From Candidatus Termititenax sp. (GTDB lineage Bacteria > Margulisbacteria > Riflemargulisbacteria > GWF2-35-9 > DYQY01), in contig DYQY01000003.1 of the NCBI GenBank assembly GCA_020719045.1, forward strand, positions 62,001 through 126,000: a stretch of DNA of 64,000 nucleotides, written 5' to 3'. The translations under genes were made by a program, and so were the position numbers. This document shows positions 1-64,000 of the stretch, in pieces. How positions within the stretch are numbered: the stretch's first letter is position 1; each line of letters opens with the position of its first letter. Under the pieces are notes generated by a model that saw nothing but the letters and a program-made list of their open reading frames with translations, did no database searches and was not told where the DNA came from.

Positions 1-180
1 AGAAGTTCACTATATTTTGTCATTGCCGCTCAAGACCAACTACTTAACATTAAGCTTCAGCTTGAAACACTTAAAACAACCAAAGCTATGCTACTTAACC
101 AGCTATCATCACAACTTGACCAGTACCAAAAAATGCCATTACTTAAATCCATAATTAACGCAAACAAAGGAGAAAAATAA
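1..180 (+). CDS. TolC-like outer membrane efflux protein, C-terminal end (partial)
   Basis: The reading frame is open from the first base of the window and stops with TAA at 178-180. The 59 visible residues form a leucine-rich amphipathic helix followed by a short Lys-rich tail, as at the C-terminus of TolC-family outer membrane factors. No catalytic motif is visible, so the call leans on context: the RND pump gene begins 3 bases after this stop, and its ribosome binding site (AAAGGAG at 166-172) lies inside this gene. A periplasmic adaptor gene may lie further upstream, outside the window. Family assignment is an inference. Confidence 0.55.
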   Translation, partial: RSSLYFVIAAQDQLLNIKLQLETLKTTKAMLLNQLSSQLDQYQKMPLLKSIINANKGEK

Positions 181-182
181 TC

Positions 183-3100
183 ATGATGGGAATAATTGAA
201 TTTTTTATTAGAAGACCAAAAGTAGTAAATCTTGTTCTAACATTTATATTGCTAATGGGAACATTTGCTCTAAACAACCTTAACAAACAAGGCTACCCCT
301 CTGTTGACTACGGTTTTGTTAGCATTACTACTGTCTATCCAGGCGCCTCACCAGAAGATGTTGAGCTAAAAGTAACCAATAAAATTGAAGAAAAGCTGAA
401 AGGTGTTGACGGAATAAAAGAGCTTAATTCAAGATCTCTAGAAAACTATTCTATTATTGCTATCCAACTTGACGATTCTGTAGATACTGCAAAAACAAAA
501 GCAGATATCAAAAAAGCAGTAGACCAAGTAGACAACCTCCCATCTGACATCAAAAACAAACCACTAATTATTGAGATAAATACAGACGCAATTCCTCTGA
601 TTGAAGTTGCTATTTTAGGAGACGCAGATTATGGTCTTAAAAGAAAATATGCAAAAGCACTAGAAGACAAATTTAAGGCTAACAAAGTTGTTGGTTCAGT
701 ATATAAATATGGGTATTTAGAAAAAGAAGTAAAAGTAGAGGTAGACCAAAACAAACTTATCTCTAACTATGTTTCATTAGCTGAAGTTATGGCAGGAATT
801 ACAGCGCACAACTTCAGGATGAGTGCTGGAGATTTAAAAAGTAAAGATAACGAAAAGAAACTTATCGTTATGTCTGAGTTTGATGCAATAGAAAACGTTG
901 GAGACGTAATAGTAAGAAGTGATTTCCAAGGCAATAGAATTGTAGTTTCAGACATTGCAAGAATTATTGACGGCTATGAAAAACCAGAACTAGAAACAAG
1001 CACCAATGGTAAAAAATCCATTAATCTACTTGTTAAGAAGAAACCACAAGCTGACGTTATTAAAGCCTCAGCAGAAATCAAAAAAGTTCTTGCTGAATTC
1101 CAAAAAACACTTCCTGAAAATGTACAGGCAGTGCAAGTTGTAGATTACTCAACAGAAACTAAAGACCTTCTAAACCTTGTAATAAGCAATGCTAAAATGG
1201 GTTTTGTTCTTGTTATCATCACCCTTCTAGTCCTTCTAAACTTCAAAATAGCTTTCTGGACAGCGCTAGGAATCCCAGTTTCTATCTTATTTTCGCTAGC
1301 ACTTTTTCCATACTTTGGATTAACGATTAACTTCATAACTTTAACTGGGATAATCATTGTACTAGGAATGGTAGTTGATGATGCTATTATTGTTGGCGAA
1401 AACATCTACCACTACCGAGAACAAGGACTACCACCTATTGAAGCTGCTATTAAAGGTGTTCAGGAGGTTCTATGGCCAGTTGTTGCGACTATTACTACCA
1501 CTGTTATTGTATTCTTACCCATGCTCTTCATGAAGGGAATTATGGGGAAATTTATGGTTCAAATGCCAATTGCTGTTTCACTAATACTTGTCGCATCCCT
1601 ACTAGAGTCTTTGTTTCTATTACCTGCTCATATTGCTAGCATACAAGTTAAGAAAAAAGAAAAAGAAAAAGTTACAATTATGAACAGACTGGAAAACATT
1701 TACGAAAAAATTGTTCTATTTACAATTCATCACAAATATAAAGTTGCGTTATCTTTCATCCTTATGTTTGCTTTCTCAATAATACTTATGTTTACAAGTA
1801 TTAAGTTTAGACTATTCCCATCAGATGATGGACTATACGCATATATAATGTATGAAACAAAACAGGGAACTAGCCTTGAAGAAACAGCCAGACTTTCCAT
1901 GCAACTAGAAGAAAAACTAAAACCATATATTGGCAAATATATTGCATCTGTAGTTTCCACAGTTGGACAAAAGATACCAGATGTGGCTGACTACGGAGGC
2001 AACTATCAAGCTGGATTTGTTGGCAACATCATGCTTCATCTTACTCCTATGAATGGACGCGACATTACCTCAACCGAAATTGTTAAAAACATCAAAAAAG
2101 ACTTTGAAGGAGTCAAAGGCTTCACAAGCTTAGTTGTAGATGTTGTATCTGACGGTCCCCCGTTAGGAAAACCCATCACAATAACACTAGTGAGTGATAA
2201 TGATGCTGTAAGAAGCAAAATTACAGAACAAGTAAAGAAAATCTTAGCTAATGAAAAAGGAGTCTTTGATATTGACGACAATGAAAGTAAAGGCAAAAAA
2301 AGAATAGACATTTCTTTTGACTACGGCCTCATGTCTAGACTAGGACTAAATGCTGCTTCTGTTGCGAATACTATCCGAGCAGCTTACGACGGTGTTGTTG
2401 TAACAGAACTAAGAGCAAATGGTGAAGATGTTGACTTTAGAGTTATCCTAAATGAATCATCAAGGTATTCTTCATCTCCTTTAAAATCATCTAGTATTAA
2501 TGATGTGAACGCTCTCACAGTAATGAATAACCAAGGAAAGCTTATTCCGCTTGGACAATTCATTAGCACAAAAGAAAGAGATGATAAACTAAAAATAAAT
2601 CATTATGACGGCATCAGATCAATAACTATCTTTGCTGATATTGATTTGGAAAAACTCACTGCTTCCGAAATTAATAGAAAATTAAAAGACACTCTAACGC
2701 CTATTGAAAAGGAGAACCCAGAATTAAGAATAGTGTTTGGTGGAGAAGAAAAAGATACCGAAGAAGCGATGAGCAGCCTATACTCTGCACTTATACTTGC
2801 GCTAGTAGGAATCTACTTTATCTTGGTTGTACTATTTAACAGCTTTACTCAACCATTCTTAGTTATGACAGCTATCCCTTTCAGCCTTTCAGGTGTTATT
2901 TTCACCTTCTTCCTACATAATCAGCCATTCAGCTTCGCTTCCATGATTGGTGTTATTGGACTAACCGGTGTTGTAGTAAACGACTCTCTGGTTATGATTA
3001 GCTTTCTTAATCAAAAGAAACATGAAGTTGGGGTTACTCCAGAAAAGATGGCAGAAGCGGCAAAACGTCGTCTACGACCTATACTATTAACGACCATTAC

Positions 3101-3311
3101 TACTGCTGCTGGATTATTTCCAACTGCCTATGGGTTTGGTGGAGACAATCCATTCATCGTTCCTCTTATGTTAGCTATTGCTTGGGGACTTGTGTTTGCA
3201 ACACTAATTACCCTACTGTTGATACCAGCATTATATGTTATTCAACACAACGTTAATGTAAGATTCAAAAAAGTTTGTATTGGTGACCGCTGTAAAGATA
3301 CAATGCTGTAA
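183..3311 (+). CDS. RND-family efflux transporter (AcrB/HAE type)
   Basis: Inner-membrane proton-driven exporter of 1042 residues, the usual RND length. It opens with the typical short cytoplasmic amphipathic helix and first TM helix (IRRPKVVNLVL). A second block of TM helices begins near residue 340. The TM4 proton-relay pair is present (D399-D400 in VVDDAIIVGEN), and the matching C-terminal repeat carries VVVNDSLVM at residues 930-938, with Asn-Asp (N933-D934) where AcrB-type pumps have the relay Lys region. Two large periplasmic loops separate the halves. The start at 183 is preceded by AAAGGAG 10 bases upstream. It is cotranscribed with the TolC-like gene and followed by a terminator hairpin. 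The substrate cannot be told from sequence; the N-D variant is common in RND proteins outside the multidrug AcrB group. Confidence 0.93.
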   Translation: MMGIIEFFIRRPKVVNLVLTFILLMGTFALNNLNKQGYPSVDYGFVSITTVYPGASPEDVELKVTNKIEEKLKGVDGIKELNSRSLENYSIIAIQLDDSVDTAKTKADIKKAVDQVDNLPSDIKNKPLIIEINTDAIPLIEVAILGDADYGLKRKYAKALEDKFKANKVVGSVYKYGYLEKEVKVEVDQNKLISNYVSLAEVMAGITAHNFRMSAGDLKSKDNEKKLIVMSEFDAIENVGDVIVRSDFQGNRIVVSDIARIIDGYEKPELETSTNGKKSINLLVKKKPQADVIKASAEIKKVLAEFQKTLPENVQAVQVVDYSTETKDLLNLVISNAKMGFVLVIITLLVLLNFKIAFWTALGIPVSILFSLALFPYFGLTINFITLTGIIIVLGMVVDDAIIVGENIYHYREQGLPPIEAAIKGVQEVLWPVVATITTTVIVFLPMLFMKGIMGKFMVQMPIAVSLILVASLLESLFLLPAHIASIQVKKKEKEKVTIMNRLENIYEKIVLFTIHHKYKVALSFILMFAFSIILMFTSIKFRLFPSDDGLYAYIMYETKQGTSLEETARLSMQLEEKLKPYIGKYIASVVSTVGQKIPDVADYGGNYQAGFVGNIMLHLTPMNGRDITSTEIVKNIKKDFEGVKGFTSLVVDVVSDGPPLGKPITITLVSDNDAVRSKITEQVKKILANEKGVFDIDDNESKGKKRIDISFDYGLMSRLGLNAASVANTIRAAYDGVVVTELRANGEDVDFRVILNESSRYSSSPLKSSSINDVNALTVMNNQGKLIPLGQFISTKERDDKLKINHYDGIRSITIFADIDLEKLTASEINRKLKDTLTPIEKENPELRIVFGGEEKDTEEAMSSLYSALILALVGIYFILVVLFNSFTQPFLVMTAIPFSLSGVIFTFFLHNQPFSFASMIGVIGLTGVVVNDSLVMISFLNQKKHEVGVTPEKMAEAAKRRLRPILLTTITTAAGLFPTAYGFGGDNPFIVPLMLAIAWGLVFATLITLLLIPALYVIQHNVNVRFKKVCIGDRCKDTML

Positions 3312-3322
3312 CAATAATAATT

Positions 3323-3348
3323 AAGCCCGGTTAACTCTGGGCTTTTTG
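3323..3348 (+). terminator. Rho-independent terminator after RND pump gene
   Basis: AAGCCC at 3323-3328 pairs with GGGCTT at 3339-3344 and is followed by a short T run. It lies 11 bases after the pump stop codon and between two convergent genes, so it may also slow transcription arriving from the other strand. Confidence 0.8.
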
Positions 3349-3352
3349 TTAG

Positions 3353-4132
3353 CTAAATAATAAAATCTATAATTATCCCTACCGCTAATAAAATACTAAA
3401 AAAGCTTTGTAGCTGATATGTTTTAGCAAGTGTTTCTTCAGATAAATCATTATAGAAAACCCTCATAACTAAAACATAAACCCTAATACTTAAAAAAAAG
3501 ACAATTAACAGTGGCCATTGATGCCTGAAAATTACAAACAATAAAACAATCACATATGGAAAAACTAATGAAAAATAATATAAGCGCTTCCCCTTCACAA
3601 TCCTTTTTAAATACCTGAGCTCTGTTTTCATTAAAATATTCAAGGTACTAGCAGCCATCATAATTAGTCCAAAGGCTATAGAAAACATAAGTACTATAAA
3701 AGAAAAACTTGCACTTAACGCATAAAACAACCCCAGAAAAACTAACGGTCCAAACAAAAGAAAAGTCATAAATTCACGATACTTTGTTTGATTAAATAAA
3801 AAAGCAAAATATCCAGCAAACAGAAACCATATCAAGTTATAGCTAGAATAAAATATAAAATACATAAAAATAACAGCAACTGTAACCCACAATAAAGCAA
3901 ATAATAACAATGTTAAGATACTCTTTTTATCTTTATTTGCGACATGTTCATCACGCAAATAAATAGCAATATTTATGATAATTGTACCTGCTAACAAAAG
4001 GACAATCTCAATAATCCCAGCTAAGTATCCTGCTGATTTAGCTAATATAAAGCATACCAGTATTGGAATAATAGATGAAGTTAGAAAGTGCCACTTAATA
4101 GGAGCTAAAAACTTTAGAATGTTATTAATCAT
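3353..4132 (-). CDS. UbiA/MenA-like integral membrane protein with degenerate active-site motifs
   Basis: Protein of 259 residues, almost wholly hydrophobic with about eight TM helices. Order and spacing resemble UbiA-superfamily prenyltransferases: a start like MenA (ILKFLAPIKWHFLTSSIIP), a MenA-like GPLVFLGLFYA segment after the middle, and two inter-helix polar loops where the family binds Mg-prenyl diphosphate. In those loops the Asp-rich motifs are not intact: the first reads IAIYLRDEHVANKDKK rather than NDxxDxxxD, and the second (NILMKTELRYLKR) has no DxxxD. This suggests a non-catalytic or re-purposed UbiA fold. The start codon is preceded by TATAAT only 8 bases away (4141-4146 on this strand) with no Shine-Dalgarno sequence. 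Superfamily call is moderate. Confidence 0.5.
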   Translation of the reverse strand: MINNILKFLAPIKWHFLTSSIIPILVCFILAKSAGYLAGIIEIVLLLAGTIIINIAIYLRDEHVANKDKKSILTLLLFALLWVTVAVIFMYFIFYSSYNLIWFLFAGYFAFLFNQTKYREFMTFLLFGPLVFLGLFYALSASFSFIVLMFSIAFGLIMMAASTLNILMKTELRYLKRIVKGKRLYYFSLVFPYVIVLLFVIFRHQWPLLIVFFLSIRVYVLVMRVFYNDLSEETLAKTYQLQSFFSILLAVGIIIDFII

Positions 4133-4140
4133 TATCTGAC

Positions 4141-4146
4141 ATTATA
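4141..4146 (-). promoter_or_regulatory. -10 element, probable near-leaderless promoter of the UbiA-like gene
   Basis: TATAAT on the minus strand, separated by 8 bases from the ATG at 4132. No ribosome binding site fits between them. Confidence 0.5.
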
Positions 4147-4178
4147 ATAAAAATATTGATATAGATACAATAATAGTT

Positions 4179-6257
4179 TTATTCCTGTAACTCATAACTA
4201 ATCAGCTGCAACATAACAACTAAGTTCTCAGGCAACTTCCCAAACCTATCTTCGCATTCCTTTACTAACTCTTGAACTGCTTGCTTACTATCTAGGCTTG
4301 CTATCGATTTATATAACGCCAACCTAATGCTCATATCTGGAATATACTCTTCTGGGATATATGCTTGCATTCTGGTTGAAATATTCAAATAAGGTCTTTC
4401 TCTATGCTTTTCACCTTTTTCACTAGCAATCGCCTCATTTAAAATATGCATATAGAACTCAAATCCAACAGCTTCCATGTACCCGCTTTGTGCAGTGCCA
4501 AGAATATTTCCGATACCTCTAAGTTCTAAATCCCTAAGTGCAATGTCATAGCCAGACCCAAGCGTAGAAAACTCCATTAACGCCTCAAAACGCTCCTTTA
4601 CTTCTTGAGTAAACAAACTCTTGTCTCTGTACAACAAATAGCAATACGATTGAATCTGATTCCTTCCAACCCTTCCTCTAAGCTGGTGAAGCTGAGCAAG
4701 ACCAAAATGTTCTGCATTATTAACTATCATTGTATGTGCATTAGGGATGTCCACCCCATTTTCAATAATAGTTGTAGCTATAAGCACATGGAATTTATCT
4801 TCATAGAAGTCCATCATCAAGTTTTCTAACTGGTGAGCACTCATCTGCCCATGACCAACTCGAATATCAATATCAGGTAGTACATGATGAAGCTGATTCC
4901 TCAAATGAACAATATCGCTTATGCGATTGTGTAAAATAAAAACTTGCCCCTTACGTTTAAGCTCAAACTTAATCTTATCCCTAATATAATCTATATCAAA
5001 CTCATGTGCTTCTGTAATTATTGGTAAACGCGCTAACGGTGGTGTATTAATAACACTAATGTCTCGAATCCCTGAAATAGACATATATAAGGTTCGTGGT
5101 AATGGTGTAGCTGATAGCGTTAGAACATCAATATGACTTCGATATTTTTTAAGCATCTCCTTTGCAATAACGCCAAACCTCTGCTCCTCATCAATAATAA
5201 GTAGTCCTAAGTCACTAAACTCAATATCCTTCTGAAGTAGTCTATGTGTTCCTACAATAATGTCTATCATTCCTAGCTTTAACCGATTTAAAGTTCCTTG
5301 TTGTTCTTTCCTAGTTTTGAACCTGTTTATAAACTCGACATTCACACCCAAACTCTCAAGCCTACTCTTAAAAACCTCATAATGTTGTTTAGATAAAATC
5401 GTCGTTGGTGCAAGCATAGCAACCTGCTTTCGGCTAACAACAGCTTTAAGTGCTGCTCTTATCGCGACCTCTGTTTTACCAAACCCAACATCACCACAAA
5501 CCAGTCTATCCATAGCCTTTGGTGCCTCCATGTCTTTTCTAATATCCTCTATAGCTTTAAGCTGGTCTCGTGTCTCCTTAAATGGAAATGACTCTGCTAA
5601 CTGCAAAGTAAGCTCACTATCCTCCTGAAAGGAAAAACCATCCCTTAGCTTCCTGTTTTTATATAGATGGAAAAGATCCTTGGCAACATCTTTAACTACT
5701 TTTTTAACTCGCTGCTGTGTCTTTTCCCAGAGCTTGTCTCTCAATGAATTAATTACTGGTGATGTGCCTCCAGTAAACTTATATATTCTTGCAAGTTGCT
5801 CAATAGGGATAAAAATCTTGTCGCCTTCTTGATACTCAACTACTGCATACTCGCCTTCAAATTTTCCAAACGTCATCCTTTGTAAACCTTGATAAATCCC
5901 AATACCATGATTAACATGCACTACTTTATCACCTATATTTAGGTCAAACAGTATTTCATGTGGGATTACATACTCGTGATGCTTAATGCTCTTATCAAAG
6001 GGATTAATCTCGACACTATCATGTTTTGACAAGGAGCGCTGTGTTGACGGCTCAAAGGTTCTAATATCATCAATGACATTATCGAAAAGCTCTATTCTGA
6101 TCGGGACATTACTATTAGACGTAAAAACATCAATAATACTTCCTCTAACAGCATACTCTCCTGGGTTTAGAACAAGTTTTGTTCTGGAATAGTGGTCAGC
6201 CTCCAATTCAGCAATTGTTTGCTCGACATCAATTATTAACCCTACTTCAAATTTCAT
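4179..6257 (-). CDS. mfd: Transcription-repair coupling factor Mfd, short form lacking the UvrA-binding module
   Basis: Helicase-like translocase that displaces stalled RNA polymerase. At 692 residues it is far shorter than ordinary Mfd (about 1100). Visible order: a remnant of domain 1b (GEYAVRGSIIDVF, residues 33-45), the RNA polymerase-interacting domain (GDKVVHVNHGIGIYQG, about 109-170), Walker A GDVGFGKT at 255-262, DEEQ at 356-359, SATPLPRTL at 382-390, helicase motifs V/VI with the TRG segment (about 495-545), and the C-terminal D7 domain. The UvrB-like domains 1a/2 that bind UvrA, and D3, are absent. An in-frame TAA at 6270-6272, five codons before the ATG, shows that the short N-terminus is real in this sequence. 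No Shine-Dalgarno is seen; a TAAAAT hexamer lies 9 bases before the start. Confidence 0.9.
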   Translation of the reverse strand: MKFEVGLIIDVEQTIAELEADHYSRTKLVLNPGEYAVRGSIIDVFTSNSNVPIRIELFDNVIDDIRTFEPSTQRSLSKHDSVEINPFDKSIKHHEYVIPHEILFDLNIGDKVVHVNHGIGIYQGLQRMTFGKFEGEYAVVEYQEGDKIFIPIEQLARIYKFTGGTSPVINSLRDKLWEKTQQRVKKVVKDVAKDLFHLYKNRKLRDGFSFQEDSELTLQLAESFPFKETRDQLKAIEDIRKDMEAPKAMDRLVCGDVGFGKTEVAIRAALKAVVSRKQVAMLAPTTILSKQHYEVFKSRLESLGVNVEFINRFKTRKEQQGTLNRLKLGMIDIIVGTHRLLQKDIEFSDLGLLIIDEEQRFGVIAKEMLKKYRSHIDVLTLSATPLPRTLYMSISGIRDISVINTPPLARLPIITEAHEFDIDYIRDKIKFELKRKGQVFILHNRISDIVHLRNQLHHVLPDIDIRVGHGQMSAHQLENLMMDFYEDKFHVLIATTIIENGVDIPNAHTMIVNNAEHFGLAQLHQLRGRVGRNQIQSYCYLLYRDKSLFTQEVKERFEALMEFSTLGSGYDIALRDLELRGIGNILGTAQSGYMEAVGFEFYMHILNEAIASEKGEKHRERPYLNISTRMQAYIPEEYIPDMSIRLALYKSIASLDSKQAVQELVKECEDRFGKLPENLVVMLQLISYELQE

Positions 6258-6300
6258 AGTGTAACTATTTTAGTCTTTATAGAAATTAAAGGCAAATACT

Positions 6301-6328
6301 CCCCTCCGTCACTTCGTGCCACCTCCCC
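6301..6328 (-). repeat. Dispersed intergenic hairpin element, copy 1
   Basis: Read on the minus strand it is GGGGAGGTGG, then CACGAAGTG (a 3-bp hairpin), then ACGGAGGGG. The flanking arms match a second copy near 54171-54208 in the opposite orientation (GGGAAGGTGG, hairpin, GACGGAAGGG). It lies in the upstream region shared by mfd and the ferritin gene. Similar GGTGG-hairpin-ACGGAGGGG elements are, from memory, frequent between genes in other bacterial genomes; function unknown. Confidence 0.55.
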
Positions 6329-6398
6329 AAAATAAACATTGAATACGATTTTCTAATCCTCTACAATACAATTAATAAATTAAAGGAGAGTGTTTCTA

Positions 6399-6911
6399 AT
6401 GTTAAACAAGAAAATGCAAGACGCTATCAATGACCAAATCAACTTCGAACTATATTCAGCATACATTTACTTAGCAATGTCTGCTTATTTTGAATCCATA
6501 AATCTTAAAGGTATGGCTAACTGGATGAGAGTACAAGTAATGGAAGAGCAATCACATGCTAAAAAATTCTATAGTTTTATAACTGACAGGGGCGGAAGGG
6601 TTGTGCTATCTCCAATTGGCGATCCTGGCCAAAACTGGAAAAGCCCAATCGACGCTTTTGAAGAAGCTCTTAAACATGAAAATAAAGTAACAGCCAGAAT
6701 CGGAAAACTAATGGAACTCGCTTATGAAATTAAAGACCATGCTAGTGCTAGTTTTCTACAATGGTTTGTTGATGAACAAGTAGAAGAAGAGTCAAACGTT
6801 GATGCAATAATCCAAAGCCTTAAATTGGCTGGTGACTCCGCTGGACTATTTATGGTTGATAAAGATTTAGCTACAAGAATGTTTGTTCCTCCTATTGGTG
6901 TAACAATCTAG
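6399..6911 (+). CDS. ftnA: Non-haem ferritin
   Basis: Iron-storage ferroxidase subunit of 170 residues. All ferroxidase-centre ligands known in E. coli FtnA are at the same positions: E17, E50, H53, E94, Q127 and E130. The protein should assemble into a 24-mer that oxidises Fe(II) and stores the mineral. I chose the ATG at 6399 because AAAGGAG (6383-6389) sits 9 bases upstream; an in-frame GTG at 6390 would overlap that site. The stop TAG overlaps the GTG start of the flavin reductase by one base, which implies translational coupling. No DtxR-type box is visible upstream. Confidence 0.95.
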   Translation: MLNKKMQDAINDQINFELYSAYIYLAMSAYFESINLKGMANWMRVQVMEEQSHAKKFYSFITDRGGRVVLSPIGDPGQNWKSPIDAFEEALKHENKVTARIGKLMELAYEIKDHASASFLQWFVDEQVEEESNVDAIIQSLKLAGDSAGLFMVDKDLATRMFVPPIGVTI

Positions 6912-7372
6912 TGGATAAGTCTGCTTTATTTAAACTAGGTTACGGAGTTTACATAGTAAGTTCACTCCAAGACAAAAAATACAATGCTCAGATAGCCACC
7001 TGCATAAACAAAGACAATCTTACGCATGAATATATAGAAAAAAGTGGTGTTTTCGGAGTATCTATTTTAGAGCAAGATACTCCAATGACTTTCATTGGGA
7101 AATTCGGCTTTAAAAGTGGCAGAGATATTAATAAGTTTGAAGATACGGTCTATGAAATAGGGGTAACTGGTGCACCTTTGATAACTGAAAGCTCTTCTGC
7201 AATATTAGAAGCAAAAGTTGTAAGCAAAATGGATACTGGAACCCACACAATGTTCATTGGCGAGGTACAAAATTGTAATAACCTATCTGACAAACCAGCA
7301 CTTACATATGATTACTATCATAATGTAAAGAAAATGAAATCACCTAAAACAGCACCTACCTATAACGCTTAA
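6911..7372 (+). CDS. Flavin reductase-like (flavoredoxin/Hrb-type) protein with an internal deletion
   Basis: FMN-binding split-barrel protein of the flavin reductase-like family, 153 residues. Recognisable parts are the start (LFKLGYGVYIVSS), NKDNLTHEYI, IGKFGFKSGRDI, GVTGAP, GTHTMFIGEV and the end KSPKTAPTY that in high-molecular-weight rubredoxins leads into the rubredoxin domain. The segment normally between QIA and the NKxNLTHE motif (about 14 residues, usually including a TSxPP turn near FMN) is missing: the protein reads QIATCINKDNLTHE. The frame is intact across the join. The GTG start overlaps the ferritin stop. Flavin reductases can release ferritin iron by reduction, so the pairing makes sense, but FMN binding by this shortened form is uncertain. 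Confidence 0.85.
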   Translation: MDKSALFKLGYGVYIVSSLQDKKYNAQIATCINKDNLTHEYIEKSGVFGVSILEQDTPMTFIGKFGFKSGRDINKFEDTVYEIGVTGAPLITESSSAILEAKVVSKMDTGTHTMFIGEVQNCNNLSDKPALTYDYYHNVKKMKSPKTAPTYNA

Positions 7373-7374
7373 TC

Positions 7375-8646
7375 TTAGGTTCTACGTTTACCGTGCCGAG
7401 AACGAAAGGTTTGGTTTTTAGGTGTCCAAGGTTGACGCTCTTGTTGTCCTTCTTCGTCATGAATGCCTAGATTTTCAGCTGATTCCTCTTGTGCCTCAGT
7501 TTCATGACCAAGCAATTGCACCTTCTCACCAACAGGTTCCTCACCTTGGAGTGCACTCTGTAATGCTTTTTCCGCATCTTCATAAATAATAAGCTCTCCT
7601 CTATCACTAACAATAACAATAGCATCTACCAGTACTGGCTCTTTTACTTCTCTAATTGTTTTGTGTTTGCCTTTATCCAAAGTATTTCCATCGGAACCTG
7701 CTGCAGTACTTATACCTCCAAGTATTGGTGCATAAGCCTCGGTCTTAACTAGTTCACAAATGGATCCAGCATGACTAGTTAGCACTACAGACACACCACG
7801 TTGAAGCGTGTTTGCAAGAATAGCTGCTTCTCCTTTAGTCCATAACTCATCACAAACAATGACTTCTGGAGTAAAGCCTACTGTAGAATTTATAAACATT
7901 GTCTTTAAATATTCTCTATCCCCTTTGCCTCTTAAAACTGTTGCTGGACCAAGAAAAGGATGTTTGCCGGTTTCAGACATACAGGCTATTTCATCTGACG
8001 CATCTGCTACTACGACCCTTTTCATTAAATCCATACCTAAATATCTAATAATTGACCTTAACCAAGTAGTTTTCCCTGAACCAGGCGCTCCTGCGATTAG
8101 AATCTTCTTACCTGACTTAAGCAACTCTGCTAATTTATCAATTCTAGCTACATCTATATCAATAAGACGGCTAAGCCTAAAAAACATATGGTCAGAGGAT
8201 GAACCTGCAGGAATATTATCTTCAATAGATACTCTATTTAGTGTTCCTGGTATGATATGCCTAACGCCTGAAGTGAACACCTTTTCGTTATGTTCTCTTA
8301 TGGTGGCGATGACTCTTTTCATTACAGTAGCAGTAGTAACGGTTTCAAAAATATGCCAAGGCAATGCTCCTTCCTTTCCTTTATTATAAAAGAAAGCGAT
8401 TGCTGGCTCATTTAAGGATATCTTAATATCAATTAAATCATCCAAAAAATTAGGACAAGTTTCTAAGATTTCATTTATCTCATCTTGTAAATCAAGTGGT
8501 AGCATACTTAATAAACTTTTTTGAAACTTTGCATTCTCCTCTACTAGCTGTGAGGCTGAAAGCTGATACCTGCTCATATTTGCTACCCTGCGCTCTACTG
8601 GGTTTTGAATTACTGCTGATTTTACTGAAACTAATTTATTAAACAT
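7375..8646 (-). CDS. SpoIIIAA/Ycf45-like AAA ATPase
   Basis: Cytoplasmic P-loop ATPase of 423 residues. Walker A GAPGSGKTT is at 186-194, a Walker B-like EVIVCDEL at 261-268, and a sensor-like VVLTSHAGS at 287-295. The arrangement, with RRVANMSRY near the N-terminus and DSDGNTLDKGK-type text after the ATPase core, resembles the SpoIIIAA/Ycf45 (R3H-associated) family seen in sporulating and many non-sporulating bacteria. The last 70 residues are Glu/Gln-rich and then basic, with no recognisable R3H domain. AT-rich DNA and no partner gene are found upstream. The role in this family outside sporulation is not known to me. Confidence 0.75.
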   Translation of the reverse strand: MFNKLVSVKSAVIQNPVERRVANMSRYQLSASQLVEENAKFQKSLLSMLPLDLQDEINEILETCPNFLDDLIDIKISLNEPAIAFFYNKGKEGALPWHIFETVTTATVMKRVIATIREHNEKVFTSGVRHIIPGTLNRVSIEDNIPAGSSSDHMFFRLSRLIDIDVARIDKLAELLKSGKKILIAGAPGSGKTTWLRSIIRYLGMDLMKRVVVADASDEIACMSETGKHPFLGPATVLRGKGDREYLKTMFINSTVGFTPEVIVCDELWTKGEAAILANTLQRGVSVVLTSHAGSICELVKTEAYAPILGGISTAAGSDGNTLDKGKHKTIREVKEPVLVDAIVIVSDRGELIIYEDAEKALQSALQGEEPVGEKVQLLGHETEAQEESAENLGIHDEEGQQERQPWTPKNQTFRSRHGKRRT

Positions 8647-8740
8647 TTAATCTCCCTTAAAATAAATAATTATGTCCTGAAATAAATCAGATACAGCAAG
8701 TTATCGTCACTCAAAAAATTAAATCCATGGAATGTTTCTG

Positions 8741-9952
8741 TTATATGTTTTTACAAGCAACCCAAAGGTCAAACATATTTGCCTCATCATTTCTTCTTGC
8801 AAACAACCCACTATTATCGGACCATTCAGCCCTCATAGTTGTATTCATGTTTCTAATTAATCCAGGAACAGCTGCTAAATTTCCTTGTTGAATTGCCTGA
8901 CGAATTAAAGGGAACTCCTCTCTGCTACTTCCTTCCTCCGAAGTTCCTCTATTAAAAACTAAACTAACAATAGCCGTCTTACAGCCAGCGAGTAGTTTGT
9001 CATATGCTTCTACACCAAGCCAATTTCTTGCCATTGAAATATATTTTGGCATAGTTTTATCTTCATATATCTTCATTGCAACATCATATGGAATTTCTAT
9101 ATCACTAATACTAGCCAAAACGCTGGATTTGCTTTCACCTTTAATATACCTAAGTTGAGCTTCTTTAAGTCTATTGCACTTTTCCTCTCCAATATACTCA
9201 TTTAGCTCCATAACGTTATTATGCTTAAGGTCATACCCAACTCCAATTGTAATTCCACTATTAACACCGGGAACGGTTGGTTTCTTTAAGATTGCTTCAT
9301 AATGTGACTTGCTCGAGATCTCAAACTTTGATATAAATTCACTCATTCCTTGTTCGCCCATTTGATTAAGAAAAGCTGGTTTTTCTTCCAATGACATATT
9401 ATGTAATGAACTATCACTATATCGCTCATATAATAATCTTGAACTATCCTGTTCAGATATTTCTATTCCTAATAGAGAGGACATAGCTATTAAAGTATCA
9501 GGACCAAGCTTACCGTCTATGGCTATTGATTCTGGCATTAACGATTGAAAATGCTTTACCACATCCATTATCTGGTCATCTGTTAACCCATGTAAACCTA
9601 AAACTTTCTCAGCAAAATCCCTATTCCATGTTCTCCAATCTCCGATTTTATAACCTGAACTAACTTTCTCATCAACAAATGACTTACTAGTCTCCCCTTT
9701 AAATCCATAAGCTATATTTGCCTTAAACGCCTCAGGTGTTTTGTTGTTTTCTTTGAAATCAAGTATTTCTGGCTTAGTCTGCTCAATACTTCCAGTCGTA
9801 GGTGGCCACCCATTAGGACAAACACCGGAAAAACTTACAGGAGTACCTGTTTCAGGAAAGAACTCAGCAGAAGAATCCTTTCTCTCCACAGAGCTCACTG
9901 CAGAAAGACTAGTATTTGTGGCTGCTATATCTAATGGTAATACAAATGTCAC
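8741..9952 (-). CDS. Peptidoglycan hydrolase: PG-binding domain plus pesticin/T4-lysozyme-like domain
   Basis: Protein of 403 residues. Residues 120-160 look like a peptidoglycan-binding-1 domain (VVKHFQSL then IDGKLGPDTLIAM). Residues about 200-403 resemble pesticin/GH24 muramidases: a candidate catalytic Glu211 in FISKFEIS, and SGITIGVGYDL at 232-242 giving Thr235 and Asp241. The E-T-D spacing (24 and 30 residues) is close to the pesticin triad spacing. No Sec signal peptide is clear, and the first 60 residues are Ser/Pro/Gly-rich. The GTG start has GGGGCGGA about 8 bases upstream. It stands alone, with no holin, immunity or secretion gene beside it. It could be a cell-wall remodelling enzyme or an antibacterial effector. 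Confidence 0.75.
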   Translation of the reverse strand: MTFVLPLDIAATNTSLSAVSSVERKDSSAEFFPETGTPVSFSGVCPNGWPPTTGSIEQTKPEILDFKENNKTPEAFKANIAYGFKGETSKSFVDEKVSSGYKIGDWRTWNRDFAEKVLGLHGLTDDQIMDVVKHFQSLMPESIAIDGKLGPDTLIAMSSLLGIEISEQDSSRLLYERYSDSSLHNMSLEEKPAFLNQMGEQGMSEFISKFEISSKSHYEAILKKPTVPGVNSGITIGVGYDLKHNNVMELNEYIGEEKCNRLKEAQLRYIKGESKSSVLASISDIEIPYDVAMKIYEDKTMPKYISMARNWLGVEAYDKLLAGCKTAIVSLVFNRGTSEEGSSREEFPLIRQAIQQGNLAAVPGLIRNMNTTMRAEWSDNSGLFARRNDEANMFDLWVACKNI

Positions 9953-10036
9953 GTTAACTTCCGCCCCTACGCTGAATATACAATTACATTAGTATTAAGC
10001 CCATTATTCTTTAGATTTAAACATACGATTTTGAGT

Positions 10037-10738
10037 TTAATCTTCTAGCGCCAAATAGTTAACAGTTTTTGACCAAGAGATTAACAATACCTTTATAATT
10101 GGCCACCATAAATATAAGAAAAAAGAATATTCTAAAGCAGCAAGCTTAGCAAAAAAGAAACCTTTCTTTTTCCCTAAGATGATTATCAATGCCTGCGCAA
10201 AACTATAAAGCTCATCAAAAGCAAGATAACATCTACATAGCAAGTTATACTTCTCGACTTTTGTACTATCGAAATCAATAAGCAAAATGTCATTATCCAG
10301 AACATACCAATTACCATAATGAGCAATATCTCTATGGAAAAAACCCTTTTTGTTAATTATTCTAATTGAAGATATCAGCTTCTTAACAACTTGCGCTCTC
10401 TCACTATCTGTTATGCTTAACAAATACTCCTTACTATCAACCGCCTTTACTCTTTCCATAACAATAACAGTGACATCTTCAAACCAGACTATACCAAAAA
10501 TTCTAACAAAATACTTCTCAATATCCTTTTTTAGTAAATACTGGTAGTTATTAAATATCTGTTTGGCTATAAGAGGTTCAGCATAAACCTTAAGTACCAA
10601 ATTATTTTTCTCATCCAAATAAATAGTAGCTTTCTTAGAACTACTAATTTTTTCTAATTCTGAAAGTCTCTCTAGATTAAATGAAATAAAATAATCCTCA
10701 AGCTGTGTGCCTTGATTTGTAAGTTTATAGTTAGTCAT
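10037..10738 (-). CDS. Small protein kinase-like protein
   Basis: Protein of 233 residues with a minimal kinase core. There is a VLKVY segment with a candidate ATP-anchoring Lys50, a hinge IVMERV (residues 92-97), the catalytic loop HRDIAHYGN (H135-D137-N143) and LIDFD (153-157) in place of DFG. The N-lobe is short and the C-terminal 40 residues are aromatic and hydrophobic (FFLYLWWPIIKVLLI), which suggests membrane association. It resembles Kdo kinase/RIO-like small-molecule or lipid kinases more than Ser/Thr kinases. The start overlaps the stop of the upstream radical SAM gene by 4 bases, so it belongs to the sixA/radical SAM operon. Substrate unknown. Confidence 0.65.
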   Translation of the reverse strand: MTNYKLTNQGTQLEDYFISFNLERLSELEKISSSKKATIYLDEKNNLVLKVYAEPLIAKQIFNNYQYLLKKDIEKYFVRIFGIVWFEDVTVIVMERVKAVDSKEYLLSITDSERAQVVKKLISSIRIINKKGFFHRDIAHYGNWYVLDNDILLIDFDSTKVEKYNLLCRCYLAFDELYSFAQALIIILGKKKGFFFAKLAALEYSFFLYLWWPIIKVLLISWSKTVNYLALED

Positions 10739-12210
10739 TTAACATCTCCAAGCTTTTTAAACAATGAAGAAGCAATCAACATATGCTCGGCAAATGGTAT
10801 TGACCTTTTATTATTGTCATCTTCTTTAATTTCTTTCATCGGGGAATATGCATATAGCTCAGAAGATAATACTCCGTTTTCGTTCTTATAAAGCACCAAA
10901 GAAGATAACTCTTCTATGCCAAACTTTTCAGGATTCTTCTGCACCTCTGATCCATAACAAACATGAAAAGGACTTAGTGAGTTATCATAATAATATGGTC
11001 TAAGTTCTTTTAGAAAATTCATGGAAAGCGCTAAGTCTTCTTCTGTTTCACTTGGAAATCCCTGCATCATAAGCACTACATTCTGAATGCCGGCTATATG
11101 TGCATCAATAATATTCCTTTTCGCTGCCTCTACAACTACTGGTTTCTTCATTAACTTTAGTATTCTTGGACTTGCAGACTCTACACCCCAACATATCCAC
11201 CTGCAACCAGCCTGATACATTTCCTCTAAAACAGTAGCTGTAATCTTCTCTTGAGGCATAATCATACACGCCCAATAAAACTTTCCTGCTAAAACACTAT
11301 TAAGAAAACCTACATCATCAAAAGTTATCATCTGGTCAGCCAGAAACAAAAAATTCACGCCTTTTCCATAAAGAAACTCTGCCTTCTTAATAAAACCTTC
11401 CTTGTTTGCATCTACTGAAGGGAAATACATATTATTATGCGAACAAAACGTGCATTTATTCCAATCACAGCCTCGCTTATACTGGATAGACACCACTGAG
11501 CTTGGGTTAAAATATTTATTTATCTCTATACCATCAAAGTTAGGCTCAAACACCAACCCCCTTAAAACATTATCTACCTCTTCTGTCTTAATAATCTTCC
11601 CACTGTTCCTATAAAACAAATTTGGTATTGCAAAAACATCACTGTTCTCTGCAAGCTGTTTTAACAAGCAAAACAAACTTTCCTCGCTTTCTCGATGAAG
11701 CACATAATCTATTTCTGGGAACATCATCATTAATTGCTTTTTATCTATATGATTAAGATACGACCCACCCAAAATAACAATCTTCTCAGGACATTTCTCT
11801 TTAATATACTTAACGAAAGCCATTGTTGAATAGAACTGAGAAGCACCACCTCTATGATGAAAGGTCCAAGAAATACAGACGATATCTGCAAGTTTGTTTA
11901 AGTCTACCTCTAAAGGAAAATCTATTCCTGTTTCTAAATACTTAACTAGTTTCTGCTCTAACTCTACCTGAAAAACATTCCACTTCTCGGCAACCAAGTA
12001 AGAATCAGACATATAGTTATCCCACTCTCCAGAAACAATACGATTATAGGATTCTAGCCCACCAAATTGTTTATTAAATAAGTGAATATTTAAATCCAAT
12101 ATTTCAATATCTTTAAAGCCTCTCGCCATAAGATAACCTGCAAGTTCACACAAATGATAAGGAATAAAAGTGGGAGAACAAAATGGCAAGAAAACTAACT
12201 GGGCTTTCAT
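10735..12210 (-). CDS. Radical SAM protein with cobalamin-binding-like N-terminal domain
   Basis: Protein of 491 residues. The first 190 residues look like the Rossmann-type B12-binding domain of B12-radical SAM proteins (LVFLPFCSP, IVILGGSYLN, PEIDYVLHRESEESL), but no DxHxxG cobalt-binding His is visible. The radical SAM core follows. Its cluster motif is C248-X4-C253-X2-C256 (RGCDWNKCTFCSH) rather than the canonical CX3CX2C, and WICWGVESASPRILKLM is a typical later core strand. The gene is 3 bases downstream of sixA and overlaps the kinase-like gene by 4 bases. The product could be a methylated or rearranged metabolite or a modified peptide or lipid; the sequence does not say which. Confidence 0.8.
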   Translation of the reverse strand: MKAQLVFLPFCSPTFIPYHLCELAGYLMARGFKDIEILDLNIHLFNKQFGGLESYNRIVSGEWDNYMSDSYLVAEKWNVFQVELEQKLVKYLETGIDFPLEVDLNKLADIVCISWTFHHRGGASQFYSTMAFVKYIKEKCPEKIVILGGSYLNHIDKKQLMMMFPEIDYVLHRESEESLFCLLKQLAENSDVFAIPNLFYRNSGKIIKTEEVDNVLRGLVFEPNFDGIEINKYFNPSSVVSIQYKRGCDWNKCTFCSHNNMYFPSVDANKEGFIKKAEFLYGKGVNFLFLADQMITFDDVGFLNSVLAGKFYWACMIMPQEKITATVLEEMYQAGCRWICWGVESASPRILKLMKKPVVVEAAKRNIIDAHIAGIQNVVLMMQGFPSETEEDLALSMNFLKELRPYYYDNSLSPFHVCYGSEVQKNPEKFGIEELSSLVLYKNENGVLSSELYAYSPMKEIKEDDNNKRSIPFAEHMLIASSLFKKLGDVK

Positions 12211-12213
12211 TTG

Positions 12214-12708
12214 TTACTTAAACATCCGAGGATAAAAATAATCTACTTTCTTACCACAACCAGAAGTAATTTCTATCCAATTATCAATCTCTAAATCGAC
12301 AACAAAAACAGAACAAGTTGGGACATAGCCTATAAAAGAACCAGATAGCTCTTCGGCAAACTCAGAGATTACTGGGTTATGACCAAACAGAAAAGCAGTT
12401 TCTGCATTAATTGGAATCTGCTCGACTGCACGGTAATATGACTGCACCTCATTAAACTCATACAGACTATCCATCAACTGAATATCTTTGGAATACCCTA
12501 TTTCTTTGCAAATTCTCTTAGCTGTCTTCATTGCTCTTATCGCTGGACTAGAAATAACTACATCTGGGGCTTTATACTTTTGACTTAGCTTGCTACCTAT
12601 TAACACTGAATCAGTTTTGCCTCTTTCATTTAGAGGTCTTTCAATATCACCAAGCTCAGCATTAGCCCAATCAGACTTAGCATGTCGAATAATAAACAAT
12701 CTTTTCAT
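12214..12708 (-). CDS. sixA: SixA-type phosphohistidine phosphatase
   Basis: Histidine phosphatase superfamily member of 164 residues. The catalytic RHG-like motif is RHAKSDW with R8-H9, the substrate-binding SSPAIRA gives R58, and the second active-site His is H110 in LFGHNP. Length and the RHAKSDW signature match SixA, which in E. coli dephosphorylates a phospho-His on the phosphotransferase/phosphorelay machinery. No PTS gene is in the window. It is the first gene of the sixA/radical SAM/kinase operon (3-base gap). The ATG is 6 bases after TACAAT with no ribosome binding site, so the transcript is probably leaderless. Confidence 0.9.
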   Translation of the reverse strand: MKRLFIIRHAKSDWANAELGDIERPLNERGKTDSVLIGSKLSQKYKAPDVVISSPAIRAMKTAKRICKEIGYSKDIQLMDSLYEFNEVQSYYRAVEQIPINAETAFLFGHNPVISEFAEELSGSFIGYVPTCSVFVVDLEIDNWIEITSGCGKKVDYFYPRMFK

Positions 12709-12714
12709 ATTAAT

Positions 12715-12720
12715 ATTGTA
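12715..12720 (-). promoter_or_regulatory. -10 element, probable leaderless promoter of sixA operon
   Basis: TACAAT on the minus strand followed by ATTAAT and then the ATG (12708). The 6-base gap places the expected transcription start at or next to the start codon. Confidence 0.5.
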
Positions 12721-12751
12721 CTATTGAAAAGAATAAATATCTTCCACTCAG

Positions 12752-12780
12752 TTTACATTTATCTCATTTACCATGATAAT
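12752..12780 (+). promoter_or_regulatory. Sigma70-type promoter of NYN gene, probably leaderless
   Basis: TTTACA (12752-12757), 17-base spacer, GATAAT (12775-12780), then 6 bases and ATG at 12787. No Shine-Dalgarno sequence is present. Confidence 0.65.
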
Positions 12781-12786
12781 AAAACC

Positions 12787-13476
12787 ATGACAAAAACAGC
12801 TATACTTATTGATGGGGGATTTTTCCTGAAAAGATACTACACGGTTTATGGACGATCTCCAATGGATGATGGTGCTGATAAAGTAACAAAAACCATCTCT
12901 AACATCTGCTCAGAGTTCCAAAAGAAGTTTGAATTTGATTTGCTTAAGATCTTTTACTATGACTGTTTCCCTTATATTAATAAAGAAAAAACACCTATCT
13001 CTGGCAAAGTAATTGATTTTAGTCAAACATCTTTGGCTCAGTTTAAAATGAAACTTTTTGACGAACTTAAAAAAACAAGGAAAATGGTTTTAAGACTAGG
13101 AGAACTAAAAACAGGATACGGTTGGCTAATAAAACCTATGCTAACCAAAGGATTATTAAGTGGCGCTACAGATTTTAAATCGTTATCCGATGATGACTTT
13201 TACTTTGACCTTCAACAAAAAGGTGTTGATATGAAAATTGGATTAGACATATCAACATTCGCATACAAAAAACAAGTAGACCAGATAATCCTAGTAGCTG
13301 GCGATGCAGACTTTGTTCCTGCTGCAAAAGTAGCTAGAAGAGAAGGGATTGACTTCATTCTAGATCCTATGTGGCAACATATTGATGACCAACTTTTTGA
13401 ACATATTGATGGCATTTACTCCGTCTGCCCTAACCCAAATCAGAAGAACAAAAGGGTAAACAGAAACTTACCATAA
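12787..13476 (+). CDS. NYN domain (LabA/DUF88-type) putative ribonuclease
   Basis: PIN-like NYN-domain protein of 229 residues. Acidic metal-binding positions are visible in AILIDGGFF (near residue 9), KGVDMKIGLDI and the family hallmark LVAGDADFVPAAKVARREG, followed by a C-terminal MWQHIDDQLFEHID segment. These match LabA/DUF88 proteins, thought to be Mg-dependent nucleases. I start at ATG 12787 because the domain begins there and a good promoter ends 6 bases upstream; the frame is open further upstream but that stretch lies over the sixA start. It is followed after 2 bases by a membrane-anchored protein, probably in one transcript. Confidence 0.85.
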   Translation: MTKTAILIDGGFFLKRYYTVYGRSPMDDGADKVTKTISNICSEFQKKFEFDLLKIFYYDCFPYINKEKTPISGKVIDFSQTSLAQFKMKLFDELKKTRKMVLRLGELKTGYGWLIKPMLTKGLLSGATDFKSLSDDDFYFDLQQKGVDMKIGLDISTFAYKKQVDQIILVAGDADFVPAAKVARREGIDFILDPMWQHIDDQLFEHIDGIYSVCPNPNQKNKRVNRNLP

Positions 13477-13478
13477 TA

Positions 13479-14192
13479 ATGCGTCCTAAAAATTACCTTG
13501 GGATATACATTATTGGCATTTCACTTATTCTATTTATAGTAACCTATATGAACTACAGCTACAATAATTACCTTAAAGCATCTAAAGGTGTTCTTATTTA
13601 TGAACACAATAAAAACTATTCAAGAAAAATTTCATTTAAAAATAACAGCATTTATAGCATGTTTAACGCATCAATTGGCCCAGAAATAGAACAAATTAGT
13701 TTTTCTAGTGCTACTTTCAAAAACAAAGATGGGATAGTCAATATTCACTTACTAGGGGACAAACCTTACTTTGTTCATATTGAGAAAAAGGGAATCAATC
13801 AAAACATAAAAACCTTTTACAACGGCAATAGCGAACAAAAAAGGTTTCAACTAAAAACATTTAAAAAAGACAAAGAACCTATAGATATACAAGAATCACT
13901 AATGCACCAACTTGTCTACTTGCCATATATCCCAAGTTATCTTGGACACATTGATATTAAAAAGAGTTCTGGTGAAGAATACTATGTATCTTTCAAAGAT
14001 AAAACAATCACAGCAAATATAACTACTAACGAATCAGGACTAATTACATCAATCACTACAAGAAAATATAGTTCCTTATATTCTGATTATAAAAACGAAA
14101 AAGGTGTTATGCTTCCCAAAAAACTAATAATCAATGGAAATAACTATCTACTAAAAAAAATAAAGATGAATATAATTAATACACATCGTTAG
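13479..14192 (+). CDS. Membrane-anchored protein of unknown function
   Basis: I do not recognise this 237-residue protein. One N-terminal TM helix (IYIIGISLILFIVTYM, residues 9-24) is followed by a soluble, beta-rich, Lys/Asn-rich domain with short alternating hydrophobic strands and no catalytic motif. An N-terminal anchor with a basic flank predicts a periplasmic location. It begins 2 bases after the NYN gene stop, so it is likely translated from the same mRNA. Its 3' end overlaps the convergent AI-2E family gene by 17 bases. Confidence 0.6.
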   Translation: MRPKNYLGIYIIGISLILFIVTYMNYSYNNYLKASKGVLIYEHNKNYSRKISFKNNSIYSMFNASIGPEIEQISFSSATFKNKDGIVNIHLLGDKPYFVHIEKKGINQNIKTFYNGNSEQKRFQLKTFKKDKEPIDIQESLMHQLVYLPYIPSYLGHIDIKKSSGEEYYVSFKDKTITANITTNESGLITSITTRKYSSLYSDYKNEKGVMLPKKLIINGNNYLLKKIKMNIINTHR

Positions 14193-15273
14193 GAACGACG
14201 TCTTCTGAAATACAGGTTTTACCTTTATTCCAATACTCTAACTCACGGTTATACTTCTTACCAAACTGATTCCATACTCCAATAAATAAAGAAGCAAAAA
14301 CTGGGCCAATAATAAACCCAATTGGACCGAACCACGCTAACCCACCAAGTGTTGATAAAAATATTATCGCTGGATGTGGACCTGCGCGCCTAGAAACAAA
14401 TATTGGCTTTATATAGCTCTGTGTAATAGTCGTCCCAGCATAGGCTAAAACTATAACAGACAAACCCATAACCCAATTTCCAGAAACAATAAGAAATATT
14501 CCGGCAGGCACTAATACAAAGATAGCTCCAACAATGGGAATAATAGAAAGCATCATTATTACAACTCCCCAAAAAACAGGGGAACCTAAACCAAACAAAT
14601 AAAAAATAAGTGCACCATATAATCCTTCTAAAACTCCAACAAAAATTGTTCCAAGCAAAGTTGCGTCAGTAATATTCATCACCTCATCAAGAAGATGTTG
14701 CTCTTCTTTATCATCCAACGGGGACAAATACATAAGCTTTTTTAAAAGCTTATCCCCATCTGTATATAAAAAATAAACCGTAAAGAATATTATAAATAGA
14801 TGGAAAATATTTACACTTAAAATCCAAAGAACCTGACTTGTAAGATTAACAATCTGCCCAGTCGAGCCCTTGAGCACATTAGTAAGCTCAGCCATAACAT
14901 CAATTCTTAACCCACTATCAAATAATGGTCTAAAAACTGAAAGCTCACTCATTCTATTAATAAAATCTTGTATCTTTGGTATCGAAGATATTATAAATGC
15001 ATATATTCTTACCATCTCGTTTGCGAGCACTACCCCAATAATAATAAAAGGAATAATAATTAAAAAAACAGCCAAAAGCACTGTTAACGCTGAAGCTAAA
15101 GACTTAAACTTTAATTTTGCATAAAAGAAATTAAAAAAACCTCTCATAACATGAGCAAGAATTATTGCTAAAAAAATATCAATAAAATAAGGTGATAATA
15201 TTTTGTAAAAAACCAAAGTAAGCGAAACTAATAAAAAAAAGAAAAACCAATCGGGGATACTTAGCCTTTTCAT
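14176..15273 (-). CDS. AI-2E family (TqsA/PerM-like) membrane transporter
   Basis: Integral membrane protein of about 365 residues with the AI-2E family pattern: paired TM helices at the N-terminus, a hydrophilic mid region, then a large C-terminal TM block containing PHPAIIFLSTLGGLAWFGPIG and GPVFASLF. Some members export autoinducer-2 and others transport ions; no substrate can be assigned here. I prefer the ATG at 15273, because AGAGG lies 5 bases before it. An in-frame ATG at 15291 would add six residues but has no ribosome binding site. Confidence 0.85.
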   Translation of the reverse strand: MKRLSIPDWFFFFLLVSLTLVFYKILSPYFIDIFLAIILAHVMRGFFNFFYAKLKFKSLASALTVLLAVFLIIIPFIIIGVVLANEMVRIYAFIISSIPKIQDFINRMSELSVFRPLFDSGLRIDVMAELTNVLKGSTGQIVNLTSQVLWILSVNIFHLFIIFFTVYFLYTDGDKLLKKLMYLSPLDDKEEQHLLDEVMNITDATLLGTIFVGVLEGLYGALIFYLFGLGSPVFWGVVIMMLSIIPIVGAIFVLVPAGIFLIVSGNWVMGLSVIVLAYAGTTITQSYIKPIFVSRRAGPHPAIIFLSTLGGLAWFGPIGFIIGPVFASLFIGVWNQFGKKYNRELEYWNKGKTCISEDVVPNDVY

Positions 15274-15331
15274 AAACACCTCTATACTCATTATATAAGA
15301 AGGTTTATAAAAAAACCTAGAGGGAATCTAA

Positions 15332-16132
15332 TTAAACTATTTCTAAGTGAGTAGCATGTTGCTTATTGATGTACTCAACTAGCTGCTTTAGTTTACCCAT
15401 ACTATAATCATTTACTGGAAAAGTTCCTGTGTAATAACTAGAAGCGAACTCGGAAATATACTTATTCACCATATGAACGGCAAGCGTCCTTTCCCTAAGA
15501 CTTGTAGCTTCACCTATTTTCACTATCTTTTGCTTCAAAGTAATAAACTTCTTCTGATAATAATTCATCTCTGTTGTTCTTATGTTTTCTCTAATATCAT
15601 CTATTACCTGCGCCCAATGAACATCATGAAACGCATATACGATTACTGGCTTTGTATTATTTAAATAAATGTTTCTCATCTGTCTTTTATATTCTATAGA
15701 AAACTCAGGATTAAGCATCTCCACTACAACATAAAGCTTATAGTTAATCGCCCAGCCTAGAACCCTTTTCTTGAGGCTCTCTGGAATAATTCTTGCTAAC
15801 ATCTCATTGTTATAAGGTACATCTTCGTTATATCCATGGAAATAAGCTCGCCCTGTCTCGCCAAGCATAAGATTAATCTCTTCTAAAAATGAATCCTTAT
15901 ATCCAAGCATCAAATTATAGGTTGTCTTGTACTGATTAAGTATAATTTTGCTCTCATTTGCTTCCGGACCAACGGCTGCTCCATCCCTGACTTCTTCGGA
16001 CTTGTTAATGAAGGTTACGTCTGGGTTTGGTAAAAAATCCTTAAACTTAGGCCTTTCCAGATCTCTTTCTTCACGTCTAGCGTCAATCTGTATATGTGGC
16101 GCATTAGGTATATGTATGCTTCCGATTTCCAT
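15332..16132 (-). CDS. Hypothetical cytoplasmic protein
   Basis: Not recognised. The 266-residue protein has no signal peptide or TM segment. The first 70 residues are charged and Pro-containing (likely flexible). Residues 75-266 look helical, with several Tyr/Asn-rich stretches and a histidine-containing AFHDVHWAQVIDDI segment. GAGGA precedes the ATG by about 7 bases, supporting translation. It lies alone between the AI-2E family gene and a divergent bactofilin-like gene. Confidence 0.6.
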   Translation of the reverse strand: MEIGSIHIPNAPHIQIDARREERDLERPKFKDFLPNPDVTFINKSEEVRDGAAVGPEANESKIILNQYKTTYNLMLGYKDSFLEEINLMLGETGRAYFHGYNEDVPYNNEMLARIIPESLKKRVLGWAINYKLYVVVEMLNPEFSIEYKRQMRNIYLNNTKPVIVYAFHDVHWAQVIDDIRENIRTTEMNYYQKKFITLKQKIVKIGEATSLRERTLAVHMVNKYISEFASSYYTGTFPVNDYSMGKLKQLVEYINKQHATHLEIV

Positions 16133-16177
16133 TTTCTTCCTCTATATTTAAAACTATATATAAATATCGACACAAAC

Positions 16178-16212
16178 AAAAAATATTCCCATTTATTTTA
16201 AAAAATATTCCC
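16178..16212 (+). repeat. Tandem 13-base direct repeat, possible operator
   Basis: AAAAAATATTCCC occurs at 16178-16190 and again at 16200-16212, 22 bases start to start (about two helical turns). The second copy covers the -35 position expected for the TATAAT at 16226-16231. This is the kind of arrangement used by a regulator binding one DNA face. Confidence 0.45.
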
Positions 16213-16285
16213 CTTAATCCTATTCTATAATAAAATCAAACTTGATACAAAATTCTTTATATCTACTTTTGAGTGGGGGACAACT

Positions 16286-17128
16286 ATGATTAAAAAAACA
16301 ATTATTCTTTTATGCCTTATAACCTCTATGTTTATGCTACAAGGGTTTAGTGACGAGAACCTATTTAGACATGATGAAGATGTTACCATTGAAGAAGGGA
16401 CAACTGTTAATAACATCGTTTGCATTAATGGCAACGTTACACTAAATGGAACTGTTAAGGAAAATATTGTTGTATTTAACGGTAACCTTACTCTTGGCAA
16501 AAATGCTGACATAAAAGGCGAAACAGTTATCATTGGTGGAGCAATAACTAAATCAAGAACAGCTAAAACTATGGGGGGAGTTACAACTATTTCTTCTGAC
16601 CAAATTACTAAGCTTAGTCACTCACTTAAGTACTACGAACCTAAAAAACCAATCTTTCTCGACTTCATTAAACCTTTAATAAACATATCATTCTTTATTC
16701 TAATTTTACTTACGGTTATCTTCTTTCCAAAAACAGTTGGAGGAGCATCATTTATTGCAGAAACAAGACCATGGAAAACACTATTTACGGGAATTCTCTC
16801 CTCAGTTTTGATTTTCCCTATTATTGTTCTGCTGCTTATATCTTTGATTGGAATAACACTAATACCTGTTTTCATAATTGCACTCATTCTAATTATTTTG
16901 TTTGGAACAGTAGCAATCTACCAGCTTGTTGGCAAAAAAATATCAGGCTTATTCAGAATTAAAGACATACCAATTCTATGGGAAACATTAGTTGGAATAA
17001 TCTCAATTTACCTAATAGGTTTAATTCCGCTATTTTGTAGTGCAATTACAATAGTTATTGCCACCCTTGGACTAGGCGCTGGTGTTTTATATATTGCACA
17101 ACTTAGAAAACCTAAAAAAGTAGATTAA
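16286..17128 (+). CDS. Secreted bactofilin-like beta-helix domain fused to membrane helices
   Basis: Protein of 280 residues. A signal peptide (IILLCLITSMFMLQGFS) is followed by two or three bactofilin/polymer-forming-type repeats (residues 35-90: VNNIVCINGNVTLNG, VKENIVVFNGNLTLG, IKGETVIIGGAIT). After a linker, four to five TM helices fill residues 130-270, and the C-terminus is short and basic. Proteins with polymer-forming repeats outside and a membrane domain are widespread in diderms with unknown roles. AGTGGGGGA before the ATG is a fair ribosome binding site. Its 3' end overlaps the convergent aminotransferase gene by 4 bases. Confidence 0.65.
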   Translation: MIKKTIILLCLITSMFMLQGFSDENLFRHDEDVTIEEGTTVNNIVCINGNVTLNGTVKENIVVFNGNLTLGKNADIKGETVIIGGAITKSRTAKTMGGVTTISSDQITKLSHSLKYYEPKKPIFLDFIKPLINISFFILILLTVIFFPKTVGGASFIAETRPWKTLFTGILSSVLIFPIIVLLLISLIGITLIPVFIIALILIILFGTVAIYQLVGKKISGLFRIKDIPILWETLVGIISIYLIGLIPLFCSAITIVIATLGLGAGVLYIAQLRKPKKVD

Positions 17129-18417
17129 GAAGCTAATTTTTTACAAGCATCATATAAGTTTTCAAATAGTTCAGGAATTAATTCCTTCTGGATTGCAGAA
17201 AACGCTAACCTTATTACTCCCCCAAAACAAATTACACCTGTGCTATATTCAGTCAATAATAGTTTCCTTAACTCTTCACAATCAACATCTACTAACTCCA
17301 CACACATAAAATATCCTGAGTTAAATGGAAGTGGCTTAAAATATTTCGAATATTCCTTGTGCTCTTCTAAAATATTAACAACAACCTGATACCTTGACTT
17401 AAGGGTTTCATATTTCCTCTGTTTCTGTTCGATATATTTAGGATTAGCATAAGCATTCATAAGCAATGACTGGGCAACATTTGAAGCACTAGAAATGCTC
17501 CCTCGAATAAGCCCTGCGGTCTTAGCTTCTAGCGCAGCATACAAATCAGAATCTCCGCCCTTTATTCCATAAGTAATAAATCCTATTCTAAAACCCCAGG
17601 CATAATCTTCTTTAGTTGCACCATCTACCTTAACGGCTAATACATTTTGATGCAAATCAGCTAATTCTGTAAAGAGTGACTCTTTATAAATATTCTTCTC
17701 ATAAACCAAACCAAAATAAGCATCATCAAGGATTACAATTAGCTTATTACCCATTTCCGCTGATTCTTTTATTATTCTAATTATTGCTTTTGCTTCTTCA
17801 ATTGTTGGAGTATATCCTGTTGGATTATTTGGGAAATTAAGTAATACTATTTTTTTTTCGTTACTTTTATTTATCATCTTTTTCTCAAATGATAAAATAT
17901 CTAGCCCAGAACCTTTAAATGCACTATATAAATCAAATTTAACACCAAATGGTTGCTCAAATACTAAATCATAGTTCTCCCAATATAAATTTGAAATAAT
18001 TACTTCATCTTTTTTATTAAAAAACATCTGACCAATAATACTTAAGCCATGAGTTAACGCATTAGTCACAACTGGCAAGCTAATTGTTTTATTATTTAAA
18101 GATGGATTTTTGTTATAAATAAATTCCTGCCACTTAGCTCTAATGTCTGATTTACCAAAACTTGGAGCATACAGAAAAATTTTCTCAGGAGACAACCCAA
18201 TATTTGTTGTTAAACAGTCCAGCCTCATCGGAGACCCATCGTCCTCTGTTGCTATCCCCATTGTGGCATTTATCTTCTTACCATTAGCCTGTGCTGCTTG
18301 TGATAATATCCCACACTTAGGGAAAAAAGCCATCTTCCCTTGTTCACTTAATAGCTCATACACAACTGCATTCTTCTCTTGAATAATCGTATTCAATTCT
18401 AATGCTTGTTTATCCAT
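17125..18417 (-). CDS. PLP-dependent aminotransferase, class I/II fold
   Basis: Fold-type I aminotransferase of 430 residues. The expected motifs are in order: NFPNNPTG at 194-201, DDAYFG at 231-236, Schiff-base Lys269 in DGATKEDYAWGFRIG, and Arg277 for the PLP phosphate. The N-terminus carries FFPKCGILSQAAQANG, a signature I associate with a distinct aspartate-aminotransferase-like subgroup. Amino acid specificity cannot be set. AAGGAG lies 8 bases before the ATG. It is monocistronic and divergent from the lipoprotein gene. Confidence 0.88.
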   Translation of the reverse strand: MDKQALELNTIIQEKNAVVYELLSEQGKMAFFPKCGILSQAAQANGKKINATMGIATEDDGSPMRLDCLTTNIGLSPEKIFLYAPSFGKSDIRAKWQEFIYNKNPSLNNKTISLPVVTNALTHGLSIIGQMFFNKKDEVIISNLYWENYDLVFEQPFGVKFDLYSAFKGSGLDILSFEKKMINKSNEKKIVLLNFPNNPTGYTPTIEEAKAIIRIIKESAEMGNKLIVILDDAYFGLVYEKNIYKESLFTELADLHQNVLAVKVDGATKEDYAWGFRIGFITYGIKGGDSDLYAALEAKTAGLIRGSISSASNVAQSLLMNAYANPKYIEQKQRKYETLKSRYQVVVNILEEHKEYSKYFKPLPFNSGYFMCVELVDVDCEELRKLLLTEYSTGVICFGGVIRLAFSAIQKELIPELFENLYDACKKLAS

Positions 18418-18483
18418 TAATAGCTCCTTATAAAACCTATGAAATTATAACATACAGTTAAATAACTATTATTAATATTTTCT

Positions 18484-18512
18484 TTGTTAATCAAGTATAA
18501 ATAAAATATAAT
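18484..18512 (+). promoter_or_regulatory. Sigma70-type promoter of lipoprotein gene
   Basis: TTGTTA (18484-18489), 17-base spacer, TATAAT (18507-18512). A strong AGGGGG ribosome binding site follows before the ATG at 18539. Confidence 0.7.
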
Positions 18513-18538
18513 AGATATATTCGTTCTAGGGGGCAAAG

Positions 18539-20104
18539 ATGAACAAAAGACTCATTATTTTACTTATACTCATATTATTGTCTTCCTTTTTTCTTACTGG
18601 GTGTAAGGTCACACTTGAACAAGGTGATTTGCTTGAAAAAAACAACAAAACAACCGAAGCAGGTAATCTCTACTGGGAAATAGTAAAAGGTGATGCTACC
18701 TCATATTCCTATGAAACAAAACAAGAAGCAAAAAAAAGAATTATCCGATTAAATTCTCAATCAATAATTCCAGAACTTAAAACAGAAATATTATCAAACA
18801 AAGATTCCAATTCAAAAACATTAATGTGCGACTTAATCATAGCACTCAATAGTACACCAAACCATAAATGTATTGCCTTAGCTGGTCTAGCTGAAAAAAC
18901 AAACCTCGATGCAAAAAAACACTACGCATCGGCTCTTTCAAGCATAGCCTCTGAAGAAACTACAACCATGATGATTTCTTTATATAGTGAAGCACAAGCC
19001 AACTATCAAAATGACCTTAAGGAGCAAAAATCAAAAGGTGTTACAGTTAACTTATATTCCAACAATCTACTCAGTTACTATCAGTTAGTTGCCTTATACA
19101 ACCAACCAAAAACTCTTGACTTCTTGCTATCTATACTTGTGTCAAAGGATGTTATTGACCGCCCTGGACTTATATCGGCTCTATCTCTTGTTGATGATCC
19201 TAAAATTATTGATTCAATATTAAGTATCTCTAAAACATTATCTGCTTCTGAAAAAGACGTCGTTACTAAACTCTTCTTGAACTCAAATGACCCCAGAACT
19301 TTTACCTTTCTAATTGGACAAGCTGTAACCAGTACAACTAATGAAAAAACTATTATAGAAAAACTTGAAAAAAGCATAACAGCTTCTAATATTAAATACT
19401 TCTCAGCTACTTTTCAGGAACATAATTTTCAACTGAATAATAAAGCAGTTATAATAGCAAAATCATTAATAAAAAGTGTGCCATCCAAAGAAGCTGTTTC
19501 TGCTCTAACTCAATTACTACAACTTAAAGACGTTACAAAAAACGAAACAACTTATGCAGAAATACAGGATATCTTAGCCTTCATAAATAAACATATGACA
19601 AAAGACAACCTTACAGACTTACTTTTAGCACTAAACAAGAATTTATCTATTAAAAGCACTAGTGACTACTATGCTCTAGACGAACTTTTACAACAAAATA
19701 TTAATATAATAAATAAATTCTACGATACTAATAGCTACCTTCAATCCTTTATGCTTGAACTTAAAACCCTAGCATCTGTTTATAAAGCAAAAGAAAAATT
19801 TGCTTCTTCTATTTATAAAGCGAGGGCATCCACTGAGCTAACAACAGTAAAGCTATTACTTGAGGAAATAGTTGAACTAACTGCTGTTATAACTAGCAAT
19901 CAACCTGCTTCTAAGCTTCTTACTAACGTTAAATTCTTCGCTTCTAAAATTGAAGATGCTGAATTAAAAAAGATACTTACATCAATAATAAAGGATAGCA
20001 ATTATGAAAAAAACATTTCAAATGATGAAAGCCTTGATACCCTCTCTATTCCAAATGCTATTAAATTAACTCCATCAACTGATATAATAGATGCAAATGA
20101 ATAA
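18539..20104 (+). CDS. Lipoprotein with helical repeat architecture
   Basis: Protein of 521 residues with a lipoprotein signal: basic N-terminus, hydrophobic core and lipobox LTGC with Cys22. The mature part is Ser/Lys/Thr-rich and appears wholly alpha-helical, with repeating 35-45-residue blocks (SIIPELKTEILSN, DFLLSILVSKDVIDRP, TFLIGQAVTSTTN), similar to HEAT/TPR-like scaffolds. Residues about 30-60 (GDLLEKNNKTTEAGNLYWEIV) look like a TPR helix pair. It overlaps the following beta-barrel gene by 14 bases, so the two are translated together. A role in outer membrane assembly or sensing is inferred, not shown. Confidence 0.7.
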   Translation: MNKRLIILLILILLSSFFLTGCKVTLEQGDLLEKNNKTTEAGNLYWEIVKGDATSYSYETKQEAKKRIIRLNSQSIIPELKTEILSNKDSNSKTLMCDLIIALNSTPNHKCIALAGLAEKTNLDAKKHYASALSSIASEETTTMMISLYSEAQANYQNDLKEQKSKGVTVNLYSNNLLSYYQLVALYNQPKTLDFLLSILVSKDVIDRPGLISALSLVDDPKIIDSILSISKTLSASEKDVVTKLFLNSNDPRTFTFLIGQAVTSTTNEKTIIEKLEKSITASNIKYFSATFQEHNFQLNNKAVIIAKSLIKSVPSKEAVSALTQLLQLKDVTKNETTYAEIQDILAFINKHMTKDNLTDLLLALNKNLSIKSTSDYYALDELLQQNINIINKFYDTNSYLQSFMLELKTLASVYKAKEKFASSIYKARASTELTTVKLLLEEIVELTAVITSNQPASKLLTNVKFFASKIEDAELKKILTSIIKDSNYEKNISNDESLDTLSIPNAIKLTPSTDIIDANE

Positions 20105-20906
20105 AATTAACCACCTTCTATTTTTATGCCTTTTGCTCTCAACTGGTTTTACATACAACCTCACGAGTGTTTCTGACATTAGTACTGGAAAATCAAACAT
20201 TGCACTTATCACTAATCATGAAGCATTGCTGATTAATCCCGCTTTTTTACATCAAACAAAATTTGCTTTCAGTACTCAAACAATTGATACAACAGGCATT
20301 AAAACTAAATCTCACGGCCTTAACTATATGGTCGTTAACGGGTTAGCTTTTGGAGAAATGCGTAGAGAAGAACTTAACAGTAAAAACATTACCGTTGGAC
20401 TATTTGGTTATGGATCTAAAATAAACAAAAACTTCTCCTGGGGAATAACTTACGAAACCATCACTATTAAAGAAAACGGCATTTCTAATTCATCATGGTC
20501 TACGCTTCTTGGAATGAACTATAGCGACCCAAAAAGTAATCTCTATCTTGGAGTAACACTTGAACATTTCTTTAAAGACACCAACAGCACCCTCGATGCA
20601 GATTTACCACCAACAATTGCTTTTGGATTTAACTTTGTACCTTGGAATCAAATAATGTGGTCAAACAAACTTAGCTTTGTAAGAAGAACAGGCGAACAGA
20701 TTAAATACAACTCTGGTATTTCTGTTATGGTTAACGACAGCATAATGCTCAACTGTGGTGCCAGCGAGACTGGCTATGCTCTTGGTTTCGACCTTCCTTT
20801 AGTATTTGATCAGAAGGGACTTGGCTCACTCAGGTATGCAATTGATGTACCTTATGCAATAAACGAAAAAATGGTTTATTCTTTCTGCTACACTTGGGGC
20901 AAATAA
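20091..20906 (+). CDS. Outer membrane beta-barrel protein (PorV/PorQ-like)
   Basis: Protein of 271 residues: a signal peptide (HLLFLCLLLSTGFTYN) and then about a dozen alternating amphipathic strands rich in Tyr, Phe, Ser and Gly, with NHEALLINPAFL near the N-terminus, a pattern seen in PorV/PorQ and FadL-like barrels. It ends with a strand (MVYSFCYTWGK) and not with a terminal Phe. The ATG at 20091 lies inside the lipoprotein gene; a second ATG at 20097 is equally possible. The overlap suggests a lipoprotein-barrel pair acting at the outer membrane. Confidence 0.65.
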   Translation: MQMNKINHLLFLCLLLSTGFTYNLTSVSDISTGKSNIALITNHEALLINPAFLHQTKFAFSTQTIDTTGIKTKSHGLNYMVVNGLAFGEMRREELNSKNITVGLFGYGSKINKNFSWGITYETITIKENGISNSSWSTLLGMNYSDPKSNLYLGVTLEHFFKDTNSTLDADLPPTIAFGFNFVPWNQIMWSNKLSFVRRTGEQIKYNSGISVMVNDSIMLNCGASETGYALGFDLPLVFDQKGLGSLRYAIDVPYAINEKMVYSFCYTWGK

Positions 20907-20909
20907 CTC

Positions 20910-21515
20910 CTAAGCTCCTGCCTCGCTGATAGCCTTATCAATACCTTTTTCTAAAATACTTTCTGCAATTTTGGGTATACTATTTAAGACCTTTTGAAGC
21001 TCCTGAGATTCTTCTTTGCTAAACTTACTCAGCACATGACCACTCAAGTCCTTACCATCTCGTTCATCGCCTATCCCAATCTTTATTCTTGGGAATTTTT
21101 GCCCGATTGCCTCAATAATTGACTTAATTCCATTATGTCCTCCAGCTGACCCTTGCTTACGAATTCTTATCTTTGCAAAAGGTAAAGCAATATCATCATA
21201 TATAACTATAAAATCAGTTGGCTGGCATTTATATAACGTACAAATAGCCTGAACGGCTTTACCGCTAAGATTCATATACGTAAGTGGTTTTATAAAATAT
21301 ATCTTACGCCCATCAACGAATGCTTCATATGACTGATAAGCTCCTTTTTTTGAACCCTTTTCGACTGCTTGCCAATAGTCTATCATCACGTCTAACGCCA
21401 TATAACCAACATTATGCCTAGTTTTAGCATATTCTGAACCAGGATTACCTAGCCCAACAAAAAATAGCTTATTTGATGCATCTCCCATCTCCGCCGATTT
21501 AAAAAATTTCAACAT
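20910..21515 (-). CDS. pth: Peptidyl-tRNA hydrolase
   Basis: Recycles peptidyl-tRNA released from stalled ribosomes. Of 201 residues, 17-200 match bacterial Pth: FVGLGNPGSEYAKTRHNVGY with catalytic His34, FIKPLTYMNLSG, IVIYDDIALP, RIRKQGSAGGHNGIKSI and RIKIGIGDE. The first 16 residues extend beyond the usual start, and an internal Met10 could be the true start. AAGGTG lies about 9 bases upstream of the ATG at 21515. It is convergent with the beta-barrel gene (3-base gap). Confidence 0.95.
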   Translation of the reverse strand: MLKFFKSAEMGDASNKLFFVGLGNPGSEYAKTRHNVGYMALDVMIDYWQAVEKGSKKGAYQSYEAFVDGRKIYFIKPLTYMNLSGKAVQAICTLYKCQPTDFIVIYDDIALPFAKIRIRKQGSAGGHNGIKSIIEAIGQKFPRIKIGIGDERDGKDLSGHVLSKFSKEESQELQKVLNSIPKIAESILEKGIDKAISEAGA

Positions 21516-21638
21516 TTAATTATCACCTTCATTTGTATTTTACAGAATCTTATTGCTTGAGTATAGCTTCATTTAAACATATCCTTTAAACTAATCATAA
21601 ATTAATGTGTTATATTGACTTCTGAAAAGGAAATAAAC

Positions 21639-22046
21639 TTGGAAAAAATATATAATAAATACCGTCTTAATCATAACCAAAGAAAAGAGGCCGAGGAAAT
21701 AATCCAGGAGCTGATGCTTAAAGACACCAATCTTACTATTTCGTACTTCGAGAATTTTGAAGCTGATACTAATCAAATATCCTCAGCCTTCATAACCTAT
21801 CTTCGAGAGATAAGATACCCGCAATATTCTTTGTATCATAAAGAGCTATCAGCTTTACTTGATGCTATTCATAATAATAACCAACTATTTAGAGTTATCT
21901 ACAATGACAATTTTGAAAGTGATGAATATCAAATAAGCCCGCTTAGTCCGTCACATTCTTCGACCGATATAGATAAAAAACTAGAAGAAAAAAAAGAATA
22001 TCTTAATAAACTAAGCAATTTAATTAAAGGAAACTTGCCACTATGA
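21639..22046 (+). CDS. Small helical protein of unknown function, first gene of SPL-like operon
   Basis: About 135 residues, charged and predicted helical, with no TM segment and no motif I recognise. I place the start at TTG 21639 because AAGGA lies about 7 bases before it; an in-frame TTG at 21615 lacks such a site. The stop overlaps the start of the radical SAM gene by 4 bases (ATGA), giving a three-gene operon with the aldo/keto reductase. It may be a partner of the radical SAM enzyme, but nothing in the sequence shows this directly. Confidence 0.6.
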   Translation: MEKIYNKYRLNHNQRKEAEEIIQELMLKDTNLTISYFENFEADTNQISSAFITYLREIRYPQYSLYHKELSALLDAIHNNNQLFRVIYNDNFESDEYQISPLSPSHSSTDIDKKLEEKKEYLNKLSNLIKGNLPL

Positions 22047-23125
22047 CCAAACAAAACACTATCATCACCAAGCTATTAATAAATGAAAAGGTCCTTCATT
22101 CACCTTTAACTAAAAGAATACAAAGCAAATTACCTTCTGTAGAAACAATCGTTTTCCAAGAAAATGATATGAAAAAAACGCTTCAAACGAATGATGGTCC
22201 CACAACGCTTCTCCTTACAAACCTAAAAGGACAGCCTATAATAATGTGTCCAGGCACTACAAAGTACCACTGCTGTAACTACAGAATATTAAACATAGGT
22301 CACAACTGTACTTTTAACTGCACATACTGCATTCTTCAAGACTACCTAAAAACAAAATCACTCTCAGTATTTACTGATATACCAGAATATATGCAAAAAA
22401 ATATAATAGAAAAGAACATATCGGCTGAAAGCCTTTACAGAATTGGGACTGGCGAGTTTACTGATAGCTTAATTATTGATGATATTACAGAACTATCCTC
22501 TGATTTAGTTAATTTTTTTAGAGATTACCCAAATGTCTTGCTCGAATTTAAAACCAAATCCTTAAATATAGACACTTTACTTAAGTTAAAACCAGCAAGT
22601 AACATTATTGTGGCTTGGTCAGTAAACTCATCCTTAATCTCTAACATCATTGAAAGCGACTCTCCTTCTCTAGATGAAAGGCTTGAAGCCGCCAAAATAA
22701 TTGCAAAACATGGATATGATGTTGCTATCCACTTCGACCCAATGATACTTTATGAAAATTACTTTGACGATTATCAGGTTACTATCCAGAAAATCTATAA
22801 AGCTATCCCTAAAGAAAAAATCCGCTGGATTAGTATAGGAACTTTAAGGTTCACAAAAGGACTTAAATCAACCTTCCTTAAAAAAAGCCCTCTATTTATC
22901 GATGAGTTCATTCTTGCTGATGATCAGAAGTTTAGATACCTTAGATTTCGTAGAGAAAAAGCTTATAAGGAAATGGTTAAAGAAATTAGAAACCATAACC
23001 CAAACCAATTTATTTACCTTTGCATGGAATCTGCTACTGTCTGGAAGAACGTATTTGGCTTCAACTTCAAAGACAATGAAGAATTTGAGAATTGGTTCAA
23101 TGAAAAGGTCTTCACGCATCTATGA
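22043..23125 (+). CDS. Radical SAM protein of the spore photoproduct lyase (SPL)-like family
   Basis: Protein of 360 residues. The SPL-family signature is clear: CCNYRILNIGHNCTFNCTYCILQDYL spans residues 77-101, with the cluster cysteines C89-X3-C93-X2-C96, and GTGEFTDSL follows around residue 143. True spore photoproduct lyase repairs UV thymine dimers in spores, using a conserved Cys after the cluster as hydrogen donor. No Cys is visible in the matching LYRIGTGEFTDSL stretch, so chemistry or substrate may differ. No sporulation genes other than the distant SpoIIIAA-like ATPase are in the window. It overlaps both neighbours by 4 bases. Confidence 0.85.
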   Translation: MTKQNTIITKLLINEKVLHSPLTKRIQSKLPSVETIVFQENDMKKTLQTNDGPTTLLLTNLKGQPIIMCPGTTKYHCCNYRILNIGHNCTFNCTYCILQDYLKTKSLSVFTDIPEYMQKNIIEKNISAESLYRIGTGEFTDSLIIDDITELSSDLVNFFRDYPNVLLEFKTKSLNIDTLLKLKPASNIIVAWSVNSSLISNIIESDSPSLDERLEAAKIIAKHGYDVAIHFDPMILYENYFDDYQVTIQKIYKAIPKEKIRWISIGTLRFTKGLKSTFLKKSPLFIDEFILADDQKFRYLRFRREKAYKEMVKEIRNHNPNQFIYLCMESATVWKNVFGFNFKDNEEFENWFNEKVFTHL

Positions 23126-23967
23126 CAAATAAACTAGGACTTGGTACTTGGCAATATGGGAAACATTTCTGGGGCGACGTCAAAGACGATGAAAGCCTTA
23201 CAATTATCAAACATGCTATTGATAGTGAAATATCCTTAATTGATACTGCACCTGTCTATGGTGACGGTCATTCAGAAGAAATAGTAGGAAAAGGAATAAA
23301 AGGGAAAAGGGGGAAAGTTTTTCTTGCGACTAAATGTGGTCTAATCCACAACCAAAAAGGATATTTCCACGACCTAACGGCAGAGTCCTTAGAAAAGGAG
23401 CTATATTTATCTTTGAAAAGGCTTCAAGTAGATTATCTTGACCTCTACCAAATCCACTGGCCAGACATTAACTACCCTACAGATAAAGCCATAGAAACTC
23501 TGCTCAAATTTAAAGAAAAAGAACTAATACTAAATGTAGGAGTTTGCAATTTAGAGCTAAAGGAACTTAGCACACTAGAGTTACTTCCTGAGCTATACTC
23601 CTTGCAAATAAAATTCTCCATACTTGAGCAAGATGAGCAAAAGCCAATACTTGATTTTTGCAAATCACATAAATTAGTAAGTCTAACTTATGGTGCTTTT
23701 GAAGGTGGACTACTGCTTGATAAATACAATTCACCGGAGGACATCCCTCAGAAATCTGCCAAAAACTTTTTCTACCAAGGCAAAAACCCAAAGATATGGC
23801 AAAACATCCAAAAAATAATAAATGAACAAAAACTATTGGCAAAACAAAAAAATACTTCTCTTTCAAAACAAATATTAGCAACAACTATCGAACAATCCAA
23901 AGCGTCCTACTCCCTAATAGGATGCAGGACGCTAAATCAACTAAAAGAAAACCTCTCTCCCCTTTAA
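23122..23967 (+). CDS. Aldo/keto reductase
   Basis: NAD(P)H-dependent oxidoreductase with a TIM-barrel, 281 residues, close to family length. Catalytic tetrad positions are visible: Asp and Tyr in LIDTAPVYGDG, Lys in LATKCGLI and His in LYQIHWPD. GLGTWQYG marks the N-terminus, and the cofactor site is near LIGCRTLNQL at the C-terminus. The ATG overlaps the stop of the SPL-like gene. Substrate unknown; the coupling suggests it acts in the same process. Confidence 0.9.
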   Translation: MTNKLGLGTWQYGKHFWGDVKDDESLTIIKHAIDSEISLIDTAPVYGDGHSEEIVGKGIKGKRGKVFLATKCGLIHNQKGYFHDLTAESLEKELYLSLKRLQVDYLDLYQIHWPDINYPTDKAIETLLKFKEKELILNVGVCNLELKELSTLELLPELYSLQIKFSILEQDEQKPILDFCKSHKLVSLTYGAFEGGLLLDKYNSPEDIPQKSAKNFFYQGKNPKIWQNIQKIINEQKLLAKQKNTSLSKQILATTIEQSKASYSLIGCRTLNQLKENLSPL

Positions 23968-23979
23968 AAAAGCAGACCA

Positions 23980-24009
23980 TTGACTAAGTGACCACTTTTT
24001 ATGTACTAT
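23980..24009 (+). promoter_or_regulatory. Sigma70-type promoter, probably leaderless, of HTH/nucleotidyltransferase-like gene
   Basis: TTGACT (23980-23985), 18-base spacer, TACTAT (24004-24009), then 7 bases and ATG at 24017. No ribosome binding site is seen. Confidence 0.55.
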
Positions 24010-24016
24010 ACTTATC

Positions 24017-24610
24017 ATGACAAATATTCTTGAAAACATCATTCAATCCAAAGTAAAAAGAAAACTTCTAGAGCTCTTTCTATTCAATAACAACAAGAAC
24101 TACCACACCAGAGAATTAAGCAGACTCATTAATGAACCAATTTCTGCAGTACAGAGAGAAACCAAGAAACTTGTTGATGCCCAAATCATTCATCGCTACC
24201 CACAAGGCAACCAAGTAAATTATTTTGTTAACACACAAAACCCTTTTTATGATGACCTAAAAAGAGTAATACTTAAAGCAACTACAGAACCTAAAAACAT
24301 TTTTAAGCTTTTAGTTAAAACAAAATCACTAGAGATTGTACTACTTCATGGACAAACCGTTAAAAGCCCTATGGACTATTCGCATCCTATCCAACTTCTT
24401 GTAGTTGGAACATTAGGAAAAGAAGTTGTAGAAGAGTACCTAAAAGCAACAATGGAAATATTTAACCGAGAATATGATTTGCTATACTATTCTCCAAAAG
24501 AATTTTCTCTCTTTAAAGAAACCGACAAAACCCTTCAGCAAATATTCAAAACCAAAAAAAATGTACTCTATTTAAAAGGCACTTCGACTCCGTTCAGTGA
24601 CCTTGAATAA
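24017..24610 (+). CDS. Winged-helix regulator fused to a nucleotidyltransferase-like domain
   Basis: Protein of 197 residues. Residues 8-75 form an ArsR-like winged helix (KVKRKLLELFLFNN, then HTRELSRLINEPISAVQRETKKL as helix-turn-helix). Residues 85-180 resemble the MNT-type nucleotidyltransferase fold found fused to such HTH domains, but the usual GSxARG and paired Asp residues are not obvious, so catalytic activity is doubtful. It is monocistronic and convergent with dprA. The regulated target is unknown. Confidence 0.65.
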   Translation: MTNILENIIQSKVKRKLLELFLFNNNKNYHTRELSRLINEPISAVQRETKKLVDAQIIHRYPQGNQVNYFVNTQNPFYDDLKRVILKATTEPKNIFKLLVKTKSLEIVLLHGQTVKSPMDYSHPIQLLVVGTLGKEVVEEYLKATMEIFNREYDLLYYSPKEFSLFKETDKTLQQIFKTKKNVLYLKGTSTPFSDLE

Positions 24611-24612
24611 CA

Positions 24613-25635
24613 CTACAATTTTACATAGTATTTTCCCGGTATCTGCCTAACTAGCCCCTGCATCTCTAAAAACGATAAAATAGTTAATAATTTCTTTGTT
24701 TCTATTGCTGTCTTTTCACCTAACGAATCTATATACATTGGCTCTAAAGAAAGCACCTCATACACCTGCTTTTCCTGTGCTGTAAGCTTATACGGTATCT
24801 CTTTTTCAATACTTTTCTTAGGCACCAACCAATTAAGCTCTTCCACAATATCGCTGGCCGAGCTTATTAGCTTCGCACCTTGCCTAATAAGCTTATTTGG
24901 CCCCTGACTATTTGTATCTGTTGCTCTACCTGGAACAGCAAAAACCTCTCGATTATAATCAACAGCAAGATTCGCAGTAATCATTGAACCACCTGAAACC
25001 TTAGACTCAACCACAACCACTCCACGAGCTAGGCCTGCAATAATTCTGTTTCGAATTGGAAAAGTGCTTTTATCTGGATGAACATCTGGCGAAAATTCAG
25101 TAATCACAACACCTTTTTCAAAAATCTCTTTATACAAATCCCTGTTAGTAGCTGGAAATTGAAACTTTAACCCAGAACCAATTACGGCAATTGTTTGACC
25201 TGACTCAAGCGCACCTCTATGAGCAGAGGCATCGATTCCTTCAGCTAACCCACTTACTACCACACATCCATATGATGCCAGTTCCTTCGATAAATCATAA
25301 GCAAAACTAAGCCCATGCGGCGTTGCAAGCCTTGTTCCAACAATAGCAATAGAGGTACTACTTTTTAAAATATCGGTATTTCCTTTTGCATAAATAAGCA
25401 CTGGAGGGTCAGGTATTTGCTTTAATAGTGATGGATAAAACATACTAGTAAAAATAATTATTTCAGAATTATTTTTATAACAATAATCCTTAATCTCTTC
25501 AACCTCGGACCTCTTCTGTTTCAATATTTTCTGGAAACCATTTAAGTCTTGGTCTGTAGTTACAGCTTCTAAGAACTCTCTCTTTTCTCTTGCTGATGAT
25601 AGCGATACTGCAATAAAGAGATCTAGGCTATCCAT
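24613..25635 (-). CDS. dprA: DNA processing protein DprA
   Basis: Binds incoming single-stranded DNA and loads RecA during natural transformation; 340 residues. The Rossmann-like DprA core is clear: IAIVGTRLATPHG, VVVSGLAEGIDASAHRGAL, FPIRNRIIAGLARGVVVVE, GGSMITANLAVD, REVFAVPG and NKLIRQGAKLI. A helical N-terminal segment and a C-terminal winged helix (about 285-340) flank it. It overlaps the 3' end of dxr by 8 bases at the end of the pyrH-frr-uppS-cdsA-dxr block. No other competence gene is in the window. Confidence 0.95.
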   Translation of the reverse strand: MDSLDLFIAVSLSSAREKREFLEAVTTDQDLNGFQKILKQKRSEVEEIKDYCYKNNSEIIIFTSMFYPSLLKQIPDPPVLIYAKGNTDILKSSTSIAIVGTRLATPHGLSFAYDLSKELASYGCVVVSGLAEGIDASAHRGALESGQTIAVIGSGLKFQFPATNRDLYKEIFEKGVVITEFSPDVHPDKSTFPIRNRIIAGLARGVVVVESKVSGGSMITANLAVDYNREVFAVPGRATDTNSQGPNKLIRQGAKLISSASDIVEELNWLVPKKSIEKEIPYKLTAQEKQVYEVLSLEPMYIDSLGEKTAIETKKLLTILSFLEMQGLVRQIPGKYYVKL

Positions 25636-26764
25636 TACAGTGAGACCTAATATAGTGTCTTGCTTCTTTATCTACTTCAATTATCGTATCAAGTGAAGGA
25701 GCATTTATCCTTGAATGAGAACTCATAGCTCTATCTACCAGCTCTGTAATCTGCAAAAATGAACATTTTCCATTTAGGAACATAGCAACTGCTTCTTCGT
25801 TTGCGCTATTAAAGTAAGCAGGCAACGAACCACCTAATGCTCCTGCTTCATACGCTAAAGCCAAACCCTTAAATTTCTTTAAATCAGGTTCATAAAAATC
25901 TAGCTGCTTTCCGGCTAAAAGCAAATTACTATTCTGATATGACAATATTTCACCTCTACTAATTGCATAAAGTATCGGCATCCTCATGTCTGGTGCACTC
26001 ATCTGTGAAACCATCGCGCCATTTATATATTCGACCAGTCCATGAACTATGCTCTGTGGATGGATAACAACCTTTATTTTGTTATATTCAACTCCGAACA
26101 ACCAATGAGCCTCTATAACCTCAAGTCCTTTATTTATCATCGTTGCACTATCAATAGAAATCTTCTTACCCATAGACCAATTTGGATGTGCTAAAGCATC
26201 TGCAATACTAACTGTTGATAGTTCATCTCTATTCCAGAAAGGTCCTCCAGACGCAGTAAGAACAATGTTTTTTATATCCTTTTTTTGATAACCTCTCAAA
26301 CAAAGGGAAATAGCAACATGCTCGCTATCTATTGGATATAATGTTGTCTTTGATTTCTTAAGAGCTTCATTAACTAAATGACCAGCTGCAACTAAAACTT
26401 CTTTGGAAGCAATAGCTAAATCTTTACCTTTACTAATAACTTTCATGGTTGGCAAAAGAGCTGCGATACCTACTATAGAAACAACCGCCATATCATATTC
26501 ATCTATCTCAACTAAATCATTAAGCGCATTTTTTCCATCAAAGAATACTATTTTAGGGAACTCATTTTTAAGAGCAGTTACATCTATCTTCCCACTAACT
26601 GCTACATATAAAGGCGAATAAGCTACTATCTGTTTTTTGAGTAGCTTTACATTCTCATGGCAACTAATACCAACCAAACTAAACGTATCTTTGTTTTGAC
26701 TAATTACTTCAAGAGCTTGAACACCAATCGTACCAGTTGAGCCAAGGATAATAACCCTATTCAC
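25628..26764 (-). CDS. dxr: 1-deoxy-D-xylulose 5-phosphate reductoisomerase
   Basis: Second enzyme of the MEP isoprenoid pathway (DXP to 2-C-methyl-D-erythritol 4-phosphate, NADPH- and metal-dependent). The 378-residue protein has the NADPH-binding ILGSTGTIGVQALEVI at 5-20, ALASKE-type AIASKEVLVAAG, the metal site IDSEHVAI, ASGGPFW and HPNWSMGKKISIDSATM. It lies 1 base after cdsA and overlaps dprA. The conserved gene order supports the assignment, and it would supply precursors for UppS in the same block. Confidence 0.97.
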   Translation of the reverse strand: MNRVIILGSTGTIGVQALEVISQNKDTFSLVGISCHENVKLLKKQIVAYSPLYVAVSGKIDVTALKNEFPKIVFFDGKNALNDLVEIDEYDMAVVSIVGIAALLPTMKVISKGKDLAIASKEVLVAAGHLVNEALKKSKTTLYPIDSEHVAISLCLRGYQKKDIKNIVLTASGGPFWNRDELSTVSIADALAHPNWSMGKKISIDSATMINKGLEVIEAHWLFGVEYNKIKVVIHPQSIVHGLVEYINGAMVSQMSAPDMRMPILYAISRGEILSYQNSNLLLAGKQLDFYEPDLKKFKGLALAYEAGALGGSLPAYFNSANEEAVAMFLNGKCSFLQITELVDRAMSSHSRINAPSLDTIIEVDKEARHYIRSHCNG

Positions 26765-26765
26765 A

Positions 26766-27635
26766 TTAGGCTCCTAAAAAGTAAAGATAATAAAAAACTA
26801 TAGGTGCTAATAAAATAAAGCTATCAGCTCTATCCATTATTCCACCATGTCCAGGAAGGATATTACTTGAATCCTTAACGCCATAAGTTCTTTTAATAAG
26901 AGACTCATACAAATCTCCTGTTTGCCCTATAATACCAATAATCGCTCCTAGGATAATACTATGTGTTAATGGAAAACTTCCAATACTAGACAACATAATG
27001 CTTGATGCAACAACCGCAGCTAAAAATCCAGCTATAGCTCCTTCAGTTGACTTTTTAGGACTAATCTCTGACAACTCATGACGACCAAAAGACATTCCTA
27101 TTAGGTAAGCAGAAATATCCATTGCCCAAACTGTTAAGGCAAAATACAAAACCAAAGCTTTCCCGTGATAAAAGTTTCTTATTAAAACAAAAAATGATAA
27201 GCACCAACCTATGTAAAGAATAGCTCGAAAATTTACTAACTCCTTTTGCTTATAAAAAAGTAATTTCTTTGTATAAAGCTCGTATAAAGAAATTATTACA
27301 ACAGCAATTGATACACCAAAAGCTATTGGGTTTAGCCATATAAAAGACATTTCCTTAAAAAAAGCTAAAAATATAATAGTAATAACAACCGCATGACCAA
27401 CAAGATAAAATGTTCCATCAAAATTCTTATCCACCATATGCAAAAACTCATTAAGCATTAGTATTGCTAAAGCAATAACAAAAATCAGATAAGGAAGTCC
27501 TTCATAAAAAATAAAAGTTGGATCATTGATAAGCAAAACAGGGTTCATAATTAATATTACAAACGGAATAGTTACCGCTATAGTTACTAATCTTTTTAAT
27601 AATTTACCCAATGAAAACTTTCTAGTAAGAACCAT
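26766..27635 (-). CDS. cdsA: Phosphatidate cytidylyltransferase
   Basis: Makes CDP-diacylglycerol from phosphatidate and CTP at the inner membrane. The protein has 289 residues with about eight TM helices and the C-terminal CDP-diglyceride synthase signature (SPKKSTEGAIAG, then GDLYESLIKRTYGVKDS and LPGHGGIMDRADS). Its start overlaps the uppS stop by one base and it precedes dxr by one base, so all are in one operon. Confidence 0.96.
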   Translation of the reverse strand: MVLTRKFSLGKLLKRLVTIAVTIPFVILIMNPVLLINDPTFIFYEGLPYLIFVIALAILMLNEFLHMVDKNFDGTFYLVGHAVVITIIFLAFFKEMSFIWLNPIAFGVSIAVVIISLYELYTKKLLFYKQKELVNFRAILYIGWCLSFFVLIRNFYHGKALVLYFALTVWAMDISAYLIGMSFGRHELSEISPKKSTEGAIAGFLAAVVASSIMLSSIGSFPLTHSIILGAIIGIIGQTGDLYESLIKRTYGVKDSSNILPGHGGIMDRADSFILLAPIVFYYLYFLGA

Positions 27636-28318
27636 TAAAGCCCTCCAAACCTTCTTGCTCTACTATTATAATCATCAATAGCTTGCTGCAACAGCTCTTT
27701 GTTAAAATCTGGCCAATAAGCATCAGTAAACCATAGTTCAGAATAAGCTGCCTGCCAAAGCATAAAATTACTTAGCCTTTGCTCGCCACTTGTTCTAATT
27801 ATTAATTCTGGATCTGGGATACCACTTGTATATAATAACTGGCTAAATGACTCTCGCGTTACTTCTTTTCCTTCTTTTATCGCTTGGTTTATGGCCCTGA
27901 CAATCTCATCTTGAGAACCATAATTAAGCATTATATTCAACTGGTGATTAGAGTTATCAGCAGTAGCTTCCTCAGCTTTACGCATATTTTCCCTTAATTC
28001 ACTATTAAATGCACTCAAATCACCCAAGAACCGCAACCTGACGCCAACCTTCGCAAGTTTCTTTACCTCATTATGCAATGCTTGCAACAAAAGACCTTGA
28101 AGGAAACTGACCTCTTCTTCTGGTCTTTTCCAATTCTCTGTCGAAAACGCATACACAGATAAATATTTAACCCCTAAATCCTTGCAAGCGTTAATGGTTC
28201 TCTTAAGTGCTTCTCCACCTTCTTTGTGACCTGCAGTCCTTGGGAGCCCTCTCTCTTTTGCCCATCTTCCGTTTCCATCCATAATAATTGCAATATGTTC
28301 TGGAACTGAACTAGACAT
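27635..28318 (-). CDS. uppS: Undecaprenyl diphosphate synthase
   Basis: Condenses isopentenyl units on farnesyl diphosphate to make the cell-wall lipid carrier. The 227-residue protein shows IMDGNGRWAKERGLPRTAGH (Mg and diphosphate site), YLSVYAFSTENWKRP, LNIMLNYGSQDEI, LIIRTSGEQRLSNFMLWQ and ELWFTDAYWPDF, all family hallmarks. Single-base overlaps join it to frr and cdsA. Confidence 0.97.
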   Translation of the reverse strand: MSSSVPEHIAIIMDGNGRWAKERGLPRTAGHKEGGEALKRTINACKDLGVKYLSVYAFSTENWKRPEEEVSFLQGLLLQALHNEVKKLAKVGVRLRFLGDLSAFNSELRENMRKAEEATADNSNHQLNIMLNYGSQDEIVRAINQAIKEGKEVTRESFSQLLYTSGIPDPELIIRTSGEQRLSNFMLWQAAYSELWFTDAYWPDFNKELLQQAIDDYNSRARRFGGL

Positions 28319-28851
28319 TATATTTCCATTATTTCCTTCTCTTTATGTTTCAAAAGTTCATCAACTTCTTTAATAAACTTATCAGTTACTACTTGAACTT
28401 CATTCTCAGATCTTTTCTTAGCGTCATCGCCTAAGTCGTCATCCTTTTTTACTTTTTCAAGCTGATCTCTACGAATGTTTCTAATGGCTACTCTTGCTTC
28501 TTCTGCCATCTTCTTAACTGACTTATCCAGTTCTAGCCTTCTCTCTTCTGTTAAAGGAGGTATTGCTAATCGAATATTCACACCATCGTTATTTGGGTTT
28601 AGCCCCAAAGATGCCTTAACCAAGGCTCGTTCAACGTCACCTAATGTTCCTCTATCAAATGGAGTAACAATAATAACGTTAGAATCCTGAACGTGCATTG
28701 TTGCTACCTGTTTAATTGGTAAAGTAGAACCATACACCTCAACAACTACTCTATTAAGAATATCAGGATTTGCTCTTCCTGTTCTAACGGTAGCAAAGTT
28801 ATTCTGTAAACTTTCTATTGCTTTAGTCATTCTTTGATTAATTTCACTCAT
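28318..28851 (-). CDS. frr: Ribosome recycling factor
   Basis: Splits post-termination ribosomes together with EF-G. The 177-residue protein is slightly shorter than the usual 185, with the diagnostic FATVRTGRANPDILNRVVVEVYG, LPIKQVATM, IRLAIPPLTEERR and long coiled-coil helices at both ends. It lies 9 bases downstream of pyrH and overlaps uppS by one base. Confidence 0.97.
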   Translation of the reverse strand: MSEINQRMTKAIESLQNNFATVRTGRANPDILNRVVVEVYGSTLPIKQVATMHVQDSNVIIVTPFDRGTLGDVERALVKASLGLNPNNDGVNIRLAIPPLTEERRLELDKSVKKMAEEARVAIRNIRRDQLEKVKKDDDLGDDAKKRSENEVQVVTDKFIKEVDELLKHKEKEIMEI

Positions 28852-28860
28852 TTTTTCCTC

Positions 28861-29574
<714 letters not shown>

Positions 29575-29617
29575 TTACATAAAACTCCTATCTTCATTTT
29601 TCCTAACTAAAATTATT

Positions 29618-29656
29618 GCAAAAAATAGTGAAAAGGGAAAGAGGCTCCACTATTTT
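29618..29656 (-). terminator. Probable Rho-independent terminator at the end of polA
   Basis: On the minus strand AAAATAGTG (29656-29648) pairs with CACTATTTT (29630-29622), with a 17-base loop, followed by T residues. The left arm contains the polA stop codon. It separates the polA unit from pyrH. Confidence 0.55.
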
Positions 29657-32331
29657 GCCTCTAACCAATTATGTGCCTTTGAGGCATTTACAACTAACGG
29701 CACGTCTAATTTATAAGAGTTCTCCATTGCGGCAACAATAATTTTCGTTAATTCATCAGCTTGTTCTTCCTTAACTTCAACAACTAATTCATCATGCACC
29801 TGAAGCAACACTTTTGCATCAAACTCACTAATCACCTTATCTAAATCAATCATGGCAAGCTTAATAATATCAGCAGCTAATCCCTGCATAGGATAGTTAA
29901 TTATCACTCTCGTAAGTGCGATTTGCTCACGTTTAGAAGCTGTGGCAAACTCCTTAAAGTTTCTCTTTCTTCCATACAAAGTAGAAATATAGCCATGTTC
30001 TATCACAAAATTTGGCGCTGACTCCATATAAATTTTAATTCCAGGAAACTTATAAAAATAAAGGTCTATTTGATGCTGAGCTTCCTTAATATCAATCCCT
30101 AATCTATAAGACATCTTGAATGCACCCATGCCATAAGCGAGCCCAAAGTTAATCTCTTTTGCTTTTCGTCTCATTTCAGAAGTAACGCCCTCTAACGAAA
30201 CTCCAAAAACCTCTGCAGCCGTTGCACTATGGATATCCAGACCTTTTCTAAATGCGTCTCTTAACTTCTCGTCCTTACTTATGTGCGCCAAAATTCTAAG
30301 CTCTATCTGTGAGTAGTCAGCAATAACCAAGGTGTACCCTGGCTTTGCAACAAAGGCTCCTCGAATCTTACTGCCTATATCTCCTCTTATTGGAATGTTC
30401 TGTAGGTTAGGATTACTGCTACTTAATCTTCCTGTTGCTGCAACTGTTGAATTAAATGTTGTATGCAATCTACCTGAACTATCCGTAAGTTTTGGCAATG
30501 TATCTACATAAGTATTAAGAAGTTTGCTAAGTTGCCTATACTCAATTAACTTATTAGCTATTTCATATCTTCCAGCTAATTCCTCAAGCACATCCACATT
30601 GGTACTAAAACCTGTTTTAATTTTTTTGGAGGTTGGAAGTTGTAACTTATCATACAAAATCTCCTGCAGTTGCTTGTTTGAGTTAATATTAAACTGTTCG
30701 CCAGCTAAGGCATATATTTGCTTTTCTATTTCAGTTAACTCATGATGCAATTCTTCTGACATTTTATTTAAATAATTTTTATCAAGAAGAATTCCTTCTT
30801 TTTCCATTTTATAAAGAATCTCAATTAAAGGCAGCTCCATCTCATTATAGATAAATAACAAATCCTCTTCTTTAAGCTTTGAAGCTAATTTAGTTTTTAA
30901 TCTAAGAATAGCATCTCCCCTTGAATCTAAGTACTGGATGGCTTTATCAGCAGATATCTCACAAAAATGGAATTTCTTATTCTTTGATAAAAGTTCCTTC
31001 TTTGTTTCAACTTCTTCACCCAAATGAACACTAAGCATCTTCTCAACATCACGATTACTTCTTTCAGGCTCAGCTAAATAATCCATAATAGAGATATCAT
31101 CATAAGAACCAGCAAGCTGAATTCCATCTGTATCTAAATAATGCATTAATCTTTTAACGTCATTTACATTCTTATGTACTTTCAACTCGAACAATCCCTT
31201 TAAGCTTGTTGGCTTGGCAGATTGCTCCAAAGCAAACATAGGACCAAAAGGGTTACTATCGACAGCTGACAGATTTCCTGATGCAAAAGCCAAAGGAATA
31301 ACAAACACTTTCCCAGATATTGTTGAAACGCTGAGACCAACTAATTCATTAGTTCTATCATCATATTCACAATAAACACCTATTTCTTTTTCACTGCCAA
31401 GCAAAGCAATTGCCCTGTTAAGCTTATCTTCACTATCAACAACCTCTGTACTAACTTCCCTTGAAACTCTCACAACATTCTCAACACCAAGGAATCTTTT
31501 AATTAAACTATTTAATTCATACTTTCGTAAAAACGCTAATAGCTTTTCATTGTCCATTATTGTATTAACAGCGCTAGTCTCGATATCTAAGGAAATATTA
31601 ATTGTAACTAATTGCTTGCTTAAGAAAGCATTATCTTTATCGTTAATTAACTTCTCCTGAAGCTTGCCATGAATCTTATCTATGTTTTCATACACTCCTT
31701 CGATTGTTTTATAGTCTTGAAGAAGCTTGATTGCCGTCTTTTCCCCAATACCCTTCACACCTGGAATATTATCTGAGTTATCTCCCATAAGCGCTTTCAT
31801 ATCTATCATCTGCTCAACAGTTAAGCCATATCGTTCAAAAACCTGCTCTGGACCGTATTCCTCTATCTCGGAAATGCCCTTTCTTGTTAAAAGCACATGA
31901 ATGTCGTCTGAAACAACCTGAAAGGAATCCTTATCGCCAGTAACAATATAAGGAGCTATTCCCTCTCTGCTAAGCTTCTTTGCAAGAGACCCAATAACAT
32001 CATCAGCCTCATATCCTGGCAACTGCACTAGTGCTAAGCCTAGCTCTCTTACAAACTCTTTAATAATTGGAATCTGACTAATAAACTCTTCAGGTGGTTT
32101 CTCCCTGTTAGCCTTGTATTCTTTGTACATTTCATGCCGAAATGTTGGTTGTGGCAAATCAAACGCTACATATATCTGATCCGGCTCATGGTTTTTAATT
32201 ATCTGCATTACCATACTAATAAAACCAAATAAAGCATTTGTCGGTTGACCATCTTTTGTAGTCAGTCCACCTACCGCAAAAAAAGCTCGATAGGCTATAC
32301 TGTGACCATCAATTATAAGTGCTTTTTTCAC
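29650..32331 (-). CDS. polA: DNA polymerase I
   Basis: 893 residues with three domains: 5'-3' exonuclease (1 to about 290, DGHSIAYRAFFAV, GDKDSFQVV, GDNSDNIPGVKGIGEKTA), a 3'-5' exonuclease-like domain (about 300-490) and the family A polymerase (about 500-893: ADYSQIELRILAHIS, RRKAKEINFGLAYGMG, LLQVHDELVVEV). In the proofreading domain the first motif reads GVYCEYDD where active enzymes have DTE, and the second reads HKNVNDVKR; the domain is probably inactive, as in several bacterial Pol I enzymes. The start is GTG, overlapping the stop of the upstream tautomerase gene by 4 bases. Confidence 0.97.
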   Translation of the reverse strand: MKKALIIDGHSIAYRAFFAVGGLTTKDGQPTNALFGFISMVMQIIKNHEPDQIYVAFDLPQPTFRHEMYKEYKANREKPPEEFISQIPIIKEFVRELGLALVQLPGYEADDVIGSLAKKLSREGIAPYIVTGDKDSFQVVSDDIHVLLTRKGISEIEEYGPEQVFERYGLTVEQMIDMKALMGDNSDNIPGVKGIGEKTAIKLLQDYKTIEGVYENIDKIHGKLQEKLINDKDNAFLSKQLVTINISLDIETSAVNTIMDNEKLLAFLRKYELNSLIKRFLGVENVVRVSREVSTEVVDSEDKLNRAIALLGSEKEIGVYCEYDDRTNELVGLSVSTISGKVFVIPLAFASGNLSAVDSNPFGPMFALEQSAKPTSLKGLFELKVHKNVNDVKRLMHYLDTDGIQLAGSYDDISIMDYLAEPERSNRDVEKMLSVHLGEEVETKKELLSKNKKFHFCEISADKAIQYLDSRGDAILRLKTKLASKLKEEDLLFIYNEMELPLIEILYKMEKEGILLDKNYLNKMSEELHHELTEIEKQIYALAGEQFNINSNKQLQEILYDKLQLPTSKKIKTGFSTNVDVLEELAGRYEIANKLIEYRQLSKLLNTYVDTLPKLTDSSGRLHTTFNSTVAATGRLSSSNPNLQNIPIRGDIGSKIRGAFVAKPGYTLVIADYSQIELRILAHISKDEKLRDAFRKGLDIHSATAAEVFGVSLEGVTSEMRRKAKEINFGLAYGMGAFKMSYRLGIDIKEAQHQIDLYFYKFPGIKIYMESAPNFVIEHGYISTLYGRKRNFKEFATASKREQIALTRVIINYPMQGLAADIIKLAMIDLDKVISEFDAKVLLQVHDELVVEVKEEQADELTKIIVAAMENSYKLDVPLVVNASKAHNWLEAK

Positions 32332-32507
32332 GCTAGTAGTTTGTCACCTTTAGCAATATTTTCATGGTCTACTTCATCAAAGAAAATAAGAACAGAGTCC
32401 TTTGGTTTCCCTGCGTTTTTTTCTAAGGATACACAAACATCTTCAGCAATTTTTTGTTTTTGATTTTTTGAAAGCTTGCCAGCTACTCTTATGTTTACAT
32501 ATGGCAT
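32328..32507 (-). CDS. 4-oxalocrotonate tautomerase-like protein
   Basis: A 59-residue gene read from the minus strand: it begins MPYVNIRVAGKLSKNQKQKI and ends NIAKGDKLLA. Pro2 immediately after Met (the catalytic Pro1 of the mature enzyme), the VNIRVAGKLS strand, KQKIAEDV helix and SVLIFFDEVDHENIAKGDK match the small tautomerase family in length and order. GGAGG lies 6 bases before the ATG, and the TGA overlaps the GTG start of polA by 4 bases. Substrate unknown; the translational link to polA is unexpected. Confidence 0.85.
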   Translation of the reverse strand: MPYVNIRVAGKLSKNQKQKIAEDVCVSLEKNAGKPKDSVLIFFDEVDHENIAKGDKLLA

Positions 32508-32584
32508 TTTAAACCTCCATTTTTATTTATCATTATAACACTAAGACATGTTTGTTTGGCTTTAGTAATTTTGAAATAATAGTA

Positions 32585-32590
32585 TATAAT
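32585..32590 (+). promoter_or_regulatory. -10 element, probable leaderless promoter
   Basis: TATAAT followed by 6 bases and the ATG at 32597. There is no ribosome binding site and no convincing -35 element. Confidence 0.5.
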
Positions 32591-32596
32591 AAGCGC

Positions 32597-33349
32597 ATGT
32601 TAAAAAAGATACCTTGGCAAATATCGTTAGGCATACTTCTAATCATTTCTTCCTTTATGCTCTATTCATTACACTATTCCATTTTTCGTGATGCGAAGCA
32701 TATCTTCATATATTTAATTGGTGACCTTGCCTTTCTTCCTCTAGAAGTCTTGATTGTATCAATAATCATTAACCAAGTACTTAATAATAGAGAAAAAAAA
32801 GATAAACTACATAAGCTCAACATGGTAATTGGTGCTTTTTTCACAGAAATTGGCTCTGAACTAATGTACAGAATTGCTCAACTAGACTCAGATAAGAGTT
32901 GGTTACAGAAAACCTTTGAACACGAAAAAGAATGGTCATATCTAGAGCTAACCAGAATAGAGAAAGAACTTAAGAGCCATAAGTGTAAACTTGAATACGA
33001 TGGCACCAAGATACAGGATCTAAAAGAATTCCTTGATTCAAAACGAGAATTCTTACTAAACTTACTAAGCAATCAAAATCTCCTCGATCATAACAGGTTC
33101 ACTTCTCTTATTTGGTCGGTCTTTCACACAACCGAAGAACTGCTTAGACGAAAAAATCTCACTAAGAATTCTCTTGAAGACCAAAAACACATTCTTGCGG
33201 ATATTCAAAGAGGCTATAAGTTAATAATAATCGAATGGGTGGCATATCTAAAACACCTTCAAGTAGATTATCCATATTTATTTAAATTTGAATTAAGAGC
33301 AAACCCTTTTAAAGATAGACTTTGTAACGAAAAATACTGTTTAGACTAA
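32597..33349 (+). CDS. Conserved two-TM membrane protein with cytoplasmic helical domain
   Basis: Protein of 250 residues from the ATG at 32597. Two TM helices (QISLGILLIISSFMLYSL and IYLIGDLAFLPLEVLIVSII) are followed by NREKKDKLHKLNMVIGAFFTEIGSEL and a long charged helical domain. I recall similar proteins with the DLAFLPLEV and KLNMVIGxFFxExG motifs in many bacteria and archaea, all uncharacterised. The start is chosen because TATAAT ends 6 bases upstream; an in-frame ATG at 32552 lies before that promoter. Confidence 0.7.
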   Translation: MLKKIPWQISLGILLIISSFMLYSLHYSIFRDAKHIFIYLIGDLAFLPLEVLIVSIIINQVLNNREKKDKLHKLNMVIGAFFTEIGSELMYRIAQLDSDKSWLQKTFEHEKEWSYLELTRIEKELKSHKCKLEYDGTKIQDLKEFLDSKREFLLNLLSNQNLLDHNRFTSLIWSVFHTTEELLRRKNLTKNSLEDQKHILADIQRGYKLIIIEWVAYLKHLQVDYPYLFKFELRANPFKDRLCNEKYCLD

Positions 33350-33350
33350 T

Positions 33351-34883
33351 CTATATTTCCTTAAGATTCCCTATTTCTTTAATGCCAAACATTCTTTTAT
33401 AGGTAACCTCAGCACTAATCATACACATTGGAAGACCAATACCTGGGTTAGTATTTGCACCAACATAAAATAGATTTTTGACTTTCTTGCTAAAGTTATT
33501 AGGTCTCATAGAAGCACTTTGCCAAAGAGTATGAGCTAGGCCCAGTGCTGTACCCTTATAACTATTATACTTCTTCTTAAAATCTTCTATACAAAATATT
33601 TCTTGATACTCTATTCTCTTAGCGAGGTCTTTTATTCCCATTGTTGATTCAATCATTTTAATAATTTTTTCTGCATAACCTTTTAGTTGTCCTTTACTAT
33701 AAATCATTCCTGCTGCAATAGGTACAAATACAAATAAATTCTCCTTACCCTCAGGGGCCATTTTGGGATCTATTTTATTTGGATTACAAACATAAAAGGA
33801 TGGATCCATTGGCCATATTGGTTTCTTAAAAATCTGCTCGAAATTCTTTTCCCAATCAAATGAAAAATATAAATTATGATGCGTAAGTTCTGGAATCTCA
33901 CCATCAACCCCAAGATACAATATAAGACCTGACGGAGCTAATACCTTTTTATCCCAATACTTCTGTGGATAGGTTTGATATTTCTTCTTTAGCATGGTTG
34001 TTTCTACGTGCGCCATATCTGCATTGCAAACAACTTCATCAGCTCTAATAAAATGACCATTCTCAAGCCTTACCCCTTGAGCATAACCACTCTCAACGAT
34101 AATCTCTTCCACCGCTAACCCATTATAATAGCTAACGCCAAGCTTCCGACCAATTCGCTCAAGAGCCTCTACAAGTTTATATATTCCACCCATCGGATAA
34201 TAAACACCCTGATTAAAATCTACATGAGACATTATCTTATAAAGCGCTGGAGTATTATAAGGAGATCCTCCTAAGAAAACTAACTGATACTCAAGTAGCT
34301 TTTGCAAATCCCTGTTCTTAAAGAATTTCTTTATATATTCATCCATTGACTTAAACAAAGAGAATTTTTTAGCACTTTTTATTACCTTGTAATTCAAAAA
34401 ATCAAACAAACTATCATAATTACGATAAACAAACTCTTCCATTGCAATACCATATTGTTCTTCTGCTTTAGCTAAATAATCTTCCAGCTTTGCAAAGCTA
34501 TTTGGCTCAAAACTTTCGAAAACTTCTTTAAGCTTTTCCCTATTAGTGAAAATATCTTTATTGTACTTTTTACCAGAATCAAAAAAAACTCTGTATGATG
34601 GTTCAAGCTTAACTAAATCAAGGTGGTCCTCTATCTTTTCATCAATTAATTTAAAAAAATGTTCAAAAACCTCTGGTATTAAATACCAAGAAGGCCCCAT
34701 ATCAAAAGAATAACCTTTTTCTTCAAGCAGGTTACATCTTCCACCTAATCGCTCTTCCTTTTCATAGAGAGCAACCTCATAGCCCTTTTTGGCTAACAAG
34801 CAAGACATTGATAACCCGCCAATACCACCACCAACAATAATAACTTTTTTGCTCAAAATAAACTCCTTATTTGATAGCTCCAT
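33351..34883 (-). CDS. Phytoene desaturase-like (CrtI family) FAD oxidoreductase
   Basis: Flavoprotein of 510 residues. The N-terminal dinucleotide fold VIIVGGGIGGLSMSCLLAKKGYEVALYEK continues into RLGGRC and FDMGPSWYLIP, both CrtI-type. The C-terminal FAD motif is NLFYVGANTNPGIGLPMCMISAE. Such enzymes desaturate or oxidise carotenoids; no phytoene synthase gene is in the window, so the substrate is open. The ATG at 34883 has AGAGG 4 bases upstream, but a TTG at 34856 with AAGGAG 6 bases upstream would also fit and would start at SKKVIIVGGG. Confidence 0.88.
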   Translation of the reverse strand: MELSNKEFILSKKVIIVGGGIGGLSMSCLLAKKGYEVALYEKEERLGGRCNLLEEKGYSFDMGPSWYLIPEVFEHFFKLIDEKIEDHLDLVKLEPSYRVFFDSGKKYNKDIFTNREKLKEVFESFEPNSFAKLEDYLAKAEEQYGIAMEEFVYRNYDSLFDFLNYKVIKSAKKFSLFKSMDEYIKKFFKNRDLQKLLEYQLVFLGGSPYNTPALYKIMSHVDFNQGVYYPMGGIYKLVEALERIGRKLGVSYYNGLAVEEIIVESGYAQGVRLENGHFIRADEVVCNADMAHVETTMLKKKYQTYPQKYWDKKVLAPSGLILYLGVDGEIPELTHHNLYFSFDWEKNFEQIFKKPIWPMDPSFYVCNPNKIDPKMAPEGKENLFVFVPIAAGMIYSKGQLKGYAEKIIKMIESTMGIKDLAKRIEYQEIFCIEDFKKKYNSYKGTALGLAHTLWQSASMRPNNFSKKVKNLFYVGANTNPGIGLPMCMISAEVTYKRMFGIKEIGNLKEI

Positions 34884-34973
34884 GATACCTCTAATTACTA
34901 CATTATTCTAGCCACTATAAGTTCCACCACTATAGCAAACGCCCATCCAAAAATAATGCGAATATTTTAGTGC

Positions 34974-34979
34974 TATAAT
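34974..34979 (+). promoter_or_regulatory. -10 element, probable leaderless promoter of srkA
   Basis: TATAAT, then 6 bases, then the ATG at 34986. No Shine-Dalgarno sequence and no clear -35. Confidence 0.5.
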
Positions 34980-34985
34980 TGCAAA

Positions 34986-35945
34986 ATGCAAGACCCATGG
35001 GAATCACTATCGTTTGACTCAATACTAACTCAAACAGAGAACGTAACTGGGCTCAAGTTATCTAATTTGGTAGTGCAGAGAAACAGTTACATTAACCGAG
35101 TCTATGAGCTATCTGTTAAAAACAGTGAACAAAAATTAATAGTTAAATTCTATCGACCAGGTCGTTGGACAAGCCCTATGATTCAAGAAGAACATTCGTT
35201 TTTATTTCAGCTTCTTGATGCTGAGCTCCCAGTAATAGCACCTATTCATTTCAATGAAAAAACACTTTTCAGCTTTGAGAATATCAATTTTGCAATTTTT
35301 GAAAAAAAAGGTGGTAGAGCAATTGATGAGCTAAGCAAAGAGAGCTGGAATTTAGCTGGAAGACTGCTTGGTAGAATTCATCTTATTGGAAAAACTATTC
35401 ACAACTCCAAACGTGTTATCTGGTCACCAGAAAAGACTACTAATAAAACGCTCAAATTTCTAATTGAAAATAACTTTGTTCCGCCAGCATATGTCGCACC
35501 GCTAAATACTGTGAATAATTTCTTTATGCAAATGTCAGCTAACTTATTTAAAAATGAACACCTTCACCTTATACATGGTGATTGCCACTTAGGTAACCTT
35601 ATTCATCGTCCAGGAGAAGGAATGTATATTGTAGACTTCGATGACATGTGTGTAGGTCCTGCTGTTCAAGACCTTTGGATGCTACTTCCAGGCAAACCTG
35701 AACAATGCGAACAAGAAATCAATTGGTTTCTTGAAGGATATGAGGTCTTTAATGAATTCAATATTGGCTCTCTTCAGCTTATACCAATGCTTAAGGTAAT
35801 GAGAATGATTCACTTTGCAGGATGGTGTGCCTTACAGTCAAACGACCTTAGCTTTAAGAAGCATTTTCCTGATTGGGGAAGCACCCAATATTGGAACCAA
35901 CTTATACGAGAGATTCAAGAGAACGTTTATTCGTCTGAAGAATAA
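34986..35945 (+). CDS. srkA: Stress response kinase A (SrkA/YihE-like)
   Basis: Ser/Thr protein kinase of the APH fold, 319 residues. Family-specific text includes NRVYEL, LIVKFYRPGRWTSPMIQEEHSFLFQL and PVIAPIHF. The catalytic loop is LIHGDCHLGNLIHR and the metal-binding Asp pair is in VDFDDMCVGPAVQDLWML. In E. coli the protein protects against programmed death under envelope and oxidative stress. The start follows a -10 element by 6 bases. engB follows after 39 bases with its own promoter. Confidence 0.9.
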   Translation: MQDPWESLSFDSILTQTENVTGLKLSNLVVQRNSYINRVYELSVKNSEQKLIVKFYRPGRWTSPMIQEEHSFLFQLLDAELPVIAPIHFNEKTLFSFENINFAIFEKKGGRAIDELSKESWNLAGRLLGRIHLIGKTIHNSKRVIWSPEKTTNKTLKFLIENNFVPPAYVAPLNTVNNFFMQMSANLFKNEHLHLIHGDCHLGNLIHRPGEGMYIVDFDDMCVGPAVQDLWMLLPGKPEQCEQEINWFLEGYEVFNEFNIGSLQLIPMLKVMRMIHFAGWCALQSNDLSFKKHFPDWGSTQYWNQLIREIQENVYSSEE

Positions 35946-35972
35946 ATAATTTTCCCAAGACTTTTTATCTGA

Positions 35973-35978
35973 TATGAT
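35973..35978 (+). promoter_or_regulatory. -10 element, probable leaderless promoter of engB
   Basis: TATGAT, then 6 bases, then ATG at 35985. A weak -35-like TTTCCC lies 16 bases upstream (35951-35956). Confidence 0.45.
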
Positions 35979-35984
35979 GACAAT

Positions 35985-36551
35985 ATGCAAATAAAAAAAA
36001 CTGAGTTTATAACAGGCATGACACAAAAAGGTGCATCCTTAAGGCATGAAATCCCACAAATTGCCTTTATTGGCCGATCTAATGTTGGCAAATCAAGCAC
36101 TATTAATGCTCTAGCAAACAATAAGAACCTAGCGAAAACCAGCTCATATCCTGGAAGGACACAGCAAATAAATATCTTCCTTATTAATGATTCAACCTAC
36201 TTTGTTGATTTGCCTGGCTACGGATTTACAAAAACATCAAAATCAGTAAGAGAAAGCATCGGAGAACTAATCGACTGGTATTTTCTTGACTCAGGCTACG
36301 AACCAATGGTTATTGCACTTATCGTTGATGCAAATGTTGGTCCAACAGAAAGCGACGTTGCAATGCTAAACTACCTCGAAGAAAGCGACAGAAACATCAT
36401 TGTTCTAGCAAACAAAATAGACAAAATAAAACAATCTGAGTATGTAAAAAAAATAAGAAAAGTAGAAGAATTCGCTGGAAAAAACACAGTAATTCCTTTT
36501 TCAGCAGAAAAGAAAAAAGGCATCACTGAATTCTTCCAAGAAGCCTTCTAA
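35985..36551 (+). CDS. engB: Ribosome biogenesis GTPase EngB (YsxC/YihA)
   Basis: GTPase needed for 50S subunit assembly; 188 residues. G1 is GRSNVGKSS, G3 is DLPGYG, G4 is ANKIDK (NKxD) and G5 is PFSAEKKKG. PGRTQQINIFLIN between G1 and G3 is diagnostic. In E. coli the same gene (yihA) also lies near the srkA homologue (yihE), so this adjacency may be old. Confidence 0.96.
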   Translation: MQIKKTEFITGMTQKGASLRHEIPQIAFIGRSNVGKSSTINALANNKNLAKTSSYPGRTQQINIFLINDSTYFVDLPGYGFTKTSKSVRESIGELIDWYFLDSGYEPMVIALIVDANVGPTESDVAMLNYLEESDRNIIVLANKIDKIKQSEYVKKIRKVEEFAGKNTVIPFSAEKKKGITEFFQEAF

Positions 36552-36634
36552 TTACACCACTTATATTAGCTGACTTGTATTTACATGTTTCCTTCTCTAC
36601 TATATAAATATTAAAAACACTCAGGACAAAGCAT

Positions 36635-38053
36635 ATGAACAACAATAATCAACTAACTATTAAGGTTTCAGATGATAAACTTCAAGCCTACCTTTATCTC
36701 CAAGATAGCCTTCCAATAGCCAGAGAAACCATCTACAATCTACTCCAATCAAACAATATTATCTTTGGGATTCAAGAAGAAACTATTAACCAGCTGATAC
36801 CAGTAAATAACTCATCAAAAGAATACCTTATAGCTCAAGCTATTCCAGCACAAAACGGAAAAGACTCGCAAACAATCTTTCATTTTAATACCATCCAGAT
36901 TATTGATAGAGAACCATTAAAACGCGAAGATGACTCTGTAGACTATCATAACAAGGGCACTATTGATTATGTTGAAAGTAATGAAGTAATTGCTGAAAAC
37001 GTATTAGCAACTAATGGAATAAATGGTACAAACGTTTATGGAAAACAAATTCTTGCTACTAATGGCAAAACAACAACAATTCGTTTCGACAAAACAGTAA
37101 GCTTTTCAAGTAATGACAATAAATTCAGGTCACTTATTGAAGGACACCCTATTCTTAGGGAAAACATGATAAACATTCAAAAAGAACTAGAAGTAAAAAA
37201 CGTTGACTTCTCTACGGGAAATATCTTTTATAAAGGAGATATCTTTGTTAGGGAAAATATTCGCTCTGGATTTTGCATTAAAACTGATAAAAATATTGAA
37301 ATCAAAGGGTCTATTCACCATTCAGAGATATCAGCAGGGGAAAATATTGTCTGCCATGGAGGCAAAATACCTGGTGAAGAAGGCTCCATCCAGGCTGGAG
37401 GTAACATAACAATCACTTTTATTGATGGTGGAACAATAAATGCTGGCAACAATCTTATAATACAAAAACACCTAATCAACACCCAAGCTATCGCCAACAA
37501 TAGCATTCTATGCGATGAAAAAGAGGGACTAATCCTTGGTGGCACAGTAGTAGCGAAAGAATTGATACAAACCTTTGATTTAGGATCTCCGAATGAAACT
37601 AAAACAGAGGTAATACTTGATAACCTAACCGAAAGACTTGAGAAACTTAAAGAAATTGATGCTACCCAAAAAACAATCAACAAAGAATTACTAGATGGAT
37701 TACCAACTTATCAACGCTTAGAGAAACTTATAAAAAACAAACACTTTATTGATAACATGAATAAAGAGCAAATGGACAGAATTCTCAATACTTTTTCTCA
37801 TCTACATAACACAAGAACTGAAAAACAACAGAACTTAGCAAACCTTGGAAACCAAAAACGCGAAATACTTCAATCAATTAAGTATGGGAAATCTCCTGAG
37901 TTACATATTTATGGAACTGTATATCCAAAGGTACAAATCACAATTAACCATATTCAAACACATATAAAATCACCACTTACAAATATAAAGTTCAGTGTTT
38001 TCAATAATGAGATTCAAATACATACACTTAAACCAACCAATGCGTCACTATAG
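36635..38053 (+). CDS. FapA family (DUF342) polysaccharide/polymer-forming-like protein
   Basis: Protein of 472 residues. The N-terminal domain (1-190) has the FapA pattern of short beta strands with GTNVYGKQI and HPILRENMINI. It is followed by a right-handed beta-helix of short repeats (GNIFYKGDIFVREN, FCIKTDKNIEIKGSIHHSEISAGENIVCHGG, SIQAGGNITITFIDGGTINAGNNL) and a C-terminal coiled coil (about 325-410). DUF342 proteins were named for flagellar assembly in Vibrio but occur widely in non-flagellated bacteria. No flagellar genes are in the window. AGGAC precedes the ATG. Confidence 0.85.
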   Translation: MNNNNQLTIKVSDDKLQAYLYLQDSLPIARETIYNLLQSNNIIFGIQEETINQLIPVNNSSKEYLIAQAIPAQNGKDSQTIFHFNTIQIIDREPLKREDDSVDYHNKGTIDYVESNEVIAENVLATNGINGTNVYGKQILATNGKTTTIRFDKTVSFSSNDNKFRSLIEGHPILRENMINIQKELEVKNVDFSTGNIFYKGDIFVRENIRSGFCIKTDKNIEIKGSIHHSEISAGENIVCHGGKIPGEEGSIQAGGNITITFIDGGTINAGNNLIIQKHLINTQAIANNSILCDEKEGLILGGTVVAKELIQTFDLGSPNETKTEVILDNLTERLEKLKEIDATQKTINKELLDGLPTYQRLEKLIKNKHFIDNMNKEQMDRILNTFSHLHNTRTEKQQNLANLGNQKREILQSIKYGKSPELHIYGTVYPKVQITINHIQTHIKSPLTNIKFSVFNNEIQIHTLKPTNASL

Positions 38054-38099
38054 AATATTTATGCTTAATGCCTTATAATCACTGCTATAAGGAGTATTA

Positions 38100-38849
38100 A
38101 TGGGCGAGAATTTACCTTTTCTTTCTTTAGAAACAGACCAAGAATACATTAATTTGCAGATTGAGCTAGTCAAAATGCAAAAATGGGTTAGAGAAAAAGG
38201 TAAACGCATCATTATAATTTTCGAAGGAAGAGATACCGCTGGTAAAGGTGGGGCAATTATGCGCTTCATGCGCTTCCTAAACCCAAGAGCCTGTCGAGTA
38301 GTAGCATTACCAAAACCCACCAAAATTGAAAAAGGACAATGGTACTTTCAAAGATATATCCAAGTTTTCCCTAACCCTGGCGAGTTTGTTTTATTCGATA
38401 GAAGTTGGTATAACAGAGCGGTAGTTGAACCAGTTATGGGCTTTTGCAACAAAAAACAATACAAACTATTCATGAAACAAGTTATAGATTTAGAAAACAT
38501 GTTTATTGATGATGGTATTACTATAATAAAATTTTGGTTTTCTATTGATAGCGAGGTTCAGAAAAAAAGACTTGAGGAACGAAAAGTTGATCCACTTAAG
38601 CAATGGAAAATGAGCACAGTAGACACTCTTGCACAACAAAAATGGGAAGAATACACTAAGTACAAAGAAGCTATGTTTAAACTAACAGGCACTAAAAAAA
38701 GCCCTTGGGTTATTATTGATGGGAATAATAAAGATATAGCAAGAAAAGAAGCAATGCGATATGTTCTACACCATCATGATTATCCTGGTAAAGGGGACAC
38801 TGGAATCAACCTAACTCCTTCACCAACTATAGTGTCTTATAACCACTAA
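38100..38849 (+). CDS. ppk2: Polyphosphate kinase 2 family protein
   Basis: Transfers phosphate between polyphosphate and nucleotides. The 249-residue protein has Walker A FEGRDTAGKGG, the lid region NPRACRVVALPKPT, and Walker B FDRSWYNRAVVEPVMGF, followed by QKKRLEERKVDPLKQWK, all diagnostic of PPK2. AAGGAG lies a few bases upstream. Substrate class (GDP, ADP or NMP) is not clear. The phosphate uptake genes at the end of the window may feed the same pool, but they are 23 kb away. Confidence 0.95.
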   Translation: MGENLPFLSLETDQEYINLQIELVKMQKWVREKGKRIIIIFEGRDTAGKGGAIMRFMRFLNPRACRVVALPKPTKIEKGQWYFQRYIQVFPNPGEFVLFDRSWYNRAVVEPVMGFCNKKQYKLFMKQVIDLENMFIDDGITIIKFWFSIDSEVQKKRLEERKVDPLKQWKMSTVDTLAQQKWEEYTKYKEAMFKLTGTKKSPWVIIDGNNKDIARKEAMRYVLHHHDYPGKGDTGINLTPSPTIVSYNH

Positions 38850-38851
38850 TA

Positions 38852-39562
38852 CTAAATTTCTCCCTTTAGATATTTTTGACGTTCTTCTTCTGGATACTTT
38901 TCAATAGCATATCTCAGCATCGTTCTAGGCATTGTTTTGTATCTTGACTGAAGAAACTCATCCTCGCTAGTTTTGTCTCTGTTACCAATCTCTCTTAGCA
39001 TCCACCCAACTGCCTTGTGAATAAGATCATGCTTATGGTGTAGCAAAATATCTGAAATTGAAAATGCATCCTTAAAATCCCTCTGACGAATGAAGTAAAA
39101 AGTACTCATGATGGCAATCCGCTGTTTCCACAAATCATCTAATCGCGCCCACTCGTAAAGCAACTGTCTGTCTTTATCCCACAAATAAGGACCTAGCAAC
39201 TTTGGTGTAGACAAGTCTACCAAATCCCAATTGTTAATGCCTGTTATATTATCTAAATATGTTTGAATTATCTCTTCTCTAACTGAAGCTGTGGCTTTTT
39301 CAAACTTAAATATCAAAATAAATACTGCTGTCATTCTTTCCTCATGAATAGATGAAGTTAACAAGCTTGCACAATAACCTAATGGTAAATCCTTATATTT
39401 CTTTGAAATTATTCTTTGCTCAGGAACTGTGACACCAATAAATTTATCTCCTTCGCCATACTCTCCTGGTTTTGTCTTAAAAAACCGCTGATAAATCAAA
39501 GCTTTATCCTTGTTTGACAACTTAAAAAGGTCATCTTTTAAATTTTGCAGACTAATTACCAT
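38852..39562 (-). CDS. DNA alkylation repair protein, AlkD-like
   Basis: HEAT-like-repeat glycosylase family, 236 residues. Recognisable pieces are FIGVTVPEQRIISKKY, NNWDLVDLSTPKLLGPYL, LYEWARLDDLWKQRIAIMSTFYFIRQ, HKAVGWMLREIGNRD and TMLRYAIEKYPEEERQKYL. These include the Trp/Asp/Arg residues that AlkD uses to recognise N3- and N7-alkylated bases. TAGAAT lies 7 bases before the ATG without a ribosome binding site. It is convergent with ppk2. Confidence 0.92.
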   Translation of the reverse strand: MVISLQNLKDDLFKLSNKDKALIYQRFFKTKPGEYGEGDKFIGVTVPEQRIISKKYKDLPLGYCASLLTSSIHEERMTAVFILIFKFEKATASVREEIIQTYLDNITGINNWDLVDLSTPKLLGPYLWDKDRQLLYEWARLDDLWKQRIAIMSTFYFIRQRDFKDAFSISDILLHHKHDLIHKAVGWMLREIGNRDKTSEDEFLQSRYKTMPRTMLRYAIEKYPEEERQKYLKGEI

Positions 39563-39569
39563 ATTTAAT

Positions 39570-39575
39570 ATTCTA
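39570..39575 (-). promoter_or_regulatory. -10 element, probable leaderless promoter of alkD-like gene
   Basis: TAGAAT on the minus strand, 7 bases before the ATG at 39562. Confidence 0.4.
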
Positions 39576-39692
39576 CCCTATATTTACTAAACGACATATT
39601 TCTATTGTTTACAACTCTATATCAAATAAATCTTAACAATTTATCAAATCGACCTTTAAAGTTCTAATTTATACATTATAATAGAAATAACC

Positions 39693-40613
39693 ATGAAAAA
39701 AATTATCATACTAACTTCGCTACTTATTTGTTTGTCCTTTGCTGGACCAATATTTGAGTTTAAATCCAATGTAAAAGAAACTCCTAAATGGATAGAAGAG
39801 TCTTTGGCTGGAATAAAACAAGAAATCAACAGATATGCAATGCCAAGCGGGGTTGTTGGTATTGCCATTAAAGACCTAACTTCTGATGAGTCTTTCTCGC
39901 TTAATGGAAATGTTCCTTTTAATCCAGCAAGCGTTATTAAAATTCCAGTTATGATAGAAGCATACCACCAAGACTCACTAGGAATCATCTCCCTAAATGA
40001 CAAAATGAGACTAAGTAACAGGTTTAAACTTCCAGGGTCTGGAAGTCTTCAATACCATCAAGATGGTGAGCTATTTACAGTTAAAAGACTAATTGAGCTA
40101 ATGATAACTGATAGTGATAACACTGCAACCTTCATGCTCATAGATAAACTAGGAATAGCTAACATCAACTCATACATGAGAAGATGTGGTGTTTACAAAA
40201 CAATAGTAAAAGACCCAACTATGTTTAACAAAGAAAAAGGAAAACACAACATTACCTGCCCAGAAGATATGCTTAAACTAATGGATAAAATGTATAACGG
40301 AAAACTAGTTAATGCTAAGGCTTCTAATGAAATGCTCACAGTAATGAAAGGACAAAGACACAAATGGGGAATTGCCAGATTCTTACCGAATGTAACAATT
40401 GCCAACAAAACAGGTTCTTTAGACTTTGTAAGAAACGACGTAGGCATTATTTATGCTAATAACAGACCATACATTATCTCTATTTTCAGTAGAGAATTAC
40501 CCTCAAACCGCGGAGGAAGCGTTATGGTTGGAGCCTTATCTAAAGTAGTTTATGATGTTAGAAGTCATTGTACATTAAGCAATAAAAACAACGACGATTT
40601 CTCTAATAGCTAG
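39693..40613 (+). CDS. Secreted serine hydrolase, class A beta-lactamase-like fold
   Basis: Protein of 306 residues with a signal peptide ([18 protein letters not shown]). The serine-acylase motifs are in order: S80-V-I-K83, SDN at 141-143 and KTGS near residue 245. The Glu166-containing ExxLN motif of true class A beta-lactamases is not seen, so a peptidase or carboxypeptidase acting on peptidoglycan is more likely than resistance. TATAAT lies 10 bases before the ATG. It is convergent with the cyclophilin gene, overlapping by 4 bases. Confidence 0.85.
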
Positions 40614-41128
40614 TCGCCTAATAAGTCAGTCCAACACTCAATCTGCATCTGCACATCAGCTGGAATATTTTCTAAGGCACCATCAATCTTTATTGATTCT
40701 ATCTTATCGCCTTGCTCAATCTTGTTAACTACCTCTTGGTCTTTCTTAGCAGCGACTTTACCAAACACAGTGTGTTTGCCATCTAACCATGGGGTGCTTA
40801 CATGAGTAATAAAGAATTGACTACCATTAGTGCCTGGTCCTGCATTCGCCATTGATAAAACACCTGGCTGGTCATGCTTTAAATCCTCACAAATCTCATC
40901 CTTAAAATTATATCCAGGACCACCAGTTCCAGTGCCTAATGGACACCCGCCCTGAATCATAAAATCCTCAATAACTCTATGAAACTTTAGTCCATCATAA
41001 TAACCTCTGCTTGCAAGATTAACAAAATTAGAGACGGTCAGTGGCGTCTTGTCTAAAAACAAATCTAAGCGAATAGACCCTTTGTTTGTTTTTATTGTTG
41101 CTCTAATTGTACCTTTTGGTCTTTTCAT
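40610..41128 (-). CDS. Peptidyl-prolyl cis-trans isomerase, cyclophilin type
   Basis: Cytoplasmic foldase of 172 residues without a signal peptide. Active-site segments are [13 protein letters not shown] (catalytic Arg), [13 protein letters not shown] and [15 protein letters not shown] lies 8 bases before the ATG. It is monocistronic. Confidence 0.95.
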
Positions 41129-41203
41129 AATGACATCTCCATATCTTTAAATTTGAAAATTAGTTTACCAATTTGGATTAAAATAGGCAAATAATATAAA
41201 GTA

Positions 41204-42517
41204 CTAAAGAATTTTTAAATACTCATTTAGTGCTTTAGCATAATAGTCTGGACTACGAGGGTCAGTGTAAACACCACTATTACGTAAATACAAAGAAAAC
41301 TCTTTAAAAAAAGCAAAAGACACTTGCGGTGTTTTATGACGACCAGAGTTGTAATATATATCAACTGTTTTATCAATATCTTTAAGCAAACATACATCCT
41401 CATAAGATAACCAAGGTGTTGAGATAACTTCATATGGTGGAGCTGATAAATAGAGGTAATCATGGTTACTTTTAGCGAACTTTTCCATCTCTGTACCATT
41501 TAATATTTTAAGAAAACCAAGTTGTAACATATCAGGTTTTAGGCTCATAGCATAATCAAACGACTTTTCAAAAGTCTCAAAATCTTCAAACGGCAAACCA
41601 GCTATTAAATCTACATGTAAATGAATATTTTCTCCTATTTCTAGCATATTTGACTTAAGCTTATTTAAGTCAGTTGTGCGATTTATAGCTTTAAGTGTAG
41701 GCAGATGAGAACTCTGAACACCTGCCTCAAGCTGTATAGCATTTTGTGGAGCATTTTTCAGTAAAGCTAAATCTTCTTTGGTTAATAAATCTCCTGATAT
41801 CTCAAAATGAAAAGTTGTTTTTTCATTATGATTTTTAATAATATTTTCCCATATAGGATAATATCTTTCTCTATCCAGATTGAAGGTTCTATCAACAAAC
41901 TTCACAAGTTTAACCTTGCGCTGCATAAAATAATTGATGTCATTAATAACTCGTTCAAAACTAAAATATCGAACCTTGCTTTCAATAGAAGACATGCAAT
42001 ATGCACAACTAAAAGGGCATCCTCGTGATGACTCATAATAAATAATCTGATTGCGAGACTGTTCGATATCAGCATCATCATAGGGGAAAGGAATATAATC
42101 CAAGGAGCATCCATCAGATAGCTCAGGCTTAAAACCTAAATACTCTGTTACTGCTATTTCCCCATCTCCTACTAAAACTGCATCTATTTCTGGATAATCG
42201 CTTAAGATACTATCCTTGCGATACATTACTTCAGGTCCACCAACTGCAACAACTGTTTCAGGCAATAGTTTTTTAAACTCTTTAATAAGTTTAAAGGTCA
42301 TCTCAACATTCCAAATATATACAGAAAATAAAACCATATCAGGTTTTTCATCATAAAGCTCACGCAAAATATCTGTGAACTTTTGCTTAATATTCCATTC
42401 TTTAATCACAATCTCTTGTTTTGGTGCAATTTTCGCTAAATATTTTTGTATGTATCTTATAGCTAAATTTAAATGAATATATTTTGAATTAATCGATGCA
42501 ACAACTATTTTTGTCAT
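41204..42517 (-). CDS. B12-binding-type radical SAM protein (DUF4080-like C-terminus)
   Basis: Protein of 437 residues. The N-terminal 130 residues form a B12-binding-like domain (IVVASINSKYIHLNLAIRYI, VAVGGPEVMYR, IDAVLVGDGE), again without a clear DxHxxG. The radical SAM cluster is CPFSCAYC (CX3CX2C). A HLHVDLIAGLPFEDFETF core follows, and the C-terminal 80 residues resemble DUF4080. This domain set is common in anaerobes and its reaction is unknown to me. TAGAAT lies 6 bases before the ATG, so translation is probably leaderless. It is not closely related to the radical SAM gene at 10735-12210. Confidence 0.85.
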   Translation of the reverse strand: MTKIVVASINSKYIHLNLAIRYIQKYLAKIAPKQEIVIKEWNIKQKFTDILRELYDEKPDMVLFSVYIWNVEMTFKLIKEFKKLLPETVVAVGGPEVMYRKDSILSDYPEIDAVLVGDGEIAVTEYLGFKPELSDGCSLDYIPFPYDDADIEQSRNQIIYYESSRGCPFSCAYCMSSIESKVRYFSFERVINDINYFMQRKVKLVKFVDRTFNLDRERYYPIWENIIKNHNEKTTFHFEISGDLLTKEDLALLKNAPQNAIQLEAGVQSSHLPTLKAINRTTDLNKLKSNMLEIGENIHLHVDLIAGLPFEDFETFEKSFDYAMSLKPDMLQLGFLKILNGTEMEKFAKSNHDYLYLSAPPYEVISTPWLSYEDVCLLKDIDKTVDIYYNSGRHKTPQVSFAFFKEFSLYLRNSGVYTDPRSPDYYAKALNEYLKIL

Positions 42518-42523
42518 AACAAT

Positions 42524-42529
42524 ATTCTA
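42524..42529 (-). promoter_or_regulatory. -10 element, probable leaderless promoter of radical SAM gene
   Basis: TAGAAT on the minus strand, exactly 6 bases before the ATG at 42517; no ribosome binding site. Confidence 0.45.
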
Positions 42530-42644
42530 TGCTGAGTTAAGGGAGAATAATAGTAATAAGTCACCTATTCTTCAAACTCCTTCATCTTTTTACCTTCTTA
42601 AACCTTTGCCTTACCATTTCGCTTATAATTCTTCAACTTCCTAG

Positions 42645-42673
42645 TTGACATTGAAAATACTAACATCTATAAT
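42645..42673 (+). promoter_or_regulatory. Consensus sigma70 promoter of the isc operon
   Basis: TTGACA (42645-42650), 17-base spacer, TATAAT (42668-42673): both hexamers match the full consensus. It is the strongest promoter I see in the window. The expected start is near 42680, leaving a leader of about 22 bases. Confidence 0.88.
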
Positions 42674-42699
42674 CATACCAAACAAGTAGGAATAGTATG
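42674..42699 (+). promoter_or_regulatory. Imperfect inverted repeat, possible IscR operator
   Basis: CATAC (42674-42678) and GTATG (42695-42699) form an inverted repeat spanning 26 bases over the predicted transcription start. This is a suitable place for autorepression by the Rrf2 protein encoded next. It does not match the E. coli IscR consensus closely. Confidence 0.35.
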
Positions 42700-42701
42700 A
42701 A

Positions 42702-43145
42702 ATGAAAGTATCAACAAAACTAAAGTATGGATTAAAGTTATTAATTTACTTGGGAGCAAACCAAGAAGGGAATATTACTTTAAAAGAAGTAGCCGAAAAA
42801 GAGAACATCTCAGTAAAATACCTTGAACAGATTGTCACCATTCTTAGGCCACTACAAATACTTAACTCTACTAGAGGTAATAATGGTGGATATGCTCTTT
42901 CTAAGCATCCAAAGGAAATTTCATTATTTGATATCTTCAATACATTAGAAGGTAACTTCTTTGAAATGAACTGCGTAGAACTACCTGGATCATGCACCAG
43001 TTCTGGCATCTGCCCAACTCGTGATTTGTGGGTAGATATGCGACAACTATATGTTGGCTATCTAAAAGAAAAAACCATTCAAGATTTGGTTAAAAAATAT
43101 AAAGGGAGGAAACAAAATGAATACAGCAATTTATCTAGACCATAA
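42702..43145 (+). CDS. iscR: Rrf2 family Fe-S regulator (IscR-like)
   Basis: Winged-helix repressor of 147 residues. The N-terminal helix-turn-helix is ITLKEVAEKENISVKYLEQIVTIL, followed by STRGNNGGYALSK. The three cluster ligands C91, C98 and C104 match the spacing in IscR and NsrR (CX6CX5C). As the first gene of iscR-iscS-iscU it should sense Fe-S supply and repress this operon. Its 3' end overlaps iscS by 29 bases. Confidence 0.92.
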   Translation: MKVSTKLKYGLKLLIYLGANQEGNITLKEVAEKENISVKYLEQIVTILRPLQILNSTRGNNGGYALSKHPKEISLFDIFNTLEGNFFEMNCVELPGSCTSSGICPTRDLWVDMRQLYVGYLKEKTIQDLVKKYKGRKQNEYSNLSRP

Positions 43146-44286
43146 TGCAACTACCTATGTTGATCCAAAGGTTGTTGACGCCATGTTGCCATACTTTACA
43201 GAAAAGTTTGCTAATCCATCCAGCATCTACAGCATCAGTGAGGAAGTTCAAGCTGACATCCAAACTGCTAGGGAAACAATTCAAAATCTGCTTCACGCAA
43301 AAAATGGAAAAATCATTTTCACTGGAGGAGGAAGCGAATCTGACAACCTTGCAATTAAAGGTTATGCTTACGCTAACCAATCTAAAGGAAAACACATCAT
43401 CACTTCTCAAATTGAACACCATGCTGTCATTCACACTTGTGAGCAGTTAGAAAAAGAAGGCTTCACGGTTACTTACGTGCCAGTTGATGACAAGGGTGTA
43501 GTAAAAATAGAAGAACTTAAGAAAGCTATTAAACAAGATACTATTTTAATAACAATAATGTATGCAAACAATGAAACTGGAGTTATCCAACCTATCGAAG
43601 AAATTATCAAAATCGCTCATCAAACAAAGATTGCAGTACATTCTGATGCAGTTCAAATTATTGGTAAAAAAGAAATTAATATTGAAACACTAGATATCGA
43701 TTTGCTAAGTTTCTCAGCTCATAAATTCTATGGACCAAAAGGCGTTGGTGGTCTGTTTGTTAAAAAAGGTATAAAAATTAACAATATCATCCAAGGAGGA
43801 GGACAAGAATTCAAACTAAGAGCTGGAACAGAAAATACAGCTGGCATCGTAGGAACAGCCAAAGCACTTGAAATAGCAATGCAAAACTGGAAAGAAGAAT
43901 GGGATAAAGAAAAAAAGCTAAGAGATGAGCTTGAAAAATCACTATTATCGCTAATACCAGAATCTCAGGTTAATGGGCATCTAGAAAATCGCCTTGCTAA
44001 CACACTTAACATTATCATCAAATATGTTGAGGGGGAAAGTATGCTATTACTACTAAACTCTAACAAAATATATGCTTCATCTGGTTCTGCCTGTACTTCT
44101 GGCTCACTTGACCCATCACACGTTTTGCTGGCGATGGGCATACCACATGAACACGCTCACGGTTCACTCAGATTTAGTCTTGGCAAAAAAAACACCAAAG
44201 AGGACATAGCAAAAGTTATTGAGGTCTTGCCAGGGATAATAAACAGATTAAGGGCAATGAGCCCTCTATACAAAGGAGGAAAATAA
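43117..44286 (+). CDS. iscS: Cysteine desulfurase (IscS/NifS)
   Basis: PLP enzyme that mobilises sulfur from cysteine for Fe-S assembly; 389 residues. The Schiff-base Lys203 is in SFSAHKFYGPKG, and the persulfide-forming Cys326 in SSGSACTSGSLDPSHVL, the long flexible loop of the IscS/NifS group. GGGAGG lies about 7 bases before the ATG, inside the iscR gene. iscU follows after one base. Confidence 0.96.
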   Translation: MNTAIYLDHNATTYVDPKVVDAMLPYFTEKFANPSSIYSISEEVQADIQTARETIQNLLHAKNGKIIFTGGGSESDNLAIKGYAYANQSKGKHIITSQIEHHAVIHTCEQLEKEGFTVTYVPVDDKGVVKIEELKKAIKQDTILITIMYANNETGVIQPIEEIIKIAHQTKIAVHSDAVQIIGKKEINIETLDIDLLSFSAHKFYGPKGVGGLFVKKGIKINNIIQGGGQEFKLRAGTENTAGIVGTAKALEIAMQNWKEEWDKEKKLRDELEKSLLSLIPESQVNGHLENRLANTLNIIIKYVEGESMLLLLNSNKIYASSGSACTSGSLDPSHVLLAMGIPHEHAHGSLRFSLGKKNTKEDIAKVIEVLPGIINRLRAMSPLYKGGK

Positions 44287-44287
44287 A

Positions 44288-44722
44288 ATGGGAATGAATT
44301 ATAGTGAAAAGGTATTAGATCATTTTAATGATCCTAGAAATGTTGGAGAACTTAAGGATGCAGATGGTGTAGGCACTGTTGGAAACGCAAAATGTGGAGA
44401 TATCATGCAGGTGTATATCAAAGTAAAAGATAACGTTATTACCGATTCTAGCTTCAAAGCGTTTGGCTGTGGTGCTGCTGTTGCAACTTGCTCCATGGCT
44501 ACAGAGCTTATCAAAGGTAAAACTCTTGAGGAGGCTCTTACAATAACAAATAAAGCAGTTATGGAAGCACTAGACGGCTTACCTCCAGTAAAAATACATT
44601 GCTCGGTACTAGCAGAAGAAGCTATTCATGCTGCAATTAATGATTACCTTGTAAAAACTACTGGTGTTGGATTACCAGAAAAAGGATGTACTGGATGCTG
44701 TAGTTCTTGCGGTAAGCACTAA
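44288..44722 (+). CDS. iscU: Fe-S cluster scaffold protein IscU/NifU
   Basis: Scaffold on which IscS builds 2Fe-2S clusters; 144 residues. Ligands C36, D38, C61 and C105 are in NAKCGD, GCGAAVATCSM and IHCSVLAE, matching IscU. A C-terminal tail adds CTGCCSSC (134-141), four extra cysteines not present in E. coli IscU but common in anaerobe NifU-like proteins. No hscA, hscB or fdx follows, so this is a minimal Isc set. Confidence 0.95.
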   Translation: MGMNYSEKVLDHFNDPRNVGELKDADGVGTVGNAKCGDIMQVYIKVKDNVITDSSFKAFGCGAAVATCSMATELIKGKTLEEALTITNKAVMEALDGLPPVKIHCSVLAEEAIHAAINDYLVKTTGVGLPEKGCTGCCSSCGKH

Positions 44723-44761
44723 ACATGGTACAATAGTTAAAAAATTTTGGAGGATTAATTA

Positions 44762-45241
44762 ATGGCAGTGCAACCTATTATTGATTTAGCATCAATAGAC
44801 CTAAAAAAAACAGCTATTTCTAAAGAAAGAATTCTTGAGCTTAATGCCCAAAGAGATGAGTTCGAACAATTAGATACGATTTCTTACATCGACCTTGAAA
44901 ACCTTATTATTATAGGTCAAAAGGAACAAAAGAAAGATGAGTTCTGGACCAGAGGACACATTCCAGGAAGACCAATTATGCCTGGAGTAATGATGATAGA
45001 AATGGCTGCCCAGCTTGGTTCTATTATGTTTCATGAAAAATATCAAACTAATGGCACAAAATTCTTTGGATTTGGTGGAGTTAATAATGTTAAGTTCCGT
45101 GGAGCAGTTCTTCCCGGTCAGACACTAGTTATGGTTGCTAAAGCAATAGCTTTTAAATCAAGAATAGCGATTTTTTATACTCAAGGGTATATTGATGGAA
45201 CTCTTGTGTTTGAAGCAGAAGTTACTGGGCTAATACTCTAA
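44762..45241 (+). CDS. FabZ-like 3-hydroxyacyl-ACP dehydratase
   Basis: Hot-dog fold protein of 159 residues. The catalytic His66 is in RGHIPGRPIMPG and Glu80 in MMIEMAAQLG, both FabZ features. The first 25 residues are longer than usual. GGAGG lies about 7 bases before the ATG, 39 bases after iscU. The stop TAA overlaps the start of the CGGC gene by one base. It may dehydrate acyl-ACP in lipid or lipid A synthesis; placement after isc genes is unusual and no other fab gene is near. Confidence 0.85.
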   Translation: MAVQPIIDLASIDLKKTAISKERILELNAQRDEFEQLDTISYIDLENLIIIGQKEQKKDEFWTRGHIPGRPIMPGVMMIEMAAQLGSIMFHEKYQTNGTKFFGFGGVNNVKFRGAVLPGQTLVMVAKAIAFKSRIAIFYTQGYIDGTLVFEAEVTGLIL

Positions 45242-45510
45242 TGAAAGTAGCAGCCGAAGGTAAGTTTGCCTTTGAGGAAATTGGTACAAGTGAAATAATT
45301 GGGTTCGTTTCTTGTGGTGGTTGTCCTGGGAAAAAAGCTGTAACCAGAGCTAAAATGATGGTTGATAGAGGCGCAGAAGCAATACTGGTAGCTTCATGCA
45401 TAAGCAAAGGAAATCCCATTGGTTTTCCTTGCCCACATTACGAAAAGATGCAAGAAAGCATAGAAAAGAAAATCGGGACTCAAGTAAAATTAATTGGATG
45501 GACTCATTAA
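45241..45510 (+). CDS. CGGC domain protein, N-terminally short
   Basis: Protein of 89 residues matching the C-terminal two thirds of CGGC-domain proteins: FAFEEIGTSEIIGFVSCGGCPGKKAV, MMVDRGAEAILVASCISKGNP, FPCPHYEKM and LIGWTH. Family members I recall begin with about 20 more residues carrying an RCxxT...CPGT motif; here the protein starts directly at KVAAEGKFAFEE, with the ATG touching the FabZ stop. The cysteines suggest metal or cluster binding. Function of the family is unknown to me. Confidence 0.8.
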   Translation: MKVAAEGKFAFEEIGTSEIIGFVSCGGCPGKKAVTRAKMMVDRGAEAILVASCISKGNPIGFPCPHYEKMQESIEKKIGTQVKLIGWTH

Positions 45511-45562
45511 CCGTCTGTAAACAAAAAATTAGCATATTTACTCTTAATTAGGAGGTTTTTGC

Positions 45563-47593
45563 TTGGACTTTAACTTTATAGCCAATTACGTGCCTGTTGT
45601 TGACCCAGTATATGTCTTTTCAATAGTCATGCTTTCTATCTTATTAATGCCTGCACTAATGAGGAAACTAAATCTTCCAGAAGCAATAGGCATAATCATT
45701 GCAGGGATAATTTTAGGACCTACCGGACTAGACATCATAGAGAAAAACTCCAGCATAATACTTCTAGGTACTGTAGGCATTGTCTATATTATGTTTATCT
45801 CTGGACTAGAAATGAACATCAACGACTTTAAAAAGAATTCTAAGAAAAGCTTGATTTTCGGTACACTTACTTTCTTTTTACCTCAAATAATTGGTACAAC
45901 TATTGCCTATTACTTCATGAACATGAATATTTTAAACTCTGTTCTGCTTGGAAGCATCTACGCATCGCACACTCTGCTGAGTTATCCTATTATTAGCAAA
46001 TTAGGAGCTAAAGATGATGAATCAGTATTAGTTACAATTGGTGGCACTCTTCTTACAAATAGCCTTTCTTTTGGTGTATTAGCTGTTATTGTAAGTATTA
46101 ATGCAGGGAAAATGGATGTCCATTTTGGTATTAATTTAATATTATTATCATGCCTATTAGTGTTTATTTCTCTCTTCTTTATCCCTATTATTGCAAGATG
46201 GTTTTTTAAAAACTCACAAGGGGAAGGGAACTCTCACTTTATCTTTGTTATGGTTATTGTATTTGTATCTTCCTCTATAAGTAAAATTATAGGACTTGAA
46301 CCTATTATTGGAGCTATGCTTGCTGGACTCGCAATAAACTCACTAATACCGTCTAACTCAACACTTATGAACAGAATAAACTTTATTGGCAATACTCTAT
46401 TTCTGCCTTTCTTCTTAATTTACGTTGGAATGTTAGTTGATGTTAGAATCTTCTTTTCTGACCCAAAAACACTCATTATTACTTTATTAATGACTATAAT
46501 TGCCACTTCAACAAAATGGCTTGCTGCTATGATTAGCAAAAAAATATTTAACTACACAAAAGACCAAGGAAACATTATGTTTGGCCTAAGCAACTCCCAG
46601 GCTGTAAGCACATTGGCTGCTGTCATGATCGGCTATAACCTAAAGATTTTTGATGCATATATACTTAATGGAACAATTGGCATGATGCTTTTCACTTGCA
46701 TAATAAGTGCAATCGTAAGCGAAAAAGCTACAAAGAAGCTACTACTCACACAGTCCACAACAAAAGCTCAAGAAGAAGAACAAAAAGAAGAACAAATTCT
46801 TGTCCCAATAAATAATCCGAAAACACTTGGCACCTTGGTTGACCTGTCTCTGCTTATAAAATCATCAAGTAGCTTAAGCCCTATTTACCCACTAATTATA
46901 GTATCTGACTCGGAGAATGCTAGTGCTGAACTTAAAGAAAAACAAAAAATACTAATTGATGCAAGTAATTACGCTGCAGGCTCAGAAAATATCACCAAAC
47001 TTATTTCTAGAATCGACGTTAACCCAGCAAGTGGAATAATTCGTGTAGAAAAAGAACTTGGAATCAGCCATACAATTATGGGCTGGAGCGAAAGACATTC
47101 AAAAAGTGGTATAATATTTGGCACCACGCTTGATCACCTACTTGAAGGAAGTTCCAGTATTCTGTTTGTCACCAAAGCATCTTTATCTTGGAGTATTATG
47201 AAAAAAATCATACTAATCTTACCAGAAAATGCAGAATTAGAAATTAGCTTTACCTGTATAATTAAATCCATTATCTTTTTAGCAAGCAGAATCAAAGTCC
47301 CAGTTCATATTTCAGGAGCAGAGTCTCAAATAAATACCATAAAAGATATTGTCACCAAACTCAAGATTAACATTCCAATATTTGATATAAATGAGGCAAA
47401 TATTGAAGACTATATTGAAAGCAACATTAAGCCTTTTGAAATACCAATAATATACTCTGGAAGGCCAAACAGCCTAATCTGGAGCCCTTCTTGGGAAAAA
47501 CTCATTAACAAAGTTGCTAATAAGAAAGAAAATAATAATTTTATTGTTATATACAGCCAAATTGAAAAACTAACTAATACTGCAGACTACTAA
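45563..47593 (+). CDS. Cation:proton antiporter (CPA2/KefB type) with C-terminal soluble domain
   Basis: Integral membrane exchanger of 676 residues. Residues 15-395 hold 12-13 TM helices with CPA2 text (LPEAIGIIIAGIILGPTGL, SGLEMNINDFKKNS, LEPIIGAMLAGLAIN, IYVGMLVDVRIFF). The remaining 280 residues resemble universal-stress-protein-like sensing domains (ILVPINNPKTLGTLVDLSLL). The start is TTG at 45563 with AGGAGG upstream. It is separated from the CGGC gene by 52 bases and is convergent with the Crp/Fnr gene (4-base overlap). Na+/H+ or K+/H+ exchange is inferred. Confidence 0.9.
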   Translation: MDFNFIANYVPVVDPVYVFSIVMLSILLMPALMRKLNLPEAIGIIIAGIILGPTGLDIIEKNSSIILLGTVGIVYIMFISGLEMNINDFKKNSKKSLIFGTLTFFLPQIIGTTIAYYFMNMNILNSVLLGSIYASHTLLSYPIISKLGAKDDESVLVTIGGTLLTNSLSFGVLAVIVSINAGKMDVHFGINLILLSCLLVFISLFFIPIIARWFFKNSQGEGNSHFIFVMVIVFVSSSISKIIGLEPIIGAMLAGLAINSLIPSNSTLMNRINFIGNTLFLPFFLIYVGMLVDVRIFFSDPKTLIITLLMTIIATSTKWLAAMISKKIFNYTKDQGNIMFGLSNSQAVSTLAAVMIGYNLKIFDAYILNGTIGMMLFTCIISAIVSEKATKKLLLTQSTTKAQEEEQKEEQILVPINNPKTLGTLVDLSLLIKSSSSLSPIYPLIIVSDSENASAELKEKQKILIDASNYAAGSENITKLISRIDVNPASGIIRVEKELGISHTIMGWSERHSKSGIIFGTTLDHLLEGSSSILFVTKASLSWSIMKKIILILPENAELEISFTCIIKSIIFLASRIKVPVHISGAESQINTIKDIVTKLKINIPIFDINEANIEDYIESNIKPFEIPIIYSGRPNSLIWSPSWEKLINKVANKKENNNFIVIYSQIEKLTNTADY

Positions 47594-48234
47594 CCACCGG
47601 CTAGCTCAACTAATTTATCATAATCCTGAACCACAACTGTCTTCCCGAATACCTTAAGAACGCCTAGTTGATGTAGTTTCTGAAAGTTTCTTGATAAAGT
47701 CTCTGGCACTGTACCTACAAAATTTGCAATCTCTTTTTTAGAAATACTCATCTCAAATTGCTCAGACAGTTCAGCTTTCTCTAACAAATCATTGTCATTA
47801 ATATACTTTAAAATAAACCCAGCAAGCCTAGAAGAAACATCCTGCAAACTAAACTGATAAATTTTTTCATTAAGCATTAAGCACCTCTGTGAAAGTACTT
47901 TAATAAAAAACATACTTAGCTCACTATTTTCTCTAATAGCCTGCAAAATCTCTCTTTTCGAGTACTCAATTACCTTGCTCTCTTTAACAACCATTGCACC
48001 AACAGGATACTTGCTATCCGTAAAAACCATAACCTCAGCAAATACTTCACTAGGCAATACTCTACGAATTACTGTTTCTTTTCCGTCTTGATTTAGCTTG
48101 AATAAACTAACCTCACCACTTAAGAGCAAATAAAAAATACTGGCATCTTCATCAATATGAAAAAGCACCTCTCCCTGACTAACTACTCGCTCATGCCCAT
48201 ATCCAGCTAACTTTTCCTGCCAGTTTACTTGCAT
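47590..48234 (-). CDS. Crp/Fnr family transcriptional regulator (HcpR-like candidate)
   Basis: Protein of 214 residues: a cyclic-nucleotide-like beta-roll (residues 20-115, GEVLFHIDEDASIFYLLLSGEVSLF), dimer helix, and C-terminal winged helix with SKKEIANFVGTVPETLSRNFQKL. The Fnr N-terminal cysteine cluster is absent, so it does not sense oxygen as Fnr does. It is transcribed away from the ferredoxin-hcp operon, with a perfect TTGAC-N4-GTCAA palindrome 44-57 bases upstream of its start. The recognition helix carries the ExxSR that reads TTGA-type half sites in this family. This layout is like HcpR regulators of hcp in anaerobes. Confidence 0.85.
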   Translation of the reverse strand: MQVNWQEKLAGYGHERVVSQGEVLFHIDEDASIFYLLLSGEVSLFKLNQDGKETVIRRVLPSEVFAEVMVFTDSKYPVGAMVVKESKVIEYSKREILQAIRENSELSMFFIKVLSQRCLMLNEKIYQFSLQDVSSRLAGFILKYINDNDLLEKAELSEQFEMSISKKEIANFVGTVPETLSRNFQKLHQLGVLKVFGKTVVVQDYDKLVELAGG

Positions 48235-48277
48235 TAAAACCCCTTCATTTAAACAGAAAACATCGTTCTTTTCTGTT

Positions 48278-48291
48278 TTGACTTAAGTCAA
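48278..48291. promoter_or_regulatory. Perfect 14-base palindrome, Crp/Fnr-type operator
   Basis: TTGACTTAAGTCAA, which is TTGAC-N4-GTCAA, lies between the divergent Crp/Fnr and ferredoxin-hcp genes. It has the half sites and spacing of Fnr/Dnr/HcpR-type boxes. Confidence 0.8.
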
Positions 48292-48349
48292 TTCTATTAT
48301 GCTTATAGTATATCAAAATTACTACAGAAAAAAGAAAGGAGTTATAATT

Positions 48350-49144
48350 ATGGTACTCAGAAAATTCATCGAAATAAATGAAGATAAATGTAATGGTTGT
48401 GGAAACTGCGTTGTTGACTGTGCGGAGGGCGCACTACAAATAGTTAATGGCAAAGCAAAAGTTGTCAAAGAACAATTCTGCGACGGTCTAGGTGCTTGTA
48501 TTGGTAGTTGCCCAGTTGATGCACTTAAAATAGCAGAAAAAGATGTAGCAGAGTTTGACGAACACGCTGTTGAAAAACATCTAAAAAGCAATAACAACCC
48601 AAAACTACAGCTAGTTAAAAAAGAAGAAAAAAAAGGCTGTGGTGGAGGATGCCCTGGAACTAGAGCTATAGAAATCAAAAGAAACATTAACTCAGAAGTA
48701 AACAGGCAGAGTTTTCATGAAGAACAAGGCATCAAACATGGAGTGACAGGTAAAGATAGCGCAATTATTCGAGAAAACTCAAGCTGTTTAACCCAATGGC
48801 CTGTGCAACTTCACCTGATTAGCCCACAAGCTCCATACCTTAAAGGAGCTAAGCTTCTTGTTGCCGCAACTTGTTCAGCCTTTTCGTACGGTAATTTCCA
48901 TCATGATTTTATTAAAGATCATATTGTAGTTGTTGCTTGCCCGAAGCTTGATAAAACAGAACCATACGTAGATAAACTTACAAGAATTATTACGGAAGGA
49001 GGGATTGCATCAATAACAGTAGTTAGAATGGAAGTACCATGTTGCGGTGGTCTAAGCCATCTTGTCAAAGAAGCTATCGCTAATTCAGGGAAAAAACTTC
49101 CATACTTAGAAGAAGTCATTACAGTAGATGGGAAAATTAAGTAG
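48350..49144 (+). CDS. 4Fe-4S ferredoxin-domain protein, partner of Hcp
   Basis: Protein of 264 residues from the ATG at 48350 (AAAGGAG upstream). Residues 14-60 carry two 4Fe-4S clusters: C14-X2-C17-X2-C20-X3-C24, then [24 protein letters not shown] segment follows, and residues 140-264 form a second domain with [36 protein letters not shown] and MEVPCCGGL. This two-domain protein is commonly found beside hcp in anaerobes and probably supplies electrons to it. A long hairpin separates it from hcp. Confidence 0.9.
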
Positions 49145-49148
49145 GAAT

Positions 49149-49180
49149 AATCCCCCTGATGCTTTTGCATCAGGGGGATT
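49149..49180 (+). promoter_or_regulatory. Long perfect hairpin between ferredoxin and hcp genes
   Basis: A 14-base arm, AATCCCCCTGATGC (49149-49162), pairs perfectly with GCATCAGGGGGATT (49167-49180) around a TTTT loop. What follows is A-rich, not a T run, so it is not a standard terminator on the plus strand. A 3'-end stabiliser or processing site that sets the ferredoxin:hcp ratio is plausible. Confidence 0.65.
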
Positions 49181-49208
49181 ACAAAAAATAAAAAAGGAGA
49201 AATATAAT

Positions 49209-50783
49209 ATGAGTATGTATTGCAATCAATGTCAGGAAGCAGCAAGGGGAGTTGCTTGTACAAAAGTAGGAGTCTGCGGAAAGAACGAAACTGTTTCTAA
49301 CCTACAAGATTTATTAATCGACACTCTACAGAAACTAGCTGTAAAACTAAAAGGAACAAAAGTAAGCGATGAGCTAACTGCTTATATCCTAAAAAGCTTG
49401 TTTCAAACAATAACTAATGCAAACTTTAGCCAGTCAGATATCATAAAAAGTATCAGAAAAGGTCTTATTATAACTGATGCTGAATTAGCTAGTGCAAGTG
49501 ATGCTGAACTTATCGCAAAGTCAGCAGAAGTTGGATTCGAAACAATTGCAAACGATGATATTCGAGCGCTTAAGTCTCTAGTTATCTTTGGACTTAAAGG
49601 ACTTGCTGCTTATGCTGAGCACGCTGCAAACCTCGGTCACCATGATGAAGCAATTACAAATTTTATTGTAAAAGCACTTGCTATGGTAGAAGATGAAAAC
49701 GCTGCAGCAGATGCGCTAGTAGCCTTGACCATCGAAACTGGTCAATTTGGCGTAACAGCAATGGCACTACTAGATACAGCGAATACTTCTGCTTACGGTA
49801 ACCCTGAAATATCAGAAGTTAACCTTGGAGTAAGAAAAAACCCTGCTATTCTTATCAGCGGTCATGACTTAAAGGATATTGAAGAGCTATTAGCACAAAC
49901 TGAAGGCACTGGAGTAGATGTATATACTCACAGCGAAATGTTACCTGCTAACTACTATCCAAAGTTCAAAAAATACGATCATTTAGTTGGCAACTATGGA
50001 AACGCATGGTGGAAACAAAACGAAGAGTTTGAAAAGTTTAACGGGCCAATCCTTTTTACCACAAACTGTATTACGCCACCTAAGACTTCATACAAAGACA
50101 GAGTCTACACCACTGGAGCAGCTGGATTCGATGGTTTTCCTCATATAGCAGACAGAGTTACTGGACAGCCAAAAGACTTTTCTGCAATCATTGAACACGC
50201 AAAAAGACTACCTGCTCCTACTGAAATAGAAACAGGAAAAATAGTCGGCGGGTTTGCTCACGCACAAGTGTTAGCTCTTGCAGACAAGGTAATAGCAGCT
50301 GTTAAATCTGGCGCTATCAAAAAGTTCGTTGTAATGGCAGGTTGTGACGGTAGAATGCAGTCAAGAAATTACTATACTGAATTCGCAGAAGCGCTTCCTA
50401 AAGATAGCGTTATTCTAACTGCAGGTTGTGCAAAATATCGCTACAACAAACTAAACCTTGGTGATATAGGTGGTATTCCAAGAGTTCTTGATGCTGGTCA
50501 ATGTAATGACTCTTACTCATTAGCTGTAGTAGCTTTAAAACTTAAAGAAGTATTTGGACTAGACGATATTAACGACCTACCTATTGTTTATAACATTGCT
50601 TGGTATGAACAAAAGGCTGTTATCGTTCTATTAGCACTACTTTCTCTTGGTGTTAAAAACATTCACCTTGGACCAACGCTTCCAGCGTTCTTGTCTCCAA
50701 ACGTAGCAAAAGTTTTAGTTGATACTTTTGGTATCGGTGGCATCACAGATGTTGCTTCAGACATCAAAACAATGATTGGTTAA
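49209..50783 (+). CDS. hcp: Hybrid cluster protein (hydroxylamine/NO reductase)
   Basis: Hybrid cluster protein of about 524 residues. The N-terminal cluster motif is C5-X2-C8-X8-C17-X5-C23, the spacing of the 4Fe-4S form of anaerobes and not the 2Fe-2S form of E. coli. Hybrid-cluster ligands lie in GHD (ISGHDLKD), [30 protein letters not shown] and [10 protein letters not shown]. It reduces hydroxylamine and NO in nitrosative stress defence. The ATG at 49209 has AAGGAGA upstream. It is expected to be controlled together with the ferredoxin gene through the palindrome at 48278. Confidence 0.96.
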
Positions 50784-50792
50784 AATTAAAAT

Positions 50793-50831
50793 AATTAGGT
50801 CCCCGCAATCAGAATTTGCGAGGACCTAATT
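50793..50831. terminator. Bidirectional terminator-like hairpin between hcp and AEC permease gene
   Basis: AATTAGGTCCCCGCAA (50793-50808) pairs with TTGCGAGGACCTAATT (50816-50831) with one mismatch. Both arms end in AT-rich sequence, and it sits between two convergent genes; the right arm runs into the AEC gene stop codon. Confidence 0.65.
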
Positions 50832-51759
50832 AAAAAATTATTATCGATAAATAATAGTGAAAAATCATAAAAACAAAACTGAGCAAAGACGTTAAAATAA
50901 CTATCCCAGAGATTTCAGAAACCTTATACTTATACACTTCTGCCAATACAACCAAAGCAACAGCAGCAGGGATTGCAGTCTGAAGTAATAAAAACTGCTG
51001 AGTTTCAAAAACGTAAAAATCTACGTAAAACATTCTTAGTAAAAACATAGAAAAGAACAATCCTATTGGTAGGCTTATAAATCTAAAAAGAGAGTAAAAA
51101 AGCGCAGCCCTAATCTTTTCTATTGAAAAGTTATCATATAAAAAGATTCCTAATGAAAATACAGCCACGCCACCAGCAGCATGCCCCAACATTTCAAACG
51201 AACTATGCAAAAAACTTTCCCTAAACCCAACCAAAGAAAACAAAAGCCCAACAGCTATAGCTATTAACAATGGATTATATTTTAGATTTTTAAAAATCTT
51301 TTTAACACTTATGTCATCACTTGCAAACTCAAACATAATAAGGCTTAAAAAGATACCGATTGCCCCAAGCAAAGAAGCTGTAATTACTGCATTATAATAA
51401 TACGAACCACTTTGGAAAGACTCAAAAAAAGCTAATCCGAAGAAAGCATTACTACCCATAATTACAGATAATGAAAGCAGAATAAACATGTCCTTATTAA
51501 TCGCGCTAAGAGTAAACAAAACAATTAATGCAATCCAAACTAACAATATCGGGACTATCGATCCCCACACAATAACAGGCTCTATTTCTGACAACTGCAA
51601 CAAAGAAATCTTTGCAAGAAACAAAGCAGGCAAACTGAAATAATATACAAAAGATGAAATAACCTTAACATCCGACTTCTGAAAGATATTTGCTCTTCTA
51701 CTAAGAGCTCCTAATCCAATCAAAATAAATAAAACTAATAGGCTCTGAATTACTTCCAT
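50830..51759 (-). CDS. AEC (auxin efflux carrier) family permease
   Basis: Inner-membrane protein of 309 residues with ten TM helices split into two five-helix halves by a short polar loop (DDISVKKIFKNLKYNPLLIAI). The family's KxFKNLxxNP text at the loop and PAAVALVVLAEVYK near the end are visible. Bacterial members move small organic acids such as malate; the substrate here is unknown. TATAAT lies 6 bases before the ATG with no ribosome binding site. Confidence 0.85.
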   Translation of the reverse strand: MEVIQSLLVLFILIGLGALSRRANIFQKSDVKVISSFVYYFSLPALFLAKISLLQLSEIEPVIVWGSIVPILLVWIALIVLFTLSAINKDMFILLSLSVIMGSNAFFGLAFFESFQSGSYYYNAVITASLLGAIGIFLSLIMFEFASDDISVKKIFKNLKYNPLLIAIAVGLLFSLVGFRESFLHSSFEMLGHAAGGVAVFSLGIFLYDNFSIEKIRAALFYSLFRFISLPIGLFFSMFLLRMFYVDFYVFETQQFLLLQTAIPAAVALVVLAEVYKYKVSEISGIVILTSLLSFVFMIFHYYLSIIIF

Positions 51760-51765
51760 ATTACT

Positions 51766-51771
51766 ATTATA
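51766..51771 (-). promoter_or_regulatory. -10 element, probable leaderless promoter of AEC gene
   Basis: TATAAT on the minus strand, 6 bases before the ATG at 51759. Confidence 0.5.
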
Positions 51772-51819
51772 CCTATACTTCTATTAAAATAATAATTAAT
51801 AAGAACAAAGGAGTAAAAA

Positions 51820-52080
51820 ATGACACACTCAATCTCAACAACTTGGTTAAATAATATGGGGTTTGAATCAACAATTGATAATCATAAAATTACGCTTGAT
51901 GCAATGAAAGACCACCCTAAATTCTACACTTCTATCCATATCATCTATGAGTTTGATAAAAGTGTTCCAAAGGCCAGTGCAGAAAAAGCAATCGGGCTTT
52001 CTCTAGAAAAATACTGTAGCGTAAACTATACGCTTAAGCAGTTGGCTAAGATTACACATGAAATAAAGTTTATAGAATAA
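51820..52080 (+). CDS. OsmC-like protein with the central third deleted
   Basis: Protein of 86 residues. The start (TTWLNNMGFESTIDNHKITLDA) and end (HPKFYTSIHIIYEFDKSVP, KAIGLSLEKYCSVNYTLKQLA) match the first and last parts of OsmC/YhfA-type proteins. In full-length members these are separated by about 50 residues holding the PxELLLxALAGCT segment with the first peroxidatic Cys. Here LDA is followed at once by MKDHPK. Only the second conserved Cys (in KYCSV) remains. AAAGGAG precedes the ATG. It may be a small stable remnant or a decaying gene. Confidence 0.75.
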   Translation: MTHSISTTWLNNMGFESTIDNHKITLDAMKDHPKFYTSIHIIYEFDKSVPKASAEKAIGLSLEKYCSVNYTLKQLAKITHEIKFIE

Positions 52081-52099
52081 AACCTATCTAGATTTTCTT

Positions 52100-52462
52100 A
52101 TGTTAAAAAAATGTAAATCTAACCTATGTTTTAGTATATTTACTATTCTCATATTACTCTTTTCAACCTACGTTTCAGCACTTGAACGTAATCAATATGC
52201 ATTAGATACCATTATTACTTCTCGACATGATGGACCAGGATATTACGATAATAATGTCCTCAGACCATTCAATGAAAATAATTTCGGAATAGGCATTAGT
52301 AACGGACTCGATGTCGATAAAGACTTAATGATAGGTCACTTCAAAAACAGTTACCACAGAGACACTTTTTATGCTGGAGTATTCTGGCACAAAGAATTTA
52401 AATTAGGTCTCTCTGCTTCACTTTCTAGTCATCTCTCTTGCAGTTTAGATAAACTAAACTAA
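52100..52462 (+). CDS. Short secreted protein, probably a truncated outer membrane or acyltransferase-like protein
   Basis: Protein of 120 residues with a signal peptide (SIFTILILLFSTYVSA). The mature part has alternating strands and the segment GHFKNSYHRDTFYAGVFW, reminiscent of small proteins I have seen annotated as barrel or acyltransferase-like. It ends abruptly after a Ser/Leu-rich stretch, and I find no continuation in other frames. I cannot name a function. It begins 19 bases after the OsmC-like gene. Confidence 0.45.
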   Translation: MLKKCKSNLCFSIFTILILLFSTYVSALERNQYALDTIITSRHDGPGYYDNNVLRPFNENNFGIGISNGLDVDKDLMIGHFKNSYHRDTFYAGVFWHKEFKLGLSASLSSHLSCSLDKLN

Positions 52463-52549
52463 TCCACCTCTCAACGCTAATTTACTCTTTGTAGCTCATC
52501 AAACAATACTTAATGACATATTCGAAAAAAGCTCTACAGAGTGGTCACT

Positions 52550-53392
52550 CTATTGGGATAAATAAATACCTAGAACAACTAAAGAGGTGCCCCCAAAAAT
52601 AGTTAAATAATTTCCAAAATGCTTCGTCTTGTCACTATCAAATATAATCAGTGCTTTTTCCCTAAAAACAATAACCATAATAGAAAGAATTGATAACGCT
52701 GATGCCATTCCTAGCGCAATTAATACAACCGATAACAACCCAAGCCACAACATCTTATGTGACGCAAAATAGGTTAAGAAAAGTAACGTCCCAGGGCAAG
52801 GCACTATCCCAAGCACAAACGGAAGCAGTGCATGATGAACATGTTCCTCTTCTGAACAGCTCTTCTTCCTTATGGTCTTTACTCCTTTATAAACTATATA
52901 TACTCCCAAAATTGAAATTATATAATAGCTTATCTTCTGCATAATTGCCTCATAGCCAGAGCCACCAAAGACAGGCACAATCTTTGAAAGTAATAACATT
53001 CCTGCAAACAGAAATAAGGCAGAAAAAGAATGCATCAAACTAAAAACAAAGCCAAACACAATACCTTTTATTGGGGGTGCTTTTGTTCCCACAAAGTATG
53101 AAACAGCTATCACTTTACCATGACCTGGACCAAGTGCATGAAAAAAACCATATAAAAAAACCGCAAATAAAATTATAGCTAAATAACCACTACTTGGCTC
53201 CTGCTTAATCGCTTTTGTTTTCCGTGAAATATCATTTCGAATATCTCTTTGTATCATGACTATATTATTAATTACTGGTGCCATAATACTTATCTTCACG
53301 GCACCCTCTGTTGACTGTGGCTTGCTTTTAACTAGCATCGGGTTAGCAAATAATATAGTAGAAATAAAAAGTACAAAAATTAGTTTATTCAT
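52550..53392 (-). CDS. NicO/RcnA family nickel/cobalt transporter
   Basis: Integral membrane protein of 280 residues with six or seven TM helices. The metal-site motif HALGPGHGK is in the first TM block (GFFHALGPGHGK), with HSFSALFLF and LGIVPCPGTLLFLTYF following, all NicO/RcnA features. The first 60 residues include a signal-like helix and a periplasmic stretch (NNIVMIQRDIRND). It overlaps the DUF1007 gene by 4 bases. Export or uptake of Ni/Co (possibly other divalent metals) cannot be told apart from sequence. Confidence 0.88.
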   Translation of the reverse strand: MNKLIFVLFISTILFANPMLVKSKPQSTEGAVKISIMAPVINNIVMIQRDIRNDISRKTKAIKQEPSSGYLAIILFAVFLYGFFHALGPGHGKVIAVSYFVGTKAPPIKGIVFGFVFSLMHSFSALFLFAGMLLLSKIVPVFGGSGYEAIMQKISYYIISILGVYIVYKGVKTIRKKSCSEEEHVHHALLPFVLGIVPCPGTLLFLTYFASHKMLWLGLLSVVLIALGMASALSILSIMVIVFREKALIIFDSDKTKHFGNYLTIFGGTSLVVLGIYLSQ

Positions 53393-53970
53393 TTCTTCTT
53401 AATCCTCATCTCAAATCCCTCTGGAACTATCATACCCTGATAATAAGCATCTTGCTTCCTTATTTTCTTTGTTAATTCGATTGAGTGTGATTGTGCCTCT
53501 CTTGCTATAATCGGAGAACTTCTAACTGGGGCAACATGAATATAGTATGTAGGATCAAAAAACATAACGACAAAATCTTTCTCTTGATAACTACTTTTTA
53601 TCGTACAAGGAATAAAAAACCTATACACAATTTTCCCATCCTCAAAAAAAGAATAAAAATCTTTAATGTATTCAGGGTAAAAAACCTTACCATCAATATA
53701 AAACTTTGCGAAATAATGATACTCTTTTAGATTATCAAAGGCTTCTGCTTTGAGTTTCTTTAATTCCTGCTCTGAAAATTTTTTATTTGAATCAGCATCA
53801 TACATCGCCACATAGGAACTAAACATCTCGTCAAAATACCAAGTTGCTTCAACGCCCTCAATCCCTTCATAATTAAAGCAAACGGTTGCTTTGTAATCTA
53901 TAAATGTATGCGGATGAGCATAAAATATTGAGGTAATGAAAAAAAGAAAAACTATAAGCTTAATCCTCAT
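53389..53970 (-). CDS. DUF1007 periplasmic protein
   Basis: Protein of 193 residues with a signal peptide (IKLIVFLFFITSIFYA). The mature protein starts at HPHTFIDYKATV, the His-rich opening typical of DUF1007, and has a WYFDEMFSS segment and an EF-hand-like DADSNKKFSEQEL. DUF1007 genes usually lie next to NicO-type transporters, as here (4-base overlap), and may bind metal in the periplasm. TATAAT lies 8 bases before the ATG. Confidence 0.85.
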   Translation of the reverse strand: MRIKLIVFLFFITSIFYAHPHTFIDYKATVCFNYEGIEGVEATWYFDEMFSSYVAMYDADSNKKFSEQELKKLKAEAFDNLKEYHYFAKFYIDGKVFYPEYIKDFYSFFEDGKIVYRFFIPCTIKSSYQEKDFVVMFFDPTYYIHVAPVRSSPIIAREAQSHSIELTKKIRKQDAYYQGMIVPEGFEMRIKKK

Positions 53971-53978
53971 TTACATCT

Positions 53979-53984
53979 ATTATA
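53979..53984 (-). promoter_or_regulatory. -10 element, probable leaderless promoter of DUF1007-NicO operon
   Basis: TATAAT on the minus strand, 8 bases before the ATG at 53970. Confidence 0.45.
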
Positions 53985-54156
53985 AATGAAACAACATAAA
54001 CCTAACACCTTCAAGATTTTCGAGCCAATTCCCATACTCTTTTCTATCATTACAACGTAGACGTGAATCATTTCTATTAATTAGGGGAGTTCAACTCTCT
54101 CAATTTGACAAAATTAGACCTAGTTTTCTGATACTTACAACACTAATCAAAACAAT

Positions 54157-54209
54157 CCTTCCCTTTTCAAGGGAAGGTGGACTGTGCGTCTAGCACAGGA
54201 CGGAAGGGT
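54157..54209 (+). repeat. Dispersed intergenic hairpin element, copy 2, with adjoining hairpin
   Basis: CCTTCCCTT (54157-54165) pairs perfectly with AAGGGAAGG (54169-54177). Immediately after, GGGAAGGTGG leads into a hairpin CTGTGC/GCACAG (54182-54187, 54193-54198) and then GACGGAAGGG. The GGTGG and ACGGA arms match copy 1 at 6301-6328, read on the other strand. The element lies just past the feoB stop codon, in the 240-base gap before the DUF1007 gene, and could act as a terminator for feoB. The rest of the gap shows no gene. Confidence 0.6.
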
Positions 54210-54210
54210 G

Positions 54211-56349
54211 CTATAAAAACAACAATCCTATTCTATAAACCAAGAACGAAGCTAGCCACGCAACCGACATTGCATATGCAGAATATATACCAACTATCTT
54301 CCAAGAACCTGATTCCTTTCTAAAAACTGCAACTGCCGCAATACAAGGAATATATAGAAGAACAAAGACCATTAAAGACAAGGCTTTAGCTTTATTAAAG
54401 AAAGGATCATCTTGAAGTTTTTGTCTTAAATCAACAGAACTTTCATCCGCTTCACCCAAAGAATATATTGTACCCAAAGTTGAAACCACTACTTCTTTTG
54501 CAGCTAATCCAGTAACCAAGGCTATTCCTATTCTCCAATCAAACCCCAGTGGCTTAATGGCTGGTTCTATTATTTTCCCAGCTCTACCAGCAAAAGAATG
54601 CTCTAGCTGTAAAGATGCTTCTTTATAATCCAACTCTTCTATTCTTCTTTGTCTCTCTGTTTCAGAAAGCTCAGAACTTTTTTGTACTTGTGCTCTTAGT
54701 GAAGCATAATCAGTGGCAATTGTTTCGTTATGAGGAAAAGTACTAACTACCCAAATAATGATAGAAGCTAGCAAAATAACTGTTCCAGCCTTTCTCAAAT
54801 ACATTTCAGCCTTTATCTTAGCTTGCATTACAATAGACTTAATCGTTGGCATTCTGTACGGTGGTAGCTCCATAACAAAAGGCTCCGACTCACCCTTAAA
54901 GATTGTTTTCTTAAGTAACAAGGCGGAAACAACAGCAATTAACACACCAAACAAATATACACCAAACAAAACATTCCCAGCCATCTGCGGCGTAAAGAAA
55001 GCTCCTATTAACAATACATACACTGGCAACTTAGCACCACAACTCATAAAAGGAATAATCATCATTGTTACTATCCTGTCACCACGGTTCTTTAGTGTTC
55101 TTGTTGCCATAATCGCTGGAATAGAACATCCAAACCCAGTAATCATAGGAAGAAACGATTTACCATGTAGCCCAACAGCATGCATTACTTTATCTACAAC
55201 AAACGCTGCTCTTGCCATATACCCTGTCCCCTCTAGAATAGACAATGCTATAAAAAGAAGAACAATATTTGGAAGAAAAACAACAACTCCACCCACACCA
55301 GCAATAACTCCATCAACTAAAACTGAACGCAACATCCCTTCAGGAATAATCATGCTTGCAAACACAGATAAATACTCAAACCCGTTCTCTATCCAACCCA
55401 TTGGCGCTTCTCCAAGCCTAAATGAAAACTGGAATACAAGCCACATTATCAAAAAGAAAAAAGGCAAACCTAAAAATCTATTAATTAAAAAAGTGTCTAT
55501 CCAAGCAGTAATGCTTTTCTTTGTAACCTCATTATATTTAACTGTTTCCTGAACTGCACCTCTAATAAATGCATTAATATCCTCAACTATCACTATCTCT
55601 GGCTCATCAAACCCATTCTTTAAAAATTCTTTAAACGTATCCTGTAATATTAGCTCTATTTTGAGCCAAATTGGATACTCTTTAACTATCGAATATACTT
55701 GCTTATCATTTTCTAGTAACTTTATAGCTAACCATCTTGGTGAATACTTACTCAGCGATTCCTCTAGCTGTAGCACTTCTTCTAGGCTTTCAATTTTTTC
55801 TTCAATTCTTTCACTAAAAGCAAGCTTATTCTTTGCTATCACTATATTTCCAGAATCCACACTTATTATATGCTCAAGCAAATCGTCTAGCCCTGTTTTC
55901 TTAACTGCAGAGGTAGGAATAACATGTGAGCCGAACAACTGCTCCAATAATTGCACATCTATCTTTGTTCCCTGCTTCTCTACTTCATCATACATATTAA
56001 GCGCTACAATCATGTTCGTTTCAAGCGCCATAAGCTGTACTGTAAGAGCTAAATTCCTTTCCAGATTTGTCCCATCAACCACATTGACCACAACATCAGG
56101 TCGTTCATTAATTAGATAGTCTCTAGCTAGTACCTCCTCAGGAGAATACGCAGTCAAAGAATACGTTCCTGGCAAATCCACAAACCTAATCGTATGATCT
56201 TTATACTTACGAGTACCTTCGTGCTTCTCGATAGTTACGCCAGCCCAATTACCAACCTTCTGATTTGCTCCAACCAGCTCGTTAAAAAGGGATGTCTTTC
56301 CACTGTTGGGATTCCCTGCCAAAGCTACTCTTATCTCTTTATTTACCAT
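54211..56349 (-). CDS. feoB: Ferrous iron transport protein B
   Basis: Inner-membrane Fe(II) transporter with an N-terminal GTPase; 712 residues. G1 GNPNSGKTSLFNEL, G3 DLPGTYSL, G4 LNMYDE, and G5-like PTSAVKKTG. Two Gate-type TM blocks follow (GTGYMARAAFVVDKVMHAVGLHG then GFGCSIPAIMATRTL). The C-terminus is short. The gene overlaps feoA by 11 bases; both are downstream of a DtxR-type box at 56663-56676. Confidence 0.97.
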   Translation of the reverse strand: MVNKEIRVALAGNPNSGKTSLFNELVGANQKVGNWAGVTIEKHEGTRKYKDHTIRFVDLPGTYSLTAYSPEEVLARDYLINERPDVVVNVVDGTNLERNLALTVQLMALETNMIVALNMYDEVEKQGTKIDVQLLEQLFGSHVIPTSAVKKTGLDDLLEHIISVDSGNIVIAKNKLAFSERIEEKIESLEEVLQLEESLSKYSPRWLAIKLLENDKQVYSIVKEYPIWLKIELILQDTFKEFLKNGFDEPEIVIVEDINAFIRGAVQETVKYNEVTKKSITAWIDTFLINRFLGLPFFFLIMWLVFQFSFRLGEAPMGWIENGFEYLSVFASMIIPEGMLRSVLVDGVIAGVGGVVVFLPNIVLLFIALSILEGTGYMARAAFVVDKVMHAVGLHGKSFLPMITGFGCSIPAIMATRTLKNRGDRIVTMMIIPFMSCGAKLPVYVLLIGAFFTPQMAGNVLFGVYLFGVLIAVVSALLLKKTIFKGESEPFVMELPPYRMPTIKSIVMQAKIKAEMYLRKAGTVILLASIIIWVVSTFPHNETIATDYASLRAQVQKSSELSETERQRRIEELDYKEASLQLEHSFAGRAGKIIEPAIKPLGFDWRIGIALVTGLAAKEVVVSTLGTIYSLGEADESSVDLRQKLQDDPFFNKAKALSLMVFVLLYIPCIAAVAVFRKESGSWKIVGIYSAYAMSVAWLASFLVYRIGLLFL

Positions 56350-56638
56350 GACAGTGTCCTTTCTTTTCTTTGTTGCAACAACGCATTGGCTCTCCGTCTC
56401 CTACCTCTCCAATCTTAACAACATTAATATTCTCAGCTTCCTCAACTCTGAGCATCAAATGACAGCCTCTAAAGCTTATTTCTATTGGATCGCCTAAAGG
56501 TGCTTTTCTAACCACTTTTACTTTTAAGCCTTTCGTAACACCCATGTCTAGAAGTCTTCTTCGAATTTCTCTTGCGGCTTTAACAAAAACAATCTCTGCC
56601 TTGTCTCCTGGTTTTAACTCAGACAATTTGCTTTCCAT
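56339..56638 (-). CDS. feoA: Ferrous iron transport protein A
   Basis: SH3-like accessory protein of 99 residues: LSELKPGDKAEIVFV, RRRLLDMGVTKGLKVKVV and APLGDPIEISFRG are FeoA hallmarks. The C-terminal tail CCNKEKKGHCHGK is rich in Cys and His and may bind metal. AAGGAGAAAGAAT precedes the ATG. The promoter region is shared with the divergent DtxR-type regulator. Confidence 0.95.
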   Translation of the reverse strand: MESKLSELKPGDKAEIVFVKAAREIRRRLLDMGVTKGLKVKVVRKAPLGDPIEISFRGCHLMLRVEEAENINVVKIGEVGDGEPMRCCNKEKKGHCHGK

Positions 56639-56662
56639 ATTCTTTCTCCTTTGTCTCGCAAA

Positions 56663-56676
56663 TTAGGATTGCCTAA
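56663..56676. promoter_or_regulatory. DtxR-type iron box between feoA and the DtxR regulator gene
   Basis: TTAGG-ATTG-CCTAA, a perfect 5+5 inverted repeat with a 4-base spacer, embedded in AATTAGGATTGCCTAATTAG. The known DtxR/IdeR consensus begins TTAGGTTAGCCTAA with the same spacing. It lies 25 bases upstream of feoA and 63 bases upstream of the regulator gene, so one site could control both. Confidence 0.82.
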
Positions 56677-56738
56677 TTAGTTAAGTCTAATTTATAATAA
56701 ATCAAGAACATTGTCAACAATTAATTAAGGATTAACAA

Positions 56739-57104
56739 ATGAAACCAACTTCTGCAATGGAAGATTATCTAGAAGGGCTACTCAACCTAGAAAAAGGGGG
56801 GATTGAAACACGAGTTAAAAATCTTGCTAAAGAACTTAGCATTAAACCACCCTCTGTAATAGAAATGGTTAAAACTCTTATAAGCAAAGGATATATTACC
56901 CAAGAAAATCGCAAAGAAATCCATCTAACTGAAGCTGGAATGGAAATAGCAAATAATACTCGCAAAAAACACTCTGCTATTAAATCTTTCCTGCTAGAAA
57001 CACTTAAGGTTGATGAAGCTACTGCTGAAATAGATGCTTGCAAAATTGAGCATTGTTTAAGCCCAAAAACCTATGAACAACTAATCAACTTTATGAAGCA
57101 ATAA
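56739..57104 (+). CDS. DtxR/MntR family metal-dependent regulator
   Basis: Protein of 121 residues. The N-terminal winged helix is MEDYLEGLLNLEKGG, RVKNLAKELSIKPPSVIEMVKTL and GYITQENRKEIHLTEAGMEIA, followed by a dimerisation domain with the metal-ligand region KKHSAIKSFLLETLKV and IDACKIEHCLS. The SH3-like third domain is absent, as in MntR-type members. It is divergent from feoAB across a DtxR-type box and is the obvious candidate to bind that box and the one at 60041. Confidence 0.92.
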   Translation: MKPTSAMEDYLEGLLNLEKGGIETRVKNLAKELSIKPPSVIEMVKTLISKGYITQENRKEIHLTEAGMEIANNTRKKHSAIKSFLLETLKVDEATAEIDACKIEHCLSPKTYEQLINFMKQ

Positions 57105-57139
57105 CTTTTATTCCATATACTCTATAAACAAATTATTTA

Positions 57140-58192
57140 TTATACTAAAAAATAATTATTAACCGAGAACTCATATTGCTGAATAAATAACTCTTTTAAA
57201 TAAGCAATACTATTCTGTTCATAAAAAAACAACATTGCTTTCTTATATTCAACACTATCAACACTACGATATGATAAAGGACAAGCACCAAAAGCATTTA
57301 GTATTGCATTACCAGCCAACCTAGCCGTCCTCTTGTTCCCGTCCACAAAAGGTTGAATATAAGAAATAAGAGCAATAATAACAAGTGCCTTATGAAATGG
57401 ATCTTCATATGCATTAATCAAACCAACACTACTCTCTAGTGCCTCTTGTATTTGTTGCTTATTATCTAATGGTCTATAGTTTGTTCCAGTAATACTCACT
57501 AAAGAATTCCTTACACCAAAACCAACTGAAAGATTCTGAACCAACAATGCATGAATATCCTCAATCTTCCTTACACTCATTTCAAGATAATCTATTTTAC
57601 TAGAAAAAACATAGTTTAATGCAGTTTTATGATTTAATATCATTATTGCCTCTTCCTTGCTATGTCCTGGTGCCTCTCTGTTTTCCTTAATAAGAGCCTC
57701 CGTATCCAAAAGAGAATAAGTATTACCTTCAATCTGTGAGGATTTCCAACTAAGCTCAATAGTCAGTCTCTCTATTTCCTTTTTAAATATATCTGGCGAT
57801 ATACTAGAAATATTTGTTGTGTACTTCTTAGTTAATTGCGCCAAATTCTTAAGCTCTTTTAAAGAAAATATATCTGAAAAATCATTAAATATATTAAAGT
57901 TAAAGCTTTTTTTTACTTCCCTATTATCTGGCTCTAATAAAAAATATTTTTGCGGATCAAAATAACTCAATAAGGAACTATTCATATATACTCTATACTT
58001 CGTACTTCTTCCTTCTCCCTCTTTTTTAATTAACTTTTCATTAATCAACACTTCAATGTCACGAACTATTGTTATTCGAGAAACATCATCATAGGTTTCA
58101 GCCAAAAATTTCTTTATTTCACTATTAGAAACTAAAGATTTGGCTCTAATAAAATCATAAATATTATACTGTCTTTGCGTTAATTGTTTCAT
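57140..58192 (-). CDS. Fic domain protein with N-terminal winged helix and Gln in the active site
   Basis: Protein of 350 residues. A DeoR-like winged helix (residues 1-70: RQYNIYDFIRAKSL, SRITIVRDIEVLINEKLI) is followed by a Fic domain. The Fic active-site motif reads Q280-PFVDGNKR, with Gln in place of the catalytic His of HPFxDGNxR. The inhibitory helix motif SSQIEGN is at 151-157. Without the His, AMP transfer by the usual route is not expected; a regulatory role or alternative chemistry is possible. I do recall Fic homologues with Gln here, so it may be a subfamily. No toxin or antitoxin partner is adjacent. Confidence 0.85.
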   Translation of the reverse strand: MKQLTQRQYNIYDFIRAKSLVSNSEIKKFLAETYDDVSRITIVRDIEVLINEKLIKKEGEGRSTKYRVYMNSSLLSYFDPQKYFLLEPDNREVKKSFNFNIFNDFSDIFSLKELKNLAQLTKKYTTNISSISPDIFKKEIERLTIELSWKSSQIEGNTYSLLDTEALIKENREAPGHSKEEAIMILNHKTALNYVFSSKIDYLEMSVRKIEDIHALLVQNLSVGFGVRNSLVSITGTNYRPLDNKQQIQEALESSVGLINAYEDPFHKALVIIALISYIQPFVDGNKRTARLAGNAILNAFGACPLSYRSVDSVEYKKAMLFFYEQNSIAYLKELFIQQYEFSVNNYFLV

Positions 58193-58285
58193 GCTAATAG
58201 GCTAATTGTAACATTTTGAAACAATTAATCAATTGACTGGTCAAAATATCAGTAATAAAAAGGAACTTTTTAGTATCCCTTGTTG

Positions 58286-58291
58286 TATAAT
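58286..58291 (+). promoter_or_regulatory. -10 element, probable leaderless promoter of lipoprotein gene
   Basis: TATAAT followed by 6 bases and the ATG at 58298; no ribosome binding site. Confidence 0.5.
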
Positions 58292-58297
58292 ATTGAT

Positions 58298-58777
58298 ATG
58301 AAGAAAAAATTTCTCATTTTTCTATTACCAATGTTATTGCTTCTAACCGGCTGTCAAACAACTATGTTAGTAGAAAAGGTCGACATGAAAACATTTACAC
58401 CACTGCTAATCGACTATGCCTCACTTAACGGATACAAGATTCTATACAGAAACGATGCAACAGGTGCTTACAGGATACATTTAGGACAAATGTATATACC
58501 CGCACAACTAGAAACTTATAAAGAAAAAACCACGCAACTACTTACCTACAATGTTCAATATGAGCTTACCAAACAAGAAGAAACAACCTTTAGAGCCATT
58601 AGCCAAAAAGACCAATATATTGATTTAGTTGTTATGGTAAGAGTATTTCAGCAAAATAACGACATCAGAATAAACATTGAGGCCGACAACACAAACTACT
58701 ATCAACCAACATCATCACAAGCAAATAAATTCCGAAGATACTTGGAAAATTCTGGTTATACTGTAAGAATATTATAA
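58298..58777 (+). CDS. Small lipoprotein of unknown function
   Basis: Protein of 159 residues with a lipoprotein signal (KKKFLIFLLPMLLLLTGC), Cys19 being the lipidation site. The mature domain is of mixed alpha/beta type with Tyr-rich strands and no catalytic motif. The start is chosen at 58298 because the signal peptide begins there and TATAAT lies 6 bases upstream. A second secreted protein follows after 9 bases, so they probably form a two-gene unit. Confidence 0.7.
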   Translation: MKKKFLIFLLPMLLLLTGCQTTMLVEKVDMKTFTPLLIDYASLNGYKILYRNDATGAYRIHLGQMYIPAQLETYKEKTTQLLTYNVQYELTKQEETTFRAISQKDQYIDLVVMVRVFQQNNDIRINIEADNTNYYQPTSSQANKFRRYLENSGYTVRIL

Positions 58778-58786
58778 GGAGCTAAA

Positions 58787-59209
58787 ATGAAAATAAATAC
58801 ATCTGTTCTATTTGTGCTAATTATAATCTTAAGCTTCTCCTTAGCTCAGACTAGGGTTTACAAACAAGAGAAAAGTGTAGCTGTTCACCAAACAGGCAAA
58901 GTTGTGGAATCAAAGGATGAAGGTAATTTGTTTGAGATTACACTTGAGGTAGATGAAACAAGCGATATTGTCACAAAAACAACCATAAGACGATTAGACC
59001 AAAACGAAACTAGAACAATAAACAAAAGCTACTCTATCAAAAAAGATAAAAACACACTCGGCAGTGCAATGGGCGAAGGCGGTAAAACAATCATCGCCGT
59101 AGCTGACAACGGCGATGAGATTCTTGAGATAGGTGATGAATTTTTATTTTCATCTAAAGGTAGTGCCTTCTCACAAATGATTACTGGCGTTTACCGTAGA
59201 TTACGCTAG
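58787..59209 (+). CDS. Secreted protein of unknown function
   Basis: Protein of 140 residues with a signal peptide (SVLFVLIIILSFSLAQ). The mature part is beta-rich and charged, and near its end has GDEFLFSSKGSAFSQM. AAGGAG precedes the ATG by about 6 bases. I do not recognise the family. Its stop is directly adjacent to the stop of the convergent porin gene. Confidence 0.65.
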   Translation: MKINTSVLFVLIIILSFSLAQTRVYKQEKSVAVHQTGKVVESKDEGNLFEITLEVDETSDIVTKTTIRRLDQNETRTINKSYSIKKDKNTLGSAMGEGGKTIIAVADNGDEILEIGDEFLFSSKGSAFSQMITGVYRRLR

Positions 59210-60013
59210 CTAAAATACATAAGATACTTTAGACATAAACTGCATTGTTCTTCCAGAACCATCATCACTATTCACCGACTCTAGAAATAGGTCTAAGTCT
59301 TCATCTAGCACAACTTTTAATCCACAAATTATTGCCTGTTTTTCAGCTGCACCAACCTTAGCTGTCTCATATCTTGAAAGCAATTCATATTCATCACTCA
59401 CTGGATACGTTAACCCTATAGCAAGGTAATTATCATAACCTTTAGTTACATACTCACCATCAAAAGCTATTCCCCACAAACCTACCTCTCCAAAGACACC
59501 ATATGCTACCTTCTCGTTTGCATCCTTAAGCCCAGAAAGACCCAGAAAAAGTGAATCATTAAAAGAATATTTACCTCTTAAAACATACATATTTGTAACG
59601 TCTTTAGTAGAATTATGAACTCCACCGATCAACTCTAAATCACCTTTATTAAAAACAAAATTAACACCTGGCTTATATTTCTCGAAATCTGCCTTCAGAA
59701 ATGGATCACTTACTGCATGCGTCTTAAATTCCCCAAACCTCACTAACATTTGTCCTGCCCTCAAGCTTAAACAATCTGTCATCTTATATCCAACAGAATA
59801 GGACTCAATCGCATCGTTCTTCCAAATAAGCTGCGCATCAACCTTATTTTTAAGTGGAGCATTAATCTGAACAATATAATCCTCTGGCACAAACTTCTGC
59901 AACCCACTCTTATACTTAAGCTCAAAAAGCCCACTCACATCAACATTTGCACTAACTATACTAAAAACACTAACGAGCAAAGTAACCTTAACTGATTTTC
60001 CGTTTATACTCAT
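59210..60013 (-). CDS. Outer membrane porin, predicted to be metal-regulated
   Basis: Protein of 267 residues. A signal peptide (VKVTLLVSVFSIVSA) is followed by DVSGLFELKYKSG and about 14 alternating amphipathic strands, with the final residue Phe (MSKVSYVF), the usual signal for the barrel assembly machinery. It resembles OprO/P-type and other small porins (LRAGQMLVRFGEF). AAGGAGGG lies 8 bases before the ATG. A DtxR-type box (60041-60054) lies 28 bases upstream, almost identical to that of feoAB, so it may admit iron or manganese when metal is scarce. Confidence 0.78.
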   Translation of the reverse strand: MSINGKSVKVTLLVSVFSIVSANVDVSGLFELKYKSGLQKFVPEDYIVQINAPLKNKVDAQLIWKNDAIESYSVGYKMTDCLSLRAGQMLVRFGEFKTHAVSDPFLKADFEKYKPGVNFVFNKGDLELIGGVHNSTKDVTNMYVLRGKYSFNDSLFLGLSGLKDANEKVAYGVFGEVGLWGIAFDGEYVTKGYDNYLAIGLTYPVSDEYELLSRYETAKVGAAEKQAIICGLKVVLDEDLDLFLESVNSDDGSGRTMQFMSKVSYVF

Positions 60014-60040
60014 AATCTTCCCTCCTTATATTCGCCCTAA

Positions 60041-60054
60041 TTAGGCATCCCTAA
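60041..60054. promoter_or_regulatory. DtxR-type iron box upstream of the porin gene
   Basis: TTAGG-CATC-CCTAA, preceded on the plus strand by an overlapping CCTAATTAGG (60036-60045). On the minus strand it reads AAATTAGGGATGCCTAATTAG, which matches the feoA/DtxR box in all but the central spacer. Confidence 0.8.
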
Positions 60055-60132
60055 TTTATAGCAATTATTAGCTATTGTCAACAAAAAAAATTAAATTCAC
60101 CTAACAAAGGTCATCGAGTGACACTTAAAGCG

Positions 60133-60160
60133 TTGTATCGAGATGACAAAATGCTATACT
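60133..60160 (+). promoter_or_regulatory. Sigma70-type promoter, probably leaderless, of methyltransferase gene
   Basis: TTGTAT (60133-60138), 16-base spacer, TATACT (60155-60160), then 7 bases and ATG at 60168; no ribosome binding site. Confidence 0.6.
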
Positions 60161-60167
60161 AAATATT

Positions 60168-60896
60168 ATGTACAATGACTTTGCAAATATCTATGATGAA
60201 TTATTTCCTATAAGTGAGGCTCAAAAAACTTTCTTTTTAGAACTAGTAGAACGTACGGCTTCGCCTAAAAACTTACTAGACATAGGCTGCGGAACTGGCG
60301 AACTAGCTATTGCACTTGACCCACACCACAACTATATAGCAGCAATTGACTTAGATGCCTCCATGATTGGCAAGGCTACACTTAAGCAACATAGCAAACA
60401 CCTCGACTTCAAACAAATGAATATGAAGCATATCGACAACGTGTTTTTCAATCATTCATTTTCAATAATAAGCTGTCTTGGGAACACTTTACCACATCTA
60501 ACATCTACATTAGAGATACAAATGTTCATAAATAGTTGTCATGTACTGCTCAGGAAGAAAGGAACTCTTATCCTACAATTAATGAATTACGACAAAATAT
60601 TATCTGAAAACATAACCACCTTAGCCAACATTGAAACAATCAATTATCTATTTGAAAGACAATATGAAATAAGAAACGAAGAAAAAGTTATCTTTAGAAC
60701 AATCGTAACCAACAAAAAAACCAAGGAAGAGAAGGTATCAGAAACAACACTTTACCCTATTAGAAAAGAAAAACTTGTCCAAATTCTAAGCGATTGCGGA
60801 TTCGAAAATATCATCACTTACGGTAGCTTTAAAAAGGATGATTTCACCACCAGCTCCGATGTGCTGATTATTGAAGCTACTACTAAACTAAACTAG
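60168..60896 (+). CDS. Class I SAM-dependent methyltransferase
   Basis: Cytoplasmic enzyme of 242 residues. The start (MYNDFANIYDELFP) and motif I (LLDIGCGTGELAIAL), motif II/III text (AAIDLDASMIGKA, ISCLGNTLPHL) and a beta-rich C-terminal half are typical of small-molecule methyltransferases. Substrate unknown. It is the last intact gene before the remnant region at 60.9-61.4 kb. Confidence 0.88.
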   Translation: MYNDFANIYDELFPISEAQKTFFLELVERTASPKNLLDIGCGTGELAIALDPHHNYIAAIDLDASMIGKATLKQHSKHLDFKQMNMKHIDNVFFNHSFSIISCLGNTLPHLTSTLEIQMFINSCHVLLRKKGTLILQLMNYDKILSENITTLANIETINYLFERQYEIRNEEKVIFRTIVTNKKTKEEKVSETTLYPIRKEKLVQILSDCGFENIITYGSFKKDDFTTSSDVLIIEATTKLN

Positions 60897-60913
60897 CAAC
60901 TTACTGCCTGATC

Positions 60914-61105
60914 TTAAAGTCCCAACCTTGAAGGAACTTTCCATGTAGGGATATGTTTTTGCGCTCTATCAACATGTTTTGAGTGATCATCAAAGAATAT
61001 GCCTGCAGATATCTTTTGTAAAATCCCCGTTTTGTCTTTTCCTCCCATAGAAAATACCCTATTTACAAAAAGTCCCCACTCAATAAAAGTATACATAGCT
61101 CTCAA
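60914..61105 (-). pseudogene. C-terminal remnant of a 5'-nucleotidase
   Basis: A 63-residue frame starting at TTG reads like the C-terminal end of the 5'-nucleotidase family (PF06189 type): LRAMYTFIEWGLFVNRVF, SMGGKDKTGILQKI, SAGIFFDDHSKHVDRAQ and IPTWKVPSRLGL. The IFFDDxxxH and GGxDKxxIL motifs are well preserved, but the whole N-terminal catalytic part is missing, and upstream DNA encodes something else. Confidence 0.75.
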
Positions 61106-61147
61106 AAAGCATCTTCACTTCTAGCTGTTAGGTAGTGTACTGAAGAT

Positions 61148-61333
61148 ATGTTTACTGAATTATTAATTAACTGGCATAAAAAATGGTCTTATACTCACCG
61201 AAGATTACGTTCAGCGTATCGTAGTTTAAAGACCAACTTACCCTATCTTTTTACCTATAAAAACTATCCAGAATTGTGTCTTCCAAATACTACAAATTCA
61301 CTGGAGGGTTCCTTCTCTTCTTTAAACGAATAG
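61148..61333 (+). pseudogene. Transposase C-terminal fragment (insertion sequence remnant)
   Basis: A 61-residue frame contains THRRLRSAYRSLKTNLPYLF and PNTTNSLEGSFSSLNE, which I recognise from the C-terminal part of full-length transposases (PNTTNSLxGxFxxLK, MULE/IS256-like type; exact IS family not certain). Both ends are missing, no terminal inverted repeats are visible, and the frame stops where the family normally continues. Confidence 0.7.
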
Positions 61334-61421
61334 AGGTCAAAAGCAGTAAGGCAGATTCACTTAGATTCATTCCAAAGGAAGAAATGCAGAAAGAAGGCTA
61401 CGGAAAGTATCTTTATTTATT
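61334..61421. other. Residual sequence between transposase remnant and phoU
   Basis: No intact gene. A frame offset from the transposase fragment runs on to TAA at 61426-61428 and would encode an SLRFIPKEEMQKEGYGKYL-type tail of unknown origin. It may be the end of a disrupted gene or chance. Confidence 0.3.
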
Positions 61422-62084
61422 TCAGTAAGATTTTTTGATTTTACCGTTAATAATAAAGGCAATGCGCTCCCCGATGTTTTCTATGTGGTCTCCAATTCTT
61501 TCAAGGAACCTAGTGATAAATAGGAGGTGAACGTCTAGACTAATGTTTTGTGGGTCAGAGTTTGTGCTCATCTTATTAATAAGTTTATTAAAAAGGTCTC
61601 GCTGGATGGCATCTATTTTATCATCCATTTCTAGTGTTTCGTTGGATAATCTTAGGTTACGTTCTTTTAAAGAAATCATTATTTGTTGAGACATTTGTCT
61701 AAGCAGAATTATCATTTCAGTTAACGAGTAAAAATGTTCAAAGTCACCAATAATGATGGCTTTTCTTGATTTTCTTGCTATTTTTCTTAGATGGTCTCCA
61801 ATTCTTTCTAAGTTGGAGCTGATTTTTAAAGCACTTAAAATATATCTTAAATCAACACCCATTGGTTGATATAGGGCTAGCATTTCAGTGCTGTAAGTTT
61901 CAACTTTATTTTCTAATTCATCAAGCTGAGAATCTAGTTCAAGGATTATAGTAAGCTCAGCTTCATTCATACTTCTTTTTTGATATGAGCTTAATATTCT
62001 GTTGAAGATATCATCAATGGTATCACCCATTTGAAGTAGTAATTTTTCTGTCTCATCTAATTTATCATGAAAAGCGTTTTGCAT
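61422..62084 (-). CDS. phoU: Phosphate transport regulator PhoU
   Basis: Two three-helix bundles in 220 residues, with the repeated metal-binding pattern: ELDSQLDELENKVETYSTEML and SNLERIGDHLRKIARK in the first half, DDKIDAIQRDLFNKLI and TRFLERIGDHIENIGERI in the second. It restrains Pst uptake and PhoR signalling when phosphate is plentiful. It is the last gene of the pstC-pstA-pstB-phoU operon, 10 bases after pstB. No phoB or phoR is in the window. Confidence 0.95.
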   Translation of the reverse strand: MQNAFHDKLDETEKLLLQMGDTIDDIFNRILSSYQKRSMNEAELTIILELDSQLDELENKVETYSTEMLALYQPMGVDLRYILSALKISSNLERIGDHLRKIARKSRKAIIIGDFEHFYSLTEMIILLRQMSQQIMISLKERNLRLSNETLEMDDKIDAIQRDLFNKLINKMSTNSDPQNISLDVHLLFITRFLERIGDHIENIGERIAFIINGKIKKSY

Positions 62085-62094
62085 TTTTACCTCC

Positions 62095-62868
62095 TTATCC
62101 GAATCTTCCGGTTATGTAGTCTGTTGTTTCTTTATTCTTTGGTGTTGTAAATAATTGTGACGTTTTACTATATTCAATAAGTCTTCCTATTCTACTTTCA
62201 TCAGTGCTAAAGAAGGCTGTGTAGTCTGATACTCTAGCTGCTTGTTGCATGTTATGTGTAACTATTATTATAGTAACGTCTTTTGTTAATTCTCGCATTA
62301 AATCTTCAATTTTTAGTGTTGCAATTGGATCAAGCGCTGAACAAGGCTCATCCATTAGAAGAATTTGGGGGTTTACTGCAAGTGAGCGTGCTATGCATAA
62401 TCGTTGTTGCTGTCCTCCAGATAAAGAAAGTGCGGATTGTTTTAGTTTGTCCTTAACTTCTTCCCACAAGAAAACTTTTTTTAAATATTGCTCAGTTAGT
62501 TCATGAAGTTTTCCTTTATTTTTTGTGCCATGTATTTTTGCTCCATACTGAACATTGTCCTCTATGGACATAGGAAAAGGGTTTGGTTTTTGAAAAACCA
62601 TTCCGATATTTTTTCTTAAAGAAACAACATCAACAGAGGAATCGTAAATACTCTGTTCGTTGTATAAAATATCACCAGTGTGAGAGGTATTAAGGATAAG
62701 CTCATTCATTCTGTTCATTGATCTTAGAAAAGTTGATTTCCCACATCCTGATGGGCCAATTATTGCAGTTATAAGATGTTCCTTAATAGATATTGAGATG
62801 TTTTCTACTGCAGCTTTTTTGCCATAGAAGAAGGTAAAGTCCTTTGTCTCTAAGATGTGCTTTTTCAT
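62095..62868 (-). CDS. pstB: Phosphate ABC transporter ATP-binding protein
   Basis: ATPase subunit of the high-affinity phosphate importer; 257 residues. Walker [11 protein letters not shown]-loop [13 protein letters not shown] (PstB-typical), signature [16 protein letters not shown], Walker [14 protein letters not shown] and the H-loop [13 protein letters not shown] are all intact. It overlaps pstA by 4 bases. Confidence 0.97.
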
Positions 62869-63719
62869 TTTTTTAAATCCTTTCTAAATTTCATTCGTAG
62901 CGAAGATGAAATTATGTTAAGCAGTAAGGTAAGTATAAGTAGTACGCTTGCTGTACTGTAGGCGATGCCCCTGACTCCATCTATGTCATGATGTTGTGTT
63001 GACATAATATAGAGATGATAGGGGAGTGCCATAAATTGGTTGTTTAGATTTAAGGAAAGATTTGGAATATAAAAGGCAACGCCTGTAAATAAGATAGGAG
63101 CTGTTTCTCCCATTGCCCTAGAAACCCCCAAAATAATACCAGTTAAGATTCCTGGCATGGCAACTGGAAGTGTGGTTTTGGTTAGCACCTGCCACTCCGT
63201 TAGACCAAGGCTGTATCCTGCTTGTTTTAGTGCAGAAGGTACTGTTTTAAGTGCTTCTTCTGACGTAGTAATAATGGTTGGTAGTGTAAGAATGCCTAGC
63301 GTTAGCCCAGCACTTAATGCTGAGGTTCCAAATTGTAGTGATTTAACAAATATTGCAAGTCCAAAGAGCCCGTATACTATGGAAGGGACCGCTGCCAGGT
63401 TTCTTATTGATATACGGATAAGATTTGTGTAGTAGCTATCTTTAGCATATTCACATAGGTAAATAGCGCTGAATATTCCAAGCGGGATAGCCATTAGGGC
63501 AGAAACCATAGTTACTAAAATAGTGCCAATGATTATTGGAAATATTCCACCTTCTGACATACCATTTTTAGGTGCATTTAGAATGAATCCTAAGTTAATA
63601 GTCCCTATAGAGTTTTTTACTAAAATGGCAGTGATTGTAACAAGAAAGATAGCAATAAAAGCTATAGATGAGAATAGTAAGAAATAGACAAGAGCTTTAA
63701 TGATAGGGTTTTTTAGCAT
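62865..63719 (-). CDS. pstA: Phosphate ABC transporter permease PstA
   Basis: Inner-membrane permease of 284 residues with six TM helices. PstA-type text includes [46 protein letters not shown] and the coupling-loop [23 protein letters not shown], then [17 protein letters not shown]. It overlaps pstC by 7 bases and pstB by 4. Confidence 0.96.
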
Positions 63720-64000
63720 TTTAGTTTATGACCTTTTTTTATGAACATTTCTGCAATATTGTTTATAATAAAAGCAAGAATAAACAGTACTAATCCAATG
63801 CCAAAGAGTGCGTGGTAATGAGTTGAGTAGTAGGCTACTTCGCCTAATTCTATCGCAATAGTTGCTGTGATGGTTCGAATTGGGTCAAAGATATTTCCGG
63901 TGAAGCGCAGAGCGTTACCGCAGGCCATTAAGACTGCCATTGTTTCGCCAATAGCGCGACCAAACCCAAGCATAATTGAAGCAATTATTCCAGATTTAGC
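63713..64000 (-). CDS. pstC: Phosphate ABC transporter permease PstC, C-terminal part (partial)
   Basis: The frame is open to the last base of the window; 95 residues are visible and the gene continues beyond it. AKSGIIASIMLGFGRAIGETMAVLMA is the end of the EAA coupling loop of PstC, followed by one TM helix (LVLFILAFIINNIAEMFI) and a stop. Full-length PstC is about 300 residues, so two thirds lie outside. The substrate-binding pstS is presumably further upstream. Confidence 0.93.
   Translation of the reverse strand, partial: AKSGIIASIMLGFGRAIGETMAVLMACGNALRFTGNIFDPIRTITATIAIELGEVAYYSTHYHALFGIGLVLFILAFIINNIAEMFIKKGHKLKC

Follow-up and report, generated by a model that had tools for sequence, protein, structure and literature searches.

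A strand-composition reversal at a scar of three truncated genes probably marks the left breakpoint of a recent relocation and inversion in Candidatus Termititenax

Overview

The strand composition of this stretch of DNA changes sign at about 61.4 kb, at a scar of broken genes. We believe, with a probability of roughly 0.87, that this change is the left breakpoint of a recent rearrangement, a relocation combined with an inversion, whose skew is still un-readjusted. The best reading is that a block of approximately 14.5 kb of the chromosome was inverted and displaced and has retained the strand composition of its prior orientation. The process is ordinary genome rearrangement, which is already well known, and we propose no new mechanism. 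The window is the whole stretch analysed, 64,000 bases corresponding to bases 62001-126000 of contig C24 (163,646 bases). The draft genome has 1.75 Mb in 31 contigs, and all 31 were analysed as separate contigs. Positions given without a contig are those of the window.

Strand composition

The plus strand contains 8891 G and 12188 C at 1-60900, and 493 G and 416 C at 61430-64000. The raw skew declines steadily until approximately 61 kb and climbs thereafter; the change of slope that the original prediction proposed to look for on a wider scale is present. Its four hand counts of G and C were exact on recount. Raw counts confound replication with gene direction and protein content, so the fourfold-degenerate sites of simple ORF-based gene calls were used, split by gene strand. 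At these sites C predominated on the plus strand as far as 60.9 kb and G from 61.42 kb onward, whichever strand the genes lay on. The earlier statement that C exceeds G on the left for genes in both directions therefore holds at fourfold sites, whereas raw counts show no C excess, or even a slight excess of G, at 43-47 and 48-51 kb.

The fourfold GC skew of the contig left of the scar was -0.38 in plus-strand genes (975 G or C sites) and -0.21 in minus-strand genes (1764 G or C sites). In the flipped block (C24:123.4-137.8 kb, from phoU to the gene preceding tRNA-Tyr) it was +0.28 in both plus- and minus-strand genes, values that rest on 75 and 306 sites, respectively. The 95% ranges of the block and of the left-hand side do not overlap. 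The intergenic skew moved in the same direction (-0.14 on the left vs +0.03 in the block). The right side had also been described as G- and T-rich. The G excess stands at fourfold sites, but the T excess mostly reflects gene direction, as the fourfold TA skew is near zero in the block.

In 971 overlapping windows of 14.4 kb taken at a 1 kb step from 20 other contigs, the polarity-normalised skew had a mean of +0.19 and a minimum not below -0.11. The corresponding value of the flipped block was -0.28, well outside the range of these windows of equal length. All contigs were segmented into two states, with emissions fitted to the whole genome, and nearly every contig received a single sign. C17 and C24 departed strongly from this pattern, and C5 and the end of C28 contained weak switches. 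The log-likelihood ratio of the block was 45.7, for a segment that includes the first part of the adjoining defence island. The data indicate that the composition of the block is opposite to that of either flank, in plus- and minus-strand genes alike, as an inverted segment's would be.

Anatomy of the scar

The last intact gene left of the scar encodes a SAM-dependent methyltransferase (60168-60896, plus strand). Its orthologue in the genus-mate genome G001 (C90:1419-2138) is 72% identical and has other neighbours. The join itself consists of three truncated genes, including msrB, the ancestral neighbour of the block. The original prediction placed the switch at a 5'-nucleotidase remnant and a transposase remnant, both of which are real; it missed the third, the 3' end of msrB.

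The nucleotidase remnant is the 3' end of the gene, with its last 64 codons (60910-61114, minus strand; PF06189, profile positions 240-298 of 302). An intact homologue is present elsewhere in the genome on contig C7 (G000:C7:4253-5041), with a DNA identity of 89%, and the homology stops 4 bases beyond the stop codon. Synonymous changes account for 14 of the 20 changed codons, which indicates that both copies were functional during most of their divergence. The possibility that the fragment is an assembly-artefact copy of the C7 gene was rejected, given the 89% identity and the mostly synonymous changes. A search of 38 genomes, including this one, found this 5'-nucleotidase gene in none of the 37 relatives.

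The transposase fragment (61148-61327, plus strand) belongs to the IS256 family, variant Zn-binding type. It matches NF048019 at profile positions 224-277 of 304 (E 1.3e-20), that is 54 of the 304 positions with both protein ends absent, and because it is a fragment the match lies below the family's whole-protein cut-off. A related longer transposase ORF in contig 38 of genome G027 is 79% identical over 47 aa. On the right the fragment abuts msrB directly, and on the left it ends short of the nucleotidase. The terminal inverted repeats and target-site duplication of an IS256 element were absent at the scar, where no element remains, and no intact IS256 copy was found.

The third remnant is the 3' end of msrAB (61324-61430, plus strand), which encodes the MsrB C-terminus ending in LRFIPKEEMQKEGYGKYLYLFQ before the stop codon. 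It carries an internal in-frame deletion of 69 bp with TCAC at both edges, and these shared short sequences suggest that end-joining or slippage may have taken place during decay. Further msrAB sequence, including the 5' half, was not found in this genome; an intact msrAB is present in G001 (L166:18915-19979). The loss of msrAB would be a by-product of the rearrangement. The gene phoU, which faces the opposite way to the msrB remnant, ends at 61422. The left breakpoint is at the scar, with the 3' half of msrB retained.

The most likely change point of the composition is window position 60861 (95% 60402-62337). The nucleotidase and transposase pieces are C-rich like the left side (46 C/28 G and 37 C/28 G), and the msrB piece is G-rich like the right side (23 G/14 C). 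This indicates that the sign changes at or near 61324, a placement limited by the few bases counted in each short piece and by the broad change-point interval.

Content and extent of the flipped block

The block begins with phoU, pstB, pstA, and pstC on the minus strand (61422-64000), where the plus strand is G-rich. The pst operon runs on past the window, with pstS at contig 126.7-127.6 kb. The genes of the block are pst-phoU, exoD, mscS, an ACR3-type arsenite transporter gene, an arsC-like gene (both named by eye from translation starts), mgtE, ribD, rpe, rsgA, and a PASTA gene, with tRNA-Tyr at the far end (contig 137.82-137.91 kb, window-equivalent 75.82-75.91 kb). A search of Rfam gave tRNAs only. 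The flip is local: it extends for approximately 14.5 kb to tRNA-Tyr (~75.9 kb) and is followed by the defence island, and the original sign is regained by ~87.1 kb window-equivalent (the contig is negative again from ~149 kb). The right breakpoint is therefore bracketed between tRNA-Tyr (137.9 kb) and ~149 kb, an interval occupied by the island.

The defence-type island beside tRNA-Tyr (C24:138.4-149.2 kb, window-equivalent 76.4-87.2 kb; L010:18429-20000 and L011:1-9250) spans approximately 11 kb. It encodes TOTE primase-helicase, SLFN/AlbA, PLD/helicase, and RhuM proteins and a truncated serine recombinase without most of its catalytic domain. Its fourfold sites show a gene-strand effect alone, as would be expected of a recently acquired stretch. 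A 515-bp inverted repeat pair (93%) flanks the island, and more copies are present on contigs C3 and C26. An inverted repeat pair matching both ends of the block was not found. Inversion through inverted repeats at the block ends was rejected on this ground, the 515-bp pair, which is the sole inverted pair nearby, flanking the island instead.

Gene order in a genus-mate

G001 was the single same-genus genome compared, and both assemblies are fragmented drafts (31 contigs here and ~150 in G001). On contig C15 of G001 the order is tRNA-Tyr, PASTA gene, rsgA, rpe, ribD, mgtE (two copies), mscS, msrAB, and iscR-nifS-nifU onward. The two tandem mgtE genes (L166:11796-14715) correspond to one in this genome. 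Expressed in C24 coordinates, C15 runs from 137.9 to 123.36 kb and then from 104.63 to 114.08 kb, the two parts being linked by the intact msrAB. The orthologous block is thus reversed relative to the neighbouring block, hereafter block B, which extends here from iscR-nifS-nifU through feoB-feoA to the methyltransferase (42634-60896, ~18 kb) and has the native C-rich polarity of the plus strand. The flipped block meets the 42.63-kb end of block B with its msrAB end in G001, in a single polarity, whereas in this genome the same msrB end meets the 60.9-kb end of block B in opposite polarity. The fourfold skew of G001 is negative in nearly all genes from an sbcB-like gene to the end of C15, with no sign change. 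The flipped block is 70-76% identical to its G001 counterpart, a divergence equal to that of its neighbours, which argues that it is not foreign.

The pst-phoU genes are absent from G001. Their neighbours differ in each order-level relative examined, so the genes may have been gained, lost, or moved as a unit; these relatives did not establish the ancestral order. A pair of genes encoding an NreB-like transporter and a DUF1007-type protein (52550-53970) lies left of feoB here and beyond the methyltransferase in G001, in the same orientation. Judged from these positions, the shift of the pair is probably a separate small transposition. As the pair adjoins the methyltransferase in G001 and not here, this region must have undergone more than one rearrangement.

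Proposed course of the rearrangement

We believed that the event took place in this lineage after its split from G001. A block of approximately 14.5 kb would have reversed its orientation with respect to replication and shifted from one end of the neighbouring 18-kb block B to its other end. Strand-biased mutation would have had too little time since then to readjust the sign, and the old sign would persist. Because the block adjoins the opposite end of block B in G001, one simple in-place inversion cannot explain both maps; at least two inversions, or one inversion and one transposition, would be needed. The genes of the block would have left the lagging strand for the leading one. Given the transposase fragment at the join, an event related to IS256 is likely, and insertion of such an element in or near msrAB may have helped to cause the rearrangement. 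The element is a plausible but unproven cause: IS ends, a target duplication, another copy, and a repeat match at the far end were not found.

Reversed GC skew that is only slowly readjusted is an established way to recognise inverted segments (Merrikh and Merrikh 2018, PMC6220195), and a critique has called for such segments to be judged on fourfold sites and against related genomes (Liu and Zhang 2022, PMC9098844). Like the inversions in the former study, the present segment has a composition opposite to its surroundings, an orientation unlike that of a relative, and a partly readjusted skew. Unlike in that study, the call here uses fourfold sites on both gene strands together with the gene order of a relative, in keeping with the critique. 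In contrast to the cases stressed there, the genes here would have moved from lagging to leading, and the block was also relocated. The breakpoint resembles IS-associated rearrangement scars in having a truncated IS256-family transposase between two truncated genes, but differs from them in that IS ends, a target-site duplication, and a second IS copy are all missing. The site makes a clean worked example: strand composition, the gene order of a relative, and the broken ends of genes all lead to the same breakpoint.

Alternative explanations

An assembly chimera, in which unrelated stretches were fused at a repeat, would suit a multi-contig draft whose join sits at gene and transposase fragments, and the original prediction named it beside an inversion. 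The inversion part has held up; the assembly join is unlikely. Contig 122.0-124.5 kb matches the rest of the genome exactly over 25 bp at most, less than the 55-bp ends shared by neighbouring contigs, and with no longer exact repeat at the join a repeat-driven fusion is hardly to be expected. Three decayed genes with internal deletions are not an assembler's product, and restoration of the sign beyond the island would require two independent false joins. A very unlikely alternative places the rearrangement in the lineage of G001, with this genome keeping the ancestral order. Two genomes are too few for parsimony to identify the derived order, but the composition of G001 is uniform across the junction and its msrAB is intact, whereas here the sign is discordant and msrAB is a remnant; both differences indicate that the present order is the derived one.

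It is highly improbable that the sign reflects local codon bias or the gene content of the pst region, or that the block was acquired horizontally. The operon may be mobile, since pst-phoU is absent from G001 and its neighbours vary between families. However, the sign holds at fourfold sites on both strands in 15 genes, among them ribD, rpe, and rsgA, which have housekeeping roles; these three are orthologous to genes of G001 with the same divergence as their surroundings, and the G001 orthologues carry the native sign. The block as a foreign island was rejected by its equal divergence from G001. The chance that a replication origin or terminus lies at 61.4 kb is practically negligible. An origin does produce a plus-strand change from C to G, but here the sign reverts within 15-26 kb, and a terminus would switch from G to C. 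The genes dnaA, dnaN, recF, and gyrB lie with the same kind of switch on contig C17 (115.7-122.6 kb), where a lasting minus-to-plus change at ~119.4 kb is straddled by gyrB-recF-dnaN-dnaA (named by eye from translations, dnaA excepted). Six DnaA boxes occur on the whole of contig C24, none of them at 101.0-129.5 kb. An origin at the scar was rejected on the sign reversal, the dnaA/dnaN neighbourhood on C17, and the lack of a DnaA-box cluster near the scar, which had already been remarked on. The earlier preference for an inversion over an origin is borne out by these data, by the opposite polarity on both gene strands, and by the opposite orientation of the block in G001 without a sign change. 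A false origin candidate is removed, and the probable origin is placed on C17.

Age of the event

In the rearrangement favoured here, the degree of readjustment gives an indication of age. The minus-strand genes of the block have a skew of +0.28 (0.23-0.34), where +0.38 is expected just after inversion and -0.21 at equilibrium. As a rough figure, readjustment in these genes would be approximately 17% complete. In six orthologues of the block the gene-strand skew was -0.25 here vs -0.50 in G001 (p = 0.01, Fisher's test), and the weaker skew here is in the direction expected of partial readjustment. The skew of non-inverted control genes was also somewhat weaker here than in G001, so what looks like readjustment may in part be a feature of the whole genome.

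A burst of rearrangement in this lineage is a tentative and rather doubtful idea, suggested by two flipped blocks with lingering skew and by the surroundings of the present block, whose order departs from that of G001 in several further respects. If it is true, the relative ages of the rearrangements could be read from the degree of skew readjustment. The second block of reversed composition lies inside a negative domain at C17:47.6-67.9 kb (log-likelihood ratio 44.6), approximately 52-72 kb from the origin, and its genes, named by eye, run from tig, clpP, clpX, and lon to pyk.
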